Origin: Paramagnetospirillum magnetotacticum MS-1
Lineage (GTDB): Bacteria > Pseudomonadota > Alphaproteobacteria > Rhodospirillales > Magnetospirillaceae
Direction of reading: 5' to 3'
Assembly: GCF_000829825.1 (NCBI RefSeq)
Contig: NZ_JXSL01000030.1
Location: forward strand, 751,501 to 815,500
Length of the DNA stretch: 64,000 nt
Both the position numbers and the translations under genes were made by a program. The notes below the pieces were generated by a model that saw only the letters and a program-made list of their open reading frames with translations, was not told where the DNA came from and did no database searches. The stretch's first letter is position 1, and every line of letters begins with the position of its first letter. Shown piece after piece: positions 1-64,000 of the stretch.

Positions 1-409
1 AGGCCGAGCACCAATGATCGGCCTTGCGGGCGAAAAAGCCGGGCACGGCACTGCCCTCGGACAGTTCGGGAGCCAGGGACAAGGCCCCCAGCCGCCAGAC
101 CCGCCAGGGGGAGCGCAGGGCGGCGATCACCGCCAGTTTCTGGTCGAGAGACAGTTCCGCCAGCCAGACCGGCCCCCGGTTGAGCCGTCCCACCCGCACG
201 AGGCCGCCGATCCGCTTTTCCAGCACCTGGGCCAGAGCCACCAGCTTGCCCTCCTGGGAAATCACGGCACGGCGCGGCACCCAGCCGCCCTCGGCGCGCT
301 TGGCCTCACCATAGGCCCAGCTTTGCACCAGGGTGGAACGCCCGGCGGACGCGAAGGCGGTTTCCCACTCCTCGCGGGTCATGCCGTCCCAGGTAACGAC
401 CGGGCTCAT
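1..409 (-). CDS. FemAB/GNAT-like protein, 3' end outside window
   Basis: The first 136 residues are visible; the gene runs off the left edge. The N-terminus has the pattern of the FemAB/BioF2-like GNAT superfamily: a Trp/Phe-containing start, then a short block around residues 27-33 (LVQSWAYG), a Lys-rich turn, and a hydrophobic strand that asks for a substrate (residues 58-66) followed by a conserved Arg-Leu-Asn-Arg-Gly-Pro segment near residues 76-81. Such proteins transfer amino-acyl or acyl groups, and copies in glycan loci are thought to acylate amino sugars. The ATG at 409 overlaps the stop of the upstream DegT-like gene (ATGA), so the two are translationally coupled. It is the last visible gene of the long minus-strand operon. 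The exact acyl donor and acceptor cannot be told from this fragment. Confidence 0.6.
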   Translation of the reverse strand, partial: MSPVVTWDGMTREEWETAFASAGRSTLVQSWAYGEAKRAEGGWVPRRAVISQEGKLVALAQVLEKRIGGLVRVGRLNRGPVWLAELSLDQKLAVIAALRSPWRVWRLGALSLAPELSEGSAVPGFFARKADHWCSA

Positions 410-1476
410 GACAGCACCTTGGCATAGGCGCGCGCCAAGGCGGCGGACTCCAACGCCCCGTGCACCGGCAACAGCAGCAGCGAGCGCCGCAAGGCCACGG
501 CGCCTTCGGCATGACCCGGATCGGCCATCACCTCGGGCGGCAGGTCGGGCCAGCTTTCCACCGGCAGACGGGCGGCGCGGATGCGGGCATAGACCTCTGC
601 AGGCCGTTCGGGGGCGAAGACGAAACGGTAGGGGGCCGCCTCACCCGGTTCGAACCAGGCAGGCGCCAGTCTGGCCAGGGCGGCGAAATTGGCCTTGCGC
701 CGCTTAGCCTCCTCAGTCAGATCGGCCGAGCCCATCAGGCGCCGCGACAAGGCGGTCGGACGGCAGGGCGGTGGCAGCGCTCCGCTGGACGGGTCGGAGA
801 GGAAGTCCACCTGTCCGCCCTGGGGCAGGAGAGGGCGCAAGCCATCGGGCAGAAGCTTCTGGATCAGACGCCGCGCCAGCCATTTCCCGGCATGCTGGGG
901 CGAGTCCGCCCGGGCGGCGAAGATCTCCGCCGCCCAATCCTCCTCGGCGCGTGGGCGCACCACCACCACCGCGCCATCGGGCAGGGCCAGCAGCTTGTGA
1001 GGGGAATAAAGAACGACGTCGCCCGCCTCGCCGATACCCGGCACCGGCGCCAGGGCATGGGCGGCATCCTCCACCAGCAAGGCGCCGTGTTTATCGGCCA
1101 AGGCGCGGGCTTCGGCCAGGGGCGCGGGACGGCCAAAGCTGTGGACCACCACCACCATATCCACCGGCCCCAGAGCGGGGGCCTTGCGCCATTCCACATG
1201 GCCGTCGATGCCGACCGGCAGGAAGACCAGTTCGGCCCCCAACTGCCGCAAGGGCCAGAGGGACTGGTTGCAGATCCAGCCGGGCAGCAGCACCCTCGGC
1301 GCGCGGCCCTTGGCCTTGGCCACGGCCTGGGCGACGGCGGCCAGGGACCAAGCCGAGCGCCCCATGACCCAACCCGTATCCCAAGGTCGCAGCCAGGGCG
1401 ACACATTGCCCACCGGGTCGGCCCACAGGGCGCGGAGCAGATGACTCCAACAGGGCAGGGGCGCGGTGGTGATCAT
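406..1476 (-). CDS. DegT/DnrJ/EryC1-type PLP-dependent protein
   Basis: This 356-residue protein has the layout of the DegT/DnrJ/EryC1 (fold-type I) sugar aminotransferase family. Visible marks are a substrate/cofactor loop at 61-72, an Asp of the pyridine-nitrogen motif at D137 inside VEDAAHA (135-141), and SPHK at 158-161 with K161 as the likely Schiff-base lysine. Typical members transfer the amino group from glutamate to a keto-sugar nucleotide. The region after K161 is less typical, so it may act on an unusual sugar or have a different role. It overlaps the upstream asparagine synthase by 4 nt (ATGA) and the downstream FemAB-like gene by 4 nt; amino transfer followed by N-acylation would be a sensible order. 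The family call is fairly safe; the substrate is unknown. Confidence 0.72.
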   Translation of the reverse strand: MITTAPLPCWSHLLRALWADPVGNVSPWLRPWDTGWVMGRSAWSLAAVAQAVAKAKGRAPRVLLPGWICNQSLWPLRQLGAELVFLPVGIDGHVEWRKAPALGPVDMVVVVHSFGRPAPLAEARALADKHGALLVEDAAHALAPVPGIGEAGDVVLYSPHKLLALPDGAVVVVRPRAEEDWAAEIFAARADSPQHAGKWLARRLIQKLLPDGLRPLLPQGGQVDFLSDPSSGALPPPCRPTALSRRLMGSADLTEEAKRRKANFAALARLAPAWFEPGEAAPYRFVFAPERPAEVYARIRAARLPVESWPDLPPEVMADPGHAEGAVALRRSLLLLPVHGALESAALARAYAKVLS

Positions 1477-3338
1477 GCCGACGCCTCCAATCCTTGCCAG
1501 CGTTCCAGCACCAGCAGCGCCCAGACCGGCAGCGATAGGTCACGCCGCCCGGCCCGGTGTTCGGCCAGCAAGGCCTCGACCCCTTTCCACTCCAGGCCGA
1601 GATCGGCCATGCGGGCGGGAATGAGGCGCTCGGCCACCATAGGGGCCAGTTCGTTCTTCAGCCACAACCCCATGGGCGGGTTGAAGCCCAGCTTAGGCCG
1701 GTCGACGATCTCGGCGGGCAGCAGACGCCGCGCCGCCGCCTTCAGCAGGGTCTTCTTGCCCGCCTGGAAACGGGTGGCGGCGCTGATGGCCTGAACCCGC
1801 TCGATCAGGCGGTGGTCCAGCAGCGGCAGGCGCAGCTCCAGGGCATGCATCATGCTCATGGCATCGCCATAGGCCATGAGATTGCCGGGCAGGAAAGACA
1901 GAAGATCCGTCTCCTGCATGGCGTCCAGGGGATGGACCCGCCCGGTGGCGCGGTAGATGTCGGCCACGGGCCGGGGCGGCGTGCCTCCCCCCAAGAGGGC
2001 GCGGCGCTGGGCGGGATCGAAATACTCCACCCAGGAGGCATACATCTCGGCGTCGGACAGCCCGGCTCCGGCCACGAATTCGCGGATGCGCCGCCAAGTG
2101 TGGCGGCCCGACGTGCTTTCCGGCAACAGCGCCACAATGGGCTCGATCAGTCCATTGCGCAGGAAAGCCGGAATCTTGCGCCATTTGGCCGCCAGCAACC
2201 CGCCCTGATAGCGGGGATAGCCGCCGAACACCTCGTCGCCGCCATCGCCCACCAGGGCCACGGTGACGTGTTGGCGGGCCTTGGCCGACAGATCGCCGAT
2301 CAGCAGGGCGGTGGGGTTGCCGAAGGGCTCGCCGAAGGCGGCGATCATGCGCTCCAGCCCATCCACCAGCCGGGCCGAGGCGGGAAGCTCGGTATGGAGC
2401 GTTCCCACATGATCAGAGACGGCGCGGGCCGCTACGCGCTCGTCATAAGCGGCTTCATCGAAGGTCATGGTGAAGCTGGCCGGCGCCGAAGCGCCTTGCT
2501 CGCGGCGCGCCTCGGCCATCAGGGCGGCGATCACCGAGGAATCGATGCCACCCGACAAAAAGCAGCCCACCGGCACATCGGCCACCATGCAGGACCGCAC
2601 CGCGTCCCGCAGGGCGGGCATCAGTTCCTCGGTGGCGTCGTCCACCGACAGCGCCCGCTCCGCCGTAAAGGCGGGCCGCCACCAGCAGGCGATCTCGGGC
2701 GCGGCACCCGGCTTCCAGCGCAGCAGATGGCCGGGCGCCAGTTTGCGGATTCCGGCATGGATGGAATAGGGCGCCGGGACATAGAGGCAGGCCAGAAACT
2801 GGGACAGGGCTTCGCGGTCGAGGGAAAGGTCGACACCCGGCACCGCCTTCAGCGCCTTGATCTCCGAGGCGAAGGCCAGCCCGCCGCCGGGCAGCCCGGC
2901 CCAGACCAGGGGCTTGATCCCCACCCGGTCGCGGGCCAGCAGCACCGAGCCGTCGGCACGATCCAACAGCGCCAGAGCGAACATGCCCACCAGCCGCTCC
3001 AGCGCCGCCTCACCCTTTTCCGCCAGCAGGGCCAGCAACACCTCGGTATCGCTGGACGAGCGGAAAGTGTGGCCGCGCCCTTCCAACTCCAAACGTAGTT
3101 CGGCGTGGTTGTAGATCTCGCCGTTGAAGGCGATGGTCCAGCGGCCGCAGGGCGAATGCATGGGCTGGCGTCCGCCCTCGGTCAGGTCGATCACCGCCAG
3201 CCGGGCATGGGCGAGGCCGAATCCGGTGCGCTCGCACACGAAAGTACCGTGGCCGTCGGGGCCGCGATGGGCGAGGCGGCGGACCATCTCATCCAGGATC
3301 TCCGGCCTGGCCGCCGACAGGCCGGCTATGCCGCACAT
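1473..3338 (-). CDS. asnB: Asparagine synthase-type amidotransferase (copy 1)
   Basis: This 621-residue protein is a class II glutamine amidotransferase fused to an ATP-pyrophosphatase synthetase domain, as in AsnB. The start at 3338 is fixed by chemistry: Cys2 must be the processed N-terminal nucleophile (MCGIAG), so a longer reading frame upstream is not real. Other marks are HRGPDG (24-29), FNGEIYN (71-77), the DRVGIKPL segment near 137-144 and the PP-loop SGGIDSS (262-268). AsnB-type enzymes in O-antigen loci (for example WbpS of Pseudomonas) amidate uronic acids on sugar nucleotides or glycan; that role is inferred here from context. It overlaps the preceding amidotransferase gene by 13 nt and is the second of two adjacent copies. 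The two copies differ enough to suggest different substrates. Confidence 0.85.
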   Translation of the reverse strand: MCGIAGLSAARPEILDEMVRRLAHRGPDGHGTFVCERTGFGLAHARLAVIDLTEGGRQPMHSPCGRWTIAFNGEIYNHAELRLELEGRGHTFRSSSDTEVLLALLAEKGEAALERLVGMFALALLDRADGSVLLARDRVGIKPLVWAGLPGGGLAFASEIKALKAVPGVDLSLDREALSQFLACLYVPAPYSIHAGIRKLAPGHLLRWKPGAAPEIACWWRPAFTAERALSVDDATEELMPALRDAVRSCMVADVPVGCFLSGGIDSSVIAALMAEARREQGASAPASFTMTFDEAAYDERVAARAVSDHVGTLHTELPASARLVDGLERMIAAFGEPFGNPTALLIGDLSAKARQHVTVALVGDGGDEVFGGYPRYQGGLLAAKWRKIPAFLRNGLIEPIVALLPESTSGRHTWRRIREFVAGAGLSDAEMYASWVEYFDPAQRRALLGGGTPPRPVADIYRATGRVHPLDAMQETDLLSFLPGNLMAYGDAMSMMHALELRLPLLDHRLIERVQAISAATRFQAGKKTLLKAAARRLLPAEIVDRPKLGFNPPMGLWLKNELAPMVAERLIPARMADLGLEWKGVEALLAEHRAGRRDLSLPVWALLVLERWQGLEASA

Positions 3339-5239
3339 GGCGCATCCTCCCCCTCGGCCATCTCGGCCAGACCGAAAGCGGGGGCCTCGGCGAAGGCGCC
3401 TTCCACATGGATGCGCACGGTCAGTTCCAGCACCAGCAACGAGTACAGGCGGAAGGCATGGCGACCGGGCTGGGCCAGCAGGCGCTCGACACCCTCTCGG
3501 CTCCACCAGCCGCGCTCAAGAGCCCGGCGCGAGGTCAGCAGACGCCGCGCCAGGGGCGCCAGCCCACCACTCTCGAACCAGGCGGGCACCGGCGAGGCGA
3601 AGCCCTGCTTGGGCGCCGAGAGCAGCGAATCGGGCAGATATTCGGCGGCGATGGCCCGCTCCAGCGCCTTTTGCCGCCCGCCGGGATTGCGGATATGGGG
3701 CGGCACGGCCAAGGCCGCCTCCACCATGCGGTGATCCAGCAACGGCACCCGGCCTTCCACCGAATGGGCCATGGTGGTTCGGTCCAGAAGGGTCAGCAGG
3801 TCTTCCGGCAAATAGGTGTTCAGCTCGGCATAAAGCGCGGCGCTGTCCAGAGGCCCGGCATACTCGTCGGCGAAGGCGGCTTGCGCCGGGATGGGCCAAG
3901 GCAGAGTACAGCCCAGCAGCTTGGCCATGGGCGGCGGGAACAGGGCGCAATGGTCGTGGAGATAGCCGCCCCTATCGCGCCCGAACTTTTCGGCGCGGGC
4001 CAGTTGCCAGGCCAGGAAGGGGTTGCCCAGGCCGATCATGGCTTCGGCCGCCTTGCGCAAGGGGCGTGGCAGCCTCAGCCAGCGGGCCTCCACCGGCAAT
4101 TGGAAATAGCGGCCATAGCCGCCGAACAGCTCGTCGCCGCCGGTGCCATTCAGCACCACCCGAGTTTCCTTGCCGATCACCTCATTGATCAGGTGATTGG
4201 GCAACAGCGAGGCGTCGGCCAGGGGCTCGTCCGCATGCCAGACCAGCCGGGGCAGTAACTGGGCCGCGCTGCCGGTTTCCAGCTCGAACACGGTGTGGTC
4301 GGTGCCGTAGCGCTCAGCCACCTGGGCGGCCAGCGGCGTCTCGTCCACCCGAGCGCCCAGGAAACGTACCGTATAGGTCTTGAGTGGCCGATCCAGACGC
4401 CGGGCCGCCAGAGCCACCAGCAGGCCGGAATCCAGGCCGCCCGACAGCATGGCCCCCACCGGCACGTCCGAACGCAATTGCAGCCCCACCGCATCGTCGA
4501 GGATGCTGACCAGATGGGCGCGGATGCCCGCCTCGTCGCCGGGAAGATCCGTGGCGGCGGCGGCGCGCCAATAGCGTTCGATTTGCACCTCGCCGCTCGC
4601 GTCCACGCTCATGATCGAGCCGGGCGGCAGCTTGGAAACGCCCTTGTAAAGCGTGGCGGGCGCCGGAACATAGCCATGGGCGAGATAGGCGGCCACCGAT
4701 ACCTCGTCTACCAGGGGCCGCAGCAGGCCCGAGGCGAACAGCGCCTTGATCTCCGAGGCGAACAGGATCCCGCCATTGCCCAGGCGCGCCCAATAGAGCG
4801 GCTTGATGCCTAAGCGGTCGAGCACCAGGGTCAGACGATGGTCGTCGCGCTCAAGGATGGCCAGGGCATACATGCCGTTGAGGTCATGGACGAAGTCGCG
4901 GCCCTTGGCCATGAAGCTTTCCAGCGCGGCTTCCATGTCGCCCTGGGTGAGGAACGTGTGGCCCTTGGCGGCCAGTTCGGCGCGCAATTCGCGGTAGTTA
5001 TAGACCTCGCCATTGCCCAGCAGCACGGTCTCGCCGCCATTCCTGACCAGCGGCTGGTCGCCGGTAGCCAGATCAATGATGGCCAGCCGGGTAAATCCCG
5101 CCTGGAAGCGGCGATCGTCAGAAAGATGGATGCCCGTCCCGTCGGGGCCGCGATGGCGCATCACCCGTAGCATGGCGGCAATGTCGGCCTCGGCGAGCGC
5201 CGCATGACGGGGCAGAAACAGTCCGGCGAGGCCGCACAT
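3326..5239 (-). CDS. asnB: Asparagine synthase-type amidotransferase (copy 2)
   Basis: This 637-residue protein also has Cys2 (MCGLAG), HRGPDG (29-34), a glutaminase motif GNGEVYN (75-81) that varies from the usual FNGEIYN, DRLGIKPL (141-148), and the ATP-pyrophosphatase loop SGGLDSG (266-272). The start at 5239 is chosen so that Cys follows the initiator Met; the open frame continues 270 nt further but without the required nucleophile at its end. The stop of the upstream dehydrogenase shares one base with this ATG (TGATG). It probably amidates a carboxylated sugar or a small acid; the adjacent 2-hydroxyacid dehydrogenase could offer such an acid. True asparagine synthesis is possible but unlikely to need three copies inside one glycan locus. 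Confidence 0.85.
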   Translation of the reverse strand: MCGLAGLFLPRHAALAEADIAAMLRVMRHRGPDGTGIHLSDDRRFQAGFTRLAIIDLATGDQPLVRNGGETVLLGNGEVYNYRELRAELAAKGHTFLTQGDMEAALESFMAKGRDFVHDLNGMYALAILERDDHRLTLVLDRLGIKPLYWARLGNGGILFASEIKALFASGLLRPLVDEVSVAAYLAHGYVPAPATLYKGVSKLPPGSIMSVDASGEVQIERYWRAAAATDLPGDEAGIRAHLVSILDDAVGLQLRSDVPVGAMLSGGLDSGLLVALAARRLDRPLKTYTVRFLGARVDETPLAAQVAERYGTDHTVFELETGSAAQLLPRLVWHADEPLADASLLPNHLINEVIGKETRVVLNGTGGDELFGGYGRYFQLPVEARWLRLPRPLRKAAEAMIGLGNPFLAWQLARAEKFGRDRGGYLHDHCALFPPPMAKLLGCTLPWPIPAQAAFADEYAGPLDSAALYAELNTYLPEDLLTLLDRTTMAHSVEGRVPLLDHRMVEAALAVPPHIRNPGGRQKALERAIAAEYLPDSLLSAPKQGFASPVPAWFESGGLAPLARRLLTSRRALERGWWSREGVERLLAQPGRHAFRLYSLLVLELTVRIHVEGAFAEAPAFGLAEMAEGEDAPCAA

Positions 5240-6198
5240 CAGGCCAACCCCGCCGCCCGCCAAACCTCTGAACCCGCCTCGGGGATTTCGGCCTGGGACA
5301 ATCCGGCGATGGCGGCGCGGCCCATGGCCAGAACCGCCTCCTCGGCGCTGCCACCGATATGGGGCGTGGCCAGGAAGTTGGGCAAATTCAACAATTCGCG
5401 GTCGGTAGGGGGCTCGCCATTGAAAACGTCGAGCCCGGCCGCGGCCAGCCTGCCCTCGGTCAGCATGGCCTTCAAAGCCGCCTCGTCCACCAGTCCACCC
5501 CGGGCGCAATTGATCAGCACGGCATCGGGGCGCATGAGGGCAAGTCGCTCGGCCGACAAGATATTGGCCGTGGTCGCGTCGAAGGGCAGATGCAGGGTTA
5601 CCACGTCGGCCTGGGCCAGCAGATCCTCCAGCCCCACCTTTTCCACCCCGTGGGCGGCATAGAATTCGGAGAAATCGCGGATATCATGAGCCAGCACCCG
5701 GCAGCCGAACGCCTTCAGCAGCAAAGTCAGATCCTTGCCGATATGGCCGCAGCCGATGATACCGACCGTTCGCTCCGAGAGATGGCGGCCCTGCAACTGG
5801 CGCCAACCACCGGCCCGAACCTCCAGATTGCCCTTGGGCACATGGCGCAGCAGGGCTATGGCCATGCAGATCACCAACTCCGACACCGAGCGCCGGTTGA
5901 CGCCTCCCGTCCAGCCCAGACGAACACCCCGGCTTCTCATGGCTTCGAGATCGAGCATGTCGAGGCCCACCCCGTATTTGCCAATCAGCTTGAGACGCGG
6001 CAAAGCATCGAATAGGGGGCCGTCCAGGCGCTCCAGCGCGGTAATGGCGCCGTCGTGACCATCAAGGAAGGCGACAAGCGCCTCGCCCGACAGGCTGACG
6101 CCGGCGTCATTGAAGGTCGCGTCGGAAAAGCGCTCCAACAACTCGGCGCGCAGCACCGGATGCTTGGAGAACGAGCGGGAGGCCACGGCAATCTTCAT
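5239..6198 (-). CDS. D-isomer-specific 2-hydroxyacid dehydrogenase
   Basis: This 319-residue cytosolic NAD-dependent dehydrogenase belongs to the D-2-hydroxyacid family (phosphoglycerate/glycerate dehydrogenase type). It shows the Rossmann glycine motif GCGHIG (149-154), the catalytic Arg in NCARGG (R233), Glu in NGEPP (E262) and His in TPHIGG (H280). It lacks the C-terminal ACT extension of SerA, so it is not the usual serine-pathway enzyme. Substrates in the family are small 2-keto or 2-hydroxy acids. Its coupling to a HAD phosphatase upstream (ATGA overlap) and to two amidotransferases downstream suggests supply of a small acid substituent (glyceryl or lactyl type) for a glycan; that is inference. 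Confidence 0.82.
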   Translation of the reverse strand: MKIAVASRSFSKHPVLRAELLERFSDATFNDAGVSLSGEALVAFLDGHDGAITALERLDGPLFDALPRLKLIGKYGVGLDMLDLEAMRSRGVRLGWTGGVNRRSVSELVICMAIALLRHVPKGNLEVRAGGWRQLQGRHLSERTVGIIGCGHIGKDLTLLLKAFGCRVLAHDIRDFSEFYAAHGVEKVGLEDLLAQADVVTLHLPFDATTANILSAERLALMRPDAVLINCARGGLVDEAALKAMLTEGRLAAAGLDVFNGEPPTDRELLNLPNFLATPHIGGSAEEAVLAMGRAAIAGLSQAEIPEAGSEVWRAAGLA

Positions 6199-6857
6199 GG
6201 GCGCAACTCCCCAATAGCGGCCGTCAGGTCGCGGAAATGGCTGATCAGCCTGTCCGCTCTCAACTTCTCCACAGGCATGCGGGCATAGCCCCAGTCCACC
6301 GCCACCACTGGAATGCCTGCATGGCGGGCCGCCTGGACGTCGGTGATGGAATCGCCCACATAGACGGCGTCTTCAGGCTTCGCATCCATCCGCCGCAATG
6401 TCTCGAGGATATGATCGCCGTCGGGCTTGCGCCGGGGGTGGTCGCCGCCGACCACCGCCCGGAAATGCCGGGTAAGATCGAGTGCGTCCAGAACGATGCC
6501 GGTCATGCCGCTGGGCTTGTTGGTGCAGATGCCCAACAGGGCACCCTGGGCCCGCAGCCCCTCCAGCAAGGCGACCACGCCGTCATAGATATGGGTATGA
6601 TCGGCGGGATGGGCGCGGTAATGGCCGAGATAACGCTCGATTAGCCCGGACACAGCATCCGCCGCCGCCGATTCGCCGGTGGCGGCCCAGGCGCGTTCGA
6701 TCAAGGGCCTGGCACCCTCCCCCACCAATTCCTGGACCTGGGGAAGCGTCAATTGCGGCCGCCCCTCCTCCGCCAGCAAGCGGTTCAGGGCGGCGCGCAC
6801 ATCGGGAGCGCTGTCGATCAGGGTTCCATCCAGGTCGAAGACGACGGCCAGCGCCAT
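6195..6857 (-). CDS. HAD hydrolase, phosphoglycolate phosphatase-like
   Basis: The 220-residue protein starts with VVFDLDGTLIDS, the HAD motif I with nucleophile D8 and acid/base D10, has motif II in ICTNKPS, the conserved Lys-Pro of RRKPDGD, and motif IV in YVGDSITD. Size and cap position fit the Gph/HAD-IA subfamily, which removes phosphate from phosphoglycolate and related sugar or acid phosphates. I place the start at the ATG at 6857, just upstream of motif I and 2 nt after the stop of the nucleotidyltransferase gene; an 18 nt longer start (near 6875) would lie inside that gene. In this setting it may remove phosphate from a sugar phosphate or a phosphoglycerate-like intermediate rather than from phosphoglycolate. 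Confidence 0.82.
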   Translation of the reverse strand: MALAVVFDLDGTLIDSAPDVRAALNRLLAEEGRPQLTLPQVQELVGEGARPLIERAWAATGESAAADAVSGLIERYLGHYRAHPADHTHIYDGVVALLEGLRAQGALLGICTNKPSGMTGIVLDALDLTRHFRAVVGGDHPRRKPDGDHILETLRRMDAKPEDAVYVGDSITDVQAARHAGIPVVAVDWGYARMPVEKLRADRLISHFRDLTAAIGELRP

Positions 6858-6859
6858 CT

Positions 6860-7627
6860 CTAATACTTGCCCCACAGGGGATCGGCCTTCATGGCCGCTT
6901 CCACCAGTCCGGCATCGGCGGGGCTGTCCACAGAATAGTAGGTCACCGCCGGATAAGGGGCCAGGCGCTGGAACCAGCCATTATCAGGAATGCGGTTGGA
7001 ATCGCAGGATTCCTTTTTCTCCAACGGCGATTCCGGCGTCTCGGTGAACCAGCGCAGCGCCGCCCAGCGAAATGCGAAGATGCCGCCCACCCGGCGTGCC
7101 CCAAGTTCAGGGGAAAAGGTCTTGGCGTAGGGGATCGGCGCCCGCGACGTGTAGAGCACGTTGCCCTTCAGGTCGGAGATGATCTTAACGATATCCGGGT
7201 TCCGCCACATGGCCTCGTCGGTGATGTGCACGCCCAGCATGGTGCCCTTGACCTCCGGCTCCTGACTGAACGGCGCCACCACCGCCTTGATCATGTCGGG
7301 ATGCAGCATGGGCTCGTCGCCCTGGACGCAGACCACGATGTCGTCATCGGCAAGCTCGATGCCGCATTTGCCAGCGGCCTCGGCCACGCGGTCGAGAGCC
7401 CTGGTATGGGTGTCCTTGGTCCAGATTACCGGCCAGCCCTTGGATACGGCGAAGTCCCTGATCTCGGCATCACAGGTGCACACCGCCAGGGCGTCCCAAT
7501 GGGGAAACATCCGGCCCCTGAGGAAGCAATGTTCCAGCATGGGCCGCCCACACAGGGGAAACAGCGGCTTTCCGGGAAAACGGCTGGCCGCCATACGGGC
7601 AGGGACGAGGCCGACGATGCGGGTCAT
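6860..7627 (-). CDS. KdsB-family nucleotidyltransferase
   Basis: The 255-residue protein belongs to the CMP-KDO synthetase (KdsB) family of cytosolic sugar nucleotidyltransferases. It has the N-terminal CTP-binding motif VPARMAASRFPGKPL (8-22) and VQGDEP (101-106), which holds the metal-binding Asp. However, the family motif that normally reads about TGTDR is changed to TRALDR (75-80), and the C-terminal half diverges. I read this as an enzyme activating a different acid sugar or polyol phosphate, not the housekeeping KdsB. Housekeeping KdsB would not be expected in an accessory operon. It is followed 2 nt later by a HAD phosphatase. Confidence 0.72.
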   Translation of the reverse strand: MTRIVGLVPARMAASRFPGKPLFPLCGRPMLEHCFLRGRMFPHWDALAVCTCDAEIRDFAVSKGWPVIWTKDTHTRALDRVAEAAGKCGIELADDDIVVCVQGDEPMLHPDMIKAVVAPFSQEPEVKGTMLGVHITDEAMWRNPDIVKIISDLKGNVLYTSRAPIPYAKTFSPELGARRVGGIFAFRWAALRWFTETPESPLEKKESCDSNRIPDNGWFQRLAPYPAVTYYSVDSPADAGLVEAAMKADPLWGKY

Positions 7628-7684
7628 TGGCGGAGCTCCTGGTTCATGGGCGTTGAGGAAAGGTCGGGCGGAACCGGAGCCATA

Positions 7685-8740
7685 CTAAACCTCGGCCAAG
7701 GCCTGATCGGACAAGTTCCACTGCCGCCGCCAGGCTGGATCGGCGCAGTAGATGCGATAGACCATCTCCATGGTCTTCAGCGCCTCGTCCGACGAACCGT
7801 TGACGATGGGCTTGCCGGAACGCACCGCCTCGACAAATTCCGCCACTTCATCCGACCAACTGGGGTCCTGGTTGTAGCGGGTGGTCTGCTCCTTGGGATC
7901 GCCGCCGTCATGGGGATCGGCCCAGGCCACGGTCAGGGTCTCGGCGCCATAGGATTTTGAGCCCGACAGAATGCCCGACAACACGATCATGCCCTTGGAC
8001 AGGGTGATCTCCAGATTGAAGCGGTGCCGCCATTGGGTGGCTGTCGAGTGCAGCATGGCCACCACGCCCGCCTTGGACCGCATCAGCGCATAGGCGTTGT
8101 CTTCCACGTCGTGATGCCAGAAGTCGTTGGAGATGAAGGCATGCACCTCGTCGAATTCACCGCCGAACAGCCGGATCAGGTCCACCATGTGGATGCCCTG
8201 GTCCAGTAGGATGCCGCCGCCAGCCACGGCGCGGTTGGTCCGCCAATGATCCGGAGAGCGGAAGTCGATGATGGTGGACTTGCCGTACACGCCGCGCAAA
8301 TTCAGCACCCGCCCCAACTCGCCGGACTGCACCAAGGCCAGGGCATCCCGCACCGAATCATGATAGCGATGGTTGAAGCCGTATTTGAGCTTCAGGCCCG
8401 GATGAGTCCTCTCGCAGGCGATGACGCGGGCGATATCGGCCACGTCACGCCCCGGCGGCTTTTCGCAGAAGACGTGCAGGCCTTTGTCCAAGCCTGCGAT
8501 GGTCACCTCGGCGGCGATATCGTTGGTCAGGCAGACGAACAGAACATCCAGCGCCTCAGCCTCCAGCAGACGCTGATAGGTCTGATAGTGGCGCACGCCG
8601 TCGGCGAACACCCCTTCGCCGTCCAGACGGCGGTCGCATACCCCCACCGCCACCAGATCGGGATGCTGATCGATCACCTGACGGCGTCGGCTTCCCACCA
8701 CGCCGTAGCCGGCGATGCCGACGCGCAGCGGTTCAGCCAT
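7685..8740 (-). CDS. Gfo/Idh/MocA family oxidoreductase (copy 1)
   Basis: This 351-residue NAD(P)-dependent sugar dehydrogenase has an N-terminal Rossmann motif GIAGYGVVGS at 8-17, the Glu-Lys-Pro motif CEKPPG in the middle that gives the catalytic Lys, and a HMVD segment that resembles the conserved His/Asp pair of the C-terminal domain. Gfo/Idh/MocA enzymes oxidise sugar nucleotides at C3 or inositols. The start is the ATG at 8740, right before the Rossmann strand; the reading frame overlaps the upstream paralogue by 8 nt. Two such enzymes in tandem often act in one path, as with WlbA/WbpB-type oxidation. A 57-nt gap separates it from the KdsB-like gene downstream. Confidence 0.82.
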   Translation of the reverse strand: MAEPLRVGIAGYGVVGSRRRQVIDQHPDLVAVGVCDRRLDGEGVFADGVRHYQTYQRLLEAEALDVLFVCLTNDIAAEVTIAGLDKGLHVFCEKPPGRDVADIARVIACERTHPGLKLKYGFNHRYHDSVRDALALVQSGELGRVLNLRGVYGKSTIIDFRSPDHWRTNRAVAGGGILLDQGIHMVDLIRLFGGEFDEVHAFISNDFWHHDVEDNAYALMRSKAGVVAMLHSTATQWRHRFNLEITLSKGMIVLSGILSGSKSYGAETLTVAWADPHDGGDPKEQTTRYNQDPSWSDEVAEFVEAVRSGKPIVNGSSDEALKTMEMVYRIYCADPAWRRQWNLSDQALAEV

Positions 8741-9848
8741 GAAGCGGCGTCCGGTAGAGGTTGGAGATGGCATCGTCGGGACGACCCAGCCGAGTGGACT
8801 GCTCGGGCGAATCCACGTCCACCCAACCGCCCGCCGCCTCGTCCGAGCGGTAGAAGGCGTGCAGCAGCTTCAGCGTGCCCAGGCAATCCTCGCGGCTGAC
8901 CGGATAGGCCTTGCCCTGATGGAAGTGGGCGGCGATGTCCCGGTACATCTGGGAATGGCCGAAGCCGTAAACGGCGCCGTTCCCTTCGAAGCTCTTGAAG
9001 TCCTCGGAATTGGCGGCGCAAGCGGCAGGGTCGGGGGTGAAGACCTGCAGCTCGTTGACGGCGATGCCACCGATCTGAGCCAGACCCTTCTCGCCGACGA
9101 TGGAGATGGAGGCCTCGAAATCGTCGGGCCGCGCCGCCGTGGTCACTTCCAGGACGCCAACCGCCTGGCTGCGATAGCGCATGGTGGCGACCACGGTGTC
9201 CTCCACCTCGATATCGGCACCCAGCGTGCGCATGGTGGCCGAGACCTGATCCACCTCGCCGCCCAGATGGCGCAGCAGGTCCACATGGTGGATGCCCTGA
9301 TTGGTGAGTGCCCCGCCATCGTGACTAAAGGTGCCGCGCCAGGGCGCCAGATCGTAGTATCGCTGCGGGCGGCACCAGCGCACCCGCACGCTCATGATAC
9401 GAATCTCGCCCAGTTCACCGGCAGCCAGAGCCTGACGCACCCGTGTCACCGCCTTGTTGTGGCGATTCTGGAACACCGGGAAGATGGAGAGATTCAGCCG
9501 GTCGGCCACGCCCCAGGCGTGCACCAGTTGTTCCGGCCGCATCATGGTGGGCTTTTCCAAGATGATGTGCTTGCCGAAGCGCTCCATCATCTCCAGTCCG
9601 TGTTCGGAATGCATGCCCGACGGCGTGATCACCGCCACCACGGAAATCTCGGGATGTTCCGCCAGCATACGCCGATAATCGGTATAGCTGGGGACGCCGA
9701 ATTCATTGGAATAGGCCAGGGCCTTGTCCTCGGCCAGATCGCAGACGGCGGCCAATTGGACTCCGTCGGTGGCGACGATGGAGCGGGCATGGTGCCCGGC
9801 GATGCGGCCACAGCCCACCAGGGCGACTTTTACGGTGTTGGTGCGCAA
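8733..9848 (-). CDS. Gfo/Idh/MocA family oxidoreductase, WlbA-like (copy 2), TTG start
   Basis: This 371-residue protein has the Rossmann motif VGCGRIAGHH near residue 12-21, EKPTMM with the catalytic Lys, and a block GGALTNQGIHHVDLL that closely recalls WlbA/WbpB, the UDP-GlcNAc(A) 3-dehydrogenases that start the synthesis of 2,3-diamino-uronates. No ATG or GTG lies in frame between an upstream stop and the Rossmann motif; a TTG at 9848 with the purine-rich GGGGAAG 7 nt away is the best start. It overlaps the large gene upstream by 19 nt. If it acts as WlbA does, a 3-aminotransferase and an N-acetyltransferase should follow: a DegT-like gene (406) and a hexapeptide acyltransferase (27963) are candidates in the window. 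Confidence 0.8.
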   Translation of the reverse strand: MRTNTVKVALVGCGRIAGHHARSIVATDGVQLAAVCDLAEDKALAYSNEFGVPSYTDYRRMLAEHPEISVVAVITPSGMHSEHGLEMMERFGKHIILEKPTMMRPEQLVHAWGVADRLNLSIFPVFQNRHNKAVTRVRQALAAGELGEIRIMSVRVRWCRPQRYYDLAPWRGTFSHDGGALTNQGIHHVDLLRHLGGEVDQVSATMRTLGADIEVEDTVVATMRYRSQAVGVLEVTTAARPDDFEASISIVGEKGLAQIGGIAVNELQVFTPDPAACAANSEDFKSFEGNGAVYGFGHSQMYRDIAAHFHQGKAYPVSREDCLGTLKLLHAFYRSDEAAGGWVDVDSPEQSTRLGRPDDAISNLYRTPLHG

Positions 9849-11479
9849 GGCGATTCTTCCCCATCCGTGGCTGGGCGCTCAATACCACCGATCAGCAGGT
9901 TTTTCCAGACTCCCATATCCACGGGAGAGAACAGGCGTCCGAAGGGCAACCGGGACGGCGGCTCGATGCGGTCCATGGCTGGCACCAGTTCGTCAAGCGT
10001 CACGGTGACAGGCCGGACGGCATCGGGCAGGATTTCGATGGCAACCCGGTCCTCGGGCAGCAGACGGAAGGTGGGCAGGCCCAGCAGCAACCCCTCCAGC
10101 CCGGTGGTGCCGGTGGAATAGACCACCGCCGACAGGGCTGGTTGCTCGGTCATGGGGACTTGAGTTCGTTCCAGCCCGCCGCCCTCGGTGAAAGCCTGAG
10201 GATACATGGGATGGTCCTTGACCAGAACCCGCCGCCCGGTGGCGGCAATACGCCGCGCGGCGTCCAGTTGCAATGCCGCGATGGATGGATTGGCCGATAG
10301 CGGCACGAAGACTGGCGCAGTCTGGTCATAGGGCCGCCCCTTCGGCTCGGTCAGGCGGAACGCTCCGCCGGTAACGATGCGTTGCTCGGGGATGTCCCAG
10401 TCGATCATCTGCTGACGATATTCGGGGCCATTGGCGACCATCACCCAGGGAATGGCGGCAAGCCCATCGGGGTTGGCACGGGGTGACTGGTTGATCTGAT
10501 GGCGCCCCACCACAGTATGCTGGTAACCGATTGTCGCGATTCCGGCCGCAGTGGCGGCGCGGCACAGATCCTTTTCCCAGCAATGGTTCTCCCATGGCCA
10601 GCACATCACCGACGGCCGCCGCTCGGCCAGAAAGCGGCGCTGGCAATGGATCTGCCAACGGTTCATGGCCGGACCGCCGCCGCCGTTCTCGTTTACGGCC
10701 GCCCGGCGGATCAGCATGCCGAACCGGCCGCCCTTTTCGGCCGGACTGGGCCGCCACGCCACCAGGGGCAAGGTCAGGGCGAACAGGGCCGAGCCCCAGG
10801 CATGGATGGAGGCGCTGCGTCCGTCGGCGGCCAGTTCAGAAGCCCTTGTCGGAGGGGCGTCGGCATGCAGCAGGCGGCGCAGCTGCGGCAAGGCCTTCAT
10901 CAGAGAACCGAAATAGGCATCGGTGCCGTCGGGCCTGCTCTGGGGATGGCCATAGACCAGCAGGATCGGCGCTTCGGCGGGAATATTGGTCTTCAGGCGA
11001 CGGGTCGCCAGGACCGCCCGGACCAGACGAAGCGCCAGCGCGCAGCGCGCCGCCAGACCGCGCAGGCCAAGCCGCAGGGTCGGCTTCAGCAGGCCCGGAG
11101 GCTTTCCGGCCTCGACTCCGGGCAGCCCGGCGATCTCGCGGAACAGCCAGGGGTCGTCGCACAGCATCAGCACAGACTCGGACCCCGCCGCCAGTTCCGC
11201 CGCCAGACGGCGCCAGGCCAGCATCAGACCGAAATCGGATCCGAAGGCTCCGCAGGCCACGCTGTGGGACAACTCCGCCGATGGCGTGCCGCCCAACCGG
11301 CGCGCCGTCTCCCACCAATCGTCCCGGCTCTGGTCGAAGGCCTGCTCCAGACGATGGGCCAGATCGGGCAAACGGGCGGTGGGATCAAGACCATCGGCAG
11401 CGGTATCGGTGACGGCCAGCCACCACCGCCAGGCATTTACGGCAGGTCGGTCGGCCGAGATGCGCAGCAGCAGGCTCAC
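9830..11479 (-). CDS. Putative surface carbohydrate biosynthesis protein, GT-B-like C-terminus
   Basis: This 549-residue protein starts at a GTG that overlaps the stop of the FkbM gene (GTGA, 11476-11479); a longer frame towards 12007 is a shadow of that gene. I do not recognise a precise family. The second half looks like a GT-B glycosyltransferase: a Trp-Glu-Asn motif (WPWENHCWEK), a strand ending in GYQHTVVG, an ANGPEYRQ segment at the domain hinge, a VLVKDHPMYP strand typical of CDP-glycerol- or sialyltransferase-like enzymes, and a late SAVVYSTGTTGLEG loop that resembles a nucleotide-sugar ribose-binding site. From memory it resembles Leptospira-type surface carbohydrate biosynthesis proteins (TIGR04326-like), but I am not sure. 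No membrane segment or signal peptide is evident. It probably acts in the cytosol on a glycan or activated sugar. Confidence 0.55.
   Translation of the reverse strand: MSLLLRISADRPAVNAWRWWLAVTDTAADGLDPTARLPDLAHRLEQAFDQSRDDWWETARRLGGTPSAELSHSVACGAFGSDFGLMLAWRRLAAELAAGSESVLMLCDDPWLFREIAGLPGVEAGKPPGLLKPTLRLGLRGLAARCALALRLVRAVLATRRLKTNIPAEAPILLVYGHPQSRPDGTDAYFGSLMKALPQLRRLLHADAPPTRASELAADGRSASIHAWGSALFALTLPLVAWRPSPAEKGGRFGMLIRRAAVNENGGGGPAMNRWQIHCQRRFLAERRPSVMCWPWENHCWEKDLCRAATAAGIATIGYQHTVVGRHQINQSPRANPDGLAAIPWVMVANGPEYRQQMIDWDIPEQRIVTGGAFRLTEPKGRPYDQTAPVFVPLSANPSIAALQLDAARRIAATGRRVLVKDHPMYPQAFTEGGGLERTQVPMTEQPALSAVVYSTGTTGLEGLLLGLPTFRLLPEDRVAIEILPDAVRPVTVTLDELVPAMDRIEPPSRLPFGRLFSPVDMGVWKNLLIGGIERPATDGEESPCAPTP
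9856..9862 (-). promoter_or_regulatory. Shine-Dalgarno that decides a TTG start
   Basis: On the minus strand the sequence GGGGAAG lies 7 nt before a TTG at 9848. Since no other start codon is available before the Rossmann motif of the WlbA-like dehydrogenase, this site supports the TTG start. Confidence 0.6.
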
Positions 11480-12417
11480 GGGGCGGCCGGAATCACCGAG
11501 GGGATGCGCGGCAATAACAGCAGATTGACGCAAGTCTCGGGAGGCTCGCCATCCAGCGGAATCAGTTGGAGAGAGGGGTTGGCGGGTGTGGGCTCCGGCG
11601 CCAGAAGAATGTGATAGTCCGGAAAGACCTCGCGGTACCAGCCGAAGCTGCGGCCCAACCGCGCCAACCGGGTCGAATGAGCCTCGACGATCAGAGCGGG
11701 TCGATGTTCCGCCAGGGTTCGGCGGCCGCCATCGATGATCAGCGGCTCGAAACCCTCGGTATCCATCTTGATGAAGCCGATCCGCCCGGTGATGCCCAGT
11801 TCGGCGACCACATCGTCCAGACGACGGACCGGCAACTTGCGCGACACATAATCGGCGGGCCGCTCCGCTATGTGCGAGGTGGCCAGGAAGCTCGAGGTTC
11901 CCTCGTAACCGCCCCCCGACACGTTGACGTTCATCTCCAACTCGCCGTCGGTGTCGCCCAGGCCGCAGCGCACCAGGGTGACATTGCGGATACCGTTGAG
12001 AGAGCAATTGAGCGAATTGCGCTCGGCCATCTCGTCCACCGGCTCGAAGGCGTAGACGTGCCCCTGATGGGCCAGGCGGGCCAGCAGGGTGGTGTGCACC
12101 CCCACATTGGCGCCGATGTCGAGAACGATGTGATCGGGGCGCACCAGCTTGCGCATCAGGAACTGCACCTCGGGCTCGTATTCGCGCGAGATGAAGCCAA
12201 CACGGCGGCGCGGCCGGGTGCGGGTGGCGAGGTAGGATCCGGCCGGGGCGTGATAGGCGATGCCGTCGTCGTTCTCGACCAGATAATCAGCCACGTAGAA
12301 TGGGTTGGTCAGTCCACCCAACTTTTCCTGCCCCGCGGTAAAACCACCAAGCAAACCCGCGGCCCGGCCGATCACCGGGTGGTTCAGCAGTTCCAAAAGG
12401 CTGGATTTCAAAGACAT
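11476..12417 (-). CDS. FkbM family methyltransferase
   Basis: This 313-residue protein has the SAM-binding motif IVLDIGANVGVHT (97-109), then AFEPVDEM with the acidic residue that contacts the ribose, a sugar-methyltransferase style KMDTEGFEP motif, and the hydrophobic end segment. These are the signatures of FkbM-type O-methyltransferases, many of which methylate sugars of surface glycans. I chose the ATG at 12417 because AGGAG sits 5 nt before it; the open frame extends 200 nt upstream with no such site. It is the first gene of the region A minus operon, divergent from the SGNH gene at 12563. Confidence 0.83.
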   Translation of the reverse strand: MSLKSSLLELLNHPVIGRAAGLLGGFTAGQEKLGGLTNPFYVADYLVENDDGIAYHAPAGSYLATRTRPRRRVGFISREYEPEVQFLMRKLVRPDHIVLDIGANVGVHTTLLARLAHQGHVYAFEPVDEMAERNSLNCSLNGIRNVTLVRCGLGDTDGELEMNVNVSGGGYEGTSSFLATSHIAERPADYVSRKLPVRRLDDVVAELGITGRIGFIKMDTEGFEPLIIDGGRRTLAEHRPALIVEAHSTRLARLGRSFGWYREVFPDYHILLAPEPTPANPSLQLIPLDGEPPETCVNLLLLPRIPSVIPAAP

Positions 12418-12465
12418 GTCGGCTCCTGCGGCCCATCGCCACCCGTAAAGGGAGTCATCCGACCG

Positions 12466-12494
12466 GTAATAAAGGCCGACTAGCCGGAGAGCAA
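12466..12494 (-). promoter_or_regulatory. Candidate promoter for the region A operon
   Basis: On the minus strand TTGCTC (12494-12489) and TATTAC (12471-12466) are 17 nt apart, about 50 nt before the FkbM start. The match to the sigma-70 consensus is only partial (3/6 and 4/6), so this is a weak call. The divergent 145-nt gap holds nothing else I can name. Confidence 0.25.
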
Positions 12495-12562
12495 GCATAT
12501 CATCAGCGCGAAGCGGGATGGTCAGTATCTCGATGCTTGTGGCATAGTGCCATCGCCCAAGC

Positions 12563-13615
12563 ATGATGGGGACGCACCTCCCGAGCCGCCTGCGCCCCGG
12601 CCGCCAACGGAACCTCATATTGCCAAGAGTCTACTGCCTGACCTTTGCCATCTGCCTTGGTGCATTGCTGTCCGTCAATGCCATCCCGGTTCCATCCTTC
12701 GACCCCGCCGGCCCCGCCACCATGTGCAACGGGGCTTCCATCGGGTTCGAATCCAAGATGCGCCATATCGCCGAAATTCCGCCGGTGGACATCATGCTGT
12801 TCGGCAACAGCCGGATCATCGCAGTCGGAACCGAGGAGATCGGTCTGCCCGGCGTCACGGTCTTCAACACTGGCTCGGGCGGCACGTCGTTTCGCCAAAG
12901 CGTGACTGTGCTGGAACAGGTCCTGGCGGCGGGCAAGGCGCCCAAAGTAGCGGTCCTGTCCTTCGACAACGTCACGCTGGCTTACGCTCAGAACGGTATC
13001 GACTGGCCCCCGGCCCCGGCTCGCTGGGCTATCACCCTGCGCGATATCCTGGCCCTGCCGACCGCGCCACACCGCATCCGCGCCGACCTGCGCTCTTACA
13101 ATCTGGGCCTGCTGGATCAGGAAATCAGCTTCACTGCCAAGCTGGCCAATATAAAGCTGCTGTGGCCGCGTCTGATGGTCATCTTCGGACAGGAACATCC
13201 CTGTCAAAAAGGCTATCGCCCCGATGGCAGCCGCCCCTGGTCGGCGCCGCCGAAGGCTGATCTGGGGGGTGGCCCTCTGCCCCCCTATGCCGTTACCGAG
13301 GCACGCTACCCCTTGCTCGAACACGATCTCGATCGCTTGAAATCAATGCAAGATCGAGGGGTTAACATAGTGGTCTATGAAAGCCCGCTCCTGCCCGCCA
13401 TGACCGAGGCGATAGAGCCCCTGCTGACCGAAGAGCACCGGACCCAGCGTCGCCGTCTGATGGAAGGCTGTATCGAACGGAGATTGCGGTGCCATCGCGC
13501 CCCTGTCCTGGCTGGCAATCCCGCCGACGGCTACTGGAACGACACCAATCATGCTCCGGCTCCGGCCCTAGGACGGTTTATCGCTGACCTAGCCCGGCCA
13601 CTGCTGGCCCCTTGA
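12563..13615 (+). CDS. SGNH-fold protein, orphan relative of MBOAT partner (AlgX/DltD-like)
   Basis: This protein of up to 350 residues has one membrane anchor near residues 23-42 and then a periplasmic SGNH-like domain: FGNSR (80-84) in the place of the GDS/GTSR block with the Ser nucleophile, and WNDTNHAPA near residue 331-339, a D-x-x-H block. Partners of MBOAT O-acyltransferases (AlgJ/X, DltD, PatB) look like this. It is closely similar over its whole length to the product at 29803-30819, which does sit next to an MBOAT gene; this copy has none. The start is uncertain: ATG 12563 or 12566 adds about 18 residues compared with the paralogue, and a TTG at 12620 would match the paralogue's length better. 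Function in O-acetylation or similar is inferred. Confidence 0.68.
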   Translation: MMGTHLPSRLRPGRQRNLILPRVYCLTFAICLGALLSVNAIPVPSFDPAGPATMCNGASIGFESKMRHIAEIPPVDIMLFGNSRIIAVGTEEIGLPGVTVFNTGSGGTSFRQSVTVLEQVLAAGKAPKVAVLSFDNVTLAYAQNGIDWPPAPARWAITLRDILALPTAPHRIRADLRSYNLGLLDQEISFTAKLANIKLLWPRLMVIFGQEHPCQKGYRPDGSRPWSAPPKADLGGGPLPPYAVTEARYPLLEHDLDRLKSMQDRGVNIVVYESPLLPAMTEAIEPLLTEEHRTQRRRLMEGCIERRLRCHRAPVLAGNPADGYWNDTNHAPAPALGRFIADLARPLLAP

Positions 13616-13626
13616 GCCTCCTTTGC

Positions 13627-13656
13627 TTGACCGTTGCGACGAGGCTGGTGTATTGC
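13627..13656 (+). promoter_or_regulatory. Candidate promoter upstream of the radical SAM operon
   Basis: TTGACC (13627-13632) and TATTGC (13651-13656) are separated by 18 nt in the 150-nt gap between the SGNH gene and the radical SAM gene. It could drive 13766-20850. The sequence match is fair but untested. Confidence 0.33.
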
Positions 13657-13765
13657 GTGCACGAGTGCTTGATCCGGCTCGATGGCGAGCCCACATCTGG
13701 CGGTATCCGGTGGCAAACGCCGCCGAAAGTTCCGGCTGGATCGCGCGGCGGAGGCTTTGAGGGAC

Positions 13766-15196
13766 ATGCGAATTCTCTTGGTTTGGCCGAGGGGCAACAT
13801 GCCCTTCTACGTTTTGCCGATCAGCCTAGCCTATCTCGCCGCCAATCTTTCGGAACGACATACCGTCAAGGTGGTGGACTGCTCTGCCGACCAAATCCCG
13901 GAAGATTCGGAGGAATTTCGCCAGATCATCCGCGATTTCGCCCCCGATATGGTGGGTTCCAGCGCCACCTATGTGACCTATAACTACGCGGTCATGGCGC
14001 TGAAGACCGCAAAGGCGGTGTCGCCAGACATCATCACGATCATGGGCGGCGCCCATCCCAGCATCTATCCCGACCGCATCATCACCACCGATCGCGAGAT
14101 CGACTACCTGATGTGCGGCGAGGCCGAGCGCTCGTTTCCACGCTTCGTCGATGCCCTTGCCGACGGCACCGGATTCGAAGACGTCGCCGGTCTGGTCTAT
14201 CGACGGGGCGACGACATCGTCAAAAACCCGCTGGACCTGAATGCCGAGCTCGACACCCTGCGCAGGCCCGATTACGACGTCATGGGGTTGGAAAAATACA
14301 TCGCCCATGACTATAGCTACGGCGGTCTTTACGGTCGTAGCGCGCCCATCTGGTTCACGCGCGGCTGCCCCTTCGCCTGCACCTTCTGCTCGGCCTATCT
14401 GATCACCGGAAAGAAAGTGCGTCACCATTCCATGGATTACATGGTGGAATGGATCGACCATCTCTATCACCAGTACGGTATCCGCCAGTTCGCCTTCATC
14501 GATGATGGCCTGACCGTATTTCCGGACATTCCGAAGCAATTCTGCCGCACCATCATCGATCTGCGCCGCAAGGGCCATTGGGCCGAGCCGATCTATTTCA
14601 CCTCGCCCAACGGCACCCGCATGGAAAAGCTCGACGACGAGTTGCTGCGGCTGATGAAGGAAGCTGGCTGGCAGGGTCTGACCATTGCCCCGGAAAGCGG
14701 CTCGCGCCGGGTGCTCAAGCAAATCAAGAAGTCGCTCGATCCCGATATCGTCCCCGACGTGGTCCGCCGCATCAAGGCCGCCGGCCTGGGCGTGCGCGGA
14801 TTCTTCATCTTCGGCTTTCCCGGCGAGACACGGGAAGATATCGACGAGACCATCGGCCTGATCCGCAGATGCGATTTCGATACCTTTAATATCGGCCGTT
14901 TCCTGCCCATTCCCGGCACCCCCATCTTCAATCAGATGGTGGCGGATGGCGAGATTTCCGCCGATCACATCCCCGGCCAAGTGTTCGAATACGTCACCGC
15001 CTCGGAAGCCGGGCTGGGGACCTATACCCCCGCGACCCTGAAGGACGTGAACCTCAACCTGCTGGCCTTGCGCGAACAGATTTATCTCTACCTGCGCAAG
15101 CCGTCATCGATCGTCTATTTCGCCCGGTATTACGGTATCGGCCGGGTGCTGTCCTATATCCTGTTCATGGTGCGCAAGCGCTTTAAGGCGGCCTGA
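13766..15196 (+). CDS. B12-binding-domain radical SAM protein
   Basis: This 476-residue protein has an N-terminal cobalamin-binding-like domain (about 1-140, ending in the MGGAHPSIYP and CGEAE segments typical of these proteins) and a radical SAM core with CPFACTFC (C201, C205, C208) that binds the 4Fe-4S cluster. The strands GFFIFGFPGET and the C-terminal helices complete the B12-radical SAM (BchE/P-methylase) layout. Members of this class methylate unactivated carbons or rearrange carbon skeletons. The start at ATG 13766 begins directly at the first strand; a GGAGG-like site lies about 10 nt before it. It is the first gene of the cluster with a 2OG oxygenase and LIC12192-type protein, so an unusual modification of a sugar, lipid or aglycone is likely. 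Whether cobalamin is really bound is not shown by the sequence alone. Confidence 0.82.
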   Translation: MRILLVWPRGNMPFYVLPISLAYLAANLSERHTVKVVDCSADQIPEDSEEFRQIIRDFAPDMVGSSATYVTYNYAVMALKTAKAVSPDIITIMGGAHPSIYPDRIITTDREIDYLMCGEAERSFPRFVDALADGTGFEDVAGLVYRRGDDIVKNPLDLNAELDTLRRPDYDVMGLEKYIAHDYSYGGLYGRSAPIWFTRGCPFACTFCSAYLITGKKVRHHSMDYMVEWIDHLYHQYGIRQFAFIDDGLTVFPDIPKQFCRTIIDLRRKGHWAEPIYFTSPNGTRMEKLDDELLRLMKEAGWQGLTIAPESGSRRVLKQIKKSLDPDIVPDVVRRIKAAGLGVRGFFIFGFPGETREDIDETIGLIRRCDFDTFNIGRFLPIPGTPIFNQMVADGEISADHIPGQVFEYVTASEAGLGTYTPATLKDVNLNLLALREQIYLYLRKPSSIVYFARYYGIGRVLSYILFMVRKRFKAA

Positions 15197-15215
15197 TTCC
15201 GGGAGAATTAACGGG

Positions 15216-16019
15216 GTGTCCTCCGACTTCTTGACCGCCGAGGAACATGATCTGGCCCAACACTTCCTGGTCCAGGGGCGGGTTGTGCTGCCAGTCGAAG
15301 ACCGTGAAGGGCTTGATCGGCTGCGCAGTCACATCGCCCTGGCCGCCGCCGCCCATCTCGGCCTGCCAGCCCCCAGCGAGGCTGGCGTTTTTCTCGATTC
15401 CGTCCACAACCACGTCGATCCCGCCCGGCTGAACGACCTGCGGTTGGCGGCAATCGATGCGGTTAATGCCGCACCCTGGTCGCGACCGCTCTATTTCCGG
15501 CTGGCGCGGTCCGCGCTCTACGCCCTGGTGGGCAGCGAACTGGCCATGCAGCGCCGTCTCAACCTGTCGATCCAGCTCCCCGGCGATGCCTCGTCACTGT
15601 TGCCTCTGCATTCCGACGTGTGGTCGGGCGATTCGCCCTATGAGGTGGTGGTCTGGCTGCCCTTGGTGGATTGCCGAGCGACCAAGTCCATGTTCATCGC
15701 CTCGCCCGAGGCCAATATCCGTTGGGCGCCGCGCCTGGCCGAGTTCCGCTCCACCGAGGAACTCTTCCAGGCCGCCCGGACCGATCTCTCCTTCCTCGAC
15801 ATTTCCTACGGCCAAGTCCTGGTCTTCAACCAGACCCTGATGCACGGTAATCGCGTCAATGCCGAGGCCGAGACCCGCTGGTCCATGAATTGCCGTTTCA
15901 AGGGCGTGTTCACTCCCTATGCGGACAAACGAATCGGCGAATTCTTCGAGCCCATCACGCTCCGTCCTGCCAGCCGTGTCGGCCTGGAGTATCGCCTGCC
16001 AGGCGGAAACCCGCCATGA
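15216..16019 (+). CDS. 2OG-Fe(II) oxygenase, sporadic carbohydrate cluster type
   Basis: This 267-residue protein has the double-stranded beta-helix iron site of 2-oxoglutarate oxygenases: H132-x-D134 (LPLHSDVW), distal H210 (TLMHGNRV), and R221 for 2OG binding 11 residues later. It resembles the phytanoyl-CoA dioxygenase-like 'sporadic carbohydrate cluster' oxygenases that I recall from Leptospira and other surface-glycan loci. Such an enzyme could hydroxylate or desaturate an intermediate sugar. The start is a GTG at 15216, 20 nt after the previous stop. It ends in an ATGA overlap with the LIC12192-type gene. The substrate is unknown; the neighbour set is the best clue. Confidence 0.78.
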   Translation: MSSDFLTAEEHDLAQHFLVQGRVVLPVEDREGLDRLRSHIALAAAAHLGLPAPSEAGVFLDSVHNHVDPARLNDLRLAAIDAVNAAPWSRPLYFRLARSALYALVGSELAMQRRLNLSIQLPGDASSLLPLHSDVWSGDSPYEVVVWLPLVDCRATKSMFIASPEANIRWAPRLAEFRSTEELFQAARTDLSFLDISYGQVLVFNQTLMHGNRVNAEAETRWSMNCRFKGVFTPYADKRIGEFFEPITLRPASRVGLEYRLPGGNPP

Positions 16020-16426
16020 CCGAACTCCGCTTCGGCTATCGCGGCTATATCAGTTCGCGCCCCATCGGCGGCGACCGGGTGCCGCAGGCGGTACAGAATC
16101 TGACAGTCCGCGACTATGCTCGGCGCCGAGGGCTGGATTTCCTGTTGTCGGCCACTGAATATGCCATGCCCGACTGCACCATGATGCTGGAACAGGTGCT
16201 CGACGAGATGGCCGGGCTTGGCGGCGCCATCTTGTATTCCCTGGCCCAATTGCCCGATGACCGCGCCCGGCGCCGTGATATTCTGGAGCGGGCGCTGGCC
16301 AGCGGCGGCGTTCTCCATGCCGCGTTGGAAGACCTGAAATTGGCCAGCGGCGACGATCTCCGCCGCTGGGAAGACATCACCCTGGTGCGCCAGGCCCTGC
16401 CATTCTGCCCGAAAGAGCTTTCATGA
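16016..16426 (+). CDS. Sporadic carbohydrate cluster protein, LIC12192 family
   Basis: This 136-residue protein has the typical opening of the LIC12192 family: GYRGYISSRPI (7-17), a run with VPQAVQNL, then an LSATEYAMPDCTMML block near residues 43-57, and a C-terminal ALEDL. I recognise this from memory as the marker of sporadic carbohydrate clusters; its biochemical function is unknown. It has no membrane segment and only a few charged and aromatic residues that could form a site (Tyr, Glu and Asp in the ATEYAMPDC block). It is coupled by ATGA overlaps to the 2OG oxygenase before it and the radical SAM gene after it, so it probably acts with them in a complex or successive steps. Confidence 0.75.
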   Translation: MTELRFGYRGYISSRPIGGDRVPQAVQNLTVRDYARRRGLDFLLSATEYAMPDCTMMLEQVLDEMAGLGGAILYSLAQLPDDRARRRDILERALASGGVLHAALEDLKLASGDDLRRWEDITLVRQALPFCPKELS

Positions 16427-17490
16427 GCGCCGTTCTGTATTCCAATCTCAAATTCCTGCGGTTCAAGGACCAGCTCGACGCCCTGGCCGGAGGTACGGTC
16501 GCTCCGCCTGTCCACATCCGCATCAAGCCGACCAACCGCTGCAATCACAAGTGCTGGTACTGCGCCTATCGCACCGATGATTTGAAGCTGGGCGAGGACA
16601 TGGACGAGTCCGACCTGATCCCCGAAGCCAAGATGATGGAGATCGCCGACGACATTGTCGCCATGGGAGTCAAGGCGGTGACCTTTTCCGGCGGCGGCGA
16701 GCCGCTGCTCTATAAGCCCCTGCCCGAAGTGATCGACCGCCTGGCGGCTGGCGGAGTCCGGGTGGCGACCTTGACCAATGGCGCCAATCTCAAGGGCAAG
16801 GTGGCACAGTCCCTGGCCCGTCACGCCACCTGGGTGCGGGTCTCGGTCGATGCCTGGGACGACGACTCCTATGTCAGCAGCCGGGGCGCCAAGGCTGGCG
16901 AGTTCACCAAGCTGCTGGAGAACATGAAGGCCTTCGTTGAAACCGGCACCAAATGCGTGCTGGGCGTCTCTTTCATTGCAGGCAAGGACAATTACCACCG
17001 CCTGAGCGAGGTTTGCGCCCGCTTCAAGGCGATCGGAGTCAATCACGTCAAGCTTTCGGCCGCCGTGGTCGGCAATTCCGTGGACGAGAACAACCGCTAT
17101 CACCGTGAATTCGCCGAAGGGGCCAGGGCGGAGATCGAGCGGGCCAAGGCGCTGAGCGGTGATGGCTTTTCCGTCCTCGACCATTTCCATGAAATGGAAA
17201 GCCGCTTCGAGAAGGACTATCACCGCTGCCCCTTCCTTCAGTTCCTCACGGTGATCGGGGCGGACCAGACCGTCTACACCTGCCAGGACAAGGCCTATAC
17301 CAAGGAAGGCACCTTGGGCTCCATCCGCGGGCGCTCGTTCCGGGACTACTGGTTCTCCGAGGAGAACCGGCAGCGCATGGCCGAATTCGATCCCTCGCGG
17401 CTATGTCGGCATCACTGCGTTTCGCATTCGAAGAATCAGGCCATAATGCAGTATCTGTCCATCGATTCCGAGCACGGCCTTTTTGTATGA
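16423..17490 (+). CDS. Radical SAM protein with C-terminal SPASM-like cysteines
   Basis: This 355-residue protein has the radical SAM motif CNHKCWYC (C40, C44, C47), the glycine-rich SAM motif FSGGGEPLL (88-96), and four more cysteines near the C-terminus (C269, C287, C328, C332) that could bind an auxiliary iron-sulphur cluster of SPASM/twitch type. Auxiliary-cluster radical SAM enzymes oxidise or rearrange sugars and peptides (for example BtrN on an aminocyclitol). It overlaps the LIC12192-type gene and the ABC exporter gene by 4 nt each. A role in dehydrogenation or epimerisation of the cluster's sugar is likely but not proven. Confidence 0.8.
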   Translation: MSAVLYSNLKFLRFKDQLDALAGGTVAPPVHIRIKPTNRCNHKCWYCAYRTDDLKLGEDMDESDLIPEAKMMEIADDIVAMGVKAVTFSGGGEPLLYKPLPEVIDRLAAGGVRVATLTNGANLKGKVAQSLARHATWVRVSVDAWDDDSYVSSRGAKAGEFTKLLENMKAFVETGTKCVLGVSFIAGKDNYHRLSEVCARFKAIGVNHVKLSAAVVGNSVDENNRYHREFAEGARAEIERAKALSGDGFSVLDHFHEMESRFEKDYHRCPFLQFLTVIGADQTVYTCQDKAYTKEGTLGSIRGRSFRDYWFSEENRQRMAEFDPSRLCRHHCVSHSKNQAIMQYLSIDSEHGLFV

Positions 17491-19313
17491 ACGCCTTGCC
17501 CTGGACCACCATACGCGCCTGCATCGCCATGCTGGACCCGCCGCTGCGGCTGCGCTGGGCCGGGCTGGTGGTGCTGGCGGCAGGGGCCGCCCTGTTGGAA
17601 ACCATCGGCACCGGCGTCGTGTTCGGCCTGATCAGCGTCGTCAACGACATCGAAATCCTTGCCCGCCTCCCCGTCCTGGGGCCGCAGCTGTCCGAATTGG
17701 CCCGCCAAAATCAGGCCATGACCCTGGTGGTGCTTGGCCTTGCCGTGGTCGTCTTTTTCGTGGCCAAGAACTGCTATTTGTATTTTCAGATCTACAATCA
17801 GGAAAAGACCGGCTTCGACACCACGAGCATTGTTTCCGATACCTTGCTGCGCGGCTATCTCCAGGTGGATTACACCTTCCATTTCCGGCGCAATTCCGCC
17901 CAGTTGATCCAGACCCTGGAATATGCCGTCGATGACAGTTTCCGCAGCGCCTTGCTGTCAGCGGTGATCATGGTGTCGGAAATACTCGTGGCCATGGGCA
18001 TCGTCACGGTCCTCCTGGTCAGCGAGCCCAAAATCTCACTGGTGACCGCCCTGGTTCTTGGCCTGCTGATGCTGGGCACCTTGACGGCGACGCGCAGGGC
18101 CTTCTCGGCCATGGGCGCCCGGATCCAAGTTTTGCAGGCCCAGGTGATCCAGGCCATGCAACAGGCCCTGGGCGCGGTCAAGGAGGCCAAGGTCCTGGGG
18201 CGCGAGGATTTCTTCGCCGATCGCTATGGCGGCCTGTACCGGGAGAGAAGCCAATATCTCTGCCGCGCCTCGGTCCTGCAGCAGATGCCGCGTCTGGCCA
18301 TGGAGACCCTGATGGTCGCGGGGATGGTCCTGGTCATCACCTTGGTGGTGCTGGGCGCCGACCGACGCGAAGCGGTGCTGCCGACCCTGGCCCTGTTCGG
18401 CTATGCAGGCTTCCGGCTGCAGCCTTCGCTCAACCGTATCGTCTTGTACTTCAACAACATCCGCAAGGGGGCGGCGGCAACCCAGAGCATCAGCGGCGAC
18501 TGGCAAAGGCTGCGGCTTGCCGCGGCGCCACTCAGCCATCCGGCGCCGCTGGACTTCACCCGCCAGCTTGAGCTGGACGCGGTGCGCTACACTTATCCTG
18601 GCGGCGACCGTGAAATCCTCAAAGGGGTGACGCTGACCGTCCGGCGCGGCTCCTCCATCGGCATTGCCGGGACCACCGGTGCAGGCAAAAGCACGCTGAT
18701 CGACGTGGTGCTGGGCCTGCTGTCTCCGACCGGCGGTCGGGTGCTGGTGGACGGCGTCGACATTGCGGCGGACCCTCGCGCCTGGCAGCGTAAGATCGGC
18801 TATGTGCCTCAGGTGATCTACCTCACCGACGACACCTTGCGCCGCAATATCGCGCTGGGCATACCCGATGGTGAAATCGACGACGAGTGCATTCGTCGGG
18901 CAATATCCCTGGCCCAGCTCGACGATGTCGTGGCGGTACTGCCCCAGGGGCTCGACACCCGCCTGGGCGAGCGCGGCATCAATCTGTCGGGGGGCCAGCG
19001 CCAGCGTATCGGCGTCGCCCGCGCTCTCTACAACGAACCGGAACTGCTGATCTTCGACGAGGCGACCTCGTCGCTGGATTCCGAAACCGAGCGAGAGGTC
19101 TCGCGCGCCATCGAGGCGCTGAGTGGAGAAAAAACCGTCATCCTGATCGCCCACCGGCTGAGCACACTGCACAAATGCTCGGAGATCATCCTGCTCAAGG
19201 ACGGAGTGGTGGCCGGACGGGGCAGCTATGACGACATGATCAGCGGCAATGATGATTTCCGCCGCATGACCGAATTGTCGCAATTACCGTCGGCGACCGC
19301 AGGGGAGGGATAA
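17487..19313 (+). CDS. ABC transporter, fused permease and ATPase (flippase type)
   Basis: This 608-residue protein is a half-size ABC exporter of the MsbA/PglK type. An N-terminal membrane domain with about six segments (first near 23-50, the last near 273-292) is followed by the nucleotide-binding domain: Walker A GTTGAGKST (395-403), Q-loop Q442, signature LSGGQ (500-504), Walker B LLIFDE (520-525) and H-loop H556. It would form a homodimer in the inner membrane and flip a lipid-linked oligosaccharide or other lipid. The ATG at 17487 overlaps the radical SAM stop; an upstream start would lie fully inside that gene. The position suggests it exports the product of the surrounding genes. Confidence 0.87.
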   Translation: MNALPWTTIRACIAMLDPPLRLRWAGLVVLAAGAALLETIGTGVVFGLISVVNDIEILARLPVLGPQLSELARQNQAMTLVVLGLAVVVFFVAKNCYLYFQIYNQEKTGFDTTSIVSDTLLRGYLQVDYTFHFRRNSAQLIQTLEYAVDDSFRSALLSAVIMVSEILVAMGIVTVLLVSEPKISLVTALVLGLLMLGTLTATRRAFSAMGARIQVLQAQVIQAMQQALGAVKEAKVLGREDFFADRYGGLYRERSQYLCRASVLQQMPRLAMETLMVAGMVLVITLVVLGADRREAVLPTLALFGYAGFRLQPSLNRIVLYFNNIRKGAAATQSISGDWQRLRLAAAPLSHPAPLDFTRQLELDAVRYTYPGGDREILKGVTLTVRRGSSIGIAGTTGAGKSTLIDVVLGLLSPTGGRVLVDGVDIAADPRAWQRKIGYVPQVIYLTDDTLRRNIALGIPDGEIDDECIRRAISLAQLDDVVAVLPQGLDTRLGERGINLSGGQRQRIGVARALYNEPELLIFDEATSSLDSETEREVSRAIEALSGEKTVILIAHRLSTLHKCSEIILLKDGVVAGRGSYDDMISGNDDFRRMTELSQLPSATAGEG

Positions 19314-19975
19314 TGGCCGAGATCGATTTCATCGGGCGCTACCACAACGCCACCAAGCGGGATTATGTCCAGCGGGTGGTGGAGTACGACAAAGCCGAAT
19401 GCGCCGCGACCGCCAAGCAATGGGGCTTCGATTACTGGGATGGTGACCGCCGCCATGGTTTTGGCGGCATGCGCTATGATGGCCGCTGGCTGCCCCTGGC
19501 CGAGGATCTGGTCCGCCATTATGGGCTCAAGGCCGGAGACAAGGTTCTCGATATCGGCTGCGGCAAGGCGTTCCTGCTCTACGAAATGACCCGCGCCTGT
19601 CCCGGTTTGACCGTCGCCGGTCTCGACATCTCCGAATACGGCATCAACAATGCCAAGGAGGAGGTACGGCCATTCCTGACTCTCGGCAACGCCACCCGCC
19701 TGCCTTGGCCCGACCGCCATTTCGATCTGGTGATCTCCATCAACACCTTCCACAATCTGCAGATTCACGAATTGGATCAGGCGGTGCGCGAGATGCAGCG
19801 GGTGAGCACGGGGCGCGGCTATATCTGCGTCGAGTCCTATCGCGACGAAAGCGAGAAGGCCAACCTGCTGTACTGGCAGTTAACCTGCGAGAGCTTCCAC
19901 CGGCCCGAAGGCTGGCGGTGGGTGTATGACCAAGCCGGTTATACCGGCGATCACGGATTCATCTATTTCCAATGA
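19313..19975 (+). CDS. Class I SAM-dependent methyltransferase
   Basis: This 220-residue protein carries the class I motif VLDIGCGKAFLL near residues 78-89, an acidic loop in GLDISEYG, and the post-I motif DLVISINTFHN. The start ATG 19313 shares a base with the previous stop (TAATG) and follows a very strong AGGGGAGGGA site. It probably methylates a sugar nucleotide or glycan hydroxyl or amino group made in this operon; it lacks the Zn-finger N-domain seen in the methyltransferase at 54125. The reaction cannot be named. Confidence 0.8.
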   Translation: MAEIDFIGRYHNATKRDYVQRVVEYDKAECAATAKQWGFDYWDGDRRHGFGGMRYDGRWLPLAEDLVRHYGLKAGDKVLDIGCGKAFLLYEMTRACPGLTVAGLDISEYGINNAKEEVRPFLTLGNATRLPWPDRHFDLVISINTFHNLQIHELDQAVREMQRVSTGRGYICVESYRDESEKANLLYWQLTCESFHRPEGWRWVYDQAGYTGDHGFIYFQ

Positions 19976-20850
19976 CCAAGCTCCTCATCCTCGGCGCCTC
20001 TTCCTCGGTCGGTCGCCATCTCTGGACCCGGCTGGGACCGGATCAGGCCATCGGCACCTATCGCTCGCATGAACTGGCCGGTGGCCGTCGCTTTGATTCG
20101 GTGACCCAATCCATCGCCCAAGTGATTCGCCCGGGCGAGTCCAGCCATGCCGTCATCCTGCTGGCCGATCCCCAGCCCGATTCCTGCGTCAAGGACCCGC
20201 AGGTCTCACACCGGCTCAACGTCGTCGCCATGACCCGGCTGGTGGAGGATTTGTGGGGCCTGGGCATCACCCCCATCTTCGCCTCCACCGAATTCGTCTT
20301 CGACGGGGTCAAGGGCGACTATGTGGAGACCGACGAGGCGCGGCCCATCCTGCTTTACGGCCGCCAGAAGAAGGAGGTGGAGGATTTCCTCCTGGCATCG
20401 GGCAAGCCTCACGCCATTCTGCGCTTCGCCAAGGTCTACGGCACCGAGCCCGGCGACGGCACCTTGTTCAGCGCCTGGATCGCTCAGGCCCTGGGTGGCG
20501 CCACAGCCATGCGCTGCGCCGCCGATCAGGTGTTCTCGCCCGTTCATGTGGGCGATGTGGGCGAGGCGATTCTGCGAGTAGCCGAACGCGATCTCGGGGG
20601 TATCTACCATCTTTCGGGCAACCAGCGTTTTAATCGCCTGGAATTGCTGGAAATGACCCTGGCCGCCCTGGTGCGGCGAGGCTACCCGCGCATTGCCGTG
20701 GAGCCTTGCTCCATCGACGACTTCAACCTGCCGGAACGCCGACCCAAGGATGTCTCCATGCGCGCCGAAAAGCTGATCGCCGCCACCGGCATGACCATGA
20801 TGAACCCGGAAGACGCCATCGATGTCTTGCTCCGCAAGGCCCTGGCCTGA
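19972..20850 (+). CDS. RmlD-like sugar-nucleotide reductase/epimerase (SDR)
   Basis: This 292-residue extended SDR protein has an N-terminal glycine-rich turn LGASSSVG (7-14), STEFVF with the conserved Ser/Thr, and the catalytic Tyr-Lys pair in LLYGRQKKEVE. It most resembles RmlD, which reduces a 4-keto sugar nucleotide. The N-terminal motif differs from the textbook GxxGxxG in that the middle is Ser-rich, so cofactor choice may differ. It overlaps the methyltransferase by 4 nt and is the last gene of the sporadic carbohydrate operon. A final reduction step after radical SAM/oxygenase chemistry would fit. Confidence 0.75.
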   Translation: MTKLLILGASSSVGRHLWTRLGPDQAIGTYRSHELAGGRRFDSVTQSIAQVIRPGESSHAVILLADPQPDSCVKDPQVSHRLNVVAMTRLVEDLWGLGITPIFASTEFVFDGVKGDYVETDEARPILLYGRQKKEVEDFLLASGKPHAILRFAKVYGTEPGDGTLFSAWIAQALGGATAMRCAADQVFSPVHVGDVGEAILRVAERDLGGIYHLSGNQRFNRLELLEMTLAALVRRGYPRIAVEPCSIDDFNLPERRPKDVSMRAEKLIAATGMTMMNPEDAIDVLLRKALA

Positions 20851-20883
20851 CCTTCTTGGCCGCGGCGAAGACGTAGGCCAGCA

Positions 20884-20923
20884 TTGAACCGAATGGCGAT
20901 CTGGGGTAATGCTCGCCCAGATC
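20884..20923 (+). promoter_or_regulatory. Candidate promoter with inverted repeat over the -10
   Basis: TTGAAC (20884-20889) and TAATGC (20907-20912) are 17 nt apart. A perfect 8-bp inverted repeat, GATCTGGG (20898-20905) and CCCAGATC (20916-20923), straddles the -10 hexamer with a 10-nt spacer. The GT2 gene starts 22 nt downstream after an AAGGAAG site. This looks like a promoter with an operator, though the repeat could also form a hairpin in RNA. No poly-T tract follows, so a terminator is unlikely. Confidence 0.42.
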
Positions 20924-20945
20924 CCAGGTCAAGGAAGTCAGTCGC

Positions 20946-21911
20946 ATGACGGTCGAAATCGCCATTTCCGTGGTCATCCCATTCTACAATGAGGAAGACA
21001 ACGTCGCACCGCTGATCGACCGCCTCGTTCCGGTCCTTGTCGAGTTCGGACGCCCCTTCGAAGTCATCTGCGTCAATGACGGCAGCCGTGACGGCACCCA
21101 GGCGCGACTGGCCGGAATCGCCGCCGCCGACACGCGGATCAAGGTCATCAGCTTCCGCCGCAATCACGGCCAGACCGCCGCGATCATGGCTGGCTTCGAC
21201 CACGCCAAGGGCGAGATCATCGTGCCCATGGACGGCGATCTGCAAAACGAGCCAGGCGACATCCCCAAACTGGTCGCCAAGCTGGAAGAAGGCTACAGCG
21301 TGGTCTCGGGCTGGCGGGTGGAACGCCAGGATGCCGCCCTGCGCCGCCGCCTGCCCAGCATCATCGCCAACCGCCTGATCTCCCACATCTCCGGGGTGCA
21401 CCTGCACGACTACGGCTGCACCATGAAGGCCTATCGCCGCTCGGTGATCGAGGATGTCCGCCTTTACGGCGAGATGCACCGCTTCATCCCTATCTATGCC
21501 AGCTGGCACGGCGCCAATGTCACCGAGATCCCGGTTCGCCACCACGCCCGCATCCACGGCAAGTCCAAATACGGCCTCAACCGTATCCTGAAGGTGGTGC
21601 TGGACCTGATCGTGGTGAAGTTCCTCGAGGACTACAACACCAAGCCCATTTACGTCTTCGGCCTGTTTGGCGCCCTGTGCATCGCGGTATCCATGGCCAG
21701 CGGACTGTTCGCCCTGTGGCTGAAGCTGTTCGAAGGCATCTATCTGATCCAGACCCCGTTGCCGCTGCTGTCGGTGATGACTTTTGTTACCGGCATCATG
21801 TGCGTATTACTGGGACTGCTGGCCGAAATGATGGTGCGGGTCTATTACGAATCCCAGGACCGGCCTACCTATTTCATCCGCGAGAAGCTGAACCTCGACG
21901 AGGATAGCTGA
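20946..21911 (+). CDS. Family 2 glycosyltransferase, polyprenyl-phosphate type
   Basis: This 321-residue protein has a GT-A domain with VVIPFYNEE (9-17), VNDGSRDG (43-50) and a metal-binding DGD (96-98), followed by two membrane segments at about 233-257 and 272-295. This is the architecture of ArnC/DPM1/GtrB enzymes, which move a sugar from a nucleotide to undecaprenyl phosphate on the cytoplasmic side of the inner membrane. It would provide a lipid-linked sugar for a periplasmic GT-C enzyme; the GT39-like protein at 26525 is a candidate partner. Its stop shares one base with the ATG of the asparagine synthase gene (TGATG). Confidence 0.87.
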   Translation: MTVEIAISVVIPFYNEEDNVAPLIDRLVPVLVEFGRPFEVICVNDGSRDGTQARLAGIAAADTRIKVISFRRNHGQTAAIMAGFDHAKGEIIVPMDGDLQNEPGDIPKLVAKLEEGYSVVSGWRVERQDAALRRRLPSIIANRLISHISGVHLHDYGCTMKAYRRSVIEDVRLYGEMHRFIPIYASWHGANVTEIPVRHHARIHGKSKYGLNRILKVVLDLIVVKFLEDYNTKPIYVFGLFGALCIAVSMASGLFALWLKLFEGIYLIQTPLPLLSVMTFVTGIMCVLLGLLAEMMVRVYYESQDRPTYFIREKLNLDEDS

Positions 21912-23758
21912 TGTGCGGCATCGCCGGCTTTGTCGGCGACGGCGATAGGGACATCCTGGCCGCCATGGCCGGGGCCATCGCCCATCGCGGCCCCGACGGC
22001 GAAGGATTGTGGATCGACCCCGAGCGGGCGGTCCATCTTGCCCATCGCCGGTTGGCGGTAATCGATCTCGAAGGCGGCGCCCAGCCCATGTGGAGCGGCG
22101 ACGGCCGCATCGGCGTGGTCTTCAACGGTGAGATCTACAACCACCGCGCCCTTCGCCGCGATTTGGAGTCCCTGGGCCACGTCTTCGCCTCCGATCATTC
22201 CGACACCGAGGTCCTGATTCATGGCTGGCGGCAATGGGGCCGTGACCTGCCGGGGCGGCTGAACGGCATGTTCGCCTTCGCCATTCACGACCGCGAACGG
22301 GGCAGCCTGTTCCTGGCCCGCGACCGCTTTGGCGAGAAGCCGCTTTATGTGGTCGAGCGACCCGGCCTGTTCGCCTTCGCCTCGGAGATTTCCGCCCTGC
22401 TGCGCCATCCCGGCGTGCCAGCCGAGGCCGATGCGCTGGCAATCCGCAAATTCTTCGCCTATTGCCTGTTCCCCGCCCCCCATACGCCGTTCAAGGCCAT
22501 CGCCAAATTGCCAGCTGGCCATTGGCTGGAACTTTCGCTGTCCGGCCTGACCACCGAGCGCGGCTGCTATTGGCGCTTCGCCATCGAGCCGGAGGAAACC
22601 GGCCGGAGCGAGACCGAACTGGCCGAGGAACTGCGCGCCCTGCTGGACGCCTCCGTCCGCGACCGGTTGGAAAGCGACGTGCCGCTGGGCATCTTCCTTT
22701 CGGGCGGCATTGATTCCAGCGCCATGCTGGCCCTGGCCGCCCGCCATCGCCCCGCCGCCAGCCTTGACGGATTCTCCATCGGGTTCACCGAGGCCTCCTT
22801 CGACGAAAGCGCCTTTGCGCGCCGCATGGCCGCCGAAGTGGGCTGCCGCCACCATGTGGAGACCTGCGACCTGGACGCGGCGCGGCGCGACCTTCCCGAC
22901 CTGCTCGCCCGGCTGGACGAGCCCAGCGGCGATCCTTCCATCCTGCCGACCAGCCTGCTCTGCCGCTTCGCCCGGCGTTCGGTGACGGTGGCGCTCAGTG
23001 GCGACGGCGGCGACGAATTGTTCGGCGGATACGATCCTCTGACCGCCTTGGCCGCCTCGCGACGCTATCGCGCCCTGGTGCCGGGTGCTGTCCATCCCGC
23101 CATCGAGGCCCTGGCCGGGCTTTTGCCACCATCGGACGCCAATATGAGCCTGGATTTCAAGATTCAGCGCTGGTTGCGCGGCGTCGGCCGGGAACCCTCC
23201 ATGTGGCTGCCCGGCTGGATGGGCGCCCTGTCACCCTCCGAGATCGACCAGGTGTTCGGCTCGCGCCTCGCCCCGGAAGAGCTCTACAGCGAGGCCATCG
23301 AGCGCTGGGAAGCCTGCGCCTCCCCCGACCCCATCGACCGGGCTCTGGACTATTTCACCGCCTTTTATCTCCAGGACGGCATCTTGACCAAGTCAGACCG
23401 CGCCAGCATGCAGGTCGCCCTGGAGGTGCGCGCCCCTTTCCTCGACAACGACGTCGCCGATTTCGCCCGCCGCCTGCCCAGCCGCTTCAAGGTCGCGGGT
23501 GGACAGCGCAAGGTGCTGCTGAAGAAGGCCGTGCGCGGACTGGTCCCCGACGCGTTGATCGACCGGCCCAAGAAAGGCTTCGGCATTCCCCTGGCCCGCT
23601 GGCTGCGCGATATGGATCCGCCCACCGCGGGCACGCCCCTGCTCGACGATGCCTGGCTGCGTCAGCGCTGGGAGCGCCATCGGACCAAGCGCCAGGATTG
23701 CCGCCATGGCCTGTGGTGCTGGCTGGCGCTGGAACGGCGTTTTTCCACGGTGAATTGA
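21911..23758 (+). CDS. asnB: Asparagine synthase-type amidotransferase (copy 3)
   Basis: This 615-residue protein has Cys2 (MCGIAG), HRGPDG in the first 35 residues, FNGEIYNH, a DRFGEKPLY segment (the usual G-I-K-P has become G-E-K-P, as in the exosortase-linked and other glycan AsnB-like proteins), and the PP-loop SGGIDSS. It is complete. It is coupled to a polyprenyl-phosphate glycosyltransferase by a 1-nt overlap, suggesting that its substrate is linked to glycan assembly. The Glu in place of Ile separates it from copies 1 and 2 and may mark a subfamily. Amidation of a uronic acid is the best guess. Confidence 0.85.
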   Translation: MCGIAGFVGDGDRDILAAMAGAIAHRGPDGEGLWIDPERAVHLAHRRLAVIDLEGGAQPMWSGDGRIGVVFNGEIYNHRALRRDLESLGHVFASDHSDTEVLIHGWRQWGRDLPGRLNGMFAFAIHDRERGSLFLARDRFGEKPLYVVERPGLFAFASEISALLRHPGVPAEADALAIRKFFAYCLFPAPHTPFKAIAKLPAGHWLELSLSGLTTERGCYWRFAIEPEETGRSETELAEELRALLDASVRDRLESDVPLGIFLSGGIDSSAMLALAARHRPAASLDGFSIGFTEASFDESAFARRMAAEVGCRHHVETCDLDAARRDLPDLLARLDEPSGDPSILPTSLLCRFARRSVTVALSGDGGDELFGGYDPLTALAASRRYRALVPGAVHPAIEALAGLLPPSDANMSLDFKIQRWLRGVGREPSMWLPGWMGALSPSEIDQVFGSRLAPEELYSEAIERWEACASPDPIDRALDYFTAFYLQDGILTKSDRASMQVALEVRAPFLDNDVADFARRLPSRFKVAGGQRKVLLKKAVRGLVPDALIDRPKKGFGIPLARWLRDMDPPTAGTPLLDDAWLRQRWERHRTKRQDCRHGLWCWLALERRFSTVN

Positions 23759-23799
23759 GCGGCTTCCGGCGATCGCCCGAACCCGCCCCCGAAGAGCCT

Positions 23800-25419
23800 C
23801 TAGCCGCGTTCAGCCTGCTTGCGGGCGCGGCGCCGGGCCATGGCGTCTTTCAGCCGGTGTTCCAGCACGGTGGTGCTGGTGCCCTTGCCGAGAAAGGCAT
23901 TGCGGATGGTCCGCCAGATGCGCGACGGATGGCGAAGATAGCCGACGATATAATTGCCCAGCATGAAGGTGATGCGGTACAGCGCCAGCTCGGCCGCCCC
24001 CATATTGGTGTTGAAGGTCAGCGGGTTGAAGCGGGTGTAGTCGCTGTTGAGCGAGGTCAGCGACAGAAAATAGCCGTCATTGACAATCATCCGCCCGGCC
24101 TCATCCAATTCGCGGAACAGTTCGCTGCCGGGATAGGGCGAGAAGATGTTGATGGAGACCTCGTCGGCACCCTTGAACGCCAGATAGAGGCCGTAGCGCA
24201 CGGTATCGAACACGTCGCGCCGGGTCTCGTGCGGAAACCCGATGATCAGGTTGCAACGGATGACCAGCCCCACCTTCTTGGCAATCAGGGCCGACTCCGT
24301 CAGCTTATCGAGCGAGATCTTCTTCTTGATCCGCTCCAGCGTGCGTGGTGAACCGCTCTCCGGGGCATAGACCAGATAGTTGCAACCGGTCTGGCGCAAC
24401 AGGGTCAAGACCTCCTCATCCAGCGCCTCGCTGCGGGTACCCGACGGCAGCGACCATTTGACCGCGATGCCCTCGTCGATCATCCGCTGGCACAGATCCA
24501 CCGCCCAATCCTTCTTGACGATGGCGGTGAGGTCGTAAAGCTGGAAGGCGGTAGCGCCGTAATGGGCGATATAGTGCTTCATCTCGGCGATGACATCGTC
24601 CACAGCACGCAAGGAATAACGGGTGGTCCACATGCGGGGATTGGAGCAGAAGGTGCACTGGAACGGACAGCCGCGCGAAATCATCATCGGCATGTCGCGG
24701 GCGGTCTGGACGCCATAGGACTTGCCCGCCGTCCAAAAGCCCTCGAGATAACCCTCGGGCCACCAGGGCCAGGGGATATTGTCGATATCACGCACCCGGG
24801 TCGGCTCGGAGGTGACGACGAAACGGCCCTCGGCATCAAGATAGGCAATGGAGCCCACCACCGAAAGATCCTCACCGGCAGAGCGAGCCTCCAGCAGGCG
24901 ATAGAAGGTGAACTCGCCCTCGCCCAGAACGCAGGCGTCGAGACCCGAATCACGGATGGAATATTCGGTAAGCGCGGTGATGTGCTCGCCACCGCCCACC
25001 AGGAAGGCGTGAGGGAAACGGATGCGGACGGCGCGAATCAGATCGCGCTGCACCGGCCACTCGCCCGAGAACATCACCGAGAAGCCGATGACCTCCGTAT
25101 CTTCGGGAATCCGCGCCACGATCTCGTCGATGGTCAGGCCCTGGGCCCAATAACCGGGATAATTATCCAGAGGATAGGTACGGTTCAGTCCCTCGGCGAT
25201 ACCGTCGAGGAACAAGGGATCATAGCCATGGGCGCGCAGGAAACCAGCAACATAGGCCAGGCCGAGGGCGGGCACGGCCTCGTTGTTCAGCGCATTGGCG
25301 GTCATCACCACCGGGCCGCGCACCAGGGCGACCTTGGCCTTGGGACCGGTCGAGGCGGGAACCTCGCCAATCACCTGAACCAGCGGACGGATGCGCTCGG
25401 ACTTGTGGCTCTCGGTCAT
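23800..25419 (-). CDS. B12-binding-domain radical SAM protein (second copy)
   Basis: This 539-residue protein has an N-terminal cobalamin-binding-like domain (about 28-190, with VGGGEHIT at 141-148 and LGEGEFTF at 165-172) and radical SAM cysteines CPFQCTFC (C251, C255, C258). The remaining core motifs include YAPESGS and LIIGFPHET. It is the same class as the product at 13766 but is longer and clearly divergent, with an extra 30 residues at the front. It is coupled by ATGA overlap to a methyltransferase with a Trm112-like front end. Such pairs may modify a lipid, sugar or peptide carbon; the substrate is unknown. A convergent 41-nt gap separates it from the asparagine synthase, without an obvious terminator. 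Confidence 0.8.
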   Translation of the reverse strand: MTESHKSERIRPLVQVIGEVPASTGPKAKVALVRGPVVMTANALNNEAVPALGLAYVAGFLRAHGYDPLFLDGIAEGLNRTYPLDNYPGYWAQGLTIDEIVARIPEDTEVIGFSVMFSGEWPVQRDLIRAVRIRFPHAFLVGGGEHITALTEYSIRDSGLDACVLGEGEFTFYRLLEARSAGEDLSVVGSIAYLDAEGRFVVTSEPTRVRDIDNIPWPWWPEGYLEGFWTAGKSYGVQTARDMPMMISRGCPFQCTFCSNPRMWTTRYSLRAVDDVIAEMKHYIAHYGATAFQLYDLTAIVKKDWAVDLCQRMIDEGIAVKWSLPSGTRSEALDEEVLTLLRQTGCNYLVYAPESGSPRTLERIKKKISLDKLTESALIAKKVGLVIRCNLIIGFPHETRRDVFDTVRYGLYLAFKGADEVSINIFSPYPGSELFRELDEAGRMIVNDGYFLSLTSLNSDYTRFNPLTFNTNMGAAELALYRITFMLGNYIVGYLRHPSRIWRTIRNAFLGKGTSTTVLEHRLKDAMARRRARKQAERG

Positions 25420-26354
25420 GACGATCCCTCGGGCTTGGCGGCGGCACCGACCACGATCAGCCCCTGACGGCTCAACAACCGTGTCGACGTCATGGCGTGA
25501 TCCAGACGAATCAGGGCCCGCGACAGATCCCGGATATTGGGCAGGAAGCGGAACAGCCGATTAAACACCAGCACGTCGCTGTTCATCAGGAAGCAAAATC
25601 CGAGAAACCCGCACGTCTTCCAGGCCTCGACCCCGAAGCCCAGCTCTTTCAGCAAAGGCACGGTATCGTGATAACGCAAAGGCCGCTCGGTAAGATGGTC
25701 CAGGGCCGGAGCAAGGCGGTAGATCACCCAGCGGATCATGCGCCAGGGCAGGAAATCGCTCACCGGCTCGCGCCAATAGAAGCGCCCGCCGGGCTTGAGC
25801 ACCCTATGGATTTCCGAAAACAGGGCGCGACGGTCGTTGATGTGGTGGACGCCGCCGACCATGAACACGGTGTCGAGGCAGGAATCGGCCAGGGGCAAGC
25901 GGTTGGCGTCACCCTGAACGAACAGAAAGCGGGGATCGGGAAAGCTGGCCCGGGCCGCGCCCAGCATATTGGCGGAAATATCGATGCCGATGCCCTGGGC
26001 CATGCGCTCGCCGAACTGGCGGAAGGCCTCACCGCTGCCGCAGCAGATCTCGGCGGCGATGCCGATGGGCCGCCCTTCGACCACCGTCTCCAGCATCTGG
26101 TCGAGATAGGCCAGATATTCCTGGGTATGGGGATAGGACAGATTCTCCACATAGGCGGCGGCGACACCATCGTAATGCTGCTGCTGGACCTGGGCATCGT
26201 GTCCGATTCCGTCCTCGGCCAGCAGCGGCACCCCGCCGGAAACGCGATAGCGCCGGCCCGAGGGCTCGGCCACCAGGGCTGTCTCGCCCTCGGCACGCAG
26301 GGGCTCACCGCTTCTCGGACAACGCAGCAAGGACAACAGCAAGGAGTCGGTCAT
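25416..26354 (-). CDS. Class I methyltransferase with Trm112-like N-terminus
   Basis: This 312-residue protein has an N-terminal Trm112-like segment (LLRCPRSGEPL, then a GRRYRVSGGVPLL turn; only one of the usual Cys remains) and then a class I SAM domain with EICCGSGEAF, GIDISANML, and GGVHHIND. A C-terminal half with hydrophobic stretches resembles lipid or quinone methyltransferases (UbiE/Coq5-like). I chose ATG 26354 because the protein family pattern begins there; the frame is open to 26474, but the Shine-Dalgarno at the chosen start is weak. It is the first gene of a two-gene minus operon with a radical SAM enzyme. Confidence 0.72.
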   Translation of the reverse strand: MTDSLLLSLLRCPRSGEPLRAEGETALVAEPSGRRYRVSGGVPLLAEDGIGHDAQVQQQHYDGVAAAYVENLSYPHTQEYLAYLDQMLETVVEGRPIGIAAEICCGSGEAFRQFGERMAQGIGIDISANMLGAARASFPDPRFLFVQGDANRLPLADSCLDTVFMVGGVHHINDRRALFSEIHRVLKPGGRFYWREPVSDFLPWRMIRWVIYRLAPALDHLTERPLRYHDTVPLLKELGFGVEAWKTCGFLGFCFLMNSDVLVFNRLFRFLPNIRDLSRALIRLDHAMTSTRLLSRQGLIVVGAAAKPEGSS

Positions 26355-26524
26355 GGTGGCGACAGGCGACCGCACGGGAGAAATCTCCGGGGACACGGAT
26401 GGACCCTTCCCAGTATATAGCGCTTGGAACGAGCCGGGCGCGGCGCCATATTGCGCTCCGGCGACGGGTTCCATTTAGCACGCTCGCCAATCCGCAACAA
26501 GGTTTCATAGGCAAGGTCGATCCC

Positions 26525-27961
26525 ATGCGCGAACCCCAAGACCACCAAGCCCCAGGCCTTGCCGCCCGCTTATGCGGCCGTCAGTCGGTGGTGGACGTGG
26601 CCGTCATCGCCGCACTGCTGGCGGCCATGGCCCTGACACCATTCTTCCTTGATGAGGGCTGGCAGCTCTACATGCTGATCCACTCCTTCGCCAAGCATCG
26701 CTTCAGCCTGGGCTTCCATCTCGGCGACCTGGAAATCACCTTCATGAAGCCGCTGATGTGGGTCCATGCCCAGATCTATCCCCTGACCCGCCAGGGCGCG
26801 CTCTATGTCCTGCTGCGCCTGCCCTCGACGCTGATGGCCGTGGCGGCCTGGTGGTTCCTGTCGCGCAGCGTCTTGATGCTGGGCCTGGGTCGGCCAGCGG
26901 CCATGGCGGCGACGGCGCTGCTCTTCGTCATGCTGGCCGCCAGCTACATGGTCTGGGCTCGGTTCGACGTCATTTATGTCCTGGCCGAGACGGCGGTCAT
27001 TTATGCCGCCCTGGCGGTCCTGCTGCGCCAAGATGCCCGGCCGCTGCTCTTGGTCACCGGTCTGGTGCCGCTGTTGATGCCCAACCACCACATGGTTGTC
27101 GCCGCCGTGCTGGTTTATGTAATCGCCCTGATTTTCGTGCTGCCCCGGCTTGACCGCCGCACCATTGCGCTCGGCATCGCCATCGGCGCGGTCGCCACCG
27201 CCATCGGTCTGCGGCTGCTGATCTGGAATCTGAGCCCGTCCGAGTTCCTCGCCCTGCAGCGCCACTGGTCGGAGATCGATGTCGAGCATTCGCGCGGCAT
27301 CGCCTATGAGCTCAATCGCTATTGGTTCTTGTTCCGCACCAATCCGCTGTTCTTCTGGTCGCTGCTGGCCATGGCCGGGGCGGCCCTGCTGCCCGGCACC
27401 CGCGCCGCCCTGCCCGCCCCGGCCCGGCGCTTCCTGCTGGTGGTGCCAGCCACGCTGGCTCTGATGCTGCTGTTCTATCCCTCTAAATGGCCGGTCTATA
27501 CCAGCGTCTATTTCCCGCCGCTGATTCTCCTCACCGCCGCCGCCCTATGCCATTACGCCCGCCAAGCCAGCGCGGTGGTGGCGGCGCTGGCCATGCTGGT
27601 CTTGATCCAGGAAAGTGTACTGGCCAAGTCGGTGTTCGGGCAAAGCAACGCCTTCATGCAGGCGGTCCAGACCGTGACCGGGGCCAACACCCCCTACCGC
27701 GCCCAGATGGAGCGCATCCGGACCATGACCGCTGGCCATACCGTGCTGATGCCGCCGACATTGATGGTGCTGTTCCCCCAGACCGTCATGTACGACATGG
27801 ACATTCCCGACACGAACGCCGATTTCGTCATCTGGAACGTCGATGAAAACGCCTCGGCGCCCGGCCGCCACCAGGTGATGCTGGAAGCGGGCCGTACCGT
27901 GGTGGAAATCTTCAAGTTCCAGGGCGACTATTACGCCGTCTACAAGAAGGCTGGTCTTTAG
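26525..27961 (+). CDS. GT39-like membrane glycosyltransferase (putative)
   Basis: This 478-residue polytopic membrane protein starts at ATG 26525 and has about ten hydrophobic segments. An Asp-Glu pair lies at the end of the first membrane segment (PFFLDEGWQLY), matching the catalytic acidic residue of GT-C enzymes such as ArnT and PMT, and a C-terminal soluble domain follows from about residue 380. Such enzymes transfer a sugar from a polyprenyl-phosphate donor to a glycan or lipid in the periplasm. The polyprenyl-phosphate GT2 at 20946 could supply the donor. No close family name can be given from sequence alone. It is divergent from the methyltransferase at 26354 across a 170-nt gap. Confidence 0.6.
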   Translation: MREPQDHQAPGLAARLCGRQSVVDVAVIAALLAAMALTPFFLDEGWQLYMLIHSFAKHRFSLGFHLGDLEITFMKPLMWVHAQIYPLTRQGALYVLLRLPSTLMAVAAWWFLSRSVLMLGLGRPAAMAATALLFVMLAASYMVWARFDVIYVLAETAVIYAALAVLLRQDARPLLLVTGLVPLLMPNHHMVVAAVLVYVIALIFVLPRLDRRTIALGIAIGAVATAIGLRLLIWNLSPSEFLALQRHWSEIDVEHSRGIAYELNRYWFLFRTNPLFFWSLLAMAGAALLPGTRAALPAPARRFLLVVPATLALMLLFYPSKWPVYTSVYFPPLILLTAAALCHYARQASAVVAALAMLVLIQESVLAKSVFGQSNAFMQAVQTVTGANTPYRAQMERIRTMTAGHTVLMPPTLMVLFPQTVMYDMDIPDTNADFVIWNVDENASAPGRHQVMLEAGRTVVEIFKFQGDYYAVYKKAGL

Positions 27962-27962
27962 A

Positions 27963-28439
27963 TCAGCGGTCGCGGCAATCGCCCACCACCCGGGCGGGCA
28001 CCCCGGCCACCAGGGCGTGGTCGGGGACGTCGCGGGTGACCACGGCACCGGCAGCGATCATGGCGCCTTCGCCGATGGTGATGCCGCAGACGATGGTGGC
28101 GTTGCTGCCGATGGAGGCGCGCGCCTTGACCAGGGTCGGTACCGTCACCCAGTCTTCGGCACCTTGAAGCGAACCATCGGCATTGACGGCGCGAGGGTAG
28201 AGATCGTTGGTGAACATCACCCCGTGGCCGACGAAGACTCCGTCTTCAAGGGTGACGCCGTCGCAGATGAAGCTATGCGACGACACCTTGCAGCGTGCCC
28301 CGATCACCGCGCCGCGCTGGATTTCGACGAAGGCGCCCACCTTGGTCTCGTCACCGATGGTGCAGCCGTAGATATTGACCAGATCCTTCTGGAAGATCCG
28401 CACGTCACGGCCCAGAACGACGTCTTCGGTCACCGGCAT
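27963..28439 (-). CDS. Hexapeptide-repeat acyltransferase, WbpD/WlbB-like
   Basis: This 158-residue protein is almost all left-handed beta-helix: repeated I-G-x-x-x-x hexads such as YGCTIGDETKVGAF, AVIGARCKV, ASIGSNATI and ITIGEGAMI, and a final GVPARVV turn. A catalytic His is likely in the HSF or GHG segments. It would form trimers in the cytosol and transfer an acetyl group from acetyl-CoA, as WbpD/WlbB does to the 3-amino group of a diamino uronate. The start at ATG 28439 follows GAGGAG; the long open frame up to 29258 on this strand is a shadow of the MBOAT gene. It is the last gene of the seven-gene minus operon. Confidence 0.82.
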   Translation of the reverse strand: MPVTEDVVLGRDVRIFQKDLVNIYGCTIGDETKVGAFVEIQRGAVIGARCKVSSHSFICDGVTLEDGVFVGHGVMFTNDLYPRAVNADGSLQGAEDWVTVPTLVKARASIGSNATIVCGITIGEGAMIAAGAVVTRDVPDHALVAGVPARVVGDCRDR

Positions 28440-28453
28440 GGCAGGCTCCTCGG

Positions 28454-29806
28454 CTAGAATTGGAAATAGATGAAGGGCTGGCTGCCCTCGACCATGGACA
28501 CCGCGGCCACGGCGAGAACCGCCAGAATGGCTTGGCGCAGGCGATACCAAGGCTGTTGCGGAACGCTGACCTCGGTGACCTTGTCGGTATCGACGCCGAA
28601 GGTCACCACGGCCGCCAGCGCCACCAGCCCCCAGCCCACCGTCGGGATATCCGCCGCCACGCCGCCGCCTTGGATCAGATTGGCCGTCATGGCGGCAAAG
28701 GACGTGAGGTCCAGGGCGAAGAGCGGCCACCCGGCCGTGACCAGCAGGAAGGTAAGGGCGATGCACGCCCCCTTCGGCAACCGGTCCCAGGCTCCGCGCG
28801 TCGCCGAATAAAGCAGGATCAGCACGCCGTGATACAGGCCCCAGACCACGAAGTTCCAGCCCGCGCCATGCCACAGGCCGCAGGCGCCGAAGACGATCAG
28901 GATGTTGCGCACATAGTGGCGGTTCCCGCCCAGCGGCAGATACAGGTAGTCGCGAATCCAAAATGACAGCGTCATGTGCCAGCGCCGCCAGAATTCCTTG
29001 GGATTGAGCGACAGATAGGGGCGGTCGAAATTGCGCGGCAAGACGATGCCGAACAGGGTTCCAAGGCCCATGGCCATCATCGAGTAGCCATAGAAATCGA
29101 AATAGATGCGGAAGCTGTAGGCCAGGAACACATAGGCGGCCGAAGCCCGATCCAGGCTGGTCGCCGATTTGAGCAGCGGGGCGAGAAGCTCGGCCAGCGG
29201 ATCGGCCAACAGTAGTTTGGCGGCCAATCCCACGGACAGCATGGATAGCCCCGACCAAACCGACCCCTCGGTCGGCCGGAAATCGGTGATCCGGCGGATG
29301 CTGTCGCCCACCTGGCGAAAGCGGGTGATGGGGCCTGCGACCAATTGCGGAAAATAGGCCACATAGGTGGCGAATTGCAGACGGGACGGCACCAGGGGCA
29401 GATCGCCGCGATAGCGGTCGATGGCGAAGGATATCATGTGAAAGACGTAGAAGGAGATGCCGGCCGGCAACCCCCCCTTGAAGGTCGGCAGGCGCCCATC
29501 AAGGCCGACGCTGGACAGCAGGAAGGCCGCGTACTTGAAATAAATGAGCACCATGGCCGGAACCGCCATGGATAGCGCCAGACGGCGGCCGTTGCCCACC
29601 GCCGCAGGCGCCCCGGACCAGAAATGCACCCAGCCGATACAAAGCAGCAGCAGCACCAGTTGGCCGCTTCCCGCGGAAAGCTGGTAAAAGACCAGGGATC
29701 CCACCAGCAACAACAAAAGACGCCACGGCCGCAGGCGGGCGCTGAGAAACAGCAACATCGCCACCGGAAAGAACACCAGGAGAAAGCCGGGTGAATTGAA
29801 AATCAT
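28454..29806 (-). CDS. MBOAT family O-acyltransferase (copy 1)
   Basis: This 450-residue inner-membrane protein has about ten membrane segments and the AlgI/PatA marks: a FDFYGYS segment (237-242), WRRWHMTLSF with H277, RDYLYLPLGGNR, and WHGAGW with H313, the histidine thought to be catalytic. MBOAT proteins carry acyl groups (usually acetyl) from the cytosol to a periplasmic partner for transfer to a glycan. It is coupled by an ATGA overlap to the SGNH gene upstream, its natural partner. The protein ends in FIYFQF, a C-terminal Phe-rich tail seen in all three MBOATs here. Confidence 0.88.
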   Translation of the reverse strand: MIFNSPGFLLVFFPVAMLLFLSARLRPWRLLLLLVGSLVFYQLSAGSGQLVLLLLCIGWVHFWSGAPAAVGNGRRLALSMAVPAMVLIYFKYAAFLLSSVGLDGRLPTFKGGLPAGISFYVFHMISFAIDRYRGDLPLVPSRLQFATYVAYFPQLVAGPITRFRQVGDSIRRITDFRPTEGSVWSGLSMLSVGLAAKLLLADPLAELLAPLLKSATSLDRASAAYVFLAYSFRIYFDFYGYSMMAMGLGTLFGIVLPRNFDRPYLSLNPKEFWRRWHMTLSFWIRDYLYLPLGGNRHYVRNILIVFGACGLWHGAGWNFVVWGLYHGVLILLYSATRGAWDRLPKGACIALTFLLVTAGWPLFALDLTSFAAMTANLIQGGGVAADIPTVGWGLVALAAVVTFGVDTDKVTEVSVPQQPWYRLRQAILAVLAVAAVSMVEGSQPFIYFQF

Positions 29807-30819
29807 GACGCGGACCTCGGCGGTGGCGACAACAGGGGGGCGACCAAACCGGCGATAAAGCGCCCCAGTGCCCGCGCCGGGGCATGGTCAGGGTCGTGCC
29901 AGAATCCATCGCGCTCCGATCCCCAGATGACCGGAGCGGCGTGATAGGTCAGGCCCCGGGCGAGAGCGCCGTCGCGCAACCGCACCCGCTGACGCCTCTG
30001 CTCATCGGGCAACAGAGGCTCCACCACCTCGTCCAGCCTGGGATGCAGGGGACTTTCATAGACCACCACCTTGACTCCTTTGGCCTGAATCGCCGCCAAC
30101 CGGTCGAGATCGTGTTCCAGCAACGGATACCGCGCATCCAGGGGAGTGTAGACGGGAAGCGCGCTGCCGTTGAGGTCGATCTTGGCGGGCTTCGACCAAG
30201 GACGGCTGCCATCGGCGCGATAACCGGCCTGACACGGCGCCATCTCGCCCGCCATGACCTTGAGACGCGACCACAGAAGTTTGACGTTGGCCAGTTTCGC
30301 CACATGATTGAGCTCGGCGCCGAACACGGCTTTGCTGAAGGCTCTGATATCTGGCCCCACCCGGTAGGGCGCGGAGATCAAGGCCAGGGCATCGCCAGCG
30401 ACCAATGGCCAGCGCGCGGGTGCTGGCGGCCAGTCCACCGCTCCCTGGGCATAGAGAAGCGAAACGTGGTCAAAGGACAGCACCGCCACCTTGGGCGGCT
30501 TGCCGGTGGCGATAACCCGTTCCAGCGTCGCCACGCTCTGACGGAATGAGGTGCCGCCTGAACCGGTATTGAACACCGTCACCCCCGGCAGGCCGATCTC
30601 CTCGGTCCCGACGGCGATGATCCGGCTATTGCCGAACAGCATGACATCCACCGACGGATTCTCGGCGATATGGCGCAGCTTTGACTCGAACCCGATGGAG
30701 GCGCCGTTGCACATGGTGGCGGATCCGGCCGGATCGAAGACCGGAACGGAGAACGCGTTAACCGAAACCAAAGCGCCCAAACACGCGGCGAAGATCAGGC
30801 AATAGGTCTTGGGGATCAT
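29803..30819 (-). CDS. SGNH-fold protein, partner of MBOAT copy 1 (AlgX/DltD-like)
   Basis: This 338-residue protein has one N-terminal membrane anchor (about 5-25) and a periplasmic SGNH-like domain with FGNSR (62-66; the Ser is the putative nucleophile) and a late D-x-x-H in WHDPDHAPA. It is the close paralogue of the product at 12563 (the central stretches around GNSR and the C-terminus are nearly identical). In the PatA/PatB and AlgI/AlgX systems, the SGNH partner moves the acyl group onto the glycan in the periplasm. It overlaps the MBOAT gene by 4 nt, so the two are made together. Confidence 0.78.
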   Translation of the reverse strand: MIPKTYCLIFAACLGALVSVNAFSVPVFDPAGSATMCNGASIGFESKLRHIAENPSVDVMLFGNSRIIAVGTEEIGLPGVTVFNTGSGGTSFRQSVATLERVIATGKPPKVAVLSFDHVSLLYAQGAVDWPPAPARWPLVAGDALALISAPYRVGPDIRAFSKAVFGAELNHVAKLANVKLLWSRLKVMAGEMAPCQAGYRADGSRPWSKPAKIDLNGSALPVYTPLDARYPLLEHDLDRLAAIQAKGVKVVVYESPLHPRLDEVVEPLLPDEQRRQRVRLRDGALARGLTYHAAPVIWGSERDGFWHDPDHAPARALGRFIAGLVAPLLSPPPRSAS

Positions 30820-30889
30820 GACATTTCGTAGCCCAGCTGCGGCGCCAACCTAATCAAATTCCCACGCCTCGCCAAGGTCGGATTGGGCT

Positions 30890-31669
30890 TCAGAGCCAAT
30901 CGCCGCCGGTGAGCGGAATCATCTGCCCGGTCATGAAGGACGACCAGCCTGAGAGCAGCCAGATCATCAGTGCCGCCGCCTCATCCACATGTCCGCCGCG
31001 CTTCAAGGGCACCAGGGCGGCGCGCTCTTCCATCTGGGCCTGCGAGCGGTTATGCCATCGCTGATGAAAGCCCGATTCGATGAATCCGAATCGCAGCCCG
31101 TTGACCAGAATGGAATGAGGCGCGCCCTCCCGCGCCAGACCCTGGACCATGCATTCCGTGCCACGCTTGGCCACCGCATAGGGAAACGAGGTCGGGGAGC
31201 CGCCATGGATGGCCGATTCGGTTCCGGTGAGCAGGATTCGCCCCCCTCCGCCCTGCGCCGTCATCCGCTCCATGGCGGCCCTGGCGAGAAAAAAGGGCTG
31301 ATCCAGGTTGACCGCCTGCTCACGCCGCCATTCGGCCTCGCCGATATCCTTCCAGTGGCCGGTATAGAGGATGGAGCCGGACAGCACCACCAGCGCGTCG
31401 ATACCTCCGGCACGCTGGGCAAACTCATCGACCACGGCGCGGCAGTCAGCGTCGCCCTCGAAGCTGCGGCGGATGGGGATCAAGCCATCGCCCGCCTCGT
31501 AGGATTGGCCTGCCCCATGGGCTCCGATGACACAGTCGGAAGCCTCGCGCAGCATGGCGACCAGGGCGCGCCCCAAGCCCCCCGTCGCCCCGGTGATCAG
31601 GATTCGCTGCCCCTTGGGCACGCTTGGCTGCCAATCCGGACGGATGAAAGGGCTTCTGGGCTCGGTCAT
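30890..31669 (-). CDS. Short-chain dehydrogenase/reductase (classical SDR)
   Basis: This 259-residue cytosolic oxidoreductase has the classical SDR cofactor motif TGATGGLG (27-34), a Ser-containing LLTGTES strand and the catalytic Tyr-Lys in FPYAVAKRG (Y-A-V-A-K). The C-terminal GGDWL end is typical of the FabG-like family. It is coupled by ATGA overlap to an SGNH gene of the MBOAT module upstream. It could reduce a sugar or a keto intermediate; the substrate is unknown. The gap between it and the downstream SGNH gene is 70 nt and shows no hairpin. Confidence 0.8.
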   Translation of the reverse strand: MTEPRSPFIRPDWQPSVPKGQRILITGATGGLGRALVAMLREASDCVIGAHGAGQSYEAGDGLIPIRRSFEGDADCRAVVDEFAQRAGGIDALVVLSGSILYTGHWKDIGEAEWRREQAVNLDQPFFLARAAMERMTAQGGGGRILLTGTESAIHGGSPTSFPYAVAKRGTECMVQGLAREGAPHSILVNGLRFGFIESGFHQRWHNRSQAQMEERAALVPLKRGGHVDEAAALMIWLLSGWSSFMTGQMIPLTGGDWL

Positions 31670-32670
31670 GGCGTTCTCTCCGGTGGCGAGGTCAGGCAGT
31701 CTTCGGGCAGGGGGGGCCGATTGACGGGGTGCCCCAGGGCGGGATCCTGGGACACGGAATTTTCAGCCCCGACAAGGTATAACCGGCTGCGGATGGCGCA
31801 GATCGCCGCCCGGCCGCCCCGCGGGTTGAGATGCGTCGCATCGGCGAACAGACGAGGATTCTCCGAAACGCCCGGCAGATAGGTCAAATCATGCAGTTGG
31901 GGAATGCGCTCCAACAGCCTGCGCTTGAGGTCGGCGAGAACGGCGCGGTCACTGACCGCCAGGGTCGCCACCGGTAACGGCGGAGTGAAATACTCGACCC
32001 GCCACCCTTTCTGTCTGATCAGGCGGTCCAGCACGGCCAGCCTGTCAAGAGTGGCGTCTTCGACGGGCATCACCATGGGAGCGACCGCACCGCGGTCCAG
32101 CCAGGCACCGTTCCCGGATTCGGGCCGCAAATCCAGCACCGCCCCGTTATCCACCCAGGTTCCGGTATTGCCCCGCAGGTTGCGGACCACGTCCAGCGGC
32201 AGGCGGGAAACCGCCTCGGGCAGATGGGCCAGCTTATACACCGCCGTCCAGATGTCGGAGCGCCATCGTGTATCCTCGACGCCGCAGCTCTCGCAGAAGG
32301 TCGGCAGATCAAGGGCGTAGTAGATGGTTCCCACATGACCCGCCTGGCGAGGCCCGAGATGCTCGAGCACATCCATCACCATGCGGGGATTGCCGTAGAC
32401 GGGATAGAAATTCAGGGTCGGCCGATCGGTCGCGTCCCGTGACAGCATGGCCGAGCGCGACGTGCCGAACACAATGTCATAGGGACCTTCCTCCAGCTTG
32501 GCGGCCAGACGGCGAGCCGTCAGCACGCGCACGGCATAGCGGGGCTTGTCCGACCAGATCCTTGACGCGTTCTCGCCATAGGGATCATAGGCCTCGACCA
32601 CCGCCAGGGCCATGACGCCCCAGACCAGCGCGGAAATCAGAAACCAGACGAGGTAGCGACGGTCGTTCAT
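31666..32670 (-). CDS. SGNH-fold protein, partner of MBOAT copy 2
   Basis: This 334-residue protein has an N-terminal anchor (about 7-27) followed by a periplasmic domain with FGTSRS (68-73) as the nucleophile block and FADATHLN near the C-terminus as the D-x-x-H block. It is related in layout, but not closely in sequence, to the GNSR proteins at 12563 and 29803. Its gene begins 12 nt after the MBOAT copy 2 stop, so it is likely its periplasmic partner. It contains two nearby cysteines (CESC) around residue 125-130 which may form a disulphide. Confidence 0.72.
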   Translation of the reverse strand: MNDRRYLVWFLISALVWGVMALAVVEAYDPYGENASRIWSDKPRYAVRVLTARRLAAKLEEGPYDIVFGTSRSAMLSRDATDRPTLNFYPVYGNPRMVMDVLEHLGPRQAGHVGTIYYALDLPTFCESCGVEDTRWRSDIWTAVYKLAHLPEAVSRLPLDVVRNLRGNTGTWVDNGAVLDLRPESGNGAWLDRGAVAPMVMPVEDATLDRLAVLDRLIRQKGWRVEYFTPPLPVATLAVSDRAVLADLKRRLLERIPQLHDLTYLPGVSENPRLFADATHLNPRGGRAAICAIRSRLYLVGAENSVSQDPALGHPVNRPPLPEDCLTSPPERTP

Positions 32671-32682
32671 TCCTCGCCCGGC

Positions 32683-34125
32683 TCAGAAGTTGAAGTAAAG
32701 GAATGCCGATGGCCGCTGCATGGCCATCAACGCGGCAACCAACGCCCCGGCGCCGAAGGCGGCCCAGGCCGGACTGATCTGCCAGACCAGAATGCGCCAT
32801 CTTGGCAACGGCCCGCAAATCCCGACGATCCGGTTGGCGTTGGGAAGCAGGAACGCAATCACGGCGGCAACAAGAATGATCGCCGCCGGCACGGTTCCGG
32901 GCGAGACCCCCGCTCCGTTCCACCCCGCCATGCCGCGCAGCACCCGCAAAGCCGCATCCATATCGGCCGCCCGGAAGAAAACCCAGGCGACAACCACCGC
33001 GGCAAAGGTCAGGGCCTGGGCGCAGAGGCGGCCGGGCCAACCGAAAGAACGCCTGATCCCCAGGGCTGGCAGCAGCCAGTGCCAGAAATGATTGATGCCG
33101 AGATAAAGACCGTGCAACGCCCCCCAGGCGACGAAGGTCCAGTTCGCCCCATGCCACAGCCCACCCAGCACCATGGTAATCAGCAGATTGAGGTGCCGCC
33201 GCATACTCCCCCTGCGGTTTCCCCCCAGGGGGATATAGAGGTAATCGCGGAGAAACCGCGACAGCGTCATGTGCCAGCGCCGCCAGAAATCGATCACGCC
33301 GACCGCCTGATACGGTGAATTGAAATTCACCGGCAGGCGGATGCCGAACATCCAGGACAACCCCAGGGCCATATCGGAATATCCGGAAAAATCGAAATAG
33401 ATCTGGAAGGTATAAGCCAGCGCCCCACCCCAGGCGGCCAAGCCTCCAACCGGGGCACCGGCGGCGGCGGCGGCGAAGGTCGCATCGGCGGTTCCGGCCA
33501 GGGAATCGGCGATGATGCATTTCTTGAACAGCCCCAGCGACAGCAGGGTCAAGCCACGCGCCACGTTCTCCCATTGCGGCCGATAGATCTCGCGCAAGGC
33601 GAATTGAGGCATCAGGTCCGCGTGATGAATGACCGGGCCGGCGATCAGATGGGGGAAATAGCTGACGAACAGAAGGTAATGGACCGCATGGACCTCGCGC
33701 GCGAGGCCACGCCTGCAATCCACCAGGAAGGCGATCTGAGTGAAGGTGAAGAACGAAATGCCGATGGGCAGAACGATATCGGGAATCGTCCAGGTCGTGC
33801 CGAACAGAGCATCGGCGTTGCCCACCAGAAAACCCGCATATTTGAAATAGCCCAGCAAGGCGAGGTTGACGCCGACGCCAAGGCCCAGAACGATCCCGCG
33901 CCGCGCCTGATCGCTACGGACGATGACGAGGCCCATGCCGTAGTTGAACGCCGCCGAGACCAGCAGCAAGGGCACGAAAGCCCAGTTCCACCAGCCATAG
34001 AAAACGACAGACGCAACGGCCAGCCATGCCGCGGCCACTGGCGGAGAGCGGCGGCCAAGGACGAAAAACCCGGCCCAGACCACCGGCAGGTAGGCGAACA
34101 AAAAGATGTAGCTGTTGAACAGCAT
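32683..34125 (-). CDS. MBOAT family O-acyltransferase (copy 2)
   Basis: This 480-residue polytopic membrane protein has FDFSGYSDM (245-253), WRRWHMTLSRF with H285, RDYLYIPLGGNRRG, and the catalytic-type WHGANW with H325. It matches the AlgI subfamily more closely than copy 1 does. It would move an acyl group across the inner membrane for O-acylation of a surface glycan together with the SGNH product downstream. The gene directly abuts the TIM-barrel gene (stop codon at 34126-34128, ATG at 34125). Confidence 0.88.
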   Translation of the reverse strand: MLFNSYIFLFAYLPVVWAGFFVLGRRSPPVAAAWLAVASVVFYGWWNWAFVPLLLVSAAFNYGMGLVIVRSDQARRGIVLGLGVGVNLALLGYFKYAGFLVGNADALFGTTWTIPDIVLPIGISFFTFTQIAFLVDCRRGLAREVHAVHYLLFVSYFPHLIAGPVIHHADLMPQFALREIYRPQWENVARGLTLLSLGLFKKCIIADSLAGTADATFAAAAAGAPVGGLAAWGGALAYTFQIYFDFSGYSDMALGLSWMFGIRLPVNFNSPYQAVGVIDFWRRWHMTLSRFLRDYLYIPLGGNRRGSMRRHLNLLITMVLGGLWHGANWTFVAWGALHGLYLGINHFWHWLLPALGIRRSFGWPGRLCAQALTFAAVVVAWVFFRAADMDAALRVLRGMAGWNGAGVSPGTVPAAIILVAAVIAFLLPNANRIVGICGPLPRWRILVWQISPAWAAFGAGALVAALMAMQRPSAFLYFNF

Positions 34126-34929
34126 CTAGGATCCGTAGCAGCGCAGCAGGGTTCGGCCTCCGGCCTCGGCATCGGCCAGCGCCCCGGCTTCGGACAGCAT
34201 GCGCTGTTCGGAGGAAACCCAACCGTCATAGCCGATAGCGCGCAGCCGCGCCCCCAAAACGGCGTGATCTACAATCCCCGTACTTCCGGGAACGACCAGG
34301 CCGGGATCATTGGCGTGAAAATGGGCCAGCCGTCCCTTGACCGCCCGGAAGGTTTCCTCGCCCGTTTCGCCGTTTTCCACCAGGGCCTTGGCATCCAGCT
34401 GCAGCCCCAGGGCGGGATGGGCGAACTCGTCGGCCAAAGCCCGGCATTCGGCGGCAGAATTAAGGAAATCGCTGTCCTTGGGGCCGAGTGGCTCGAAACA
34501 GAGCATGGTGCCGTGCGCCTCCATGCGAGGCAGCAATTCGGATAAGAATCTCCGCGTCTCGTCCATGGCCTGCGCCACCGGCATCTCGCCGCGCCGCCGC
34601 CCGCCGCCATAGATCAGGGTGCGACCGCCGAGATCACGGCACAGGGCCGAGAGACCCGTCATGAAGTCGAGAGTGGCCAATCGGGTCTCGGCGGGCTTGA
34701 ACAGCCCCAATTCCGGCCGGTCGAAAAACAAGGAGTGCAGCCCGACGACGGCGAGGCCCGCCGACTCCGCCGCGCGGCGATAGGCCGCGACACCGGCAGC
34801 ATCCCAGCTTCCGTGCCAAACGCGGCTGGGGGCCACCTCCAACCCGGTAAATCCATATCCACGCAGGACGGGGAAGGCGGAAAGATGGTCAAAGGCCGGA
34901 AGAGCGATATTGGAAACGGCGAACTTCAC
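34126..34929 (-). CDS. Sugar phosphate isomerase/epimerase-like TIM-barrel protein
   Basis: This 267-residue protein belongs to the xylose isomerase-like/AP endonuclease 2 TIM-barrel superfamily: a FAVSNIALP first strand, GLHSLFFDRP with a metal-binding His, CFEPLG with a metal-binding Glu (about residue 145), and HANDPG with another ligand. Members isomerise or epimerise keto-sugars such as hydroxypyruvate, inosose or tagatose. It is the first gene of the seven-gene minus operon, divergent from the gene at 35030 across 100 nt. The substrate is unknown; a small sugar or polyol used in the nearby glycan is likely. Confidence 0.7.
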   Translation of the reverse strand: MKFAVSNIALPAFDHLSAFPVLRGYGFTGLEVAPSRVWHGSWDAAGVAAYRRAAESAGLAVVGLHSLFFDRPELGLFKPAETRLATLDFMTGLSALCRDLGGRTLIYGGGRRRGEMPVAQAMDETRRFLSELLPRMEAHGTMLCFEPLGPKDSDFLNSAAECRALADEFAHPALGLQLDAKALVENGETGEETFRAVKGRLAHFHANDPGLVVPGSTGIVDHAVLGARLRAIGYDGWVSSEQRMLSEAGALADAEAGGRTLLRCYGS

Positions 34930-35029
34930 GCGGGCAGTCCTGTATCGGGCGGAACCAGCAGCGTTTATAGCCCAGGACGTCCGCCTGTGCTACGTTGCCG
35001 CCCCTTCGACACCACAAAATCGGCTTCCC

Positions 35030-36748
35030 ATGTCCCCGCGCGTGATAATTCTCGATGAACTGTCGGCCCCATTGCTGGTCTGGCGAACCTGGAGAGGCGA
35101 AACACCGCGGGTACTGCTGGTCGATCCCATCCTGCCGCCGCTGAAACGCCCGTTGGAAAAGCTGCTGGCCTGGGCCAAGGGTCGCGGCGCCGCCGAACTC
35201 ATCGACGACCATCCCGAATGCGCCGCCGAATGGGCCTATCCCAAACTGCTGATGACCACCGATCTCTTCACCATCATCGAACCCTGGCAAAACAGCCATC
35301 ATCGCTTCGATTTGGCCGACGGGGATTCCGATTACGGCTTCGCGGTCAAGCTGTTGGCCACCATGCACACCTATTTCCGCTATTCCTCGGCTTTCCTGCT
35401 TCACCGGCATGCCGCCGACCCGGCGGTCAAGCCCGAGGACCTGGAGATTCCCCCGGAAATCCTCGGCCTGACCCGTGCATGGTACGGACCCGACACCTTG
35501 GCGGGCGTGACCGCGAGATGGCGACCCAATCGCCTGATCAATGTGGCCGTCGCCCTGTTCGGTCTGGCGGCGGCGCTGGTCTTCACCCTCACCCGCCTGC
35601 GCCGCCATGCGCCGCGCGAACCGGTCTTCGTCATGGCCGATCATAACGGCGACTGGCGCGATGACGCCCTTTACGAGGCCTTGGGCCAGGGTGGCGAACT
35701 GGTGGTGGTGATGCGCAACGCCGAGATCCGCAAGGACGCCGCCAAGCGGGGCAAGACTTGGCGTCAATGCCTGCCTGGGGATGGGGTATTCGATCCCGCC
35801 GACGCACTCCAGGCCGCCGCCCAGGCCATCAGGGACAGCTGGGCCATCTGGCGGCGCTGGGGCGTTTTGGCCCCCAGCCTGTACGCCACCGTCGCCTTGC
35901 TGCCCTGGCGGCGGCTGGTGCAGCGCGCCCTGTTCAACCGTTGGCGGCCCCGCTATTTCTGGTCGCGCGACGACTACAACGTCGAGCATGTTCTTCGTCG
36001 TCAGGAACTGCACCGCTTTGGCGCCCAGCAGCACGGCCTCAACCACGCCGCCCAGGGCATCGGCATCGTGGTGCCCCATTTGCGCTGGGTTTCCATGGAT
36101 GTCTATTACACCATCGGCACCGCTTTTCACCGCCATTACCGTGATAGCTGGCCCGCCGACATGGAACTGCGTTCCATCGGCGCCTTCGCCTTCACCCGCG
36201 AATACCTGGCGCGACAGCACCGCAGCTCACGCGATATCCTGATCATGGCCCGCTTCGTCATCGGCAACCCGGAATTCGTCCGCACCGTACGCATGACGGC
36301 CGAGGCCTTTCCCGAGCGCACCATTTTGGTCCAGATCAAGCGCGGCTATCCCCATGACGCCCAGATCGCCGCCTTTATCGAGGAATGCAGTCACGGACTG
36401 GCCAATGTGGTCTATACCACCGAGCCGGTTTACGACCTGATTTCCAGGGCCGACTATGTCATTTCCGATCCCTCGACCATCGTGGTCGAGACCATCCAGT
36501 TGGGCACGCCGGTGCTTAACCTCGATATCATGCCCGATACCAAGACCTCCATCTTCCACGAATTCCCCGGTCTTTGCGTCTCGTCGGCCGAAGAAACCGT
36601 CGCCCAATTGCGGCGCTGGATTTCGGGCGAGGAATCCTACGACCCCAGCCGCTTCTCCGCCCTTGTGGCACTCACCCGCCAGCCCTATTACGATCAGGTC
36701 TGCCAAGGCATGGGCCTGCCGGTGCCGCCGGTCGCCGCTGTGGCGTAG
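35030..36748 (+). CDS. Putative CDP-glycerol-transferase-like or GT-B glycan protein
   Basis: This 572-residue protein has a single hydrophobic segment near residues 170-190 and a C-terminal half that recalls CDP-glycerol glycerophosphotransferase or sialyltransferase-like GT-B domains: a strand ending in FGAQQHGLNHAA, a conserved MARFVIGNP turn, VQIKRGYP, and SDPSTIVVETIQLGTPVLNLD, a phosphate or ribose binding loop with Ser-Thr and Glu. I cannot name the family. The start at ATG 35030 has no clear ribosome site; the frame stays open for 120 nt upstream. It precedes an MBOAT/SGNH pair, and an inner-membrane-associated transfer step on the same glycan is plausible. It shares its general plan with the product at 9830. 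Confidence 0.55.
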   Translation: MSPRVIILDELSAPLLVWRTWRGETPRVLLVDPILPPLKRPLEKLLAWAKGRGAAELIDDHPECAAEWAYPKLLMTTDLFTIIEPWQNSHHRFDLADGDSDYGFAVKLLATMHTYFRYSSAFLLHRHAADPAVKPEDLEIPPEILGLTRAWYGPDTLAGVTARWRPNRLINVAVALFGLAAALVFTLTRLRRHAPREPVFVMADHNGDWRDDALYEALGQGGELVVVMRNAEIRKDAAKRGKTWRQCLPGDGVFDPADALQAAAQAIRDSWAIWRRWGVLAPSLYATVALLPWRRLVQRALFNRWRPRYFWSRDDYNVEHVLRRQELHRFGAQQHGLNHAAQGIGIVVPHLRWVSMDVYYTIGTAFHRHYRDSWPADMELRSIGAFAFTREYLARQHRSSRDILIMARFVIGNPEFVRTVRMTAEAFPERTILVQIKRGYPHDAQIAAFIEECSHGLANVVYTTEPVYDLISRADYVISDPSTIVVETIQLGTPVLNLDIMPDTKTSIFHEFPGLCVSSAEETVAQLRRWISGEESYDPSRFSALVALTRQPYYDQVCQGMGLPVPPVAAVA

Positions 36749-36758
36749 GGAGCTTTGA

Positions 36759-38294
36759 ATGCTGTTCCAATCGACGGTATTCCTGTTCGCCTTTCTGCCG
36801 GTAACCCTGGTGGTGTTCCATGCCGCCATGGCCCTGGCCGGGCGCCGGGCCGCACTGAGCTGGCTGGTCGCGGCCTGTCTGTTCTTTTACGGTTGGTACG
36901 AGCCCCGCAATCTCTACGTCATCATCGTCACCATCGCCGGCAACTACATGATCGGCCAGCGGCTTTTGACGGACAAGTCTAGGGGGCTGCTGGCGCTGGG
37001 CATCAGCCTCAACTTGGCGGCCCTGGCCTATTTCAAGTACACCAACTTCCTGCTGGCCAATCTGGAGGCCCTGTTCGGCGGCCCCCACACCGCCATTTCA
37101 GTCGTGCTGCCCCTGGGCATTTCCTTCATCACCTTCCAGAAGATCGCCTATCTGGTCGATTGTCATTCCGGTCGGGCGAAGAAATGCTCGCTGCTGGATT
37201 ACAGCCTGTTCGTGGTGTTCTTCCCCCAACTGATCGCCGGGCCGATCCTGCATTGGCGCGATCTGGTCCCCCAAAGCGAGCGCCTGCGCTATCGCCCGCA
37301 GCGGGTCTGGGTCGATCTCGCCGTTGGCATCACCATCTTCGCCGTCGGCCTGGGCAAGAAGATCCTGATCGCCGATTCCGTCGGACCCCTGGCCGATCCG
37401 GTCTTCGACGCCGCCGATGGCGGGGCCAAGGTCGCCATGCTCGAAGCCTGGATCGGCGCCCTGGCCTACACAATGCAGATCTATTTCGACTTCTCGGGCT
37501 ATTGCGACATGGCGGTGGGACTGGCGCGGATGTTCGGTCTGGTGCTGCCCATCAATTTCTTTTCACCCTACAAGTCGCGCAGCATCATCGAGTTCTGGCG
37601 GCGCTGGCACATCACCTTGTCATTCTTCCTGCGTGACTATCTCTACATCCCGCTGGGCGGCAATCGCCGGGGCGCTGCCTTCAAATACGCCAATCTGGTG
37701 GTGGTGATGCTCCTGGGCGGATTGTGGCACGGGGCTGGCTGGACCTTCGTGACCTGGGGCGGTATTCACGGGCTGTGCCTGGTGGCGAATCATCTGTGGC
37801 GCGCCCGGGGATTGCGCCTGCCCGGCGGTCTGGCCTGGCCCCTGACCATGCTGGCGGTCCTGCTGGCCTGGGTGCCGTTCCGCGCCGCCAGTCTGTCGGG
37901 GACCGTGGAGATCTGGGCCGCCCTGGCCGGGGTCAACGGGCTGGCCCTGCCCGCCGGTCTGCTGACCCTGTTGGGACCGCTGGGCGAGATATTGCGGCAA
38001 GCGGGTATCACCGTCGGCAGCCAGGCGCTGATCGCCCTGATGGAAGGGGCGGGCGGCTCGGCCTTCGGCTGGCTGGCGGCGGCGGTCATCATCGCCGCCA
38101 CGGCACCCAACGTCTATCAGTGGATCGGTCGCCCGCTTCCGGCGCTGACCTGGACTCCGGCCATGGCCATGGGCCTGCCCGGCTGGTTGCGCTGGAAGCC
38201 AGCCCTGCTATGGTCGGCAGCGCTGGTTCTGCTGACGGCCTGGGCGGTGGATCGCCAGGCCAATACCGTTCAATTCATCTATTTCCAGTTCTGA
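36759..38294 (+). CDS. MBOAT family O-acyltransferase (copy 3)
   Basis: This 511-residue polytopic membrane protein has FDFSGYCDM (244-252), WRRWHITLSFF with H284, RDYLYIPLGGNRRG and WHGAGW with H324. It is close in sequence to copy 2 (both open with MLF-S and share the LGGNRRG block) and longer at the C-terminus by about 30 residues. Its stop shares a base with the SGNH gene start (TGATG). Role: O-acylation of a surface glycan with its partner. Confidence 0.88.
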   Translation: MLFQSTVFLFAFLPVTLVVFHAAMALAGRRAALSWLVAACLFFYGWYEPRNLYVIIVTIAGNYMIGQRLLTDKSRGLLALGISLNLAALAYFKYTNFLLANLEALFGGPHTAISVVLPLGISFITFQKIAYLVDCHSGRAKKCSLLDYSLFVVFFPQLIAGPILHWRDLVPQSERLRYRPQRVWVDLAVGITIFAVGLGKKILIADSVGPLADPVFDAADGGAKVAMLEAWIGALAYTMQIYFDFSGYCDMAVGLARMFGLVLPINFFSPYKSRSIIEFWRRWHITLSFFLRDYLYIPLGGNRRGAAFKYANLVVVMLLGGLWHGAGWTFVTWGGIHGLCLVANHLWRARGLRLPGGLAWPLTMLAVLLAWVPFRAASLSGTVEIWAALAGVNGLALPAGLLTLLGPLGEILRQAGITVGSQALIALMEGAGGSAFGWLAAAVIIAATAPNVYQWIGRPLPALTWTPAMAMGLPGWLRWKPALLWSAALVLLTAWAVDRQANTVQFIYFQF

Positions 38295-39544
38295 TGCGCC
38301 CGCCCTCTCCCGCATATCGCCGCTTCACCTTGTTGTTCGCCGCTGGCTTCGCGGCAGGTTGCCTGCTGCTGCTGGCCAATCTGCTGGTCATGCGCGGCGC
38401 GGGCGAAAACGGGACGCTTGACGCCATGATCGAGCGCCAGCTGGCCGGTCACGGGCTCTACAACGCCTTGGGCCAAAGCCTGGCCGAGTACAAATACGCC
38501 CGCTACCGCGCCGTGCGGCCGGAGGTCGCCGTGTTGGGAACCTCGCGCTCGTTTCCCTACCGCGCCCATTTCTTCACCCGGTCATTCTACAATCTGGGCG
38601 GCCTGATCGTGTCGCCGGCCCAGGCCCTGGCTCTGGCCGACCGGCTGTTGCTGGCGGAAAAGCCCAAGCTGGTCATCCTTAATCTCGATTATTGGAATTT
38701 CCGGCGTGAATTGCCCAATGAGCCCGAGCCCCGGCTGCGCCCCTTCGGCGGCCATGCCGGGCTGGGCGGGGTCAACCGCCTGACCCTGGCGCTGCACCTG
38801 CTCGGCGACGGCCGCATCAGCTGGGCGGAGGCCGTCGCCCTGGCGTCTGGCGCGATCGCAGCCGATGTGGAAGGCGTGCCCCGGATCGGACTCACCGCCG
38901 TCTTGCGTGACCTCGGCTTTGGGCCTGACGGCTCCTATTACAACTTCGGCGCTCTGCCCGCTCTGCTGCGACAAGACCCATCCGAGCGCTCCGCCGAGAT
39001 CGTCGCGGGGATCGATGCCGGAACCTACACTTATGGCGGCACCCTCAACCGTCAGGCCATGCTGGAAACCCATGCCTTCGTCGAGCGCATGCGGGCCGAG
39101 GGCATCCCGGTGATACTGGTGGCTCCGCCAGTTTCCCATGCCGCCATGGCCGCCATGCGCCGCCACCCCCAAGCCTTCGCCTATGTGGAAGCCTGGCGCA
39201 GGGCCATGAGCGAGCAGTTCCCCGGCATTTTTTTCGACTTTCACGATCCCGCCACGGTCTCCCTCGATGATCGGGAGTTCTACGACGCGGTCCATGGTGG
39301 CGAGGTGACCTATATGCGCATGACCCTGGCCATGGCCAGGGCACCGGATAGCCCCCTGGCGGGCATTGCCGACGAAGCCTGGCTGGAATCCAAGATCGCG
39401 GCCCATGCCGGGACCACCACGGTGGCCGACGACCCCCTGGGCCGGGCCTATAACAGGCTGCTGCGGGCGGAATACAATCGCTTCGCCGTCATGGCAACAG
39501 CCCATGACAACACCGTCATTGACCCCACCTCCACGGGCCACTAG
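38294..39544 (+). CDS. SGNH-fold protein, partner of MBOAT copy 3
   Basis: This 416-residue protein has one N-terminal membrane segment (about 12-32), then a periplasmic domain with LGTSRSFPYR, the Ser block, and a late FYDAVHGGEV segment that fits the D-x-x-H block. It is longer than the other three SGNH proteins of the window and about as distant from each of them as from DltD. It is coupled to the MBOAT gene by a 1-nt overlap, so it is very likely its partner in acyl transfer in the periplasm. It ends the operon that starts at 35030; a 72-nt gap follows. Confidence 0.72.
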   Translation: MRPPSPAYRRFTLLFAAGFAAGCLLLLANLLVMRGAGENGTLDAMIERQLAGHGLYNALGQSLAEYKYARYRAVRPEVAVLGTSRSFPYRAHFFTRSFYNLGGLIVSPAQALALADRLLLAEKPKLVILNLDYWNFRRELPNEPEPRLRPFGGHAGLGGVNRLTLALHLLGDGRISWAEAVALASGAIAADVEGVPRIGLTAVLRDLGFGPDGSYYNFGALPALLRQDPSERSAEIVAGIDAGTYTYGGTLNRQAMLETHAFVERMRAEGIPVILVAPPVSHAAMAAMRRHPQAFAYVEAWRRAMSEQFPGIFFDFHDPATVSLDDREFYDAVHGGEVTYMRMTLAMARAPDSPLAGIADEAWLESKIAAHAGTTTVADDPLGRAYNRLLRAEYNRFAVMATAHDNTVIDPTSTGH

Positions 39545-39616
39545 TGTCCGGTTTTCGGAAGAGGCTCGAGTTCCCTTTGGCCTCCGAGTTTGCATTTCAG
39601 GATCGCGGTAGCGCAC

Positions 39617-40627
39617 ATGACAGTGACCCCCACTCATAGCCTGATTACCGGCGGCGCCGGTTTCATCGGCAGCCATCTGGTTGATCGCCTCCTGGCCGAA
39701 GGCCACCGGGTTACCGTTATCGACAATTGCTCAACCGGACGGCCGCAGAATTTGGATCACGTCAAGGGTCATCCGATGTTGTCGGCCCATTGGCTCGACA
39801 TCAACGACCGCGATGCCATCGGACCGCTGTTTCAGGGTGTTGACCGGGTATTCCATCTGGCCGCGCTGGCGGACATCGTGCCATCCATCCAAAACGCCAC
39901 CGACTACCACCACGCCAATGTGGACGGAACCTTCGCGGTGCTGGAGGCGGCGCGCCACGCCGGAGTGAAGCGCTTCATCTACACGGCGTCGTCGTCCTGT
40001 TACGGTATCCCCGACGTCACCCCGACACCGGAAACGGCCGAGATGCGGCCGATGTATCCTTATGCCCTGACCAAGATGGCTGGCGAGTTCTACGCCATGC
40101 ATTGGGCTCAATGTTACGGCCTGCCCGTGGTGTCCTTGCGCCTGTTCAACGTCTATGGCCCACGGTCGCGCACCTCGGGGACCTATGGCGCCGTGTTCGG
40201 GGTGTTCCTGGCCCAGAAGCTGGCGGGCAAGCCCTACACCATCGTCGGCGATGGCAACCAAAGCCGCGACTTCACCTTCGTCACCGATGTGGCCGACGCC
40301 TTCTTCACCGCATCGGAATCCAATCTCACGAATGTGGTCATGAATGTGGGCTCGGGCGGGCATTATAGCGTCAACCGGCTGGTCGAACTGCTGGGCGGCG
40401 ACAAAACCTATATCCCAAAGCGCCCAGGCGAGCCCGACATCACCTTCGCCGATACCACTCGCATCCATGACCTGCTGGGCTGGAAGGCCAAGGTCAGCCT
40501 GGAGGAGGGGGTGAAGATCATCCTGGACAATATCGACTATTGGCGCGAGGCCCCCGTGTGGACGCCCGATTCCATCGCCGATGCCACCAAGGATTGGTTC
40601 AAGTATCTGGGAGCCGATGGCAAATGA
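39617..40627 (+). CDS. NAD-dependent sugar epimerase/dehydratase (UDP-glucose 4-epimerase-like)
   Basis: This 336-residue extended SDR has TGGAGFIG (11-18), the Ser of YTASSSCYG (122-130), and the catalytic pair Y149/K153 in YPYALTK. The sequence also has [13 protein letters not shown], a substrate-binding segment common in 4-epimerases of GlcNAc/GalNAc type. The ATG at 39617 is chosen because the Rossmann motif follows at once. It is the first gene of the 24-kb plus operon and overlaps the next gene by 4 nt. It probably interconverts a sugar nucleotide used in the heptose or glycan path; the exact substrate cannot be read from sequence. Confidence 0.8.
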
Positions 40628-42183
40628 GTTCGGCGGAGAACGGCGGCGAGTTTCCGACCGCGCGGGACAAGATCGTCACGCTTGACGCCATGGGCGAGAT
40701 CGTGCGCGAGGCGCGCGAGGCGGGCGAGCAGGTGGTGCTGTGTCATGGCGTCTTCGATCTGCTGCATATGGGCCATGTCCGCCATCTGGAAGCGGCGCGG
40801 CGCGAAGGCACCAAGCTGTGCGTGACGCTGACCGGCGACCGCTTCGTCAATAAGGGGCCGGGGCGCCCCATCTTTCCCGAGGGCCTTCGCGCCGAGATGC
40901 TGGCCGCCTGCCAGTATGTGGATTGGGTGGCCGTCAACCACGCGCCGACCGCCGAGAACGTGCTCGATACCGTGCGCCCGTCGGTCTATGTCAAGGGTTC
41001 CGACTACGAGAACCCGGAAGAGGACATCACCGGCAAGATCCGCGCCGAAAAGGACGCGGTGGAGAAGCACGGCGGCAAGCTGGTGTTCACCAAGGACATC
41101 ACCTTCAGCTCGTCCACCCTGATCAACCGTTACCTCGACGTCTATGATCCGCCGCTCAGAGATTTCCTGGACGAGCTGCGTCAGGAGGACGCTGGCGCCT
41201 CCATCGCCGCCTATCTGGACAAGATCAAGGACTACAAGATCCTGATGGTCGGCGACACCATCATCGACGAATACAATTACGTCGAAGGCATGGAGCGCTC
41301 GTCCAAGGAGCAGTTGGTCGCAACCCTGTTCAAGAGCCGCGAAGTCTTCGCTGGCGGCATCATCGCCACCGCCAACCACGTCGCCGATCTGGTGCGCGAG
41401 GTCGAGGTCGTCACCGTGCTGGGCGAGGACGACACCTGGGAAGATCTGGTGCGCGCCAGCGTCAAACCCAACGTCAAGCTGACCATCCTTTATCGCCCCG
41501 AGGCGCCGACCACCCGCAAGACCCGCTTCATTGAGCCCACCTATGTGCGCAAGCTGTTCGAGGTCTACCACATGGATGACCGGCCCTACGCCGCCGATGT
41601 GGTGGAGCGCCTCGATTCCGTCCTGGCCGAGCGTCTGCCCGAGGCCGACGTGGTCGTGGTGACCGATTTCGGTCACGGCATGCTGACCCCCAGCACCATC
41701 AACCTGCTGCAAGAACGTTCAAAGTTCCTGACGGTCAATACCCAGACCAATGCTGGCAATCTGGGCTTCAATTTCGCCACCAAATACCGGCGAGCCGACT
41801 ATCTGTGCATCGATCACCGCGAGGCCCGCTTCACCACCGCCGACAAGTATTCCGACGTCGCCGTCCTGGTGGGCGAGAAGATTCCGGCCCTGATCGACTG
41901 CGAGAAGCTGATCGTCACCTCCGGCTTCCACGGCTGCCTGTCCTATGAGCGCGGGGGTTCGGTCCAGAGGGTGCCGGCCTTCACCAAACAGGTGGTGGAC
42001 ACGGTCGGCGCCGGCGACGCCTTGCTGGCGGTGACGGCTCCGCTGGTCGCCGCTGGCTGTCCCATGCATCAGGTGGGTTTCGTCGGCAATGCCGCTGGCG
42101 CCATCAAGGTCGGCATCATCGGCCACCGCTCGTCGGTGGACAAGGTCGCCCTCATGAAGTTCATCACCACCCTGCTGAAGTAG
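40624..42183 (+). CDS. HldE-like bifunctional protein in reversed domain order
   Basis: This 519-residue protein is a fusion. Residues about 35-175 form a cytidylyl/adenylyltransferase with the HxGH-type motif in HGVFDLLHMGHVRHL (41-55) and an SSST loop near 162-165; residues about 200-519 form a PfkB-type sugar kinase with an early VGDTIIDEY segment (209-217) and the catalytic GAGD motif at 462-465. E. coli HldE has the kinase first and the transferase second; here the order is reversed. The substrate may be a heptose-1-phosphate or 7-phosphate, or another sugar phosphate. The gene starts in an ATGA overlap with the epimerase and has an ordinary TAG stop just before the next TTG start. Confidence 0.78.
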   Translation: MSSAENGGEFPTARDKIVTLDAMGEIVREAREAGEQVVLCHGVFDLLHMGHVRHLEAARREGTKLCVTLTGDRFVNKGPGRPIFPEGLRAEMLAACQYVDWVAVNHAPTAENVLDTVRPSVYVKGSDYENPEEDITGKIRAEKDAVEKHGGKLVFTKDITFSSSTLINRYLDVYDPPLRDFLDELRQEDAGASIAAYLDKIKDYKILMVGDTIIDEYNYVEGMERSSKEQLVATLFKSREVFAGGIIATANHVADLVREVEVVTVLGEDDTWEDLVRASVKPNVKLTILYRPEAPTTRKTRFIEPTYVRKLFEVYHMDDRPYAADVVERLDSVLAERLPEADVVVVTDFGHGMLTPSTINLLQERSKFLTVNTQTNAGNLGFNFATKYRRADYLCIDHREARFTTADKYSDVAVLVGEKIPALIDCEKLIVTSGFHGCLSYERGGSVQRVPAFTKQVVDTVGAGDALLAVTAPLVAAGCPMHQVGFVGNAAGAIKVGIIGHRSSVDKVALMKFITTLLK

Positions 42184-42186
42184 GAG
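42182..42186 (+). promoter_or_regulatory. Shine-Dalgarno deciding a TTG start at 42194
   Basis: AGGAG lies 7 nt before a TTG at 42194 and partly covers the preceding TAG stop. The next epimerase has its Rossmann glycine motif at residue 11, so no later start is plausible; the strong site makes TTG the best start. Confidence 0.6.
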
Positions 42187-42193
42187 ATCGGCC

Positions 42194-43192
42194 TTGGCCA
42201 AGAAGCTCTGGAATGTCCTGGTCACCGGCGGCGCCGGTTATGTGGGCAGCGAACTGATCCCCGCTCTGATCGCCGAGGGCCACAAGGTCACCGTGCTCGA
42301 CCTCTATCTCTACGGCGAGGTGTTCGAGGATCTGAAGGGCAATGCCAATCTGCGCGAGGTCAAGGGCGACCTGCGCGACATCAAGGTGGTCAAGGACGCG
42401 CTTTCGGGCTGCGACTGCGTCATCCACCTGGCCTGCATCTCCAACGATCCCAGCTACGATCTCGATCCGGCGCTGGGCAAGTCCATCAATCACGACGCCT
42501 TCCTGCCCCTGGTGCGCGCCTCCAAGGCCGCCGGGGTGAAGCGCTTCATCTATGCCTCGTCGTCCTCGGTCTACGGCGTCAAGGATGACCCCGAGGTCCA
42601 CGAGGATCTGAGCCTGGAGCCGCTCACCGACTATTCCAAGTTCAAGGCCCTGTGCGAGCAGGAACTGCTGGCCGAGCGCGCGCCGGGCTTCACCGTCTGC
42701 ACCATCCGTCCCTCCACCGTCTGCGGCTATGGCCGTCGCCAGCGCCTGGACGTGGTGGTCAACATCTTCACCAATCAGGCGGTGAACAACGGCAAGATCC
42801 GCGTCACCGGCGGGCCGCAGAAGCGTCCCAACATCCATATCCAGGACATGGTCCGCGTCTATCAGCACCTGTTGAGCCAAGAAGATTCCGCCATTGACGG
42901 CAAGATCTGGAATGCTGGCGACACCAACTATCCCATCAGCCAGCTGGCCGAGATCGTCCGCAAAGTGGTGGGCGAGCATGTGGAGATCGAGACGGTTCCC
43001 ACCAACGATCCGCGCTCATATCAGGTGTCGGGCCGCAAGATCCGGGAAGAGATCGGCTTCGAGCTGAAATACACCATCGAGGACGCGGTGCGCGGTCTGG
43101 CCGACGCCATGAAGTCGGGCAAGCTCAAGGATCCGCTGAACAATCCCGACTACTTCAATATCAAGTTGATGCAGCAGGTAAAGCTCACTTAA
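42194..43192 (+). CDS. NAD-dependent epimerase/dehydratase, TTG start
   Basis: This 332-residue extended SDR has TGGAGYVG (11-18), a SSSSVYG strand (122-128) and the catalytic Y147/K151 pair in DYSKFK. An IHIQDMVR segment matches the usual substrate-domain start. It differs from the epimerase at 39617 in the C-terminal half, so another substrate is likely. It begins at TTG 42194 with a strong AGGAG site. Its place between a nucleotidyltransferase-kinase fusion and a HAD phosphatase suggests a sugar-nucleotide path step. Confidence 0.8.
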   Translation: MAKKLWNVLVTGGAGYVGSELIPALIAEGHKVTVLDLYLYGEVFEDLKGNANLREVKGDLRDIKVVKDALSGCDCVIHLACISNDPSYDLDPALGKSINHDAFLPLVRASKAAGVKRFIYASSSSVYGVKDDPEVHEDLSLEPLTDYSKFKALCEQELLAERAPGFTVCTIRPSTVCGYGRRQRLDVVVNIFTNQAVNNGKIRVTGGPQKRPNIHIQDMVRVYQHLLSQEDSAIDGKIWNAGDTNYPISQLAEIVRKVVGEHVEIETVPTNDPRSYQVSGRKIREEIGFELKYTIEDAVRGLADAMKSGKLKDPLNNPDYFNIKLMQQVKLT

Positions 43193-43205
43193 GAGGGCGC
43201 GCCAG

Positions 43206-43823
43206 GTGCGCATCGGCCTCGACTTCGACAACACCCTGGCCGGCTACGACCGCGTCTTTCGCGACGCGGCCCTGACGGCGGGGTTCGCCGAGGCCGCCCG
43301 CGCACCCACCAAGAAGGAGGTGCGCGATCTGGTGCGCCTCTCGGCCGAGGGCGACATCGCCTGGCAGCGGCTTCAGGCCGAGGTCTATGCGAGGCGCATG
43401 CCCGAGGCCGAACTGATCGGCGGCGTTGCCGAATTCCTGGCCGAATGCCGCCGCCGCAACTGGACGATCAGCATCGTCAGCCACAAGACCGAAACGGCGC
43501 CCTACGATCCCCTGGGCATCAATCTGCGTGACGCGGCGCTGGACTGGATGGAGGCCAAAGGCTTCTTTTCCGCCACCGGATTCGGTCTCGACCGCGCCGA
43601 CGTTCATTTCCGCGCCACCCGTGCCGAGAAGATCGCCAAGATCGCCGAACTCGATTGTGCCGCCTTCGTCGACGATCTGGAGGAAGTGTTCAACGAGCCG
43701 GGCTTTCCCGAGGGCGTGGCCCGCTACCTCTATCACCCCGGCACGCCGCTGCCCCGTGGCGATTTCCTTCCCTTCAGCGATTGGCAAAGCCTTGGCCGAG
43801 ACCTGCTCCAGCGCCTGGGCTGA
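43206..43823 (+). CDS. HAD family hydrolase
   Basis: This 205-residue protein starts at GTG 43206 with GLDFDNTLAGYD, HAD motif I (nucleophile D6, acid/base D8), and has a Ser in IVSHKTE (motif II) and VDDLEEVF (motif IV). A GAGGG site precedes the start. The cap domain is a small helical insert (about 15-90). It would act in the cytosol on a phosphorylated sugar or polyol. It overlaps the next gene, a kinase-like protein, by up to 68 nt, and follows an epimerase; it may be the phosphatase that goes with the fused kinase-nucleotidyltransferase. Confidence 0.75.
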   Translation: MRIGLDFDNTLAGYDRVFRDAALTAGFAEAARAPTKKEVRDLVRLSAEGDIAWQRLQAEVYARRMPEAELIGGVAEFLAECRRRNWTISIVSHKTETAPYDPLGINLRDAALDWMEAKGFFSATGFGLDRADVHFRATRAEKIAKIAELDCAAFVDDLEEVFNEPGFPEGVARYLYHPGTPLPRGDFLPFSDWQSLGRDLLQRLG

Positions 43824-44763
43824 ACTGGCCGCCCGCCTGGCCCGCATTCCGGTACGCTCCGTCACGCCGGGGGGCCGGGGCGGCAATAACCGTCTCTATC
43901 GGGTGGAATGCGAGGATGGCGCGGTCTTCGCGCTGAAATCCTATCCCCGTACCCCCAATGATACCCGCGACCGCCTGGGCGCCGAATTCGCGGCGCTGGC
44001 CTTCCTGGCCCGCCACGGCGTGGCCGAGGTTCCGGCGGCACTGGCCCATGAGGGCGACCACGCGCTGTATCAGTGGATCGAGGGCGAGGCGGTAGCCGAC
44101 CCCACTCCCGCCGATCTGGACGCGGCCATCGCCTTCGCCGCCCGGCTGCATGGGCTGCGGCACGCGGAAGGGGCGGAAAGTCTGGCCTGGGCCTCGGAAG
44201 CCTGCACTTCAGGGTCTGAGATGTTGCGGCAGGTGGATCAGCGACTGGCCCGCCTGCGGCAGGTGGCCGCCGATCATGATGGCTTGGCCGAGGTTCTGGA
44301 CGCCATCGCCGCCGCCATCGAAGCCTGCCGCGCCCGCGCTGCGGCCATCGGTGAACTGGCCAAAGACCAACGCACCCTGTCACCCGCCGATTTCGGCTTT
44401 CATAATGCGCTGCGTATGGCTGGCGGCGGTCTGGTCTTCATCGATTTCGAGTATTTCGGCTGGGACGATCCGGTCAAGCTGGCCGCCGAGTTCGATCTTC
44501 ATCCGGGCATGAGCCTGTCCCCGCCCCTCTCGACGCACTGGCGCGAGGGTATCAAGGCGGTGTATGAGGACGTGCCCGGATTCGCGGCCCGGTGGACGGC
44601 TTTGCGGCCGCTGCTGGCGGCGCGCTGGGCGCTGATCGTGCTGAACGAGTTCCTGCCCGAGCGCTGGGCGCGACGGGCGGCGGCGGGAGAGACCGATGCC
44701 GGGGCCGCCCGGCTGCGGCAACTGGACAAGGCCCGCATTCTGCTGGGAAAGGTGAGTGAGTGA
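43756..44763 (+). CDS. Aminoglycoside phosphotransferase/choline kinase-like protein
   Basis: This protein of about 335 residues has a protein-kinase-like fold of the APH/choline kinase type: a Gly-rich GGRGGNN loop near residue 49, ALKSYP with the ATP-binding Lys, the catalytic loop SPADFGFHN (His-x-Asp-x-x-x-x-Asn is present in altered form; Asp in ADFG), and the metal-binding IDFEYFGWDD. It should phosphorylate a small sugar, polyol or choline-like compound in the cytosol. The start is uncertain: GTG 43756 or TTG 43792 (323 residues); neither has a clear ribosome site, and both overlap the HAD gene. It is coupled to the transketolase gene downstream (TGATG). Confidence 0.68.
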   Translation: MAISFPSAIGKALAETCSSAWAELAARLARIPVRSVTPGGRGGNNRLYRVECEDGAVFALKSYPRTPNDTRDRLGAEFAALAFLARHGVAEVPAALAHEGDHALYQWIEGEAVADPTPADLDAAIAFAARLHGLRHAEGAESLAWASEACTSGSEMLRQVDQRLARLRQVAADHDGLAEVLDAIAAAIEACRARAAAIGELAKDQRTLSPADFGFHNALRMAGGGLVFIDFEYFGWDDPVKLAAEFDLHPGMSLSPPLSTHWREGIKAVYEDVPGFAARWTALRPLLAARWALIVLNEFLPERWARRAAAGETDAGAARLRQLDKARILLGKVSE

Positions 44764-45620
44764 TGAGCCAAGAGTCCGCAATCCGACAGGCGGCACGTCA
44801 GGCCGAGGCCCGGCCCCTTGACAACCGCTCGAAACATCTGCGGCGGCTGGTGGTCGAAGGCCTGCTGGGCGGCGGGCGCGGCCATATCGGATCAAGCATG
44901 TCGCCCATCGAGATCCTGCGGGTGCTTTATGACGAGGTGATGCGCTTCGATCCGGCCCAGCCCAAATGGACCGGGCGCGACCGCTTCATCCTGTCCAAGG
45001 GCCATGGCTGTCTGGCCCAATACGCCCTGCTGGTGGACAAGGGCTTTATCGCCCGCGAGACCCTGGGCACCTTCTGCAAGAAGGACTCCATCCTGGGCGG
45101 CCACCCGGAAGCCAACAAGATTCCCGGCGTCGAGGCCTCCACCGGCGCATTGGGCCACGGATTGTCCATCGGCGTCGGCATGGCCCTGGCGGCCAGGGTG
45201 CAAAAGCGCGACTCCCGCGTCTTCGTGGTCATGGGCGACGGCGAAATCAACGAGGGCAGCGTCTGGGAAGCGGCCATGAGCGCTGGCAAGCATCGCTTAA
45301 GCAATCTGGTGGCCATCGTCGATTACAACAAGATCCAGTCCTACGCCTTCACCGACGAGGTCCAGCCGCTGGATCCCCTGCCGGAGAAATGGGCGGCTTT
45401 CGGCTTTGACGCCATCGAGGTGGACGGCCACGACGTCGAGGCGCTGTCCAAGCTGTTCCGCGAGCTGCGCTATGACGGCGACAAGCCCACCGCCATCATC
45501 GCCCACACCGTCAAGGGGCGCGGCGTGCCGTTTGCCGAGCACCAGCCGTCCTGGCACCACAAGAACAAGTTCACCGACGAGGAAGTGCGCGCCATTGCCG
45601 CCGCGCTGGAGGATGCCTGA
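44763..45620 (+). CDS. Transketolase-like protein, N-terminal (TPP-binding) half
   Basis: This 285-residue protein matches the N-terminal half of a transketolase. It has SKGHG (78-82), a G-H-P-E motif in LGGHPEANK (111-119), STGALGHGL (126-134), and the thiamine-diphosphate motif MGDGEINEG...N (157-165, N189). It lacks the pyrimidine-binding half, which is the next gene. The start ATG 44763 shares a base with the previous stop. Together the two subunits would form a thiamine-diphosphate enzyme that transfers two-carbon units between sugars, possibly to make heptulose or octulose-type precursors; in archaea and some bacteria transketolase is split in this way. Confidence 0.85.
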   Translation: MSQESAIRQAARQAEARPLDNRSKHLRRLVVEGLLGGGRGHIGSSMSPIEILRVLYDEVMRFDPAQPKWTGRDRFILSKGHGCLAQYALLVDKGFIARETLGTFCKKDSILGGHPEANKIPGVEASTGALGHGLSIGVGMALAARVQKRDSRVFVVMGDGEINEGSVWEAAMSAGKHRLSNLVAIVDYNKIQSYAFTDEVQPLDPLPEKWAAFGFDAIEVDGHDVEALSKLFRELRYDGDKPTAIIAHTVKGRGVPFAEHQPSWHHKNKFTDEEVRAIAAALEDA

Positions 45621-46540
45621 TGCGCAATACCAGCCTGAATAAGGTCCATGAGCTGGCCCAAAAGGATTCCCGCGTGGTGTTCATCGGCTCCGACCTGGGC
45701 GTCGGCACGCTGAAAGCCATGAAGGCCGAGATGCCCGAACGCTTCTTCATGGAAGGCGTCGCCGAGCAGAACGTCATCGGCATGGCCGCCGGAATGGCCA
45801 TGGACGGCCTGATCCCCTACGTCAACACCATCGCCCCCTTCATCACCCGGCGCTGCTACGAACAAGTGGCGGTGGATGTCTGCGTCCACAACCTGCCGGT
45901 CCGCCTCATCGCCAATGGCGGCGGCGTGGTCTATGCGCCCCTGGGCCCGACCCATCTGGCCATCGAGGATTTCGCCATCATGCGGGCCCTGCCCAATATG
46001 GCGGTGGTGGCGGTGTCCGATGCCGAGGAGATGAAGCGCCTGATGGATGCTTCCCTCGATTGGAAGGGCCCCATCTATATCCGTCTGGCCAAGGGCGGTG
46101 ATCCGGTTATTTCCCAGCCCACCGACGACTTCAAGATCGGCAAGGCCATCCTGCGCCGCGAACCCGGCCGGGTGCTGATGGTGTCGACGGGGGCCACCAC
46201 CGAGCGCTGCCTCAAGGCCGCCGATATCCTGGCCGAAGCGGGCATCACTGCCGGTGTGTTGCACATGCATACGGTCAAGCCGCTGGATTGCGAGGCCTTG
46301 AAGGCCCTGGTGCCGGGCCGCGACCTGCTGGTTACGGTGGAAGAGCATCTGCTGGCGGGTGGCCTGGGTTCGGCCATCCTGGAATGCCTGGTGGATTGCG
46401 GCGTCACTTTGCCCAAGGTCAAGCGCCTGGGCCTGCCCGATTCCTTCACCAAGGAATACGGCTCGCAGGATTCCATGTTCGAGACCTATGGCCTCAAGGC
46501 CGAGCAGATCGCCACGACGGTACGCACCGCGCTGGCCTGA
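45620..46540 (+). CDS. Transketolase-like protein, C-terminal half
   Basis: This 306-residue protein is the pyrimidine-binding and C-terminal part of a split transketolase: an early GSDLGVGT segment, FMEGVAEQN with the catalytic Glu near residue 49, an AIEDFAIMR helix, and a Rossmann-like end domain with TVEEHLLAGGLG. It begins one base into the stop of the N-terminal half (TGATG), as expected for obligate subunits. Its presence in a glycan operon away from central metabolism suggests a dedicated substrate. A second split thiamine-diphosphate pair lies 0.9 kb downstream. Confidence 0.85.
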   Translation: MRNTSLNKVHELAQKDSRVVFIGSDLGVGTLKAMKAEMPERFFMEGVAEQNVIGMAAGMAMDGLIPYVNTIAPFITRRCYEQVAVDVCVHNLPVRLIANGGGVVYAPLGPTHLAIEDFAIMRALPNMAVVAVSDAEEMKRLMDASLDWKGPIYIRLAKGGDPVISQPTDDFKIGKAILRREPGRVLMVSTGATTERCLKAADILAEAGITAGVLHMHTVKPLDCEALKALVPGRDLLVTVEEHLLAGGLGSAILECLVDCGVTLPKVKRLGLPDSFTKEYGSQDSMFETYGLKAEQIATTVRTALA

Positions 46541-46566
46541 GCCGCTCCTAACGAGAGGAATATCCC

Positions 46567-47457
46567 GTGCACCTGTTCGTCACCGGCGCCGCCAGCTTCA
46601 TCGGCAAGGAACTGATTCGGCTGTTGGATCAGCGCGGCATCACCGTCACCGGCATCGATATGGTGCCGGTGGACCGCCCCGACTGTCATGTGGCCGACAT
46701 CCGCGACACGGACGTGGCCCGGCTGATCCCCGAGGGCTGCGACGCGATCATCCATCTGGCGGCTCTGTCGCGGGACCCCGATTGCCGGGACAAGGCGCAT
46801 GCCTGTTTCGACGCCAATGTCATGGGGACCCTGAATCTGGCCGAAGCCGGGGACCTGCGTGGGGCCAAGCAGTTCATTTTCGCCTCGAGCGAATGGGTCT
46901 ATGACAGCTTCCCCCCTGGCCAGGAAAAGACCGAGGACGACGTCATCGACCTCGCCCGCCTGAGTTCGGAATACGCCCTGTCCAAGCTGGTGGCCGAAAA
47001 CGCCCTGCGCCAGAGGGTGAGCCACGGCCATGCTCCGACGACCTGCCTGCGCTTCGGCATCATTTACGGCCCGCGCCCCGGCAACTGGTCGGCGGTGGAA
47101 GCCTTGCTGAACACCGTCGCCAAGGGAGAGACGGTGAAGATCGGCGCCCGCGCCACGGCGCGGCGCTTCATCCATGTCAGTGATATCGCCGAGGCCATTC
47201 TGGCTTCGGTCGGCCTGCCCGGCTATGAGATCATCAACATCCAGGGTGCCAGCCTGATCTCCTTGGGCGAGGTGGTGGACTGTTCGGCACGCCTGCTGGG
47301 CCGGAGCGTCACCGTGGAAGAGACCAATCCCGCCGAACCCTCCATCCGCTCCGTCTCCGGCGAGAAGGCCGCCCGTCTGTTGGGCTGGCGGCCGCGCATC
47401 ACCCTGGACCAGGGCCTGAGCGGCATCATCGACTTCCTGGGAATCCCACGCAAATGA
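46567..47457 (+). CDS. NAD-dependent epimerase/dehydratase (GTG start)
   Basis: This 296-residue extended SDR has the motif VTGAASFIG (5-13; the textbook Gly-x-Gly is Ala-Ser here), SSEWVYD with the conserved Ser, and Y-A-L-S-K in the SSEYALSK segment, so the catalytic pair is intact. The start is GTG 46567 after GAGAGGAA. It lies between the split transketolase and the E1-like pair, which suggests that it acts on the keto sugar made by one of them. It ends in an ATGA overlap with the E1-alpha-like gene. Confidence 0.77.
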   Translation: MHLFVTGAASFIGKELIRLLDQRGITVTGIDMVPVDRPDCHVADIRDTDVARLIPEGCDAIIHLAALSRDPDCRDKAHACFDANVMGTLNLAEAGDLRGAKQFIFASSEWVYDSFPPGQEKTEDDVIDLARLSSEYALSKLVAENALRQRVSHGHAPTTCLRFGIIYGPRPGNWSAVEALLNTVAKGETVKIGARATARRFIHVSDIAEAILASVGLPGYEIINIQGASLISLGEVVDCSARLLGRSVTVEETNPAEPSIRSVSGEKAARLLGWRPRITLDQGLSGIIDFLGIPRK

Positions 47458-48389
47458 CCGATGGCCGCGACAATACCGCCGAGGCGCTGGCACGCCAGGT
47501 GCTTCGGGTCCGCCTTGCCCAGATGCTGATCAACGAAGCGCTGAAGGCCAAGAAGTTCCGGGTGCCGGTACATCTGGCCCTGGGGCATGAAGCCATCGCC
47601 GTGGCGGTTGGAGCCGCCATGGCCGAGGGCGACAGCCTGTTCCTCACCCATCGCAACATCCACTACAACATCGCGCGGGCCACATCCCTGGCCGCCGAGG
47701 TGTCCGAACTGGCGCTGCGCCCCGACGGCCTGGCTGGCGGCCGCCTCGGCTCCATGAATATGAGCAATCCCGGACGGGGGCTGATCTATACCTCCAGCAT
47801 CCTCGGCAATGATTTGTGCGTCGCCGCCGGTGCCGCCATGGCCGAGACGGTTCTGGGCTCGGGCGCGGTGCCTTTCGTGGTCACCGGCGACGGCGCCCTC
47901 GAGGAAGGCGTGTTTTTCGAGAGCCTGGAACTGGCCCGCAGCGGCGACGCCCCCCTGGTTGTGGTGGTGGAAAACAACGGCTGGTCCTTGGCCACCCGCA
48001 TCGAGGAACGGCGTTGCCCCATCCATGTGGACCGGGTGGCCGCCGCTTTCGACCTGCCCTATGGCCGGTTGAGCGGCAACGACGTCGCCACCTACGCCGC
48101 CGAGCTGATCCGTCTGCGCGGCGAGGCACTGGCCCGGCGCCGCCCGGTGGTGGTCGAAGTGGATCTGGCCACCTTGGGCGACTGGCTGATGCCGCACCCG
48201 GATTTTCCCGCCGGAAAGTACATCAACTACCACCACGGAGCCGCCCCCGAGGTAACGCCCAGCGACTGGCCGGTCATCCGCGATAATGCCGAGGACCCGG
48301 TCTTCGTCTTGACGCAGCGCCACGATGCCGACTGGCTCAGGGGCCAATCCGCCGCCCTGCTGACCTCGCTCAGGGAGGAACTGGCGTGA
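47454..48389 (+). CDS. E1-alpha-like thiamine-diphosphate enzyme subunit
   Basis: This 311-residue protein resembles the alpha subunit of 2-oxo-acid dehydrogenase E1 components (PdhA/AcoA): HRNIHYNIARA at the cofactor channel, TGDGALEEGVFFESLELA with the GDG...N motif (145-147, N174), and NNGW. It lacks the long N-terminal and phosphorylation-loop regions of housekeeping PdhA. No E2 or E3 gene is nearby, so it is unlikely to be part of a dehydrogenase complex. In glycan loci such E1-like pairs may decarboxylate a keto acid and transfer the two-carbon unit to a keto sugar, as in branched-sugar synthesis; this is inference. Confidence 0.78.
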   Translation: MTDGRDNTAEALARQVLRVRLAQMLINEALKAKKFRVPVHLALGHEAIAVAVGAAMAEGDSLFLTHRNIHYNIARATSLAAEVSELALRPDGLAGGRLGSMNMSNPGRGLIYTSSILGNDLCVAAGAAMAETVLGSGAVPFVVTGDGALEEGVFFESLELARSGDAPLVVVVENNGWSLATRIEERRCPIHVDRVAAAFDLPYGRLSGNDVATYAAELIRLRGEALARRRPVVVEVDLATLGDWLMPHPDFPAGKYINYHHGAAPEVTPSDWPVIRDNAEDPVFVLTQRHDADWLRGQSAALLTSLREELA

Positions 48390-49324
48390 ACTATATCGGC
48401 TATGTCAACGGCCTGATCCGGGCCAAAATCGCCGCGACCCCCCGGCTGGTCACCTATGGCCAGAACATCACCGCCGGTTCGTGCCTGTCGGGTCTGACCC
48501 GCGGCCTGACCTGTGGCCCGGACGGGCGGATCATCGATACCCCCAATGTGGAAAACACCCTGGTCGGCGCCGGGTTCGGCATGATGCTGCGAGGCATCAA
48601 CGCCATCTATTTCATGAAGCAGCAGGATTTTCTGCTGCTGGGCCTCGATCATCTGGTCAATACCTATAATCTGGTGCGGCGGACCGATCCCACCGCCTCG
48701 TTCTCGGTGGTCAGCATCATCGTCGACAGCGGATTCGAGGGGCCGCAATCCAGCCTCAACAATTTCAGCGACTTCTGCTCCATGGCCCACCTGCCGGGCT
48801 ACGCCATCACCAATCGCCACGATGCCGATCTTGTGATCGGCCGCCATCTGGTGGCACCGGGTTGCCGCCTGATCGGGGTATCCCAGCGCTTGTTCGGCAC
48901 CGAACTGCTGGGCGAGGACCTGACGGCGAGCCCCGATCGGTCCGGCGACATTCTCCGCTATGCCGAGGGCAACGACGCCACCGTCGTCGCCTTCAACTTC
49001 GCCTTTCCCCAGGCCCAAGGACTGTGGGCCTCCCTGGGCCTGGGCGGCCGCAAGTCCTCGCTGTTCTCGGTGCCCGCCATCCTGCCGACCGATTGGGATC
49101 TGATCCTGGCCGATCTGGCCCGGACGCGGCGGCTGGTGATCATCGACGATTCCAAGAGCGAAAACCGCAGCAGCGACCGGCTGCTGCTGGAGGCCTATCG
49201 CAGCCTCGGCGACATCAAGGTGTCGCGGGTCTGCCGGGACTTCACCCTGGACATGCTCTCGCCCAATCCCGACATGCTGGCGGTCGAGCCCGGCCGAGTT
49301 CTGGCCGAGCTAGGCCTTGCGTAG
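48386..49324 (+). CDS. E1-beta/transketolase-like thiamine-diphosphate enzyme subunit
   Basis: This 312-residue protein is the partner of the E1-alpha-like product. It has the pyrimidine domain pattern with the catalytic Glu in TPNVENTLVGAG (E56), a FMKQQDFLL strand, and a C-terminal Rossmann-like domain with VIIDDSKSE. It is more divergent from PdhB/AcoB than the alpha subunit is from PdhA; several PdhB motifs are missing. The start is a GTG that overlaps the alpha stop (GTGA), with an excellent AGGGAGGAA site. It is the last gene before the promoter at 49345. Confidence 0.72.
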   Translation: MNYIGYVNGLIRAKIAATPRLVTYGQNITAGSCLSGLTRGLTCGPDGRIIDTPNVENTLVGAGFGMMLRGINAIYFMKQQDFLLLGLDHLVNTYNLVRRTDPTASFSVVSIIVDSGFEGPQSSLNNFSDFCSMAHLPGYAITNRHDADLVIGRHLVAPGCRLIGVSQRLFGTELLGEDLTASPDRSGDILRYAEGNDATVVAFNFAFPQAQGLWASLGLGGRKSSLFSVPAILPTDWDLILADLARTRRLVIIDDSKSENRSSDRLLLEAYRSLGDIKVSRVCRDFTLDMLSPNPDMLAVEPGRVLAELGLA

Positions 49325-49344
49325 CGGCAGGGCGTATCGAAGGT

Positions 49345-49373
49345 TTGACCCTGATCGCCTGGACGTGTAATCA
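49345..49373 (+). promoter_or_regulatory. Candidate sigma-70 promoter for the heptose operon
   Basis: TTGACC (49345-49350) and TAATCA (49368-49373) are 17 nt apart in the 109-nt gap before the Gmd-like gene. The match and spacing are good for a housekeeping promoter and would give a leader of about 55 nt. It suggests that 49434 onwards can be transcribed separately from the genes before it. Confidence 0.5.
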
Positions 49374-49404
49374 CTGCCGAGCAATGCGGCGTTCCCGATC
49401 AGGG
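49349..49404 (+). repeat. 9-bp inverted repeat in the leader before the heptose operon
   Basis: CCCTGATCG (49349-49357) and CGATCAGGG (49396-49404) are exact inverted copies with 38 nt between them. The first arm begins inside the -35 box of the candidate promoter, and the second lies in the likely transcribed leader. It may bind a regulator or be chance; no U-tract follows, so it is not a standard terminator. Confidence 0.35.
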
Positions 49405-49433
49405 GCCGCCAACTACCGAAAGAGAGTTCGCGA

Positions 49434-50426
49434 ATGTCTGAGCGCATCCTGATCACGGGCATCACCGGCTTTGTGGGTTCGCACCTTGCGGATTACGTCT
49501 TATCCCTGGACGGCAAGTATCAGGTGATCGGCACCAAGCGCTGGCATCTGTCGCGCATGGACAATGTCCGCCACATCCAGGACCGCATCACCTGGATCGA
49601 TTGCGATCTGACCGATCCCATCTCGACGCGCGAGATGATGAACATCGCCAAGCCCGACCGTATCTTCCACTGTGCCGCCGAAAGCTTCGTCAGCCCGTCG
49701 TGGAAGAATCCGCAGCGCTACATGGCGATGAACTACAACGCCACCGTCAATCTTCTGGACTGGCTGCATCAGAACAAGTCGAGCGCACCCTTCCATATCC
49801 CCGGTTCGGGTGAGGAATACGGCGACATCCCCGAGGACAAGCTGCCCATCACCCCGGAAACCGTGCTGCTGCCGGTCAATCCTTACGCGGTGACCAAGAT
49901 CGCCCAGGATCTGATCGGCTTCGTCTACCACAAGTCCTACGGCATCAACGTCATCCGCACCCGCGCCTTCAATCACGAAGGGCCGCGCCGCGACAAGGTG
50001 TTCGGCATTCCGTGGTATGCCTATCAGGTAGCCATGGTCGAGGCTGGCAAGATGGACCCGCTGCTGAAGGTCGGCCATATCGACGACCGACGCAACTTCA
50101 CCCATGTCCGCGACATGGTCGAGGCCTATTGGATCGCCAGCACCAAGTGCCGGCCGGGCGAGCTGTATCTGGTCGGGTCCGAGGCCCCGGAAACCATCTA
50201 CACCTTCCGCCAGGCCCTCGAGATGCTGATCGGCATGTCCACGGTCAAGGGCATCCGCCACGAGACCGACCCCCAGTATGTGCGCCCGACCCAGGTGCCC
50301 CGCCTGATCGCCGACACCAAGAAATTCCGCGACGACACCGGCTGGGAACCGAAGATTTCGTTCCAAACCATTCTGTCCGAAACGCTCGACTACTGGCGCG
50401 AGCGCGTCCGTCTCGGCACCGCCTGA
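49434..50426 (+). CDS. GDP-mannose/GDP-heptose 4,6-dehydratase-like SDR
   Basis: This 330-residue extended SDR resembles GDP-mannose 4,6-dehydratase (Gmd) and the GDP-heptose dehydratases (DmhA/WcbK): TGITGFVG (8-15), the active-site triad segment GSGEEYG (124-130), the Y151/K155 pair in NPYAVTK, and the FNHEGPRRDK substrate and cofactor segment (179-188). It removes water between C4 and C6, making a 4-keto-6-deoxy sugar nucleotide. Because HddA and an HddC-GmhB fusion follow within 3 kb, a GDP-manno-heptose substrate is more likely than GDP-mannose. A purine-rich GAAAGAGAG site precedes ATG 49434. Confidence 0.82.
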   Translation: MSERILITGITGFVGSHLADYVLSLDGKYQVIGTKRWHLSRMDNVRHIQDRITWIDCDLTDPISTREMMNIAKPDRIFHCAAESFVSPSWKNPQRYMAMNYNATVNLLDWLHQNKSSAPFHIPGSGEEYGDIPEDKLPITPETVLLPVNPYAVTKIAQDLIGFVYHKSYGINVIRTRAFNHEGPRRDKVFGIPWYAYQVAMVEAGKMDPLLKVGHIDDRRNFTHVRDMVEAYWIASTKCRPGELYLVGSEAPETIYTFRQALEMLIGMSTVKGIRHETDPQYVRPTQVPRLIADTKKFRDDTGWEPKISFQTILSETLDYWRERVRLGTA

Positions 50427-50438
50427 GGAAAGCGAACG

Positions 50439-50924
50439 ATGAGCACTCCCCGTATCGACGGCATCAAGGGCAACTGGATCGAGGGCGTCACCGTGACTCC
50501 CATGCGCCGCATCTGCGACGAGCGCGGCAAGATCATGCACCTGATGAAGAAGACCGACCCGCAATTCACCGAATTCGGCGAGGTCTACATCTCCTCGGGC
50601 TATCCCGGCATCGTCAAGGCCTGGCATATCCACAAGGAAATGACCCTCAACAACACCTGCATCGTCGGCATGATGAAGCTGGTGTTGTTCGATGGCCGCG
50701 ACGGCTCGCCGACCAAGGGCAACCTGATGGAATGCTTCATGGGCGAGGATAACTACATCCAGGTCAAGATTCCGCCGGGCATCAGCAACGGCTACAAGGC
50801 CTATGGCGACAAGCTGGCCATGCTGGTCAATTGCGCCTCCATGCCCCACGATCCCAACGAGCTGATCTATATCGATCCCTTCAATAACGACATTCCCTAT
50901 AATTGGGATGTGAAGCACGGTTGA
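50439..50924 (+). CDS. RmlC-like cupin, sugar-nucleotide C3/C5 epimerase
   Basis: This 161-residue cupin has the fold pattern of dTDP-4-dehydrorhamnose 3,5-epimerases: a Gly-Lys MHLM strand, a WHIHKEMT segment where the first His matches the catalytic His of RmlC, and a GISNGYKAYGDK turn. The 6-deoxy-heptose pathways of Campylobacter use a similar C3/C5 epimerase after the 4,6-dehydratase; the gene order here supports that role. It is short compared with RmlC (about 180). Its stop shares one base with the HddC-GmhB start. Confidence 0.77.
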   Translation: MSTPRIDGIKGNWIEGVTVTPMRRICDERGKIMHLMKKTDPQFTEFGEVYISSGYPGIVKAWHIHKEMTLNNTCIVGMMKLVLFDGRDGSPTKGNLMECFMGEDNYIQVKIPPGISNGYKAYGDKLAMLVNCASMPHDPNELIYIDPFNNDIPYNWDVKHG

Positions 50925-52162
50925 TGGCGGACAGGGTGGACCGACCGCGACAGGCGGTTATTCTTGCTGGGGGTCAGGGGACGCGGCTGCGCCCCCTGAC
51001 CGACCACACGCCCAAACCGATGATTCCCTTTCATGACCGGCCCTTCGCCGAATATCTGGTCGAGATGCTGCGCGGCCAGGGGTTCCGCCGTATTCTCTTC
51101 CTGTTGGGCTATCTCCCCGACAAGGTGACGGAGCATTTCGGCGACGGCTCGCGCTTTGGCGTCGAGATCGAGTACGCCGTCTCTCCGGTCGAGGACGAGA
51201 CCGGCACCCGGTTGCGCCGGGTCAAGGACCGTCTCGACGACATCTTCGTCCTGCTCTATTGCGACAATTACTGGCCCATGCCCTTCGCGGCCATGTGGGA
51301 ACGGTATTGCCGCCTGGGCGTCGAGGCCATGGTCACCGTTTACCGCAACCGCGACGGCTATACCCGCGACAATCTGCGGGTGGATGACGACGGCCTGCTG
51401 GCCCTTTACGACAAGTCGCGCACAGCGCCTGGTCTGGCTGGCGTCGATATCGGCTTTTTCATTCTGACCCGCGCGGTCATCGACCTCATTCCCGAGGGCG
51501 GCAATCCCTCCTTCGAGAAGTCGGTCTATCCCGTGCTGGTGGAACGCAGGCAGTTGGCCGCGTTCGAGACCGACCATCGCTATTACAGCGTCGGCAGCCA
51601 TGAGCGCCTGCCCCTGACCGAGGCCTTCCTGGCCCGCAACAAGACGGTGCTGCTCGACCGCGACGGCACCTTGAACCTTCGCATGCCGAGGGCCGAATAC
51701 GTCCGCTCCTGGGCCGACTGGCAGTGGCTGCCTGGCGCCCGTGAGGCCCTGGCGGAACTGGCGCGCGCCGATTATCGCATCATCTTGATCACTAACCAGC
51801 CCGGCCTGGCCCGCGGCGCCCTGGATCAGGCGGCTCTGGATGCCATCCATGGGCGCATGATCGAGGAAACGCAAGCCGCTGGCGGGCGAATCGATCACAT
51901 CTATTACTGCCCGCATAATTGGGACGAGGGCTGTGATTGCCGCAAGCCGCGGCCCGGCATGCTATTCCAAGCGCAGCGCGACTTTCATCTGGACCTGTCG
52001 CGGGTGACCTTCATTGGCGACGACGACCGGGACGGAGAGGCGGCCCAAGCGGCAGGCGCGCCCTTCCTTCAGGTGACCGAGAGCTATAGTCTGCTCGACG
52101 CCGTCCACGATCTGCTTGCGGCCGATCACTCGAATCCGGTGACTGGAAAATGCCCAGACTGA
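50924..52162 (+). CDS. HddC-GmhB fusion: nucleotidyltransferase plus heptose phosphatase
   Basis: This 412-residue protein joins two enzymes of the GDP-D-glycero-D-manno-heptose path. Residues 1-235 form a nucleotidyltransferase with LAGGQGTRLRPLTD (14-27) and KP near 31-32, close to HddC (guanylyltransferase). Residues about 240-412 form a HAD phosphatase of the GmhB type: DRDGT (245-249), TNQPG (290-294), a zinc loop with C329, H331, C337 and C339, and FIGDDDRD. In classical pathways the order of use is kinase (HddA), phosphatase (GmhB), transferase (HddC), so the fusion ties the last two steps. ATG 50924 follows a TGATG overlap. Confidence is high in both domains. Confidence 0.88.
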   Translation: MADRVDRPRQAVILAGGQGTRLRPLTDHTPKPMIPFHDRPFAEYLVEMLRGQGFRRILFLLGYLPDKVTEHFGDGSRFGVEIEYAVSPVEDETGTRLRRVKDRLDDIFVLLYCDNYWPMPFAAMWERYCRLGVEAMVTVYRNRDGYTRDNLRVDDDGLLALYDKSRTAPGLAGVDIGFFILTRAVIDLIPEGGNPSFEKSVYPVLVERRQLAAFETDHRYYSVGSHERLPLTEAFLARNKTVLLDRDGTLNLRMPRAEYVRSWADWQWLPGAREALAELARADYRIILITNQPGLARGALDQAALDAIHGRMIEETQAAGGRIDHIYYCPHNWDEGCDCRKPRPGMLFQAQRDFHLDLSRVTFIGDDDRDGEAAQAAGAPFLQVTESYSLLDAVHDLLAADHSNPVTGKCPD

Positions 52163-53163
52163 GCAACACGCCCCGAATCGTGATGACCGCCGTGCCCCTG
52201 CGCCTGTCCTTCGCGGGCGGAGGTACCGACATCGCCGATTACTATCTCAAGGAAGGCGGGGCCGTTCTCAGCACCACCATCGATAAATTCGTCTATGTCA
52301 CGGTCAAGCAGCATGGAACGCTGTACCGCGAGCCCTATCGGCTCAACTATTACAACGCGGAGCATGCCCCCGATCTCGACAGCATCCGCAACGACATCAT
52401 GCGCGAATGCCTGCGCCTGGTGCCGGTGGAGCCGCCGCTTTACGTCAGCACCGTGGCCGACGTTCCGTCATCTTCGGGGCTTGGCTCGTCCAGTTCCTTC
52501 GCGGTTGGGCTGCTGCATGCTCTGCATGTCATGCGCGGCGACCGGGTATCGCTGGGCCAACTGGCGGAAGAGGCCTGCCATATCGAGATCAACGTCCTGA
52601 AGCAGCCCATCGGCAAGCAGGACCAGTATGCGGCGGCGTTCGGCGGCATGAACTGCATGCGGTTCGAGACCGACGGCCGGGTGGTGTTGGAGCCCCAGGT
52701 GATCTCCGCCGAGAAGATCCGCACCCTATTCGACCACCTGATGCTGTTTTGGACCAACACCACCCGCTCGGCCACCGAGATTTTGACCAAGCAGCGCCAG
52801 GCCATCGACGAGCGCATGGCCAATCTGCGCGCCATCAAGGGCCATTGCGAAGAGGTCCGCCGCCTGCTCAACGGCGATTTCAACCCCGCCGCCCTGGGTG
52901 AAGTGCTGGACCAGACCTGGCAGCAAAAGCGCAGCATCACCGACGCCATCAGCAACGGCCAGATCGACCAGTGGTATGACGCCGCCATGGCGGCGGGTGC
53001 GACCGGCGGCAAGATCGCCGGGGCTGGCGGCGGCGGCTTCCTGCTGCTGATCGTGCCGCCCGAGCGGCAACCGGCTGTGGCCGAGGCGCTGGCCGAACTC
53101 GACCGCCTGCCGGTCCGCTACGAAGCCTCCGGCACCCGCGTCCTCATTCCCCTGGGACATTGA
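52150..53163 (+). CDS. hddA: D-glycero-D-manno-heptose 7-phosphate kinase (GHMP)
   Basis: This 337-residue GHMP kinase has the N-terminal substrate motif RLSFAGGGTD (18-27), an AVLSTTIDKFVYV segment (38-50), the ATP-binding motif PSSSGLGSSSSFA (106-118), and a third motif GGKIAGAGGGGF near residue 280-290. It phosphorylates C1 of heptose-7-phosphate, yielding the 1,7-bisphosphate for GmhB. The gene overlaps the fusion by 13 nt, so all three activities are made together. No GmhA isomerase gene is visible in the window; it must be elsewhere or replaced. Confidence 0.87.
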   Translation: MPRLSNTPRIVMTAVPLRLSFAGGGTDIADYYLKEGGAVLSTTIDKFVYVTVKQHGTLYREPYRLNYYNAEHAPDLDSIRNDIMRECLRLVPVEPPLYVSTVADVPSSSGLGSSSSFAVGLLHALHVMRGDRVSLGQLAEEACHIEINVLKQPIGKQDQYAAAFGGMNCMRFETDGRVVLEPQVISAEKIRTLFDHLMLFWTNTTRSATEILTKQRQAIDERMANLRAIKGHCEEVRRLLNGDFNPAALGEVLDQTWQQKRSITDAISNGQIDQWYDAAMAAGATGGKIAGAGGGGFLLLIVPPERQPAVAEALAELDRLPVRYEASGTRVLIPLGH

Positions 53164-53165
53164 TC

Positions 53166-54107
53166 ATGACCAAGTCGTTCCTGCTGACCGGCGGCGCCGG
53201 CCATCTCGGCAGCCTGCTGGCCCGCCGTCTCGCCGATCAGGGGCACCGAGTGTTTTCGCTGGTGCGCCGGGGCGGCCATGCCCTGCGGCTGGAGGATCTG
53301 GGCGATCGCATCACCCGGCTGGAAGCCGACGTCTCCGATGCCGCCTCTCTCAAGGCGGCGGTCGAGGCGGCCCGGCCCGACGTGGTCTTTCACCTGTCCA
53401 GTTCGGTGTTCAACCCGCCGCCGACCCTGGCAACCCATCTGTCGACCAATGTGTCGGGCGCCGCCAATCTGATCGAAGCGCTGGAAGCCCTGCCCCGTAC
53501 CCAGATCATCTATGCCAGCACCGCCGCCATCTACGGCAACGCCAACCGTGCCCCCGAGGATCAGGCGCCGGCCCCCGCCACCTGGCTGGGGGCCAGCAAG
53601 GCATCCGCCTCGCTGCTGTTCGCCGCCCATGCCCGCATGACCGGCAGGCCCATCACCGAGTTCCGTATCTACACCCCTTTCGGCCCCTGGGAGCGCATCA
53701 CCCGGCTGATCCCCCAGATCATCTTCTCGGCGCTGGACGGCAAGCCCATCCGCACCACCGAGGGCCGTCAGACCCGCGATTATCTCTATGCCGACGATCT
53801 GATCGATCTGCTGGAGCTGGCGGTGGACAAGCCCCGGGACGGCTGGCGCGCCTATAATGCCGGAGCGGGCGAAGGCGTGCCGGTGCGCACCATCGTCTCG
53901 ACGGTGCTGGAGCTGATGGGCAATCCGGTGGAAGGGCTGTTCGGCGCCATTCCCACCCGCCCCGACGAGATCATGGAGATGACCGCCGACATCTCGCGCG
54001 CCAAGGCCGAATTCGGCTGGCAGCCCACCACTTCCCTCAGGGAAGGATTGACGCGCACAGTCGGCTGGTTTACCACCAATGCCGATTTGGCGCGCCGCCT
54101 GACCTGA
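53166..54107 (+). CDS. Extended SDR, sugar-nucleotide reductase/epimerase lacking the Tyr
   Basis: This 313-residue extended SDR has TGGAGHLG (8-15) and STAAIYG (118-124), but the position of the catalytic Tyr is Leu: the segment is WLGASK, with L141 four residues before K145. All five other extended SDRs in this window keep Tyr. It may be a 4-keto reductase of the 6-deoxy-heptose path that uses another general acid, or may have lost normal activity. I chose ATG 53166 rather than TTG 53160 (2 residues longer). It follows HddA by 2 nt. Confidence 0.75.
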   Translation: MTKSFLLTGGAGHLGSLLARRLADQGHRVFSLVRRGGHALRLEDLGDRITRLEADVSDAASLKAAVEAARPDVVFHLSSSVFNPPPTLATHLSTNVSGAANLIEALEALPRTQIIYASTAAIYGNANRAPEDQAPAPATWLGASKASASLLFAAHARMTGRPITEFRIYTPFGPWERITRLIPQIIFSALDGKPIRTTEGRQTRDYLYADDLIDLLELAVDKPRDGWRAYNAGAGEGVPVRTIVSTVLELMGNPVEGLFGAIPTRPDEIMEMTADISRAKAEFGWQPTTSLREGLTRTVGWFTTNADLARRLT

Positions 54108-54124
54108 CGTGAGAAAGCTTTCCG

Positions 54125-55345
54125 ATGACCGTTTGCATCGCCTGCGGTTCGACCAAGGTCGAACCCTTCCTGGACCTGCACGAAACCACCCTGGCCAATA
54201 AGTTCCTGGCCCCCGAGGAAATCGGGGCGGTGGAGCCCCGCCATCCCCTGGTGGTCGGCTTCTGCCCCGAATGCAGTCATGTGCAGCTGACCCATCTGGT
54301 GCCGCCTGCGGCGATGTTCGAGGATTACCTCTACATCTCCTCGCTGTCCAAGACCCTGGTCGGCCACCTGCACGGACTGGCCGCCACGGTGATCGAACGC
54401 TTCAAGCTGGGCGCCGACGATCTGTTCATCGACGTGGGCTGCAACGACGGCACCTTGCTGTCGGAGGCCAAGCGGCGCGGCGTGCGCATCCTGGGCATCG
54501 ATCCGGCCAAGAATCTGGCGCCGCTGGCCAAGAAGAACGGAGTCGATACCCTGGTCGCCTTCTTCGGCACCGAAACCGCCGCCAAGGTGGTGGCCGAGCA
54601 CGGCAAGGCCTCGGTGGTCACCGCCACCAACGTCTTCCCGCATATTCCGGTGCTGGACGATCTGGTCAAGGGTCTGGACGTGGTGCTCAAGCCCGGCGGC
54701 GTGTTTGTCGCCGAAGCCCATTACCTGGGCGACCTGCTCGACGCCTGCGCCTTCGACACCGTTTATCACGAGCACTGCTCGTACTGGTCGCTGCACGCCG
54801 CCCAATACATGTTCCAGCGCCATGGCTTCGAAGTGGTGGACATCCAGCGCCTGCCCATCCATCACGGCCAGTTGCGCCTGTTCGCCATGCGCAAGGGCGA
54901 GGGTCAGCCCACCGCCGCCGTCGCCACCCTGCTGGCCGAAGAGGTCAAGCGCGGCATGACCGGCATCGAGTGCTATCGCGCCTTCGCCAAGCGGGTCGAG
55001 GCCATTCGCGAAGAGCTGCACGCCGCCTTCGCCGGTTTCAAGGCGGCTGGCAAAACCGTGGTGGGCTATGGCGCCCCGGCCAAGGGCAACACCCTGCTCA
55101 GCTATATCGGCTTCGGTCCCGAGCAGTTGGCCTATATCGCCGACAAGAGCCCTTTGAAGCAAGGCCGCGTCACCCCCGGCACCCATATTCCAGTGGTGGG
55201 GCCCGAGCGCCTGCTGGCCGACCAGCCCGATTACGTCTTGCTTCTGGCCTGGAACTTCGCCGATGAAATCCTGGTGGAGCAGGCCGAGTACCGCGCCCGC
55301 GGCGGCAAGTTCATCCTGCCGGTGCCGGAGGTCAAGATCGTCTGA
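54125..55345 (+). CDS. Zinc-domain sugar C-methyltransferase (TylC3/NovU-like)
   Basis: This 406-residue protein has an N-terminal zinc-finger-like domain (C4, C7, C47, C50), the SAM motif FIDVGCNDGTLL (about 101-112), a YHEHCSYWSL segment (about 217-226), which in this family forms the catalytic His-Glu-His, and the C-terminal nucleotide-sugar domain (VVGYGAPAKGNTLL). TylC3, TcaB9 and NovU-like enzymes methylate the C3 or C5 of 4-keto sugar nucleotides to make branched sugars. The next gene is an RmlC-type epimerase, as in several branched deoxysugar pathways. Start ATG 54125 is the first in frame. Confidence 0.83.
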   Translation: MTVCIACGSTKVEPFLDLHETTLANKFLAPEEIGAVEPRHPLVVGFCPECSHVQLTHLVPPAAMFEDYLYISSLSKTLVGHLHGLAATVIERFKLGADDLFIDVGCNDGTLLSEAKRRGVRILGIDPAKNLAPLAKKNGVDTLVAFFGTETAAKVVAEHGKASVVTATNVFPHIPVLDDLVKGLDVVLKPGGVFVAEAHYLGDLLDACAFDTVYHEHCSYWSLHAAQYMFQRHGFEVVDIQRLPIHHGQLRLFAMRKGEGQPTAAVATLLAEEVKRGMTGIECYRAFAKRVEAIREELHAAFAGFKAAGKTVVGYGAPAKGNTLLSYIGFGPEQLAYIADKSPLKQGRVTPGTHIPVVGPERLLADQPDYVLLLAWNFADEILVEQAEYRARGGKFILPVPEVKIV

Positions 55346-55905
55346 TGCGCATCACCGAACGGGCGATCAAGGGGATCTTCGACGTCGAGCTTGATCCGGC
55401 CGCCGATCATCGCGGCTGGTTGATCAAGCCCTTCGACGCCCGCCCGTTCGCAGCCGCCGGTTTGACGGCCGAGTGGCGGCAGGTGATCGTCCAGTTCACC
55501 GAGCATAAGAACACCCTGAAGGGTCTCCACCATCAGGCGGAGCCCTTTCTGGAGGCCAAGCTGATCGCCCCCATCGAGGGGCGTTGCTTCTGGGTGTCGG
55601 TGGATCTGCGCCATGAAAGCCCGACATTCGGCCAATGGGGCGGTGCCGTTCTCGATGCCGACAAGCGCAATTCGCTCTACGTTTCCCGTGGCTTCGCCCA
55701 TGGCTGCCTGACGCTGAGCGACCACGTCAATCTTCTCATCTGCGCCGATAACGACTATTCGCCCGACCACGGTGTCAGCATCGCCTGGAACGACCCGACC
55801 TTCGCCATCGACTGGCCGCTGCTGGCCGACACCGAGGTGGTGATGAAGGCGGAACATCGTGATGCCCCGCCTTTCGCCGCCGTTCGGGGCAAACTCGGCC
55901 TTTGA
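55345..55905 (+). CDS. RmlC-type dTDP-4-dehydrorhamnose 3,5-epimerase-like
   Basis: This 186-residue cupin closely follows the RmlC pattern: DHRGWL (21-26), KGLHHQ with H62 as the catalytic base, FAHGCLTLS (117-125), and Y138 in NDYSPDHG before WNDPTFAIDWP (148-158). It epimerises the carbons next to a 4-keto group in sugar nucleotides. Compared with the cupin at 50439 it is nearer the true RmlC. It shares one base with the stop of the C-methyltransferase gene (TGATG), which suggests that the two act on one intermediate. Confidence 0.85.
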   Translation: MRITERAIKGIFDVELDPAADHRGWLIKPFDARPFAAAGLTAEWRQVIVQFTEHKNTLKGLHHQAEPFLEAKLIAPIEGRCFWVSVDLRHESPTFGQWGGAVLDADKRNSLYVSRGFAHGCLTLSDHVNLLICADNDYSPDHGVSIAWNDPTFAIDWPLLADTEVVMKAEHRDAPPFAAVRGKLGL

Positions 55906-55923
55906 CCCAAGGGGGTTCATCCC

Positions 55924-56544
55924 ATGGCCCAGACGACCACCGGCCTTCGCGCCATTCTCAGCCAGCCCTGGGCGTATGAGCTGCTGCAGACCCTGCTGGG
56001 AACCGGCCATATGCGCCGCGTGTTCATCAAGGATTATGTCCGCCCCTTCGCTGGCGCCCGTATTCTTGATCTCGGTTGCGGTCCGGCAAGCCTGATCGAA
56101 ATGCTGCCGCGCGACATCGATTACACCGGTATCGATCTGTCCCCGGATTATATCGCCAGCGCCAAGGCCAATTACGGCGACAGGGGGCGGTTCCAGGTGA
56201 TGGATGCGGCCTCGCTCTGCGCCACCGGCGAGACCTTCGACATCATCTATTCCTTCGGAATGCTGCACCACATCGACGATGATCGTTGCCGCCACGTCTT
56301 CGAAATGGCCTCGGCCATGTTGAAGCCCGGTGGCCGTTACATCACCTTTGATCCCTGCTATGCCGAGGGCCAGCACTGGTTCGCGCGCAAGATCGGCGAT
56401 TGGGACCGTGGCGATGCGGTGCGTACTCCGGATGCCTATATGACCCTGGCCACCTCGGCCTTCACCAAGGTCGATCACGCCGTTCGCCACGATCTCTGGT
56501 TCCTGCCAGTGAGCGTGCATCTGATGGAATGCCACAAGCAATGA
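55924..56544 (+). CDS. Class I SAM-dependent methyltransferase
   Basis: This 206-residue protein has the SAM-binding motif ILDLGCGPASLI (about 42-53), an acidic loop YTGIDLS, and the FDIIYSFGMLHHIDD block of UbiE/Coq5-like methyltransferases. It has no zinc-finger N-domain. It overlaps the following GT2 gene by 4 nt (ATGA), so methylation may be linked to the sugar transferred by it. The acceptor is unknown. Confidence 0.78.
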   Translation: MAQTTTGLRAILSQPWAYELLQTLLGTGHMRRVFIKDYVRPFAGARILDLGCGPASLIEMLPRDIDYTGIDLSPDYIASAKANYGDRGRFQVMDAASLCATGETFDIIYSFGMLHHIDDDRCRHVFEMASAMLKPGGRYITFDPCYAEGQHWFARKIGDWDRGDAVRTPDAYMTLATSAFTKVDHAVRHDLWFLPVSVHLMECHKQ

Positions 56545-57506
56545 CCAGCTCCGCCCGCAAGCTCATCAGCATCATCGTCCCGGTCTATAATGAGCAGGAG
56601 GTCCTGCCGATCTTCTTCGAGCGCCTGCAAAAGGCGGTAGCGCCAGCGCGCGAACGCTACGACATCGAATTCATTTTCACCAACAACTGCTCCACCGACC
56701 GCACCCGTGAGTTGATCCTGGGCTGGCGCGAAAGCGATCCCAACATCCATCTGATCACCCTGACCCGCAATTTCGGCTATGTGGCTTCGGTGCTGTCGGG
56801 CCTCACCCATGCCCGCGGCGATGCGGTGATCAACATCGATTCCGATGGCGAGGACCCGCCGGAACTGATCGCCCGTTTCATCGAGGGATGGGAAGAAGGT
56901 TACGACGTGGTCTATGGCCTGCGCGACAAGCGGGCGGAACCCGATATTCTGGTCAAGGGGCGCAAGGCGTTTTATCGCTTCACTCGACTGATCGCCGACA
57001 ACGACTTCATTCTCGACATGGCGGAATTCCTGCTGATGACCCGCAGAGTCCGCGATGAAGTCATCAAGATCGCCAACTCCTTTCCGTTCATCCGCAACGA
57101 CATCGCCTATGTTGGCTTCAGCCGCAAGGGCATTCCCTATACCCGCGAACCCCGCATCGCGGGCCAGACCCATTACAATGCGCTGTCGCTGTTCGCCGGT
57201 GCCGTCGCATTCATCCTGACCGCTTCAACCTTCCCGCTCCGGGTCGTGGGCTATGTCGGTGTACCTTTGCTTCTCGTCAATATGATCTGCCTGCTTGCCG
57301 GTCTGGTCTCGCCCTGGGGACCGGGCGCTTCCGGCGCCCTGGCCATCGCCAATCAGAGCTTGCTGGTCTATGCCGTGATTTTCCTCTCCATCTACATGGC
57401 TCGGATTTATAAGAACGGCATGATGCGTCCGACTTTCATCATCGACTGGGAACGCACCACCGTTTCGCCGCGAGGGCGTGAAGCGCCCACCTCCGGCGGC
57501 GTGTGA
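56541..57506 (+). CDS. Family 2 glycosyltransferase, polyprenyl-phosphate type
   Basis: This 321-residue GT-A protein has IIVPVYNEQE (11-20), a TNNCSTD segment (47-53) in which the usual first Asp is Asn, and the metal-binding DSD (100-102), followed by two membrane segments at about 222-262 and 275-300. This fits DPM1/GtrB-type enzymes that load a sugar onto a polyprenyl phosphate. It could prime the assembly with the sugar made upstream. The ATG 56541 overlaps the methyltransferase stop. Confidence 0.83.
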   Translation: MTSSARKLISIIVPVYNEQEVLPIFFERLQKAVAPARERYDIEFIFTNNCSTDRTRELILGWRESDPNIHLITLTRNFGYVASVLSGLTHARGDAVINIDSDGEDPPELIARFIEGWEEGYDVVYGLRDKRAEPDILVKGRKAFYRFTRLIADNDFILDMAEFLLMTRRVRDEVIKIANSFPFIRNDIAYVGFSRKGIPYTREPRIAGQTHYNALSLFAGAVAFILTASTFPLRVVGYVGVPLLLVNMICLLAGLVSPWGPGASGALAIANQSLLVYAVIFLSIYMARIYKNGMMRPTFIIDWERTTVSPRGREAPTSGGV

Positions 57507-57543
57507 CCCCGGCTCATCGGCACTCCATCCGAGAGATAGCGTT

Positions 57544-58890
57544 ATGCAGTGGTTCGAAAATCCCCTCTTCAGCGAACGGGTCGAATTCCTGGAATCAAGC
57601 CAGTACTGGCCGGCGGAGCGCCACGCCGTCTATCAGCTGCGCTCGCTCAGACGCCTGGTCCACCACGTCGCCGCCCATGTCCCGTTCTACCGCGACTTCA
57701 TGGCAGCCTCGGGAATCCGCCCCGAGGACATCCTCTCCATCGAGGATATCAAGCGCTTTCCCATCATCGACAAGAAAGTGATCCAGGCCCAGCCGGAGGC
57801 CTTCCTCGCCGATGGCAGCGACCGCGCCACCTTGCTCCACCGCACCACCGGAGGCAGCACCGGCACGCCGCTCACCGTGTGGTTCGACGGCGACCTTCTG
57901 GCCCGCGATAAGGCCAATACCGAACATTACATGCGGGCCATCGGCCTCGACATTTTCACCTGGAAGTCCATCCGGCTCTACGGTGACAAGATCGATCCCG
58001 AGATCACCGATACCGGGCGCTATTGGAAGCTGGTGGACGGCCGCAGGCTGGTGATGTCGTGCTATCACATCACCCACGAAACCGCGCCGGCCTACGTGGC
58101 CGAGCTCAACCGTTTCCGCCCGCGCTACATCCATACCCGGCCGTCCTCGATCCTGCCCCTGGCCAAGTACATCTTGCAAGACGGTCTGGCGCTCGATCCC
58201 ATCCGCACCATCGTCAGTGACGGCGAGTATCTCACCGACGGCCAGCGCGCCGTCATCGAGCGCGCCTTCCAGGGACGGCTCTACAACATCTACGGCCATA
58301 CCGAGGCCTGCGTTGTCGGCCATCCCTGCCATCATTCCGACGGGCTGCACCTGATGCCCCAGGTGGGCGTCACCGAGTTGCTGGACGAGCAGGGACGGGA
58401 CGTCACCGAGCCCGGCGGACGCGGCGAACTGGTGGTCACCGGCTTCAACAACCCGGTGATGCCGCTGATCCGCTACCGCACCGGCGACGTCGCCTATCTG
58501 GGCGAAGGTGGTTGCCGCTGCGGCCGCCACTATCAAATGCTGAAGGGCATCGAGGGCCGACTGCAGGATTATGTCATAGATGCCGCTGGCAACCCGACTC
58601 CACTGGCACCCGCCGTGTTCAATTACAACGACATGGACTGGAAGGGCATCAAGGAGTTCAAGGTCATCCAGGACACGCCCGGCGAATTGACCATCCTGAT
58701 CGTCCTCGAAGCCGAGTTGGCCGCCGATCCCGCTGGCTCCAAGGCCGTGCTGGAGCAGCGTATCGGCGCCATCCTGGCCGGATTCCGTATTTCTATTACC
58801 CTGGTCGACGACATTCCCAAGACCAAGATCGGAAAGCACCGCTATCTTGATCAGCGTCTGGACGTGAAAGAGCTGGTATCGTTCCGATGA
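57544..58890 (+). CDS. PaaK/CapK-like adenylate-forming enzyme
   Basis: This 448-residue protein belongs to the phenylacetate-CoA ligase (PaaK/CapK) group of adenylate-forming enzymes: a Thr-Thr-Gly-Gly-Ser-Thr-Gly-Thr loop (101-108) for ATP phosphate, IYGHTEA, and a C-terminal YRTGDVAYL motif with a late Lys in KTKIGKHRYL. In glycan loci CapK-like proteins may activate an acid for transfer to an amino sugar. It lies next to NeuC and NeuB, with a FemAB/GNAT-like protein further down. Start ATG 57544 follows a GAGAGAT site; a GTG-like start further up overlaps the GT2 gene. Confidence 0.78.
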   Translation: MQWFENPLFSERVEFLESSQYWPAERHAVYQLRSLRRLVHHVAAHVPFYRDFMAASGIRPEDILSIEDIKRFPIIDKKVIQAQPEAFLADGSDRATLLHRTTGGSTGTPLTVWFDGDLLARDKANTEHYMRAIGLDIFTWKSIRLYGDKIDPEITDTGRYWKLVDGRRLVMSCYHITHETAPAYVAELNRFRPRYIHTRPSSILPLAKYILQDGLALDPIRTIVSDGEYLTDGQRAVIERAFQGRLYNIYGHTEACVVGHPCHHSDGLHLMPQVGVTELLDEQGRDVTEPGGRGELVVTGFNNPVMPLIRYRTGDVAYLGEGGCRCGRHYQMLKGIEGRLQDYVIDAAGNPTPLAPAVFNYNDMDWKGIKEFKVIQDTPGELTILIVLEAELAADPAGSKAVLEQRIGAILAGFRISITLVDDIPKTKIGKHRYLDQRLDVKELVSFR

Positions 58891-60056
58891 CCAAGCCCCG
58901 CCGCATCTGCGTGATTACCGGGTCACGGGCCGATTACGGTCTGCAGTCCCGGTTGATCCAGCTGTTGGCGGATGACCCTCGGACCGAACCCCGCCTGATT
59001 GTGACCGGCAGCCATCTGGTGGCGGATTTCGGACTGACCGTGGGCGAGATCGAGGCCGACGGCGTCGCCATCGCCGAACGGGTTGAGTGCGTGCAGGCCG
59101 ACGATAGTGGCCTGGGCATGGCCAAGTCGCTGGGTTTGGCGGTGATCGGTCTGGCCGAAGCCCTGGGGCGGCAAAAGCCCGACCTGGTCGTGGTTTTCGG
59201 CGATCGGTACGAGATGCTGGCCGCAGCCAGTGCCGCCATGGCGCTCAGGCTGCCTCTCGCCCATATCGCGGGAGGTCAATTGACCGAAGGCGCGGTGGAC
59301 GATGCCATCCGCCACGCCATCACCAAGCTGGCCCATCTGCACTTCACCGCCATCGAACCCTACCGCCGCCGCATCCTGCAACTGGGCGAGGCGCCGGAGC
59401 GGGTGTTCACCGTCGGCTCCACCGGCCTCGACGCCATCCGCCTGCGCCCGCGCCTTGGCCGCGCCGAAGTCGAGGCCCGGCTGGGCATGACCCTGGGTGA
59501 GCGCTCGCTGATGGTCACCTTCCATCCCGAGACCCTGTCGCCGTTGCCGCCCGAAGCCCAGATCACCGAGATGCTGAGCGCCTTGGGCGGGCTCGACGAC
59601 GATGTCCGCCTGATCTTCACCATGGCCAATGCCGATGCCGGCGGCCGCGCCATCACCCGGGCGGTGGAGGAGTTCGTCGCCAGGCGTCCCGGTCGTTCCG
59701 TCTTGGTGGCTTCCCTCGGGCAGCAGGGCTATCTTTCCGCCCTGGCCCAGGTCCAAGGCGTGGTGGGCAATTCCTCGTCGGGGCTGATCGAGGTGCCGTC
59801 CTTCGGCATCGGCACCGTCAATATCGGTGATCGCCAGAAGGGGCGCCTGCGCGCCGCCAGCATCATCGATTGCCCCATCCTCGCCGAGTCCATCGCCGAC
59901 GCCCTGACCCGGCTGCTGTCGCCCGAATTCCAGGCCATGGCACGGAGCGTGGTTAATCCGTTCGGTGATGGCCATGCCTCGGAGCGGATCTTGGACGTAC
60001 TCGCCGCACACCCCCTGGACGGCCTCATCCGCAAAGGCTTCGTGGACCTGCCATGA
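58887..60056 (+). CDS. neuC: UDP-GlcNAc 2-epimerase (hydrolysing), NeuC-like
   Basis: This 389-residue protein has the NeuC/LegG marks: TGSRADYG (11-18), FGDRYEM (111-117), HIAGGQLTEGAVDD with the catalytic His/Glu region, and GNSSSGLIE (about 290-298). It opens and hydrolyses a UDP-2-acetamido sugar to give ManNAc or a 4-amino analogue. Which nonulosonate is made (sialic or legionaminic) cannot be told here, because no 4,6-dehydratase for UDP-GlcNAc is present. It overlaps the preceding PaaK-like gene by 4 nt. Confidence 0.87.
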   Translation: MTKPRRICVITGSRADYGLQSRLIQLLADDPRTEPRLIVTGSHLVADFGLTVGEIEADGVAIAERVECVQADDSGLGMAKSLGLAVIGLAEALGRQKPDLVVVFGDRYEMLAAASAAMALRLPLAHIAGGQLTEGAVDDAIRHAITKLAHLHFTAIEPYRRRILQLGEAPERVFTVGSTGLDAIRLRPRLGRAEVEARLGMTLGERSLMVTFHPETLSPLPPEAQITEMLSALGGLDDDVRLIFTMANADAGGRAITRAVEEFVARRPGRSVLVASLGQQGYLSALAQVQGVVGNSSSGLIEVPSFGIGTVNIGDRQKGRLRAASIIDCPILAESIADALTRLLSPEFQAMARSVVNPFGDGHASERILDVLAAHPLDGLIRKGFVDLP

Positions 60057-61093
60057 CCCAGATTCTGCCCTATGCCCAGCCGGGCCGCGCCTTCATCATC
60101 GCCGAAGCTGGTGTCAACCACGACGGCGATATCCAACGGGCCAAGCGTCTGATCGACGTGGCGGCCGAAGCCCAGGCCGACGCGGTCAAGTTCCAGACTT
60201 GGCGCCCAGGCGAGATCACCGGCCGCTTCGCCTACAAGGTCAATTATCTCGAAGCCACCACCGAGCAGGCGGAAAGCCGCTATGAACTGTCGTGCCGTCT
60301 GGCCCTGCCCTATCCGGTGTTCCGGGAACTGAAAAGCCATTGCGAGGCACGGGGAATTTTGTTCCTGTCCACCCCGGACGGTTTTGACAGTCTGGCCTTT
60401 CTGGTCGGCGAATTGGACATGCCCATCGTCAAGATCGGCTCCACCGAGGTCACCCACCCCCAATATCTGGAAGCCATCGGCCGGACTGGCCGCCCGGCCA
60501 TCCTGTCCACCGGACTGTCCACTCTGGGCGAGGTGGAAAAGGCGGTGGCGGCGCTGCGCCGTGGCGGGGTCGGGCCTCTGGCCCTGCTTCATTGCACCTC
60601 GGAATATCCCGCCCCCGATTCTCAGATGAATCTGCGGGCCATGACCACCCTGGGCCGAGCCTTCGGCCTGCCGGTGGGACTATCCGACCATTCCCTGGGG
60701 GGAGAGGCGGCCCTGGCCGCCATCGCGTTAGGCGCGGTGATCATCGAGAAGCACTTCACCCTGGACCGCTCGCTGCCCGGCCCCGATCACCAAGCCTCGC
60801 TCGATCCCCAGGGGCTGGCCGCCTTCGTCGCCGCCATCCGCCGGGTCGAGGCCATGCTGGGCGACCAAATCAAACGGCCGACCGCTACCGAACTGGCCAA
60901 TATGAACGGGATCCGCCGGGGGGTGGTCGCGGCCCGTAATCTTGCCGCCGGAACCATTCTCGACACCACGATGCTGGTCTGCAAACGCCCCGGCGGCGGC
61001 ATCGAACCCGAAGATCTCGACCGCTTGGCCGGCTTTACCCTCCGCCGCGATCTGGCGGAAGACGAGCCGTTGTCCTGGGACGACGTAAAATGA
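60053..61093 (+). CDS. neuB: Nonulosonate synthase (NeuB/LegI-like)
   Basis: This 346-residue protein has the NeuB TIM barrel with IAEAGVNHDGD (16-26), KFQTWRPGEI (near 46-55), and a catalytic Lys/Glu region in IIEKHFTLDRSLPGPDHQASLDP (split here into two shorter blocks: IIEKHFTLDRS and GPDHQASLDP), followed by a C-terminal SAF (antifreeze-like) domain from about residue 285. It condenses a ManNAc-type sugar with phosphoenolpyruvate to give a nine-carbon acid sugar. It is coupled to NeuC by a 4-nt overlap, so the pathway is a unit. Confidence 0.88.
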   Translation: MTQILPYAQPGRAFIIAEAGVNHDGDIQRAKRLIDVAAEAQADAVKFQTWRPGEITGRFAYKVNYLEATTEQAESRYELSCRLALPYPVFRELKSHCEARGILFLSTPDGFDSLAFLVGELDMPIVKIGSTEVTHPQYLEAIGRTGRPAILSTGLSTLGEVEKAVAALRRGGVGPLALLHCTSEYPAPDSQMNLRAMTTLGRAFGLPVGLSDHSLGGEAALAAIALGAVIIEKHFTLDRSLPGPDHQASLDPQGLAAFVAAIRRVEAMLGDQIKRPTATELANMNGIRRGVVAARNLAAGTILDTTMLVCKRPGGGIEPEDLDRLAGFTLRRDLAEDEPLSWDDVK

Positions 61094-62148
61094 CCTCCAC
61101 CGCCGTCACCGATACGGCGGCCTGGACCGTTTTGCTGAAGCGACTGGATGCTTTCGGCCTCGACGACATCTATTTCCGTCCGGCCTATGCCGCGCTTTAC
61201 GCCCGGCCGGGCGACTCGATCGAGGCCTTCACCTTCGAGCACGATGATCAGATCTTCCTGTTGCCCTGGGTGGTTCGGGCCATCGAGACCGACACACCGG
61301 GAGGACCCGCCTTCGATTTCGAAACCCCCTACGGCTATGGCGGCCCACTCAGCACCAGCGACGACCCCGCCTTCATCACCGCCGCGTGGGAGGCTTTGAC
61401 CGAGCATTGCCGCCAGCGGGGTATCATCTGCGGATTCTTGCGTTTCCATCCTCTGCTGGATAACCATCGCTGGGCCGATCCCTCCCTGGTTGGTGTGGTG
61501 GATGACCGCCAGACCGTCGTCCTGAGCCTGGGTCAATCCCCGGAAAGCGTAACCACCGCCTATGCCCGCGAGACCCGAAACAAGGTGCGCAAGGCGGAAA
61601 AGACCGGTGTCAATGTCGCGGTTCGCACCGATTGCAACGGGCTCGAACGCTTCGCCCACCTCTATGCGGAGCATATGGCCGAATTGGGTGCCCACGAGGA
61701 CTACCTTTTTGGCGAAGACTATTTCAATGCCATTCAGACTTTGGGGGATGGCAATTGGCGGGTCTATCTGGCCCAGTACGACGGAATGGACATTGGCGGC
61801 GCCCTGGTGCTGCTGTCACGGCGCTTCGCCCATTACCATCTGTCATCGTCATTGCGGGCCCATGCCGCCCTGGCGCCCAACAACCTGCTTCGTCACGCGG
61901 TGACCATGGACCTTCTGAACAGCGGCCGGGAGCGCCTGCATTACGGTGGAGGCCTCAGCGGCGACCCGGCCGACAGCCTGCTCCGCTTCAAAGCTGGCTA
62001 TTCCCCCGAACGGGCCTGCTTTCGCTTCGGCACCTTCATTGCCGACGGCGCACGCCATGAGGCGATCCGCGCCGAATGGTCGCTGCGCTTTCCCCATCTG
62101 GTGGAACGGTTCGGCCGCCGCCTTTTGTGCTACAGGTATCGGACATGA
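61090..62148 (+). CDS. FemAB/GNAT-like acyltransferase
   Basis: This 352-residue protein has two GNAT-like domains as in FemAB/BioF2 relatives: an early EAFTFEHDDQIFLLPWV strand region, the ETRNKVRKAEKTG helix (a run of basic residues for the acyl or nucleotide ligand), and GGALVLLSRRFAHYHLSSS in the second half. It probably puts an acyl or amino-acyl group on an amino sugar. Its place between NeuB and NeuA suggests a nonulosonate amine as acceptor, and the PaaK-like enzyme could activate the acid. It is the second FemAB-like protein of the window. Confidence 0.73.
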   Translation: MTSTAVTDTAAWTVLLKRLDAFGLDDIYFRPAYAALYARPGDSIEAFTFEHDDQIFLLPWVVRAIETDTPGGPAFDFETPYGYGGPLSTSDDPAFITAAWEALTEHCRQRGIICGFLRFHPLLDNHRWADPSLVGVVDDRQTVVLSLGQSPESVTTAYARETRNKVRKAEKTGVNVAVRTDCNGLERFAHLYAEHMAELGAHEDYLFGEDYFNAIQTLGDGNWRVYLAQYDGMDIGGALVLLSRRFAHYHLSSSLRAHAALAPNNLLRHAVTMDLLNSGRERLHYGGGLSGDPADSLLRFKAGYSPERACFRFGTFIADGARHEAIRAEWSLRFPHLVERFGRRLLCYRYRT

Positions 62149-62867
62149 TCGACGGTCTTTCGGTTCTGGCGCTGATCACCGCGCGGGGTGGCTCCAAGGG
62201 GCTGCCGGGCAAGAATGTCCGACCGCTGGCGGGCCGGCCCCTGGTGGCCTGGAGCGTGGCGCAGGCGCGGGCCTCGGCCCTGGTCGACCGGGTGGTGATC
62301 TCGTCCGACGATCCCGAGATCGTCCAGGCCGCCACGGCCGCGGGCTGCGAGGCGCCGTTCATACGCCCCGCGGAGCTGGCCTCGGACACCGCCTCTTCGG
62401 TTGAGGTGGCTGTTCATGCCCTGGAGGCCATCGATGGCGCATATGACATCCTGGTGCTCTTGCAGCCCACATCGCCGCTCCGTCATACCGCCGATATCGA
62501 CGCCTGCCTGCGCCAGCTGGTGGACAACCGGGCGCCGTCCTGCGTCTCGGTGTGCGAAGCGGCCAAATCGCCATGGTGGATGCTGCGCATGGATGAGGCC
62601 GGTACCCTGACCCGATTGCTCGAGCCGCTGGATGCCAGCCGGCGTCAGGACCTGCCCAAGGTGTTCGTCGCCAACGGCGCCGTTTATGCCGTCCGCGTTC
62701 CCTGGTTGCTGGAGCAGCGGAAATTTCTCGGCGAGGGCAGCGTCGGCCATGTCATGCCCGCTGAGCGTTCGGTGGATATCGATACCGCCCTGGATTTCCG
62801 CCTGGCCGAACTGCTTGCCGCCGAGTCCCTTCCGAAGTCCTCCGGAAATGACGGAGAATCGCCATGA
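62145..62867 (+). CDS. neuA: CMP-nonulosonate cytidylyltransferase (NeuA-like)
   Basis: This 240-residue protein has the NeuA N-terminal motif ITARGGSKGLPGKN (11-24), PLVAWSV, LQPTSPLR, and a metal-binding DTALDF segment near the C-terminus. It activates a nonulosonic acid with CTP before transfer. The ATG at 62145 overlaps the previous stop (ATGA); the longer open frame upstream is a shadow. It completes the NeuC-NeuB-NeuA set of this operon. Confidence 0.87.
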   Translation: MIDGLSVLALITARGGSKGLPGKNVRPLAGRPLVAWSVAQARASALVDRVVISSDDPEIVQAATAAGCEAPFIRPAELASDTASSVEVAVHALEAIDGAYDILVLLQPTSPLRHTADIDACLRQLVDNRAPSCVSVCEAAKSPWWMLRMDEAGTLTRLLEPLDASRRQDLPKVFVANGAVYAVRVPWLLEQRKFLGEGSVGHVMPAERSVDIDTALDFRLAELLAAESLPKSSGNDGESP

Positions 62868-63709
62868 CCCGACCCGATCGCTGCCTGATCTGCGGCGCAC
62901 CCGATGCGCAACTGCTCCTGGCCGCCGACCAGCCTGATTCCTACGAAAGACGGGTCGGGGTGACGGAGGATGGCTTTGCCCGCGCCTGGGTTCGCTGTAC
63001 CGGCTGTGGCTTTCATTATTCGCGTTATTCCCGCGATCCTCAGATCCTGGACCGCCTCTACGAGGATGGCTATCGCGATGCCGCCGCCGCCTGGCGCGGC
63101 GCCACCACCGAAGAGGTCTTCCGCAAGGTCATCGCCCTGCCCGACGACCAGTCCGAGACCCGCGCCCGTATCCGCTGGATCAAGCAGGGCATCGCCCAGG
63201 CCCAAGGGGCCGACCTGATCCACTGGCCGGCCGCGCCATGGCGCATGGTCGATGTGGGCGGCGCCACCGGCATCATGGCCTACGAGTTCCGCGATTCCCA
63301 ATGGCTGCCCCATGTGGTCGATCCGGCGCCCGAAGGCCGCTTCGTCGAAGCCTACGGCATCCCTTATATCCAAGCTCCTTTCCGGGCCGGTCTGCTGGAC
63401 GCGCCGGTGCAGATGGCCAGCCTTGTCTATGTGCTTGAACATCTGCGCGACCCGGAACAGGCGCTGCGCGATGTCGCCTCGGGCCTGGCACCCGACGGTC
63501 TGGTCTTCATCGAAGTGCCCGACGCCCTGGCCTTTGGCCGCAAACCGGCCGAGGACGATATCTTCAATTCCTGCCATTTGTGGCTGTTCGACCCGGTCAG
63601 CCTGCTGGCGCTGCTGGCCCGGACCGGTTTCGAGGCACTGCAACTGGCGAGAATCCGCACCATTCGCGGCCACTACACCCTGATGGTCCTGGCCAAGGCC
63701 TCGGCTTGA
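62864..63709 (+). CDS. Class I methyltransferase with N-terminal zinc-binding cysteines
   Basis: This 281-residue protein begins with two Cys-x-x-Cys pairs (C6-x-x-C9 in CLICGA, and a CTGC near residue 46-49) that could bind zinc, and has a SAM motif VDVGGATGIMAY (about 128-139), a YVLEHLRDPEQ block and a PDGLVFIEVPD strand. It resembles the methyltransferase_23 group of surface glycan genes. It overlaps NeuA by 4 nt. Methylation of the nonulosonate or of a glycan end is possible. Confidence 0.77.
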   Translation: MTRPDRCLICGAPDAQLLLAADQPDSYERRVGVTEDGFARAWVRCTGCGFHYSRYSRDPQILDRLYEDGYRDAAAAWRGATTEEVFRKVIALPDDQSETRARIRWIKQGIAQAQGADLIHWPAAPWRMVDVGGATGIMAYEFRDSQWLPHVVDPAPEGRFVEAYGIPYIQAPFRAGLLDAPVQMASLVYVLEHLRDPEQALRDVASGLAPDGLVFIEVPDALAFGRKPAEDDIFNSCHLWLFDPVSLLALLARTGFEALQLARIRTIRGHYTLMVLAKASA

Positions 63710-63720
63710 GGCCGATTTTG

Positions 63721-63749
63721 GTGACATTTTCGGAAAATCTCGCTAGTGT
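63721..63749 (+). promoter_or_regulatory. Candidate promoter with 13-nt palindrome in the spacer
   Basis: GTGACA (63721-63726) and TAGTGT (63744-63749) are 17 nt apart; the -10 match is weak (3/6). ATTTTCGGAAAAT (63726-63738) is a perfect palindrome around a central G and fills most of the spacer, where a repressor could block polymerase. The site lies in the 103-nt gap before the SDR start at 63813. Confidence 0.33.
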
Positions 63750-63812
63750 ACGCCGCGTTTTCCTGGGCGCCTCTTCCGTGCGCCACCCTCGATGTACTGA
63801 AAACCGCGCAGA

Positions 63813-64000
63813 GTGACAGAATCGATCATACCTTCGCTGCGGCATAAGCGGGTCCTGGTGACAGGCGCAGGGTCGGGGATCGGAGCGGCCATCGCCAGTG
63901 CCTTCGGTCGTCAGGGAGCGCTGGTCGGGCTGCATCACCGGGGAGAGCCCGACAAGGTGCTGGCCGTCGCCGCCGAGATCGAGGCCTCTGGCTCGCGCGC
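63813..64000 (+). CDS. Short-chain dehydrogenase/reductase, 3' end outside window
   Basis: The visible 62 codons, from a GTG at 63813, encode the start of a classical SDR: a strand VLVTGAGSGIGAAIA (14-28, the TGxxxGxG cofactor motif), and the second strand ALVGLHHRGEP with a turn typical of NADP(H) binding. An in-frame stop lies just upstream at 63798, so no longer start exists. The gene runs off the right edge, and its catalytic Tyr/Lys lie outside. It is separated from the preceding operon by a possible promoter. Confidence 0.72.
   Translation, partial: MTESIIPSLRHKRVLVTGAGSGIGAAIASAFGRQGALVGLHHRGEPDKVLAVAAEIEASGSR

Follow-up and report, generated by a model that had tools for sequence, protein, structure and literature searches.

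The oxygenase and LIC12192-family pair of the sporadic carbohydrate cluster as the probable finishing half of a split-transketolase sugar pathway in Paramagnetospirillum magnetotacticum MS-1

Analysis of the window, by which we mean the whole stretch of 64,000 nucleotides studied here (contig NZ_JXSL01000030.1, positions 751,501 to 815,500), suggests that a 2OG-Fe(II) oxygenase, a LIC12192-family protein, a SPASM-like radical SAM protein and a methyltransferase encoded within 13766–20850 probably make up the finishing half of a single conserved pathway. The first half would be a block of seven genes at 39614–46540, and the product a sugar of bradyrhizose-pathway type. This reading is built on gene families, synteny, the pairing of the oxygenase with its partner and homology to an operon matching the published bradyrhizose cluster, all of which are observed.

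The seven genes of 13766–20850

All seven open reading frames of this region are confirmed in the sequence and lie on the forward strand. A B12-binding radical SAM gene (13766–15196; PF02310, PF04055) is followed by the oxygenase gene SC2 (15216–16019), the gene for the 136-residue LIC12192-family protein SC1 (16016–16426, overlapping SC2 by 4 nt), a radical SAM gene (16423–17490), a gene for an ABC exporter of 608 residues (17487–19313), the class I SAM methyltransferase gene MT, the third core gene (19313–19975), and the gene for an RmlD-like reductase (19972–20850). The sequence-only reading of this DNA had described a 19-nt gap at the first junction and overlaps of 4 nt or a shared base from the oxygenase onwards, and this is borne out: the gap separates the stop of the B12 radical SAM gene (15196) from the GTG start of SC2, ATGA overlaps lie at 16016/16019, 16423/16426 and 19972/19975, and a TAATG junction at 19313 joins exporter and MT. 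One point is corrected here: the exporter gene has an ATG at 17487, so that the junction of the radical SAM and exporter genes is an ATGA overlap too.

The same reading had assigned SC2 and SC1 to two NCBIfam families that occur together in a carbohydrate setting, and both the pairing and the setting are borne out. SC2 scores 293.1 bits against TIGR04324 (curated cut-off 150), and SC1, for which a missing match to the LIC12192 model had been named as the critical outcome, scores 154.2 bits against TIGR04323 (cut-off 55). Residues H132, D134, H210 and R221 of SC2 are invariant in all 83 aligned oxygenases, which comprise the window, 81 surveyed loci and the divergent copy in locus L011. We take H132, D134 and H210 to be the HxD...H iron triad and R221 to be the 2OG-binding arginine. 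SC1 and SC2 are both present in 81 of 81 loci, 80 of which pass a same-strand stop-to-stop adjacency test, and the same 7 of 398 genomes exceed the cut-offs for both families. Oxygenase matches below the cut-off occur in 12 of the 398 genomes, and the surroundings of three of them (L168–L170) hold no convincing SC1. A PDB search with SC1 gave no convincing match, the search with SC2 gave phytanoyl-CoA dioxygenase only (E 0.88), and SC1 was not found in plasmid and phage collections. Full-text searches of the open-licence literature for 'sporadic carbohydrate cluster', LIC12192, TIGR04323, TIGR04324 and SpoChoClust returned no described pathway, and full-text searches for a published pathway of related type gave nothing relevant among the matches listed.

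The radical SAM protein matches PF04055 with 80.2 bits (gathering 29.5) and falls just short of the gathering threshold of PF13186 (20.2 against 21.5 bits). Its CxxxCxxC motif (Cys 40, 44 and 47) and four extra C-terminal cysteines make up seven cysteines that are invariant in 9 of 9 sequences; because the four extra cysteines are identical in all nine although PF13186 stays under gathering, we call the protein SPASM-like. The exporter exceeds gathering for PF00664 and PF00005 and stays far below the equivalog cut-offs of both PglK (NF050066, 272.6 bits against 1000) and MsbA (269.2 against 602); it is an ABC exporter of general PglK/MsbA type. The RmlD-like reductase matches PF04321 with 118 bits and TIGR01214 with 124 bits, below the cut-off of 224.

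Conserved partners in the window and in related loci

The survey covered 81 TIGR04323 loci, namely the best 80 of 122 genome hits and one viral contig. The sample is biased, having been drawn with two peptide patterns from a seven-sequence alignment that included five Bradyrhizobium sequences; a thinned set of 43 loci was obtained by reducing 43 Bradyrhizobium-type loci to 5. Seven genes are the usual partners of SC2 and SC1, and all seven are present in the window on the forward strand, 19.6 kb downstream, at 39614–46540. They encode an NAD-dependent epimerase/dehydratase, epiA (39614–40627; PF01370; 65 of 81 loci, 28 of 43 in the thinned set), an HldE-like protein in which an N-terminal nucleotidyltransferase is fused to a C-terminal PfkB kinase (40615–42183; 65 and 28), a second NAD-dependent epimerase/dehydratase, epiB (42194–43192; PF01370; 68 and 31), a HAD-like protein (43206–43823; 67 and 30), an APH-family small-molecule kinase (43822–44763; PF01636, 57 bits; 64 and 26) and the two halves of a split transketolase, TkN (44763–45620; PF00456, 165 bits; 74 and 36) and TkC (45620–46540; PF02779 and PF02780; 76 and 38). 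The HAD-like protein has no Pfam or NCBIfam match and is a presumed phosphatase, as read from its sequence. TkN and TkC together carry the transketolase N-terminal, Pyr and C-terminal domains over gathering on two chains, and the best solved relative of TkC is a split-transketolase C-terminal chain (6yaj, E 4e-53). A second split-transketolase pair is located on a different contig of the genome.

The unit drawn by the sequence-only reading has to be redrawn accordingly, since it left out these conserved partners and took in three genes that are not constant. MT has a homologue in 76 of 81 loci. Homologues of the B12 radical SAM gene occur in 1 of 81 (25% identity), of the RmlD-like gene in 11 (27–39% identity) and of the exporter in 9 (12 without the coverage filter). 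Eight of the 81 loci carry the SPASM-like gene, each of them with SC1 and MT on either side of it. Exporter and radical SAM genes thus do co-occur with the LIC12192-family gene, in a minority of loci; that they never do so had been the other outcome set against the earlier reading. The B12 radical SAM gene probably lies outside the conserved unit, and membership of the RmlD-like reductase in the pathway is doubtful.

In the nearest relative, locus L008, the order HldE-HAD-APH-TkN-TkC-SC2-SC1-SPASM-ABC-MT forms a single co-directional run (4074–14053) with 63–89% identity to the window genes. This is the only one of the 81 loci in which the exporter (63% identity) stands next to these genes; neither epiA nor epiB was found within its 20 kb. 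L008 bears on the proposal that all seven genes of 13766–20850, the B12 radical SAM and RmlD-like genes among them, form a self-contained pathway that has an exporter to itself. In favour of such a unit, the genes from 15216 to 20850 are tight, co-directional and overlapping, and L008 keeps the SPASM-like and exporter genes in the same order. However, neither the B12 radical SAM gene nor the RmlD-like gene, rare or of low identity elsewhere, was found in L008, and the region contains no sugar-activating enzymes, its usual partners lying elsewhere. We consider a self-contained unit quite unlikely.

The interval of 19.6 kb between the blocks can also be read as a sign of two separate pathways, in which SC2-SC1-MT has moved next to other substrates in this genome, leaving the transketolase block to serve epiC and an E1 alpha/beta-like pair (46567–49324) instead. 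These genes lie 3' of the transketolase block, where SC2-SC1 would stand, and a few relatives carry SC2-SC1 with no TkN (7 of 81) or TkC (5 of 81) within about 10 kb. Such a division is unlikely in our judgement: the blocks are still joined in L008, and the genome has no further SC2 or SC1 at E 0.001. Distances among SC2 sequences track those of SC1, TkN, TkC, MT, epiB, HldE, APH, HAD and SPASM with r of 0.66–0.88 (8 to 43 loci, 0 of 2000 permutations each), to which shared species history contributes in part. Judged by record titles, the pathway family has members among cyanobacteria, the Alpha-, Beta- and Gammaproteobacteria and further groups.

Relation to the bradyrhizose operon and to ADP-heptose synthesis

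Busset et al. 2016 (PMC4743980) implicated the gdh-cluster operon of photosynthetic Bradyrhizobium, allowing for polar effects, in the synthesis of the O-antigen sugar bradyrhizose, reported from these bacteria as a previously undescribed sugar. Both gdh primers of that study match locus L129 exactly over their annealing parts and span 381 bp end to end. The site lies inside an 11-gene run in which 7 genes are homologous to the window pathway: HldE-like (about 24% identity), epiB (41%), TkN (46%), TkC (44%), HAD (36.5%), APH (37–39%) and MT (53.6%). The operon in L129 has no match to SC1, SC2 or the SPASM-like protein. In their place it has gdh and three further genes, read from their sequences as encoding a SIS isomerase, a Zn-dependent dehydrogenase and a free-standing nucleotidyltransferase. 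The SIS and Zn-dehydrogenase genes have no match in the window, and gdh and the nucleotidyltransferase match at 23–27% only. Within the thinned set, 12 of 43 loci carry an isomerase; none was found in the window. Two loci, L040 and L075, are intermediates that combine bradyrhizose-type HldE, nucleotidyltransferase and SIS isomerase with SC2-SC1.

Lacking both SC1 and SC2, the bradyrhizose-type operon is a sister cluster whose product is not transferable to the window pathway; that the window cluster itself makes bradyrhizose was considered and rejected. When up to 3 mismatches are allowed, the ORS285 gdh forward primer matches over its annealing part in 13 of 265 Bradyrhizobium genomes, 12 of which carry epiB-SIS-gdh-TkN of the bradyrhizose-type operon at that site. 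These twelve are 11 of the 12 short loci L117–L128 and genome G638; the thirteenth match, G527 (L124), lacks the four genes and was set aside as a chance match. Only for G638 and G496 was the operon read in its entirety. TIGR04323 is present in 64 of the 265 genomes and in none of the twelve carriers, where about 3 would be expected, a difference that is weak for exclusion. pufM is present in 10 of the twelve carriers compared to 27 of the 265 genomes, and 6 of those 27 have TIGR04323.

ADP-heptose is made by the logic of HldE, GmhA and GmhB. The window pathway resembles it in its HldE-type fusion of kinase and nucleotidyltransferase and, in some relatives, in a SIS isomerase. Unlike HldE, the window protein has the nucleotidyltransferase first, and it scores 186 bits against the HldE equivalog cut-off of 521, with rfaE domains I and II under their cut-offs as well; the pathway further differs in adding a dedicated split transketolase, an oxygenase and a methyltransferase. 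A polyol-phosphate or CDP-alcohol type decoration in place of a chain-extended sugar would also suit the APH-family kinase and the nucleotidyltransferase domain, whose matches include 3elb, an ethanolamine-phosphate cytidylyltransferase, and 5x9q, a putative cytidylyltransferase. This appears very unlikely to us, as the fused kinase is nearest among solved structures to heptose-7-phosphate kinase (4e84), a sugar better fits the split transketolase and two sugar epimerases, and the sister operon is linked to a C10 sugar.

Possible ancestry of SC1 and the proposed pathway

It is possible, judging from profile comparison, that SC1 is of serine-recombinase ancestry. SC1 and resolvases give a colinear hhalign alignment over 84 columns. 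Column shuffles reached the hhalign score in 1 of 400 cases when the extended profile was used and in 5 of 300 when the first profile was used. However, raw hhalign scores are higher for SC2 (24.0), TkC (24.3) and APH (23.6), each over 18–24 columns, compared to 18.3 over 82 columns for resolvases. The Pfam family matched by most SC1 members is Pox_F16 (3 of 41, best E 0.058), and the poxvirus F16 protein, an inactivated serine recombinase relative described in the literature, offers a comparison; DNAPKcs_CC3 (0.0025) and DUF2499 (0.012) gave better E-values with one SC1 member each in the 41 scans, and PF00239 returned no row at E up to 10. SC1 has no DNA-binding part, and its match to the catalytic domain is not significant by HMMER. 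In an HMM test among 5687 ORFs, SC1 reached only E 0.35, ranked under a non-SC1 ORF, and its mean resolvase-HMM score (0.01 bits) is lower than those of SPASM (0.7) and ABC (0.59). A rank test in which related sequences counted as independent gave p 2e-20, a figure not to be taken as a probability. When the resolvase alignment is extended colinearly, the catalytic serine and arginine are not kept: R15 (82 of 82) takes the place of the serine, and F/M/L/P/variable that of the DRLxR motif. With considerably more doubt than belief, we suggest that SC2-SC1 is an oxidation module in which SC1, a recombinase domain minus its nucleophile, was rebuilt as an oxygenase partner or with a new active site. 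Joined to the bradyrhizose-type transketolase pathway, this module would yield a so far undescribed surface sugar, oxidised and methylated, with a chain-extended or carbocyclic skeleton and a patchy distribution over several phyla.

For the conserved two-part pathway that we favour, we infer all reactions, their order and the product. By two-carbon transfer onto a sugar acceptor, the split transketolase would make a ketose phosphate that is branched or has an extended chain (C7 or longer), and an isomerase would convert this to an aldose. Kinase, phosphatase and nucleotidyltransferase would activate the sugar by heptose-type logic, and the epimerases would fix its configuration. Oxidation of a C-H position would then fall to the Fe/2OG oxygenase with its constant partner SC1. 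In a subset of strains the radical SAM enzyme may contribute a second radical step, and the product would be methylated by the methyltransferase. The MsbA/PglK-like exporter, encoded here between the radical SAM and MT genes, may flip a lipid-linked product, a plausible but hypothetical role. Many genes fill the 19.6 kb that separate the two halves, and their joint function in this genome is deduced from relatives.

NCBIfam names TIGR04323 and TIGR04324 without a pathway; set in a split-transketolase sugar pathway, two families known only as 'sporadic carbohydrate cluster' would gain a pathway, a circle of regular partners and a relative that has been studied genetically. An orphan pair would thereby be turned into testable chemistry: the acceptor of the transketolase, the target of the oxygenase and the reason for its constant 136-residue partner. 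The relationship also suggests that bradyrhizose is one product of a wider pathway family.

Conserved neighbours of the oxygenase and LIC12192-type pair

The seven open reading frames of the cluster and their junctions are as the sequence-only reading described them, except at the start of the ABC exporter (17487–19313), where the ATG at 17487 creates an ATGA overlap at this junction too. Assignment of 15216–16019 to the 2OG-Fe(II) oxygenase family TIGR04324 (293 bits, cut-off 150; here SC2) and of 16016–16426 to the LIC12192 family TIGR04323 (154 bits, cut-off 55; here SC1) is confirmed by the family models. The SC2 residues named earlier (H132, D134, H210 and R221) are identical in 83/83 aligned oxygenases, and the four extra C-terminal cysteines noticed in the radical SAM protein (16423–17490) belong to a set of seven, three plus four, that is identical in all 9 sequences. 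The SPASM match of this protein scores 20.2 bits, just below the Pfam gathering threshold of 21.5.

A genome scan with a seven-sequence alignment yielded 122 SC1 relatives, the best 80 of which were kept and, with one from viral contigs, gave 81 loci of up to 10 kb on each side, many from Bradyrhizobium and some cut by contig ends. SC2 is present in every one of these 81 loci (best 80 of 122 plus the viral contig), and 80 of them pass a test for same-strand, stop-to-stop adjacency of SC2 and SC1. Homologues of window genes, counted in the 81 loci at E 1e-10 and 40% coverage, comprise the two halves of a split transketolase (TkC in 76, TkN in 74), the methyltransferase MT (19313–19975; 76) and the genes epiB (68), HAD (67), epiA (65), HldE-like (65) and APH (64). 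At the same thresholds the RmlD-like reductase (19972–20850) is found in 11 loci, the exporter in 9, the SPASM-like radical SAM gene in 8 and the B12-type radical SAM gene (13766–15196) in 1; at E 1e-8 with no coverage filter, exporter and RmlD each reach 12/81. When the 43 Bradyrhizobium-type loci are reduced to 5, the remaining 43 loci carry TkC (38), MT (38), TkN (36), epiB (31), HAD (30), HldE (28), epiA (28) and APH (26), and the rare genes keep their numbers (RmlD 11, exporter 9, SPASM 8, B12 radical SAM 1). A second B12-binding radical SAM gene, lying with a methyltransferase on the minus strand of the window (23800–26474, 4-nt overlap), has homologues of 26–27% in 2/81 loci.

The most frequent gene order is epiA-HldE-epiB-HAD-APH-TkN-TkC-SC2-SC1-(SPASM)-MT. 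TkC is immediately upstream of SC2 in 29 of the 38 non-Bradyrhizobium-type loci. In L013, the Bradyrhizobium locus that was read completely, TkC is separated from SC2 by two genes labelled DegT-like aminotransferases from sequence, and the same spacing of 3.0 kb recurs in 42/43 Bradyrhizobium-type loci. An IMG/VR 'viral' contig (L088) bears TkC-SC2-SC1-MT at about 3150–4352; because no SC1 was found in phage records, it is probably a bacterial fragment.

Pairing and possible ancestry of the LIC12192-type protein

In a sample of 398 genomes from across the phylum, TIGR04323 occurs in 7 and TIGR04324 exceeds its cut-off in the same 7; 12 more have oxygenase matches under that cut-off. Pairwise distances of SC2 correlate with those of SC1 (r 0.81), epiB (0.77), APH (0.76), TkC (0.75), TkN (0.74), HAD (0.74), MT (0.71), HldE (0.66) and, over 8 loci, SPASM (0.88); each value is reached by 0/2000 permutations, and shared species history adds to all of them. 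One locus (L011) has a second, divergent pair, in which an oxygenase of 31–32% identity (4089–4877) adjoins an SC1-like protein (4867–5310; E 1e-4 in the ORF set). As this pair is adjacent as well, strong divergence has not parted SC1 from SC2 in this single example. Its reading frames overlap by 11 nt, an SDR-like gene comes next, and it lies about 4–5 kb upstream of the standard pair.

Eighteen residues of SC1 are invariant among 41 aligned members, and since many of them are charged or polar, they suggest a binding or active site. Reading of the sequence makes SC1 a possible relative of the serine-recombinase catalytic domain, and the tests of this idea point both ways. Pox_F16, reported to be a serine recombinase that seems to have lost its activity (PMC4304020), matches more SC1 members than any other Pfam family (3/41, best E 0.058); DNAPKcs_CC3 (E 0.0025) and DUF2499 (0.012) match better, in one member each. 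A profile comparison (hhalign) of SC1 with 25 resolvases is colinear over 84 columns and is equalled by 1/400 column shuffles with the extended profile and 5/300 with the first one. Three unrelated families beat the resolvases in raw score over short stretches, and the catalytic residues of serine recombinases are not conserved in SC1.

An apparently split operon and a proposed sugar pathway

In the window, the run epiA-HldE-epiB-HAD-APH-TkN-TkC is located at 39614–46540, 19.6 kb beyond the end of MT. The locus whose SC1 is nearest among the best 80 of 122 (75%), L008 from a Magnetospirillum MAG, carries HldE, HAD, APH, TkN, TkC, SC2, SC1, SPASM, exporter and MT in one co-directional run (4074–14053) that is 63–89% identical to its counterparts in the window; neither epiA nor epiB was found within this locus. 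Given this single run in L008 and the two blocks in the window, the arrangement in the window looks like one operon that was split.

The transketolase block is followed immediately (46567–49324) by an epimerase gene, epiC, an E1 alpha-like gene (PF00676) and a weakly E1 beta-like one. The two E1-like genes make a second ThDP-type pair, of a sort used by some C2-branched sugar pathways. Another split transketolase pair of the same genome (43% and 38% identity; 8613–10375 of locus L171, contig C25) lies at least 5 kb from GMD-like and GHMP-kinase-like genes. Elsewhere in the window, 12563–13615 and 29803–30819 encode clearly related proteins on opposite strands; the former has no family from Pfam or NCBIfam, and the latter adjoins an ORF labelled MBOAT-like from sequence.

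Among solved structures, the split transketolase is best matched by another enzyme of this split type, through its C-terminal chain, and the closest solved kinase to the HldE-like protein is a heptose-7-phosphate kinase. In the scheme proposed here, in which we infer every reaction from family knowledge, the transketolase would supply carbon through C2 transfer and the HldE-like, HAD and APH proteins would activate the sugar in the manner of heptose activation. SC2 together with SC1, MT and, in loci that have it, the radical SAM protein would modify the sugar afterwards. The exporter, which among the 81 loci (best 80 of 122 plus one viral contig) neighbours the radical SAM gene in L008 alone, may flip a lipid-linked product.

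Relation to the bradyrhizose operon

Bradyrhizose, a sugar of ten carbons, is bicyclic (PMC9912281). In Bradyrhizobium ORS285, the bradyrhizose O-antigen is reported to be lost when gdh, which belongs to a cluster of eleven genes, is mutated (Busset et al. 2016, PMC4743980), with polar effects acknowledged as possible by the authors. L129 (genome G638) contains exact matches to the annealing portions of the two gdh cloning primers at 9590–9613 and 9948–9970, a spacing that agrees with the 300–400 bp fragment stated there (PMC4743980). These sites fall in an eleven-gene run (HldE-like, nucleotidyltransferase, epiB-like, SIS isomerase, gdh, TkN, TkC, Zn-dehydrogenase, HAD, APH and MT) that is separated from the next same-strand ORFs by about 0.5 and 0.7 kb. 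We take this run, located by the primer match, to be the published cluster. The order epiB-SIS-gdh-TkN is at the same place in eleven more genomes found by primer.

The two blocks of the window contain homologues of seven of these genes (HldE, epiB, TkN, TkC, HAD, APH and MT), with 53.6% identity between the MT proteins. Moreover, two mixed loci (L040 and L075) carry bradyrhizose-type HldE (50–51%), nucleotidyltransferase (49–50%) and SIS (53%) alongside SC2-SC1. The shared genes and the mixed loci thus indicate that both operon types belong to one family, of which SC2-SC1 mark one branch. TIGR04323 is found in 0/12 gdh-operon genomes, against 64/265 Bradyrhizobium genomes overall, and the two operons may be alternatives in this genus. 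Among the 265 genomes, 6 of the 27 that bear pufM carry TIGR04323; two of the 12 gdh-operon genomes (G435 and G560) are without pufM.

A full-text search of open-licence PubMed Central papers returned no paper for the TIGR04323 and TIGR04324 family names, and the papers listed for transketolase combined with O-antigen, higher-carbon sugar or nucleotide-sugar included none on a pathway of this type. The families are already known; what appears to be new is that they are placed in a bradyrhizose-like pathway.
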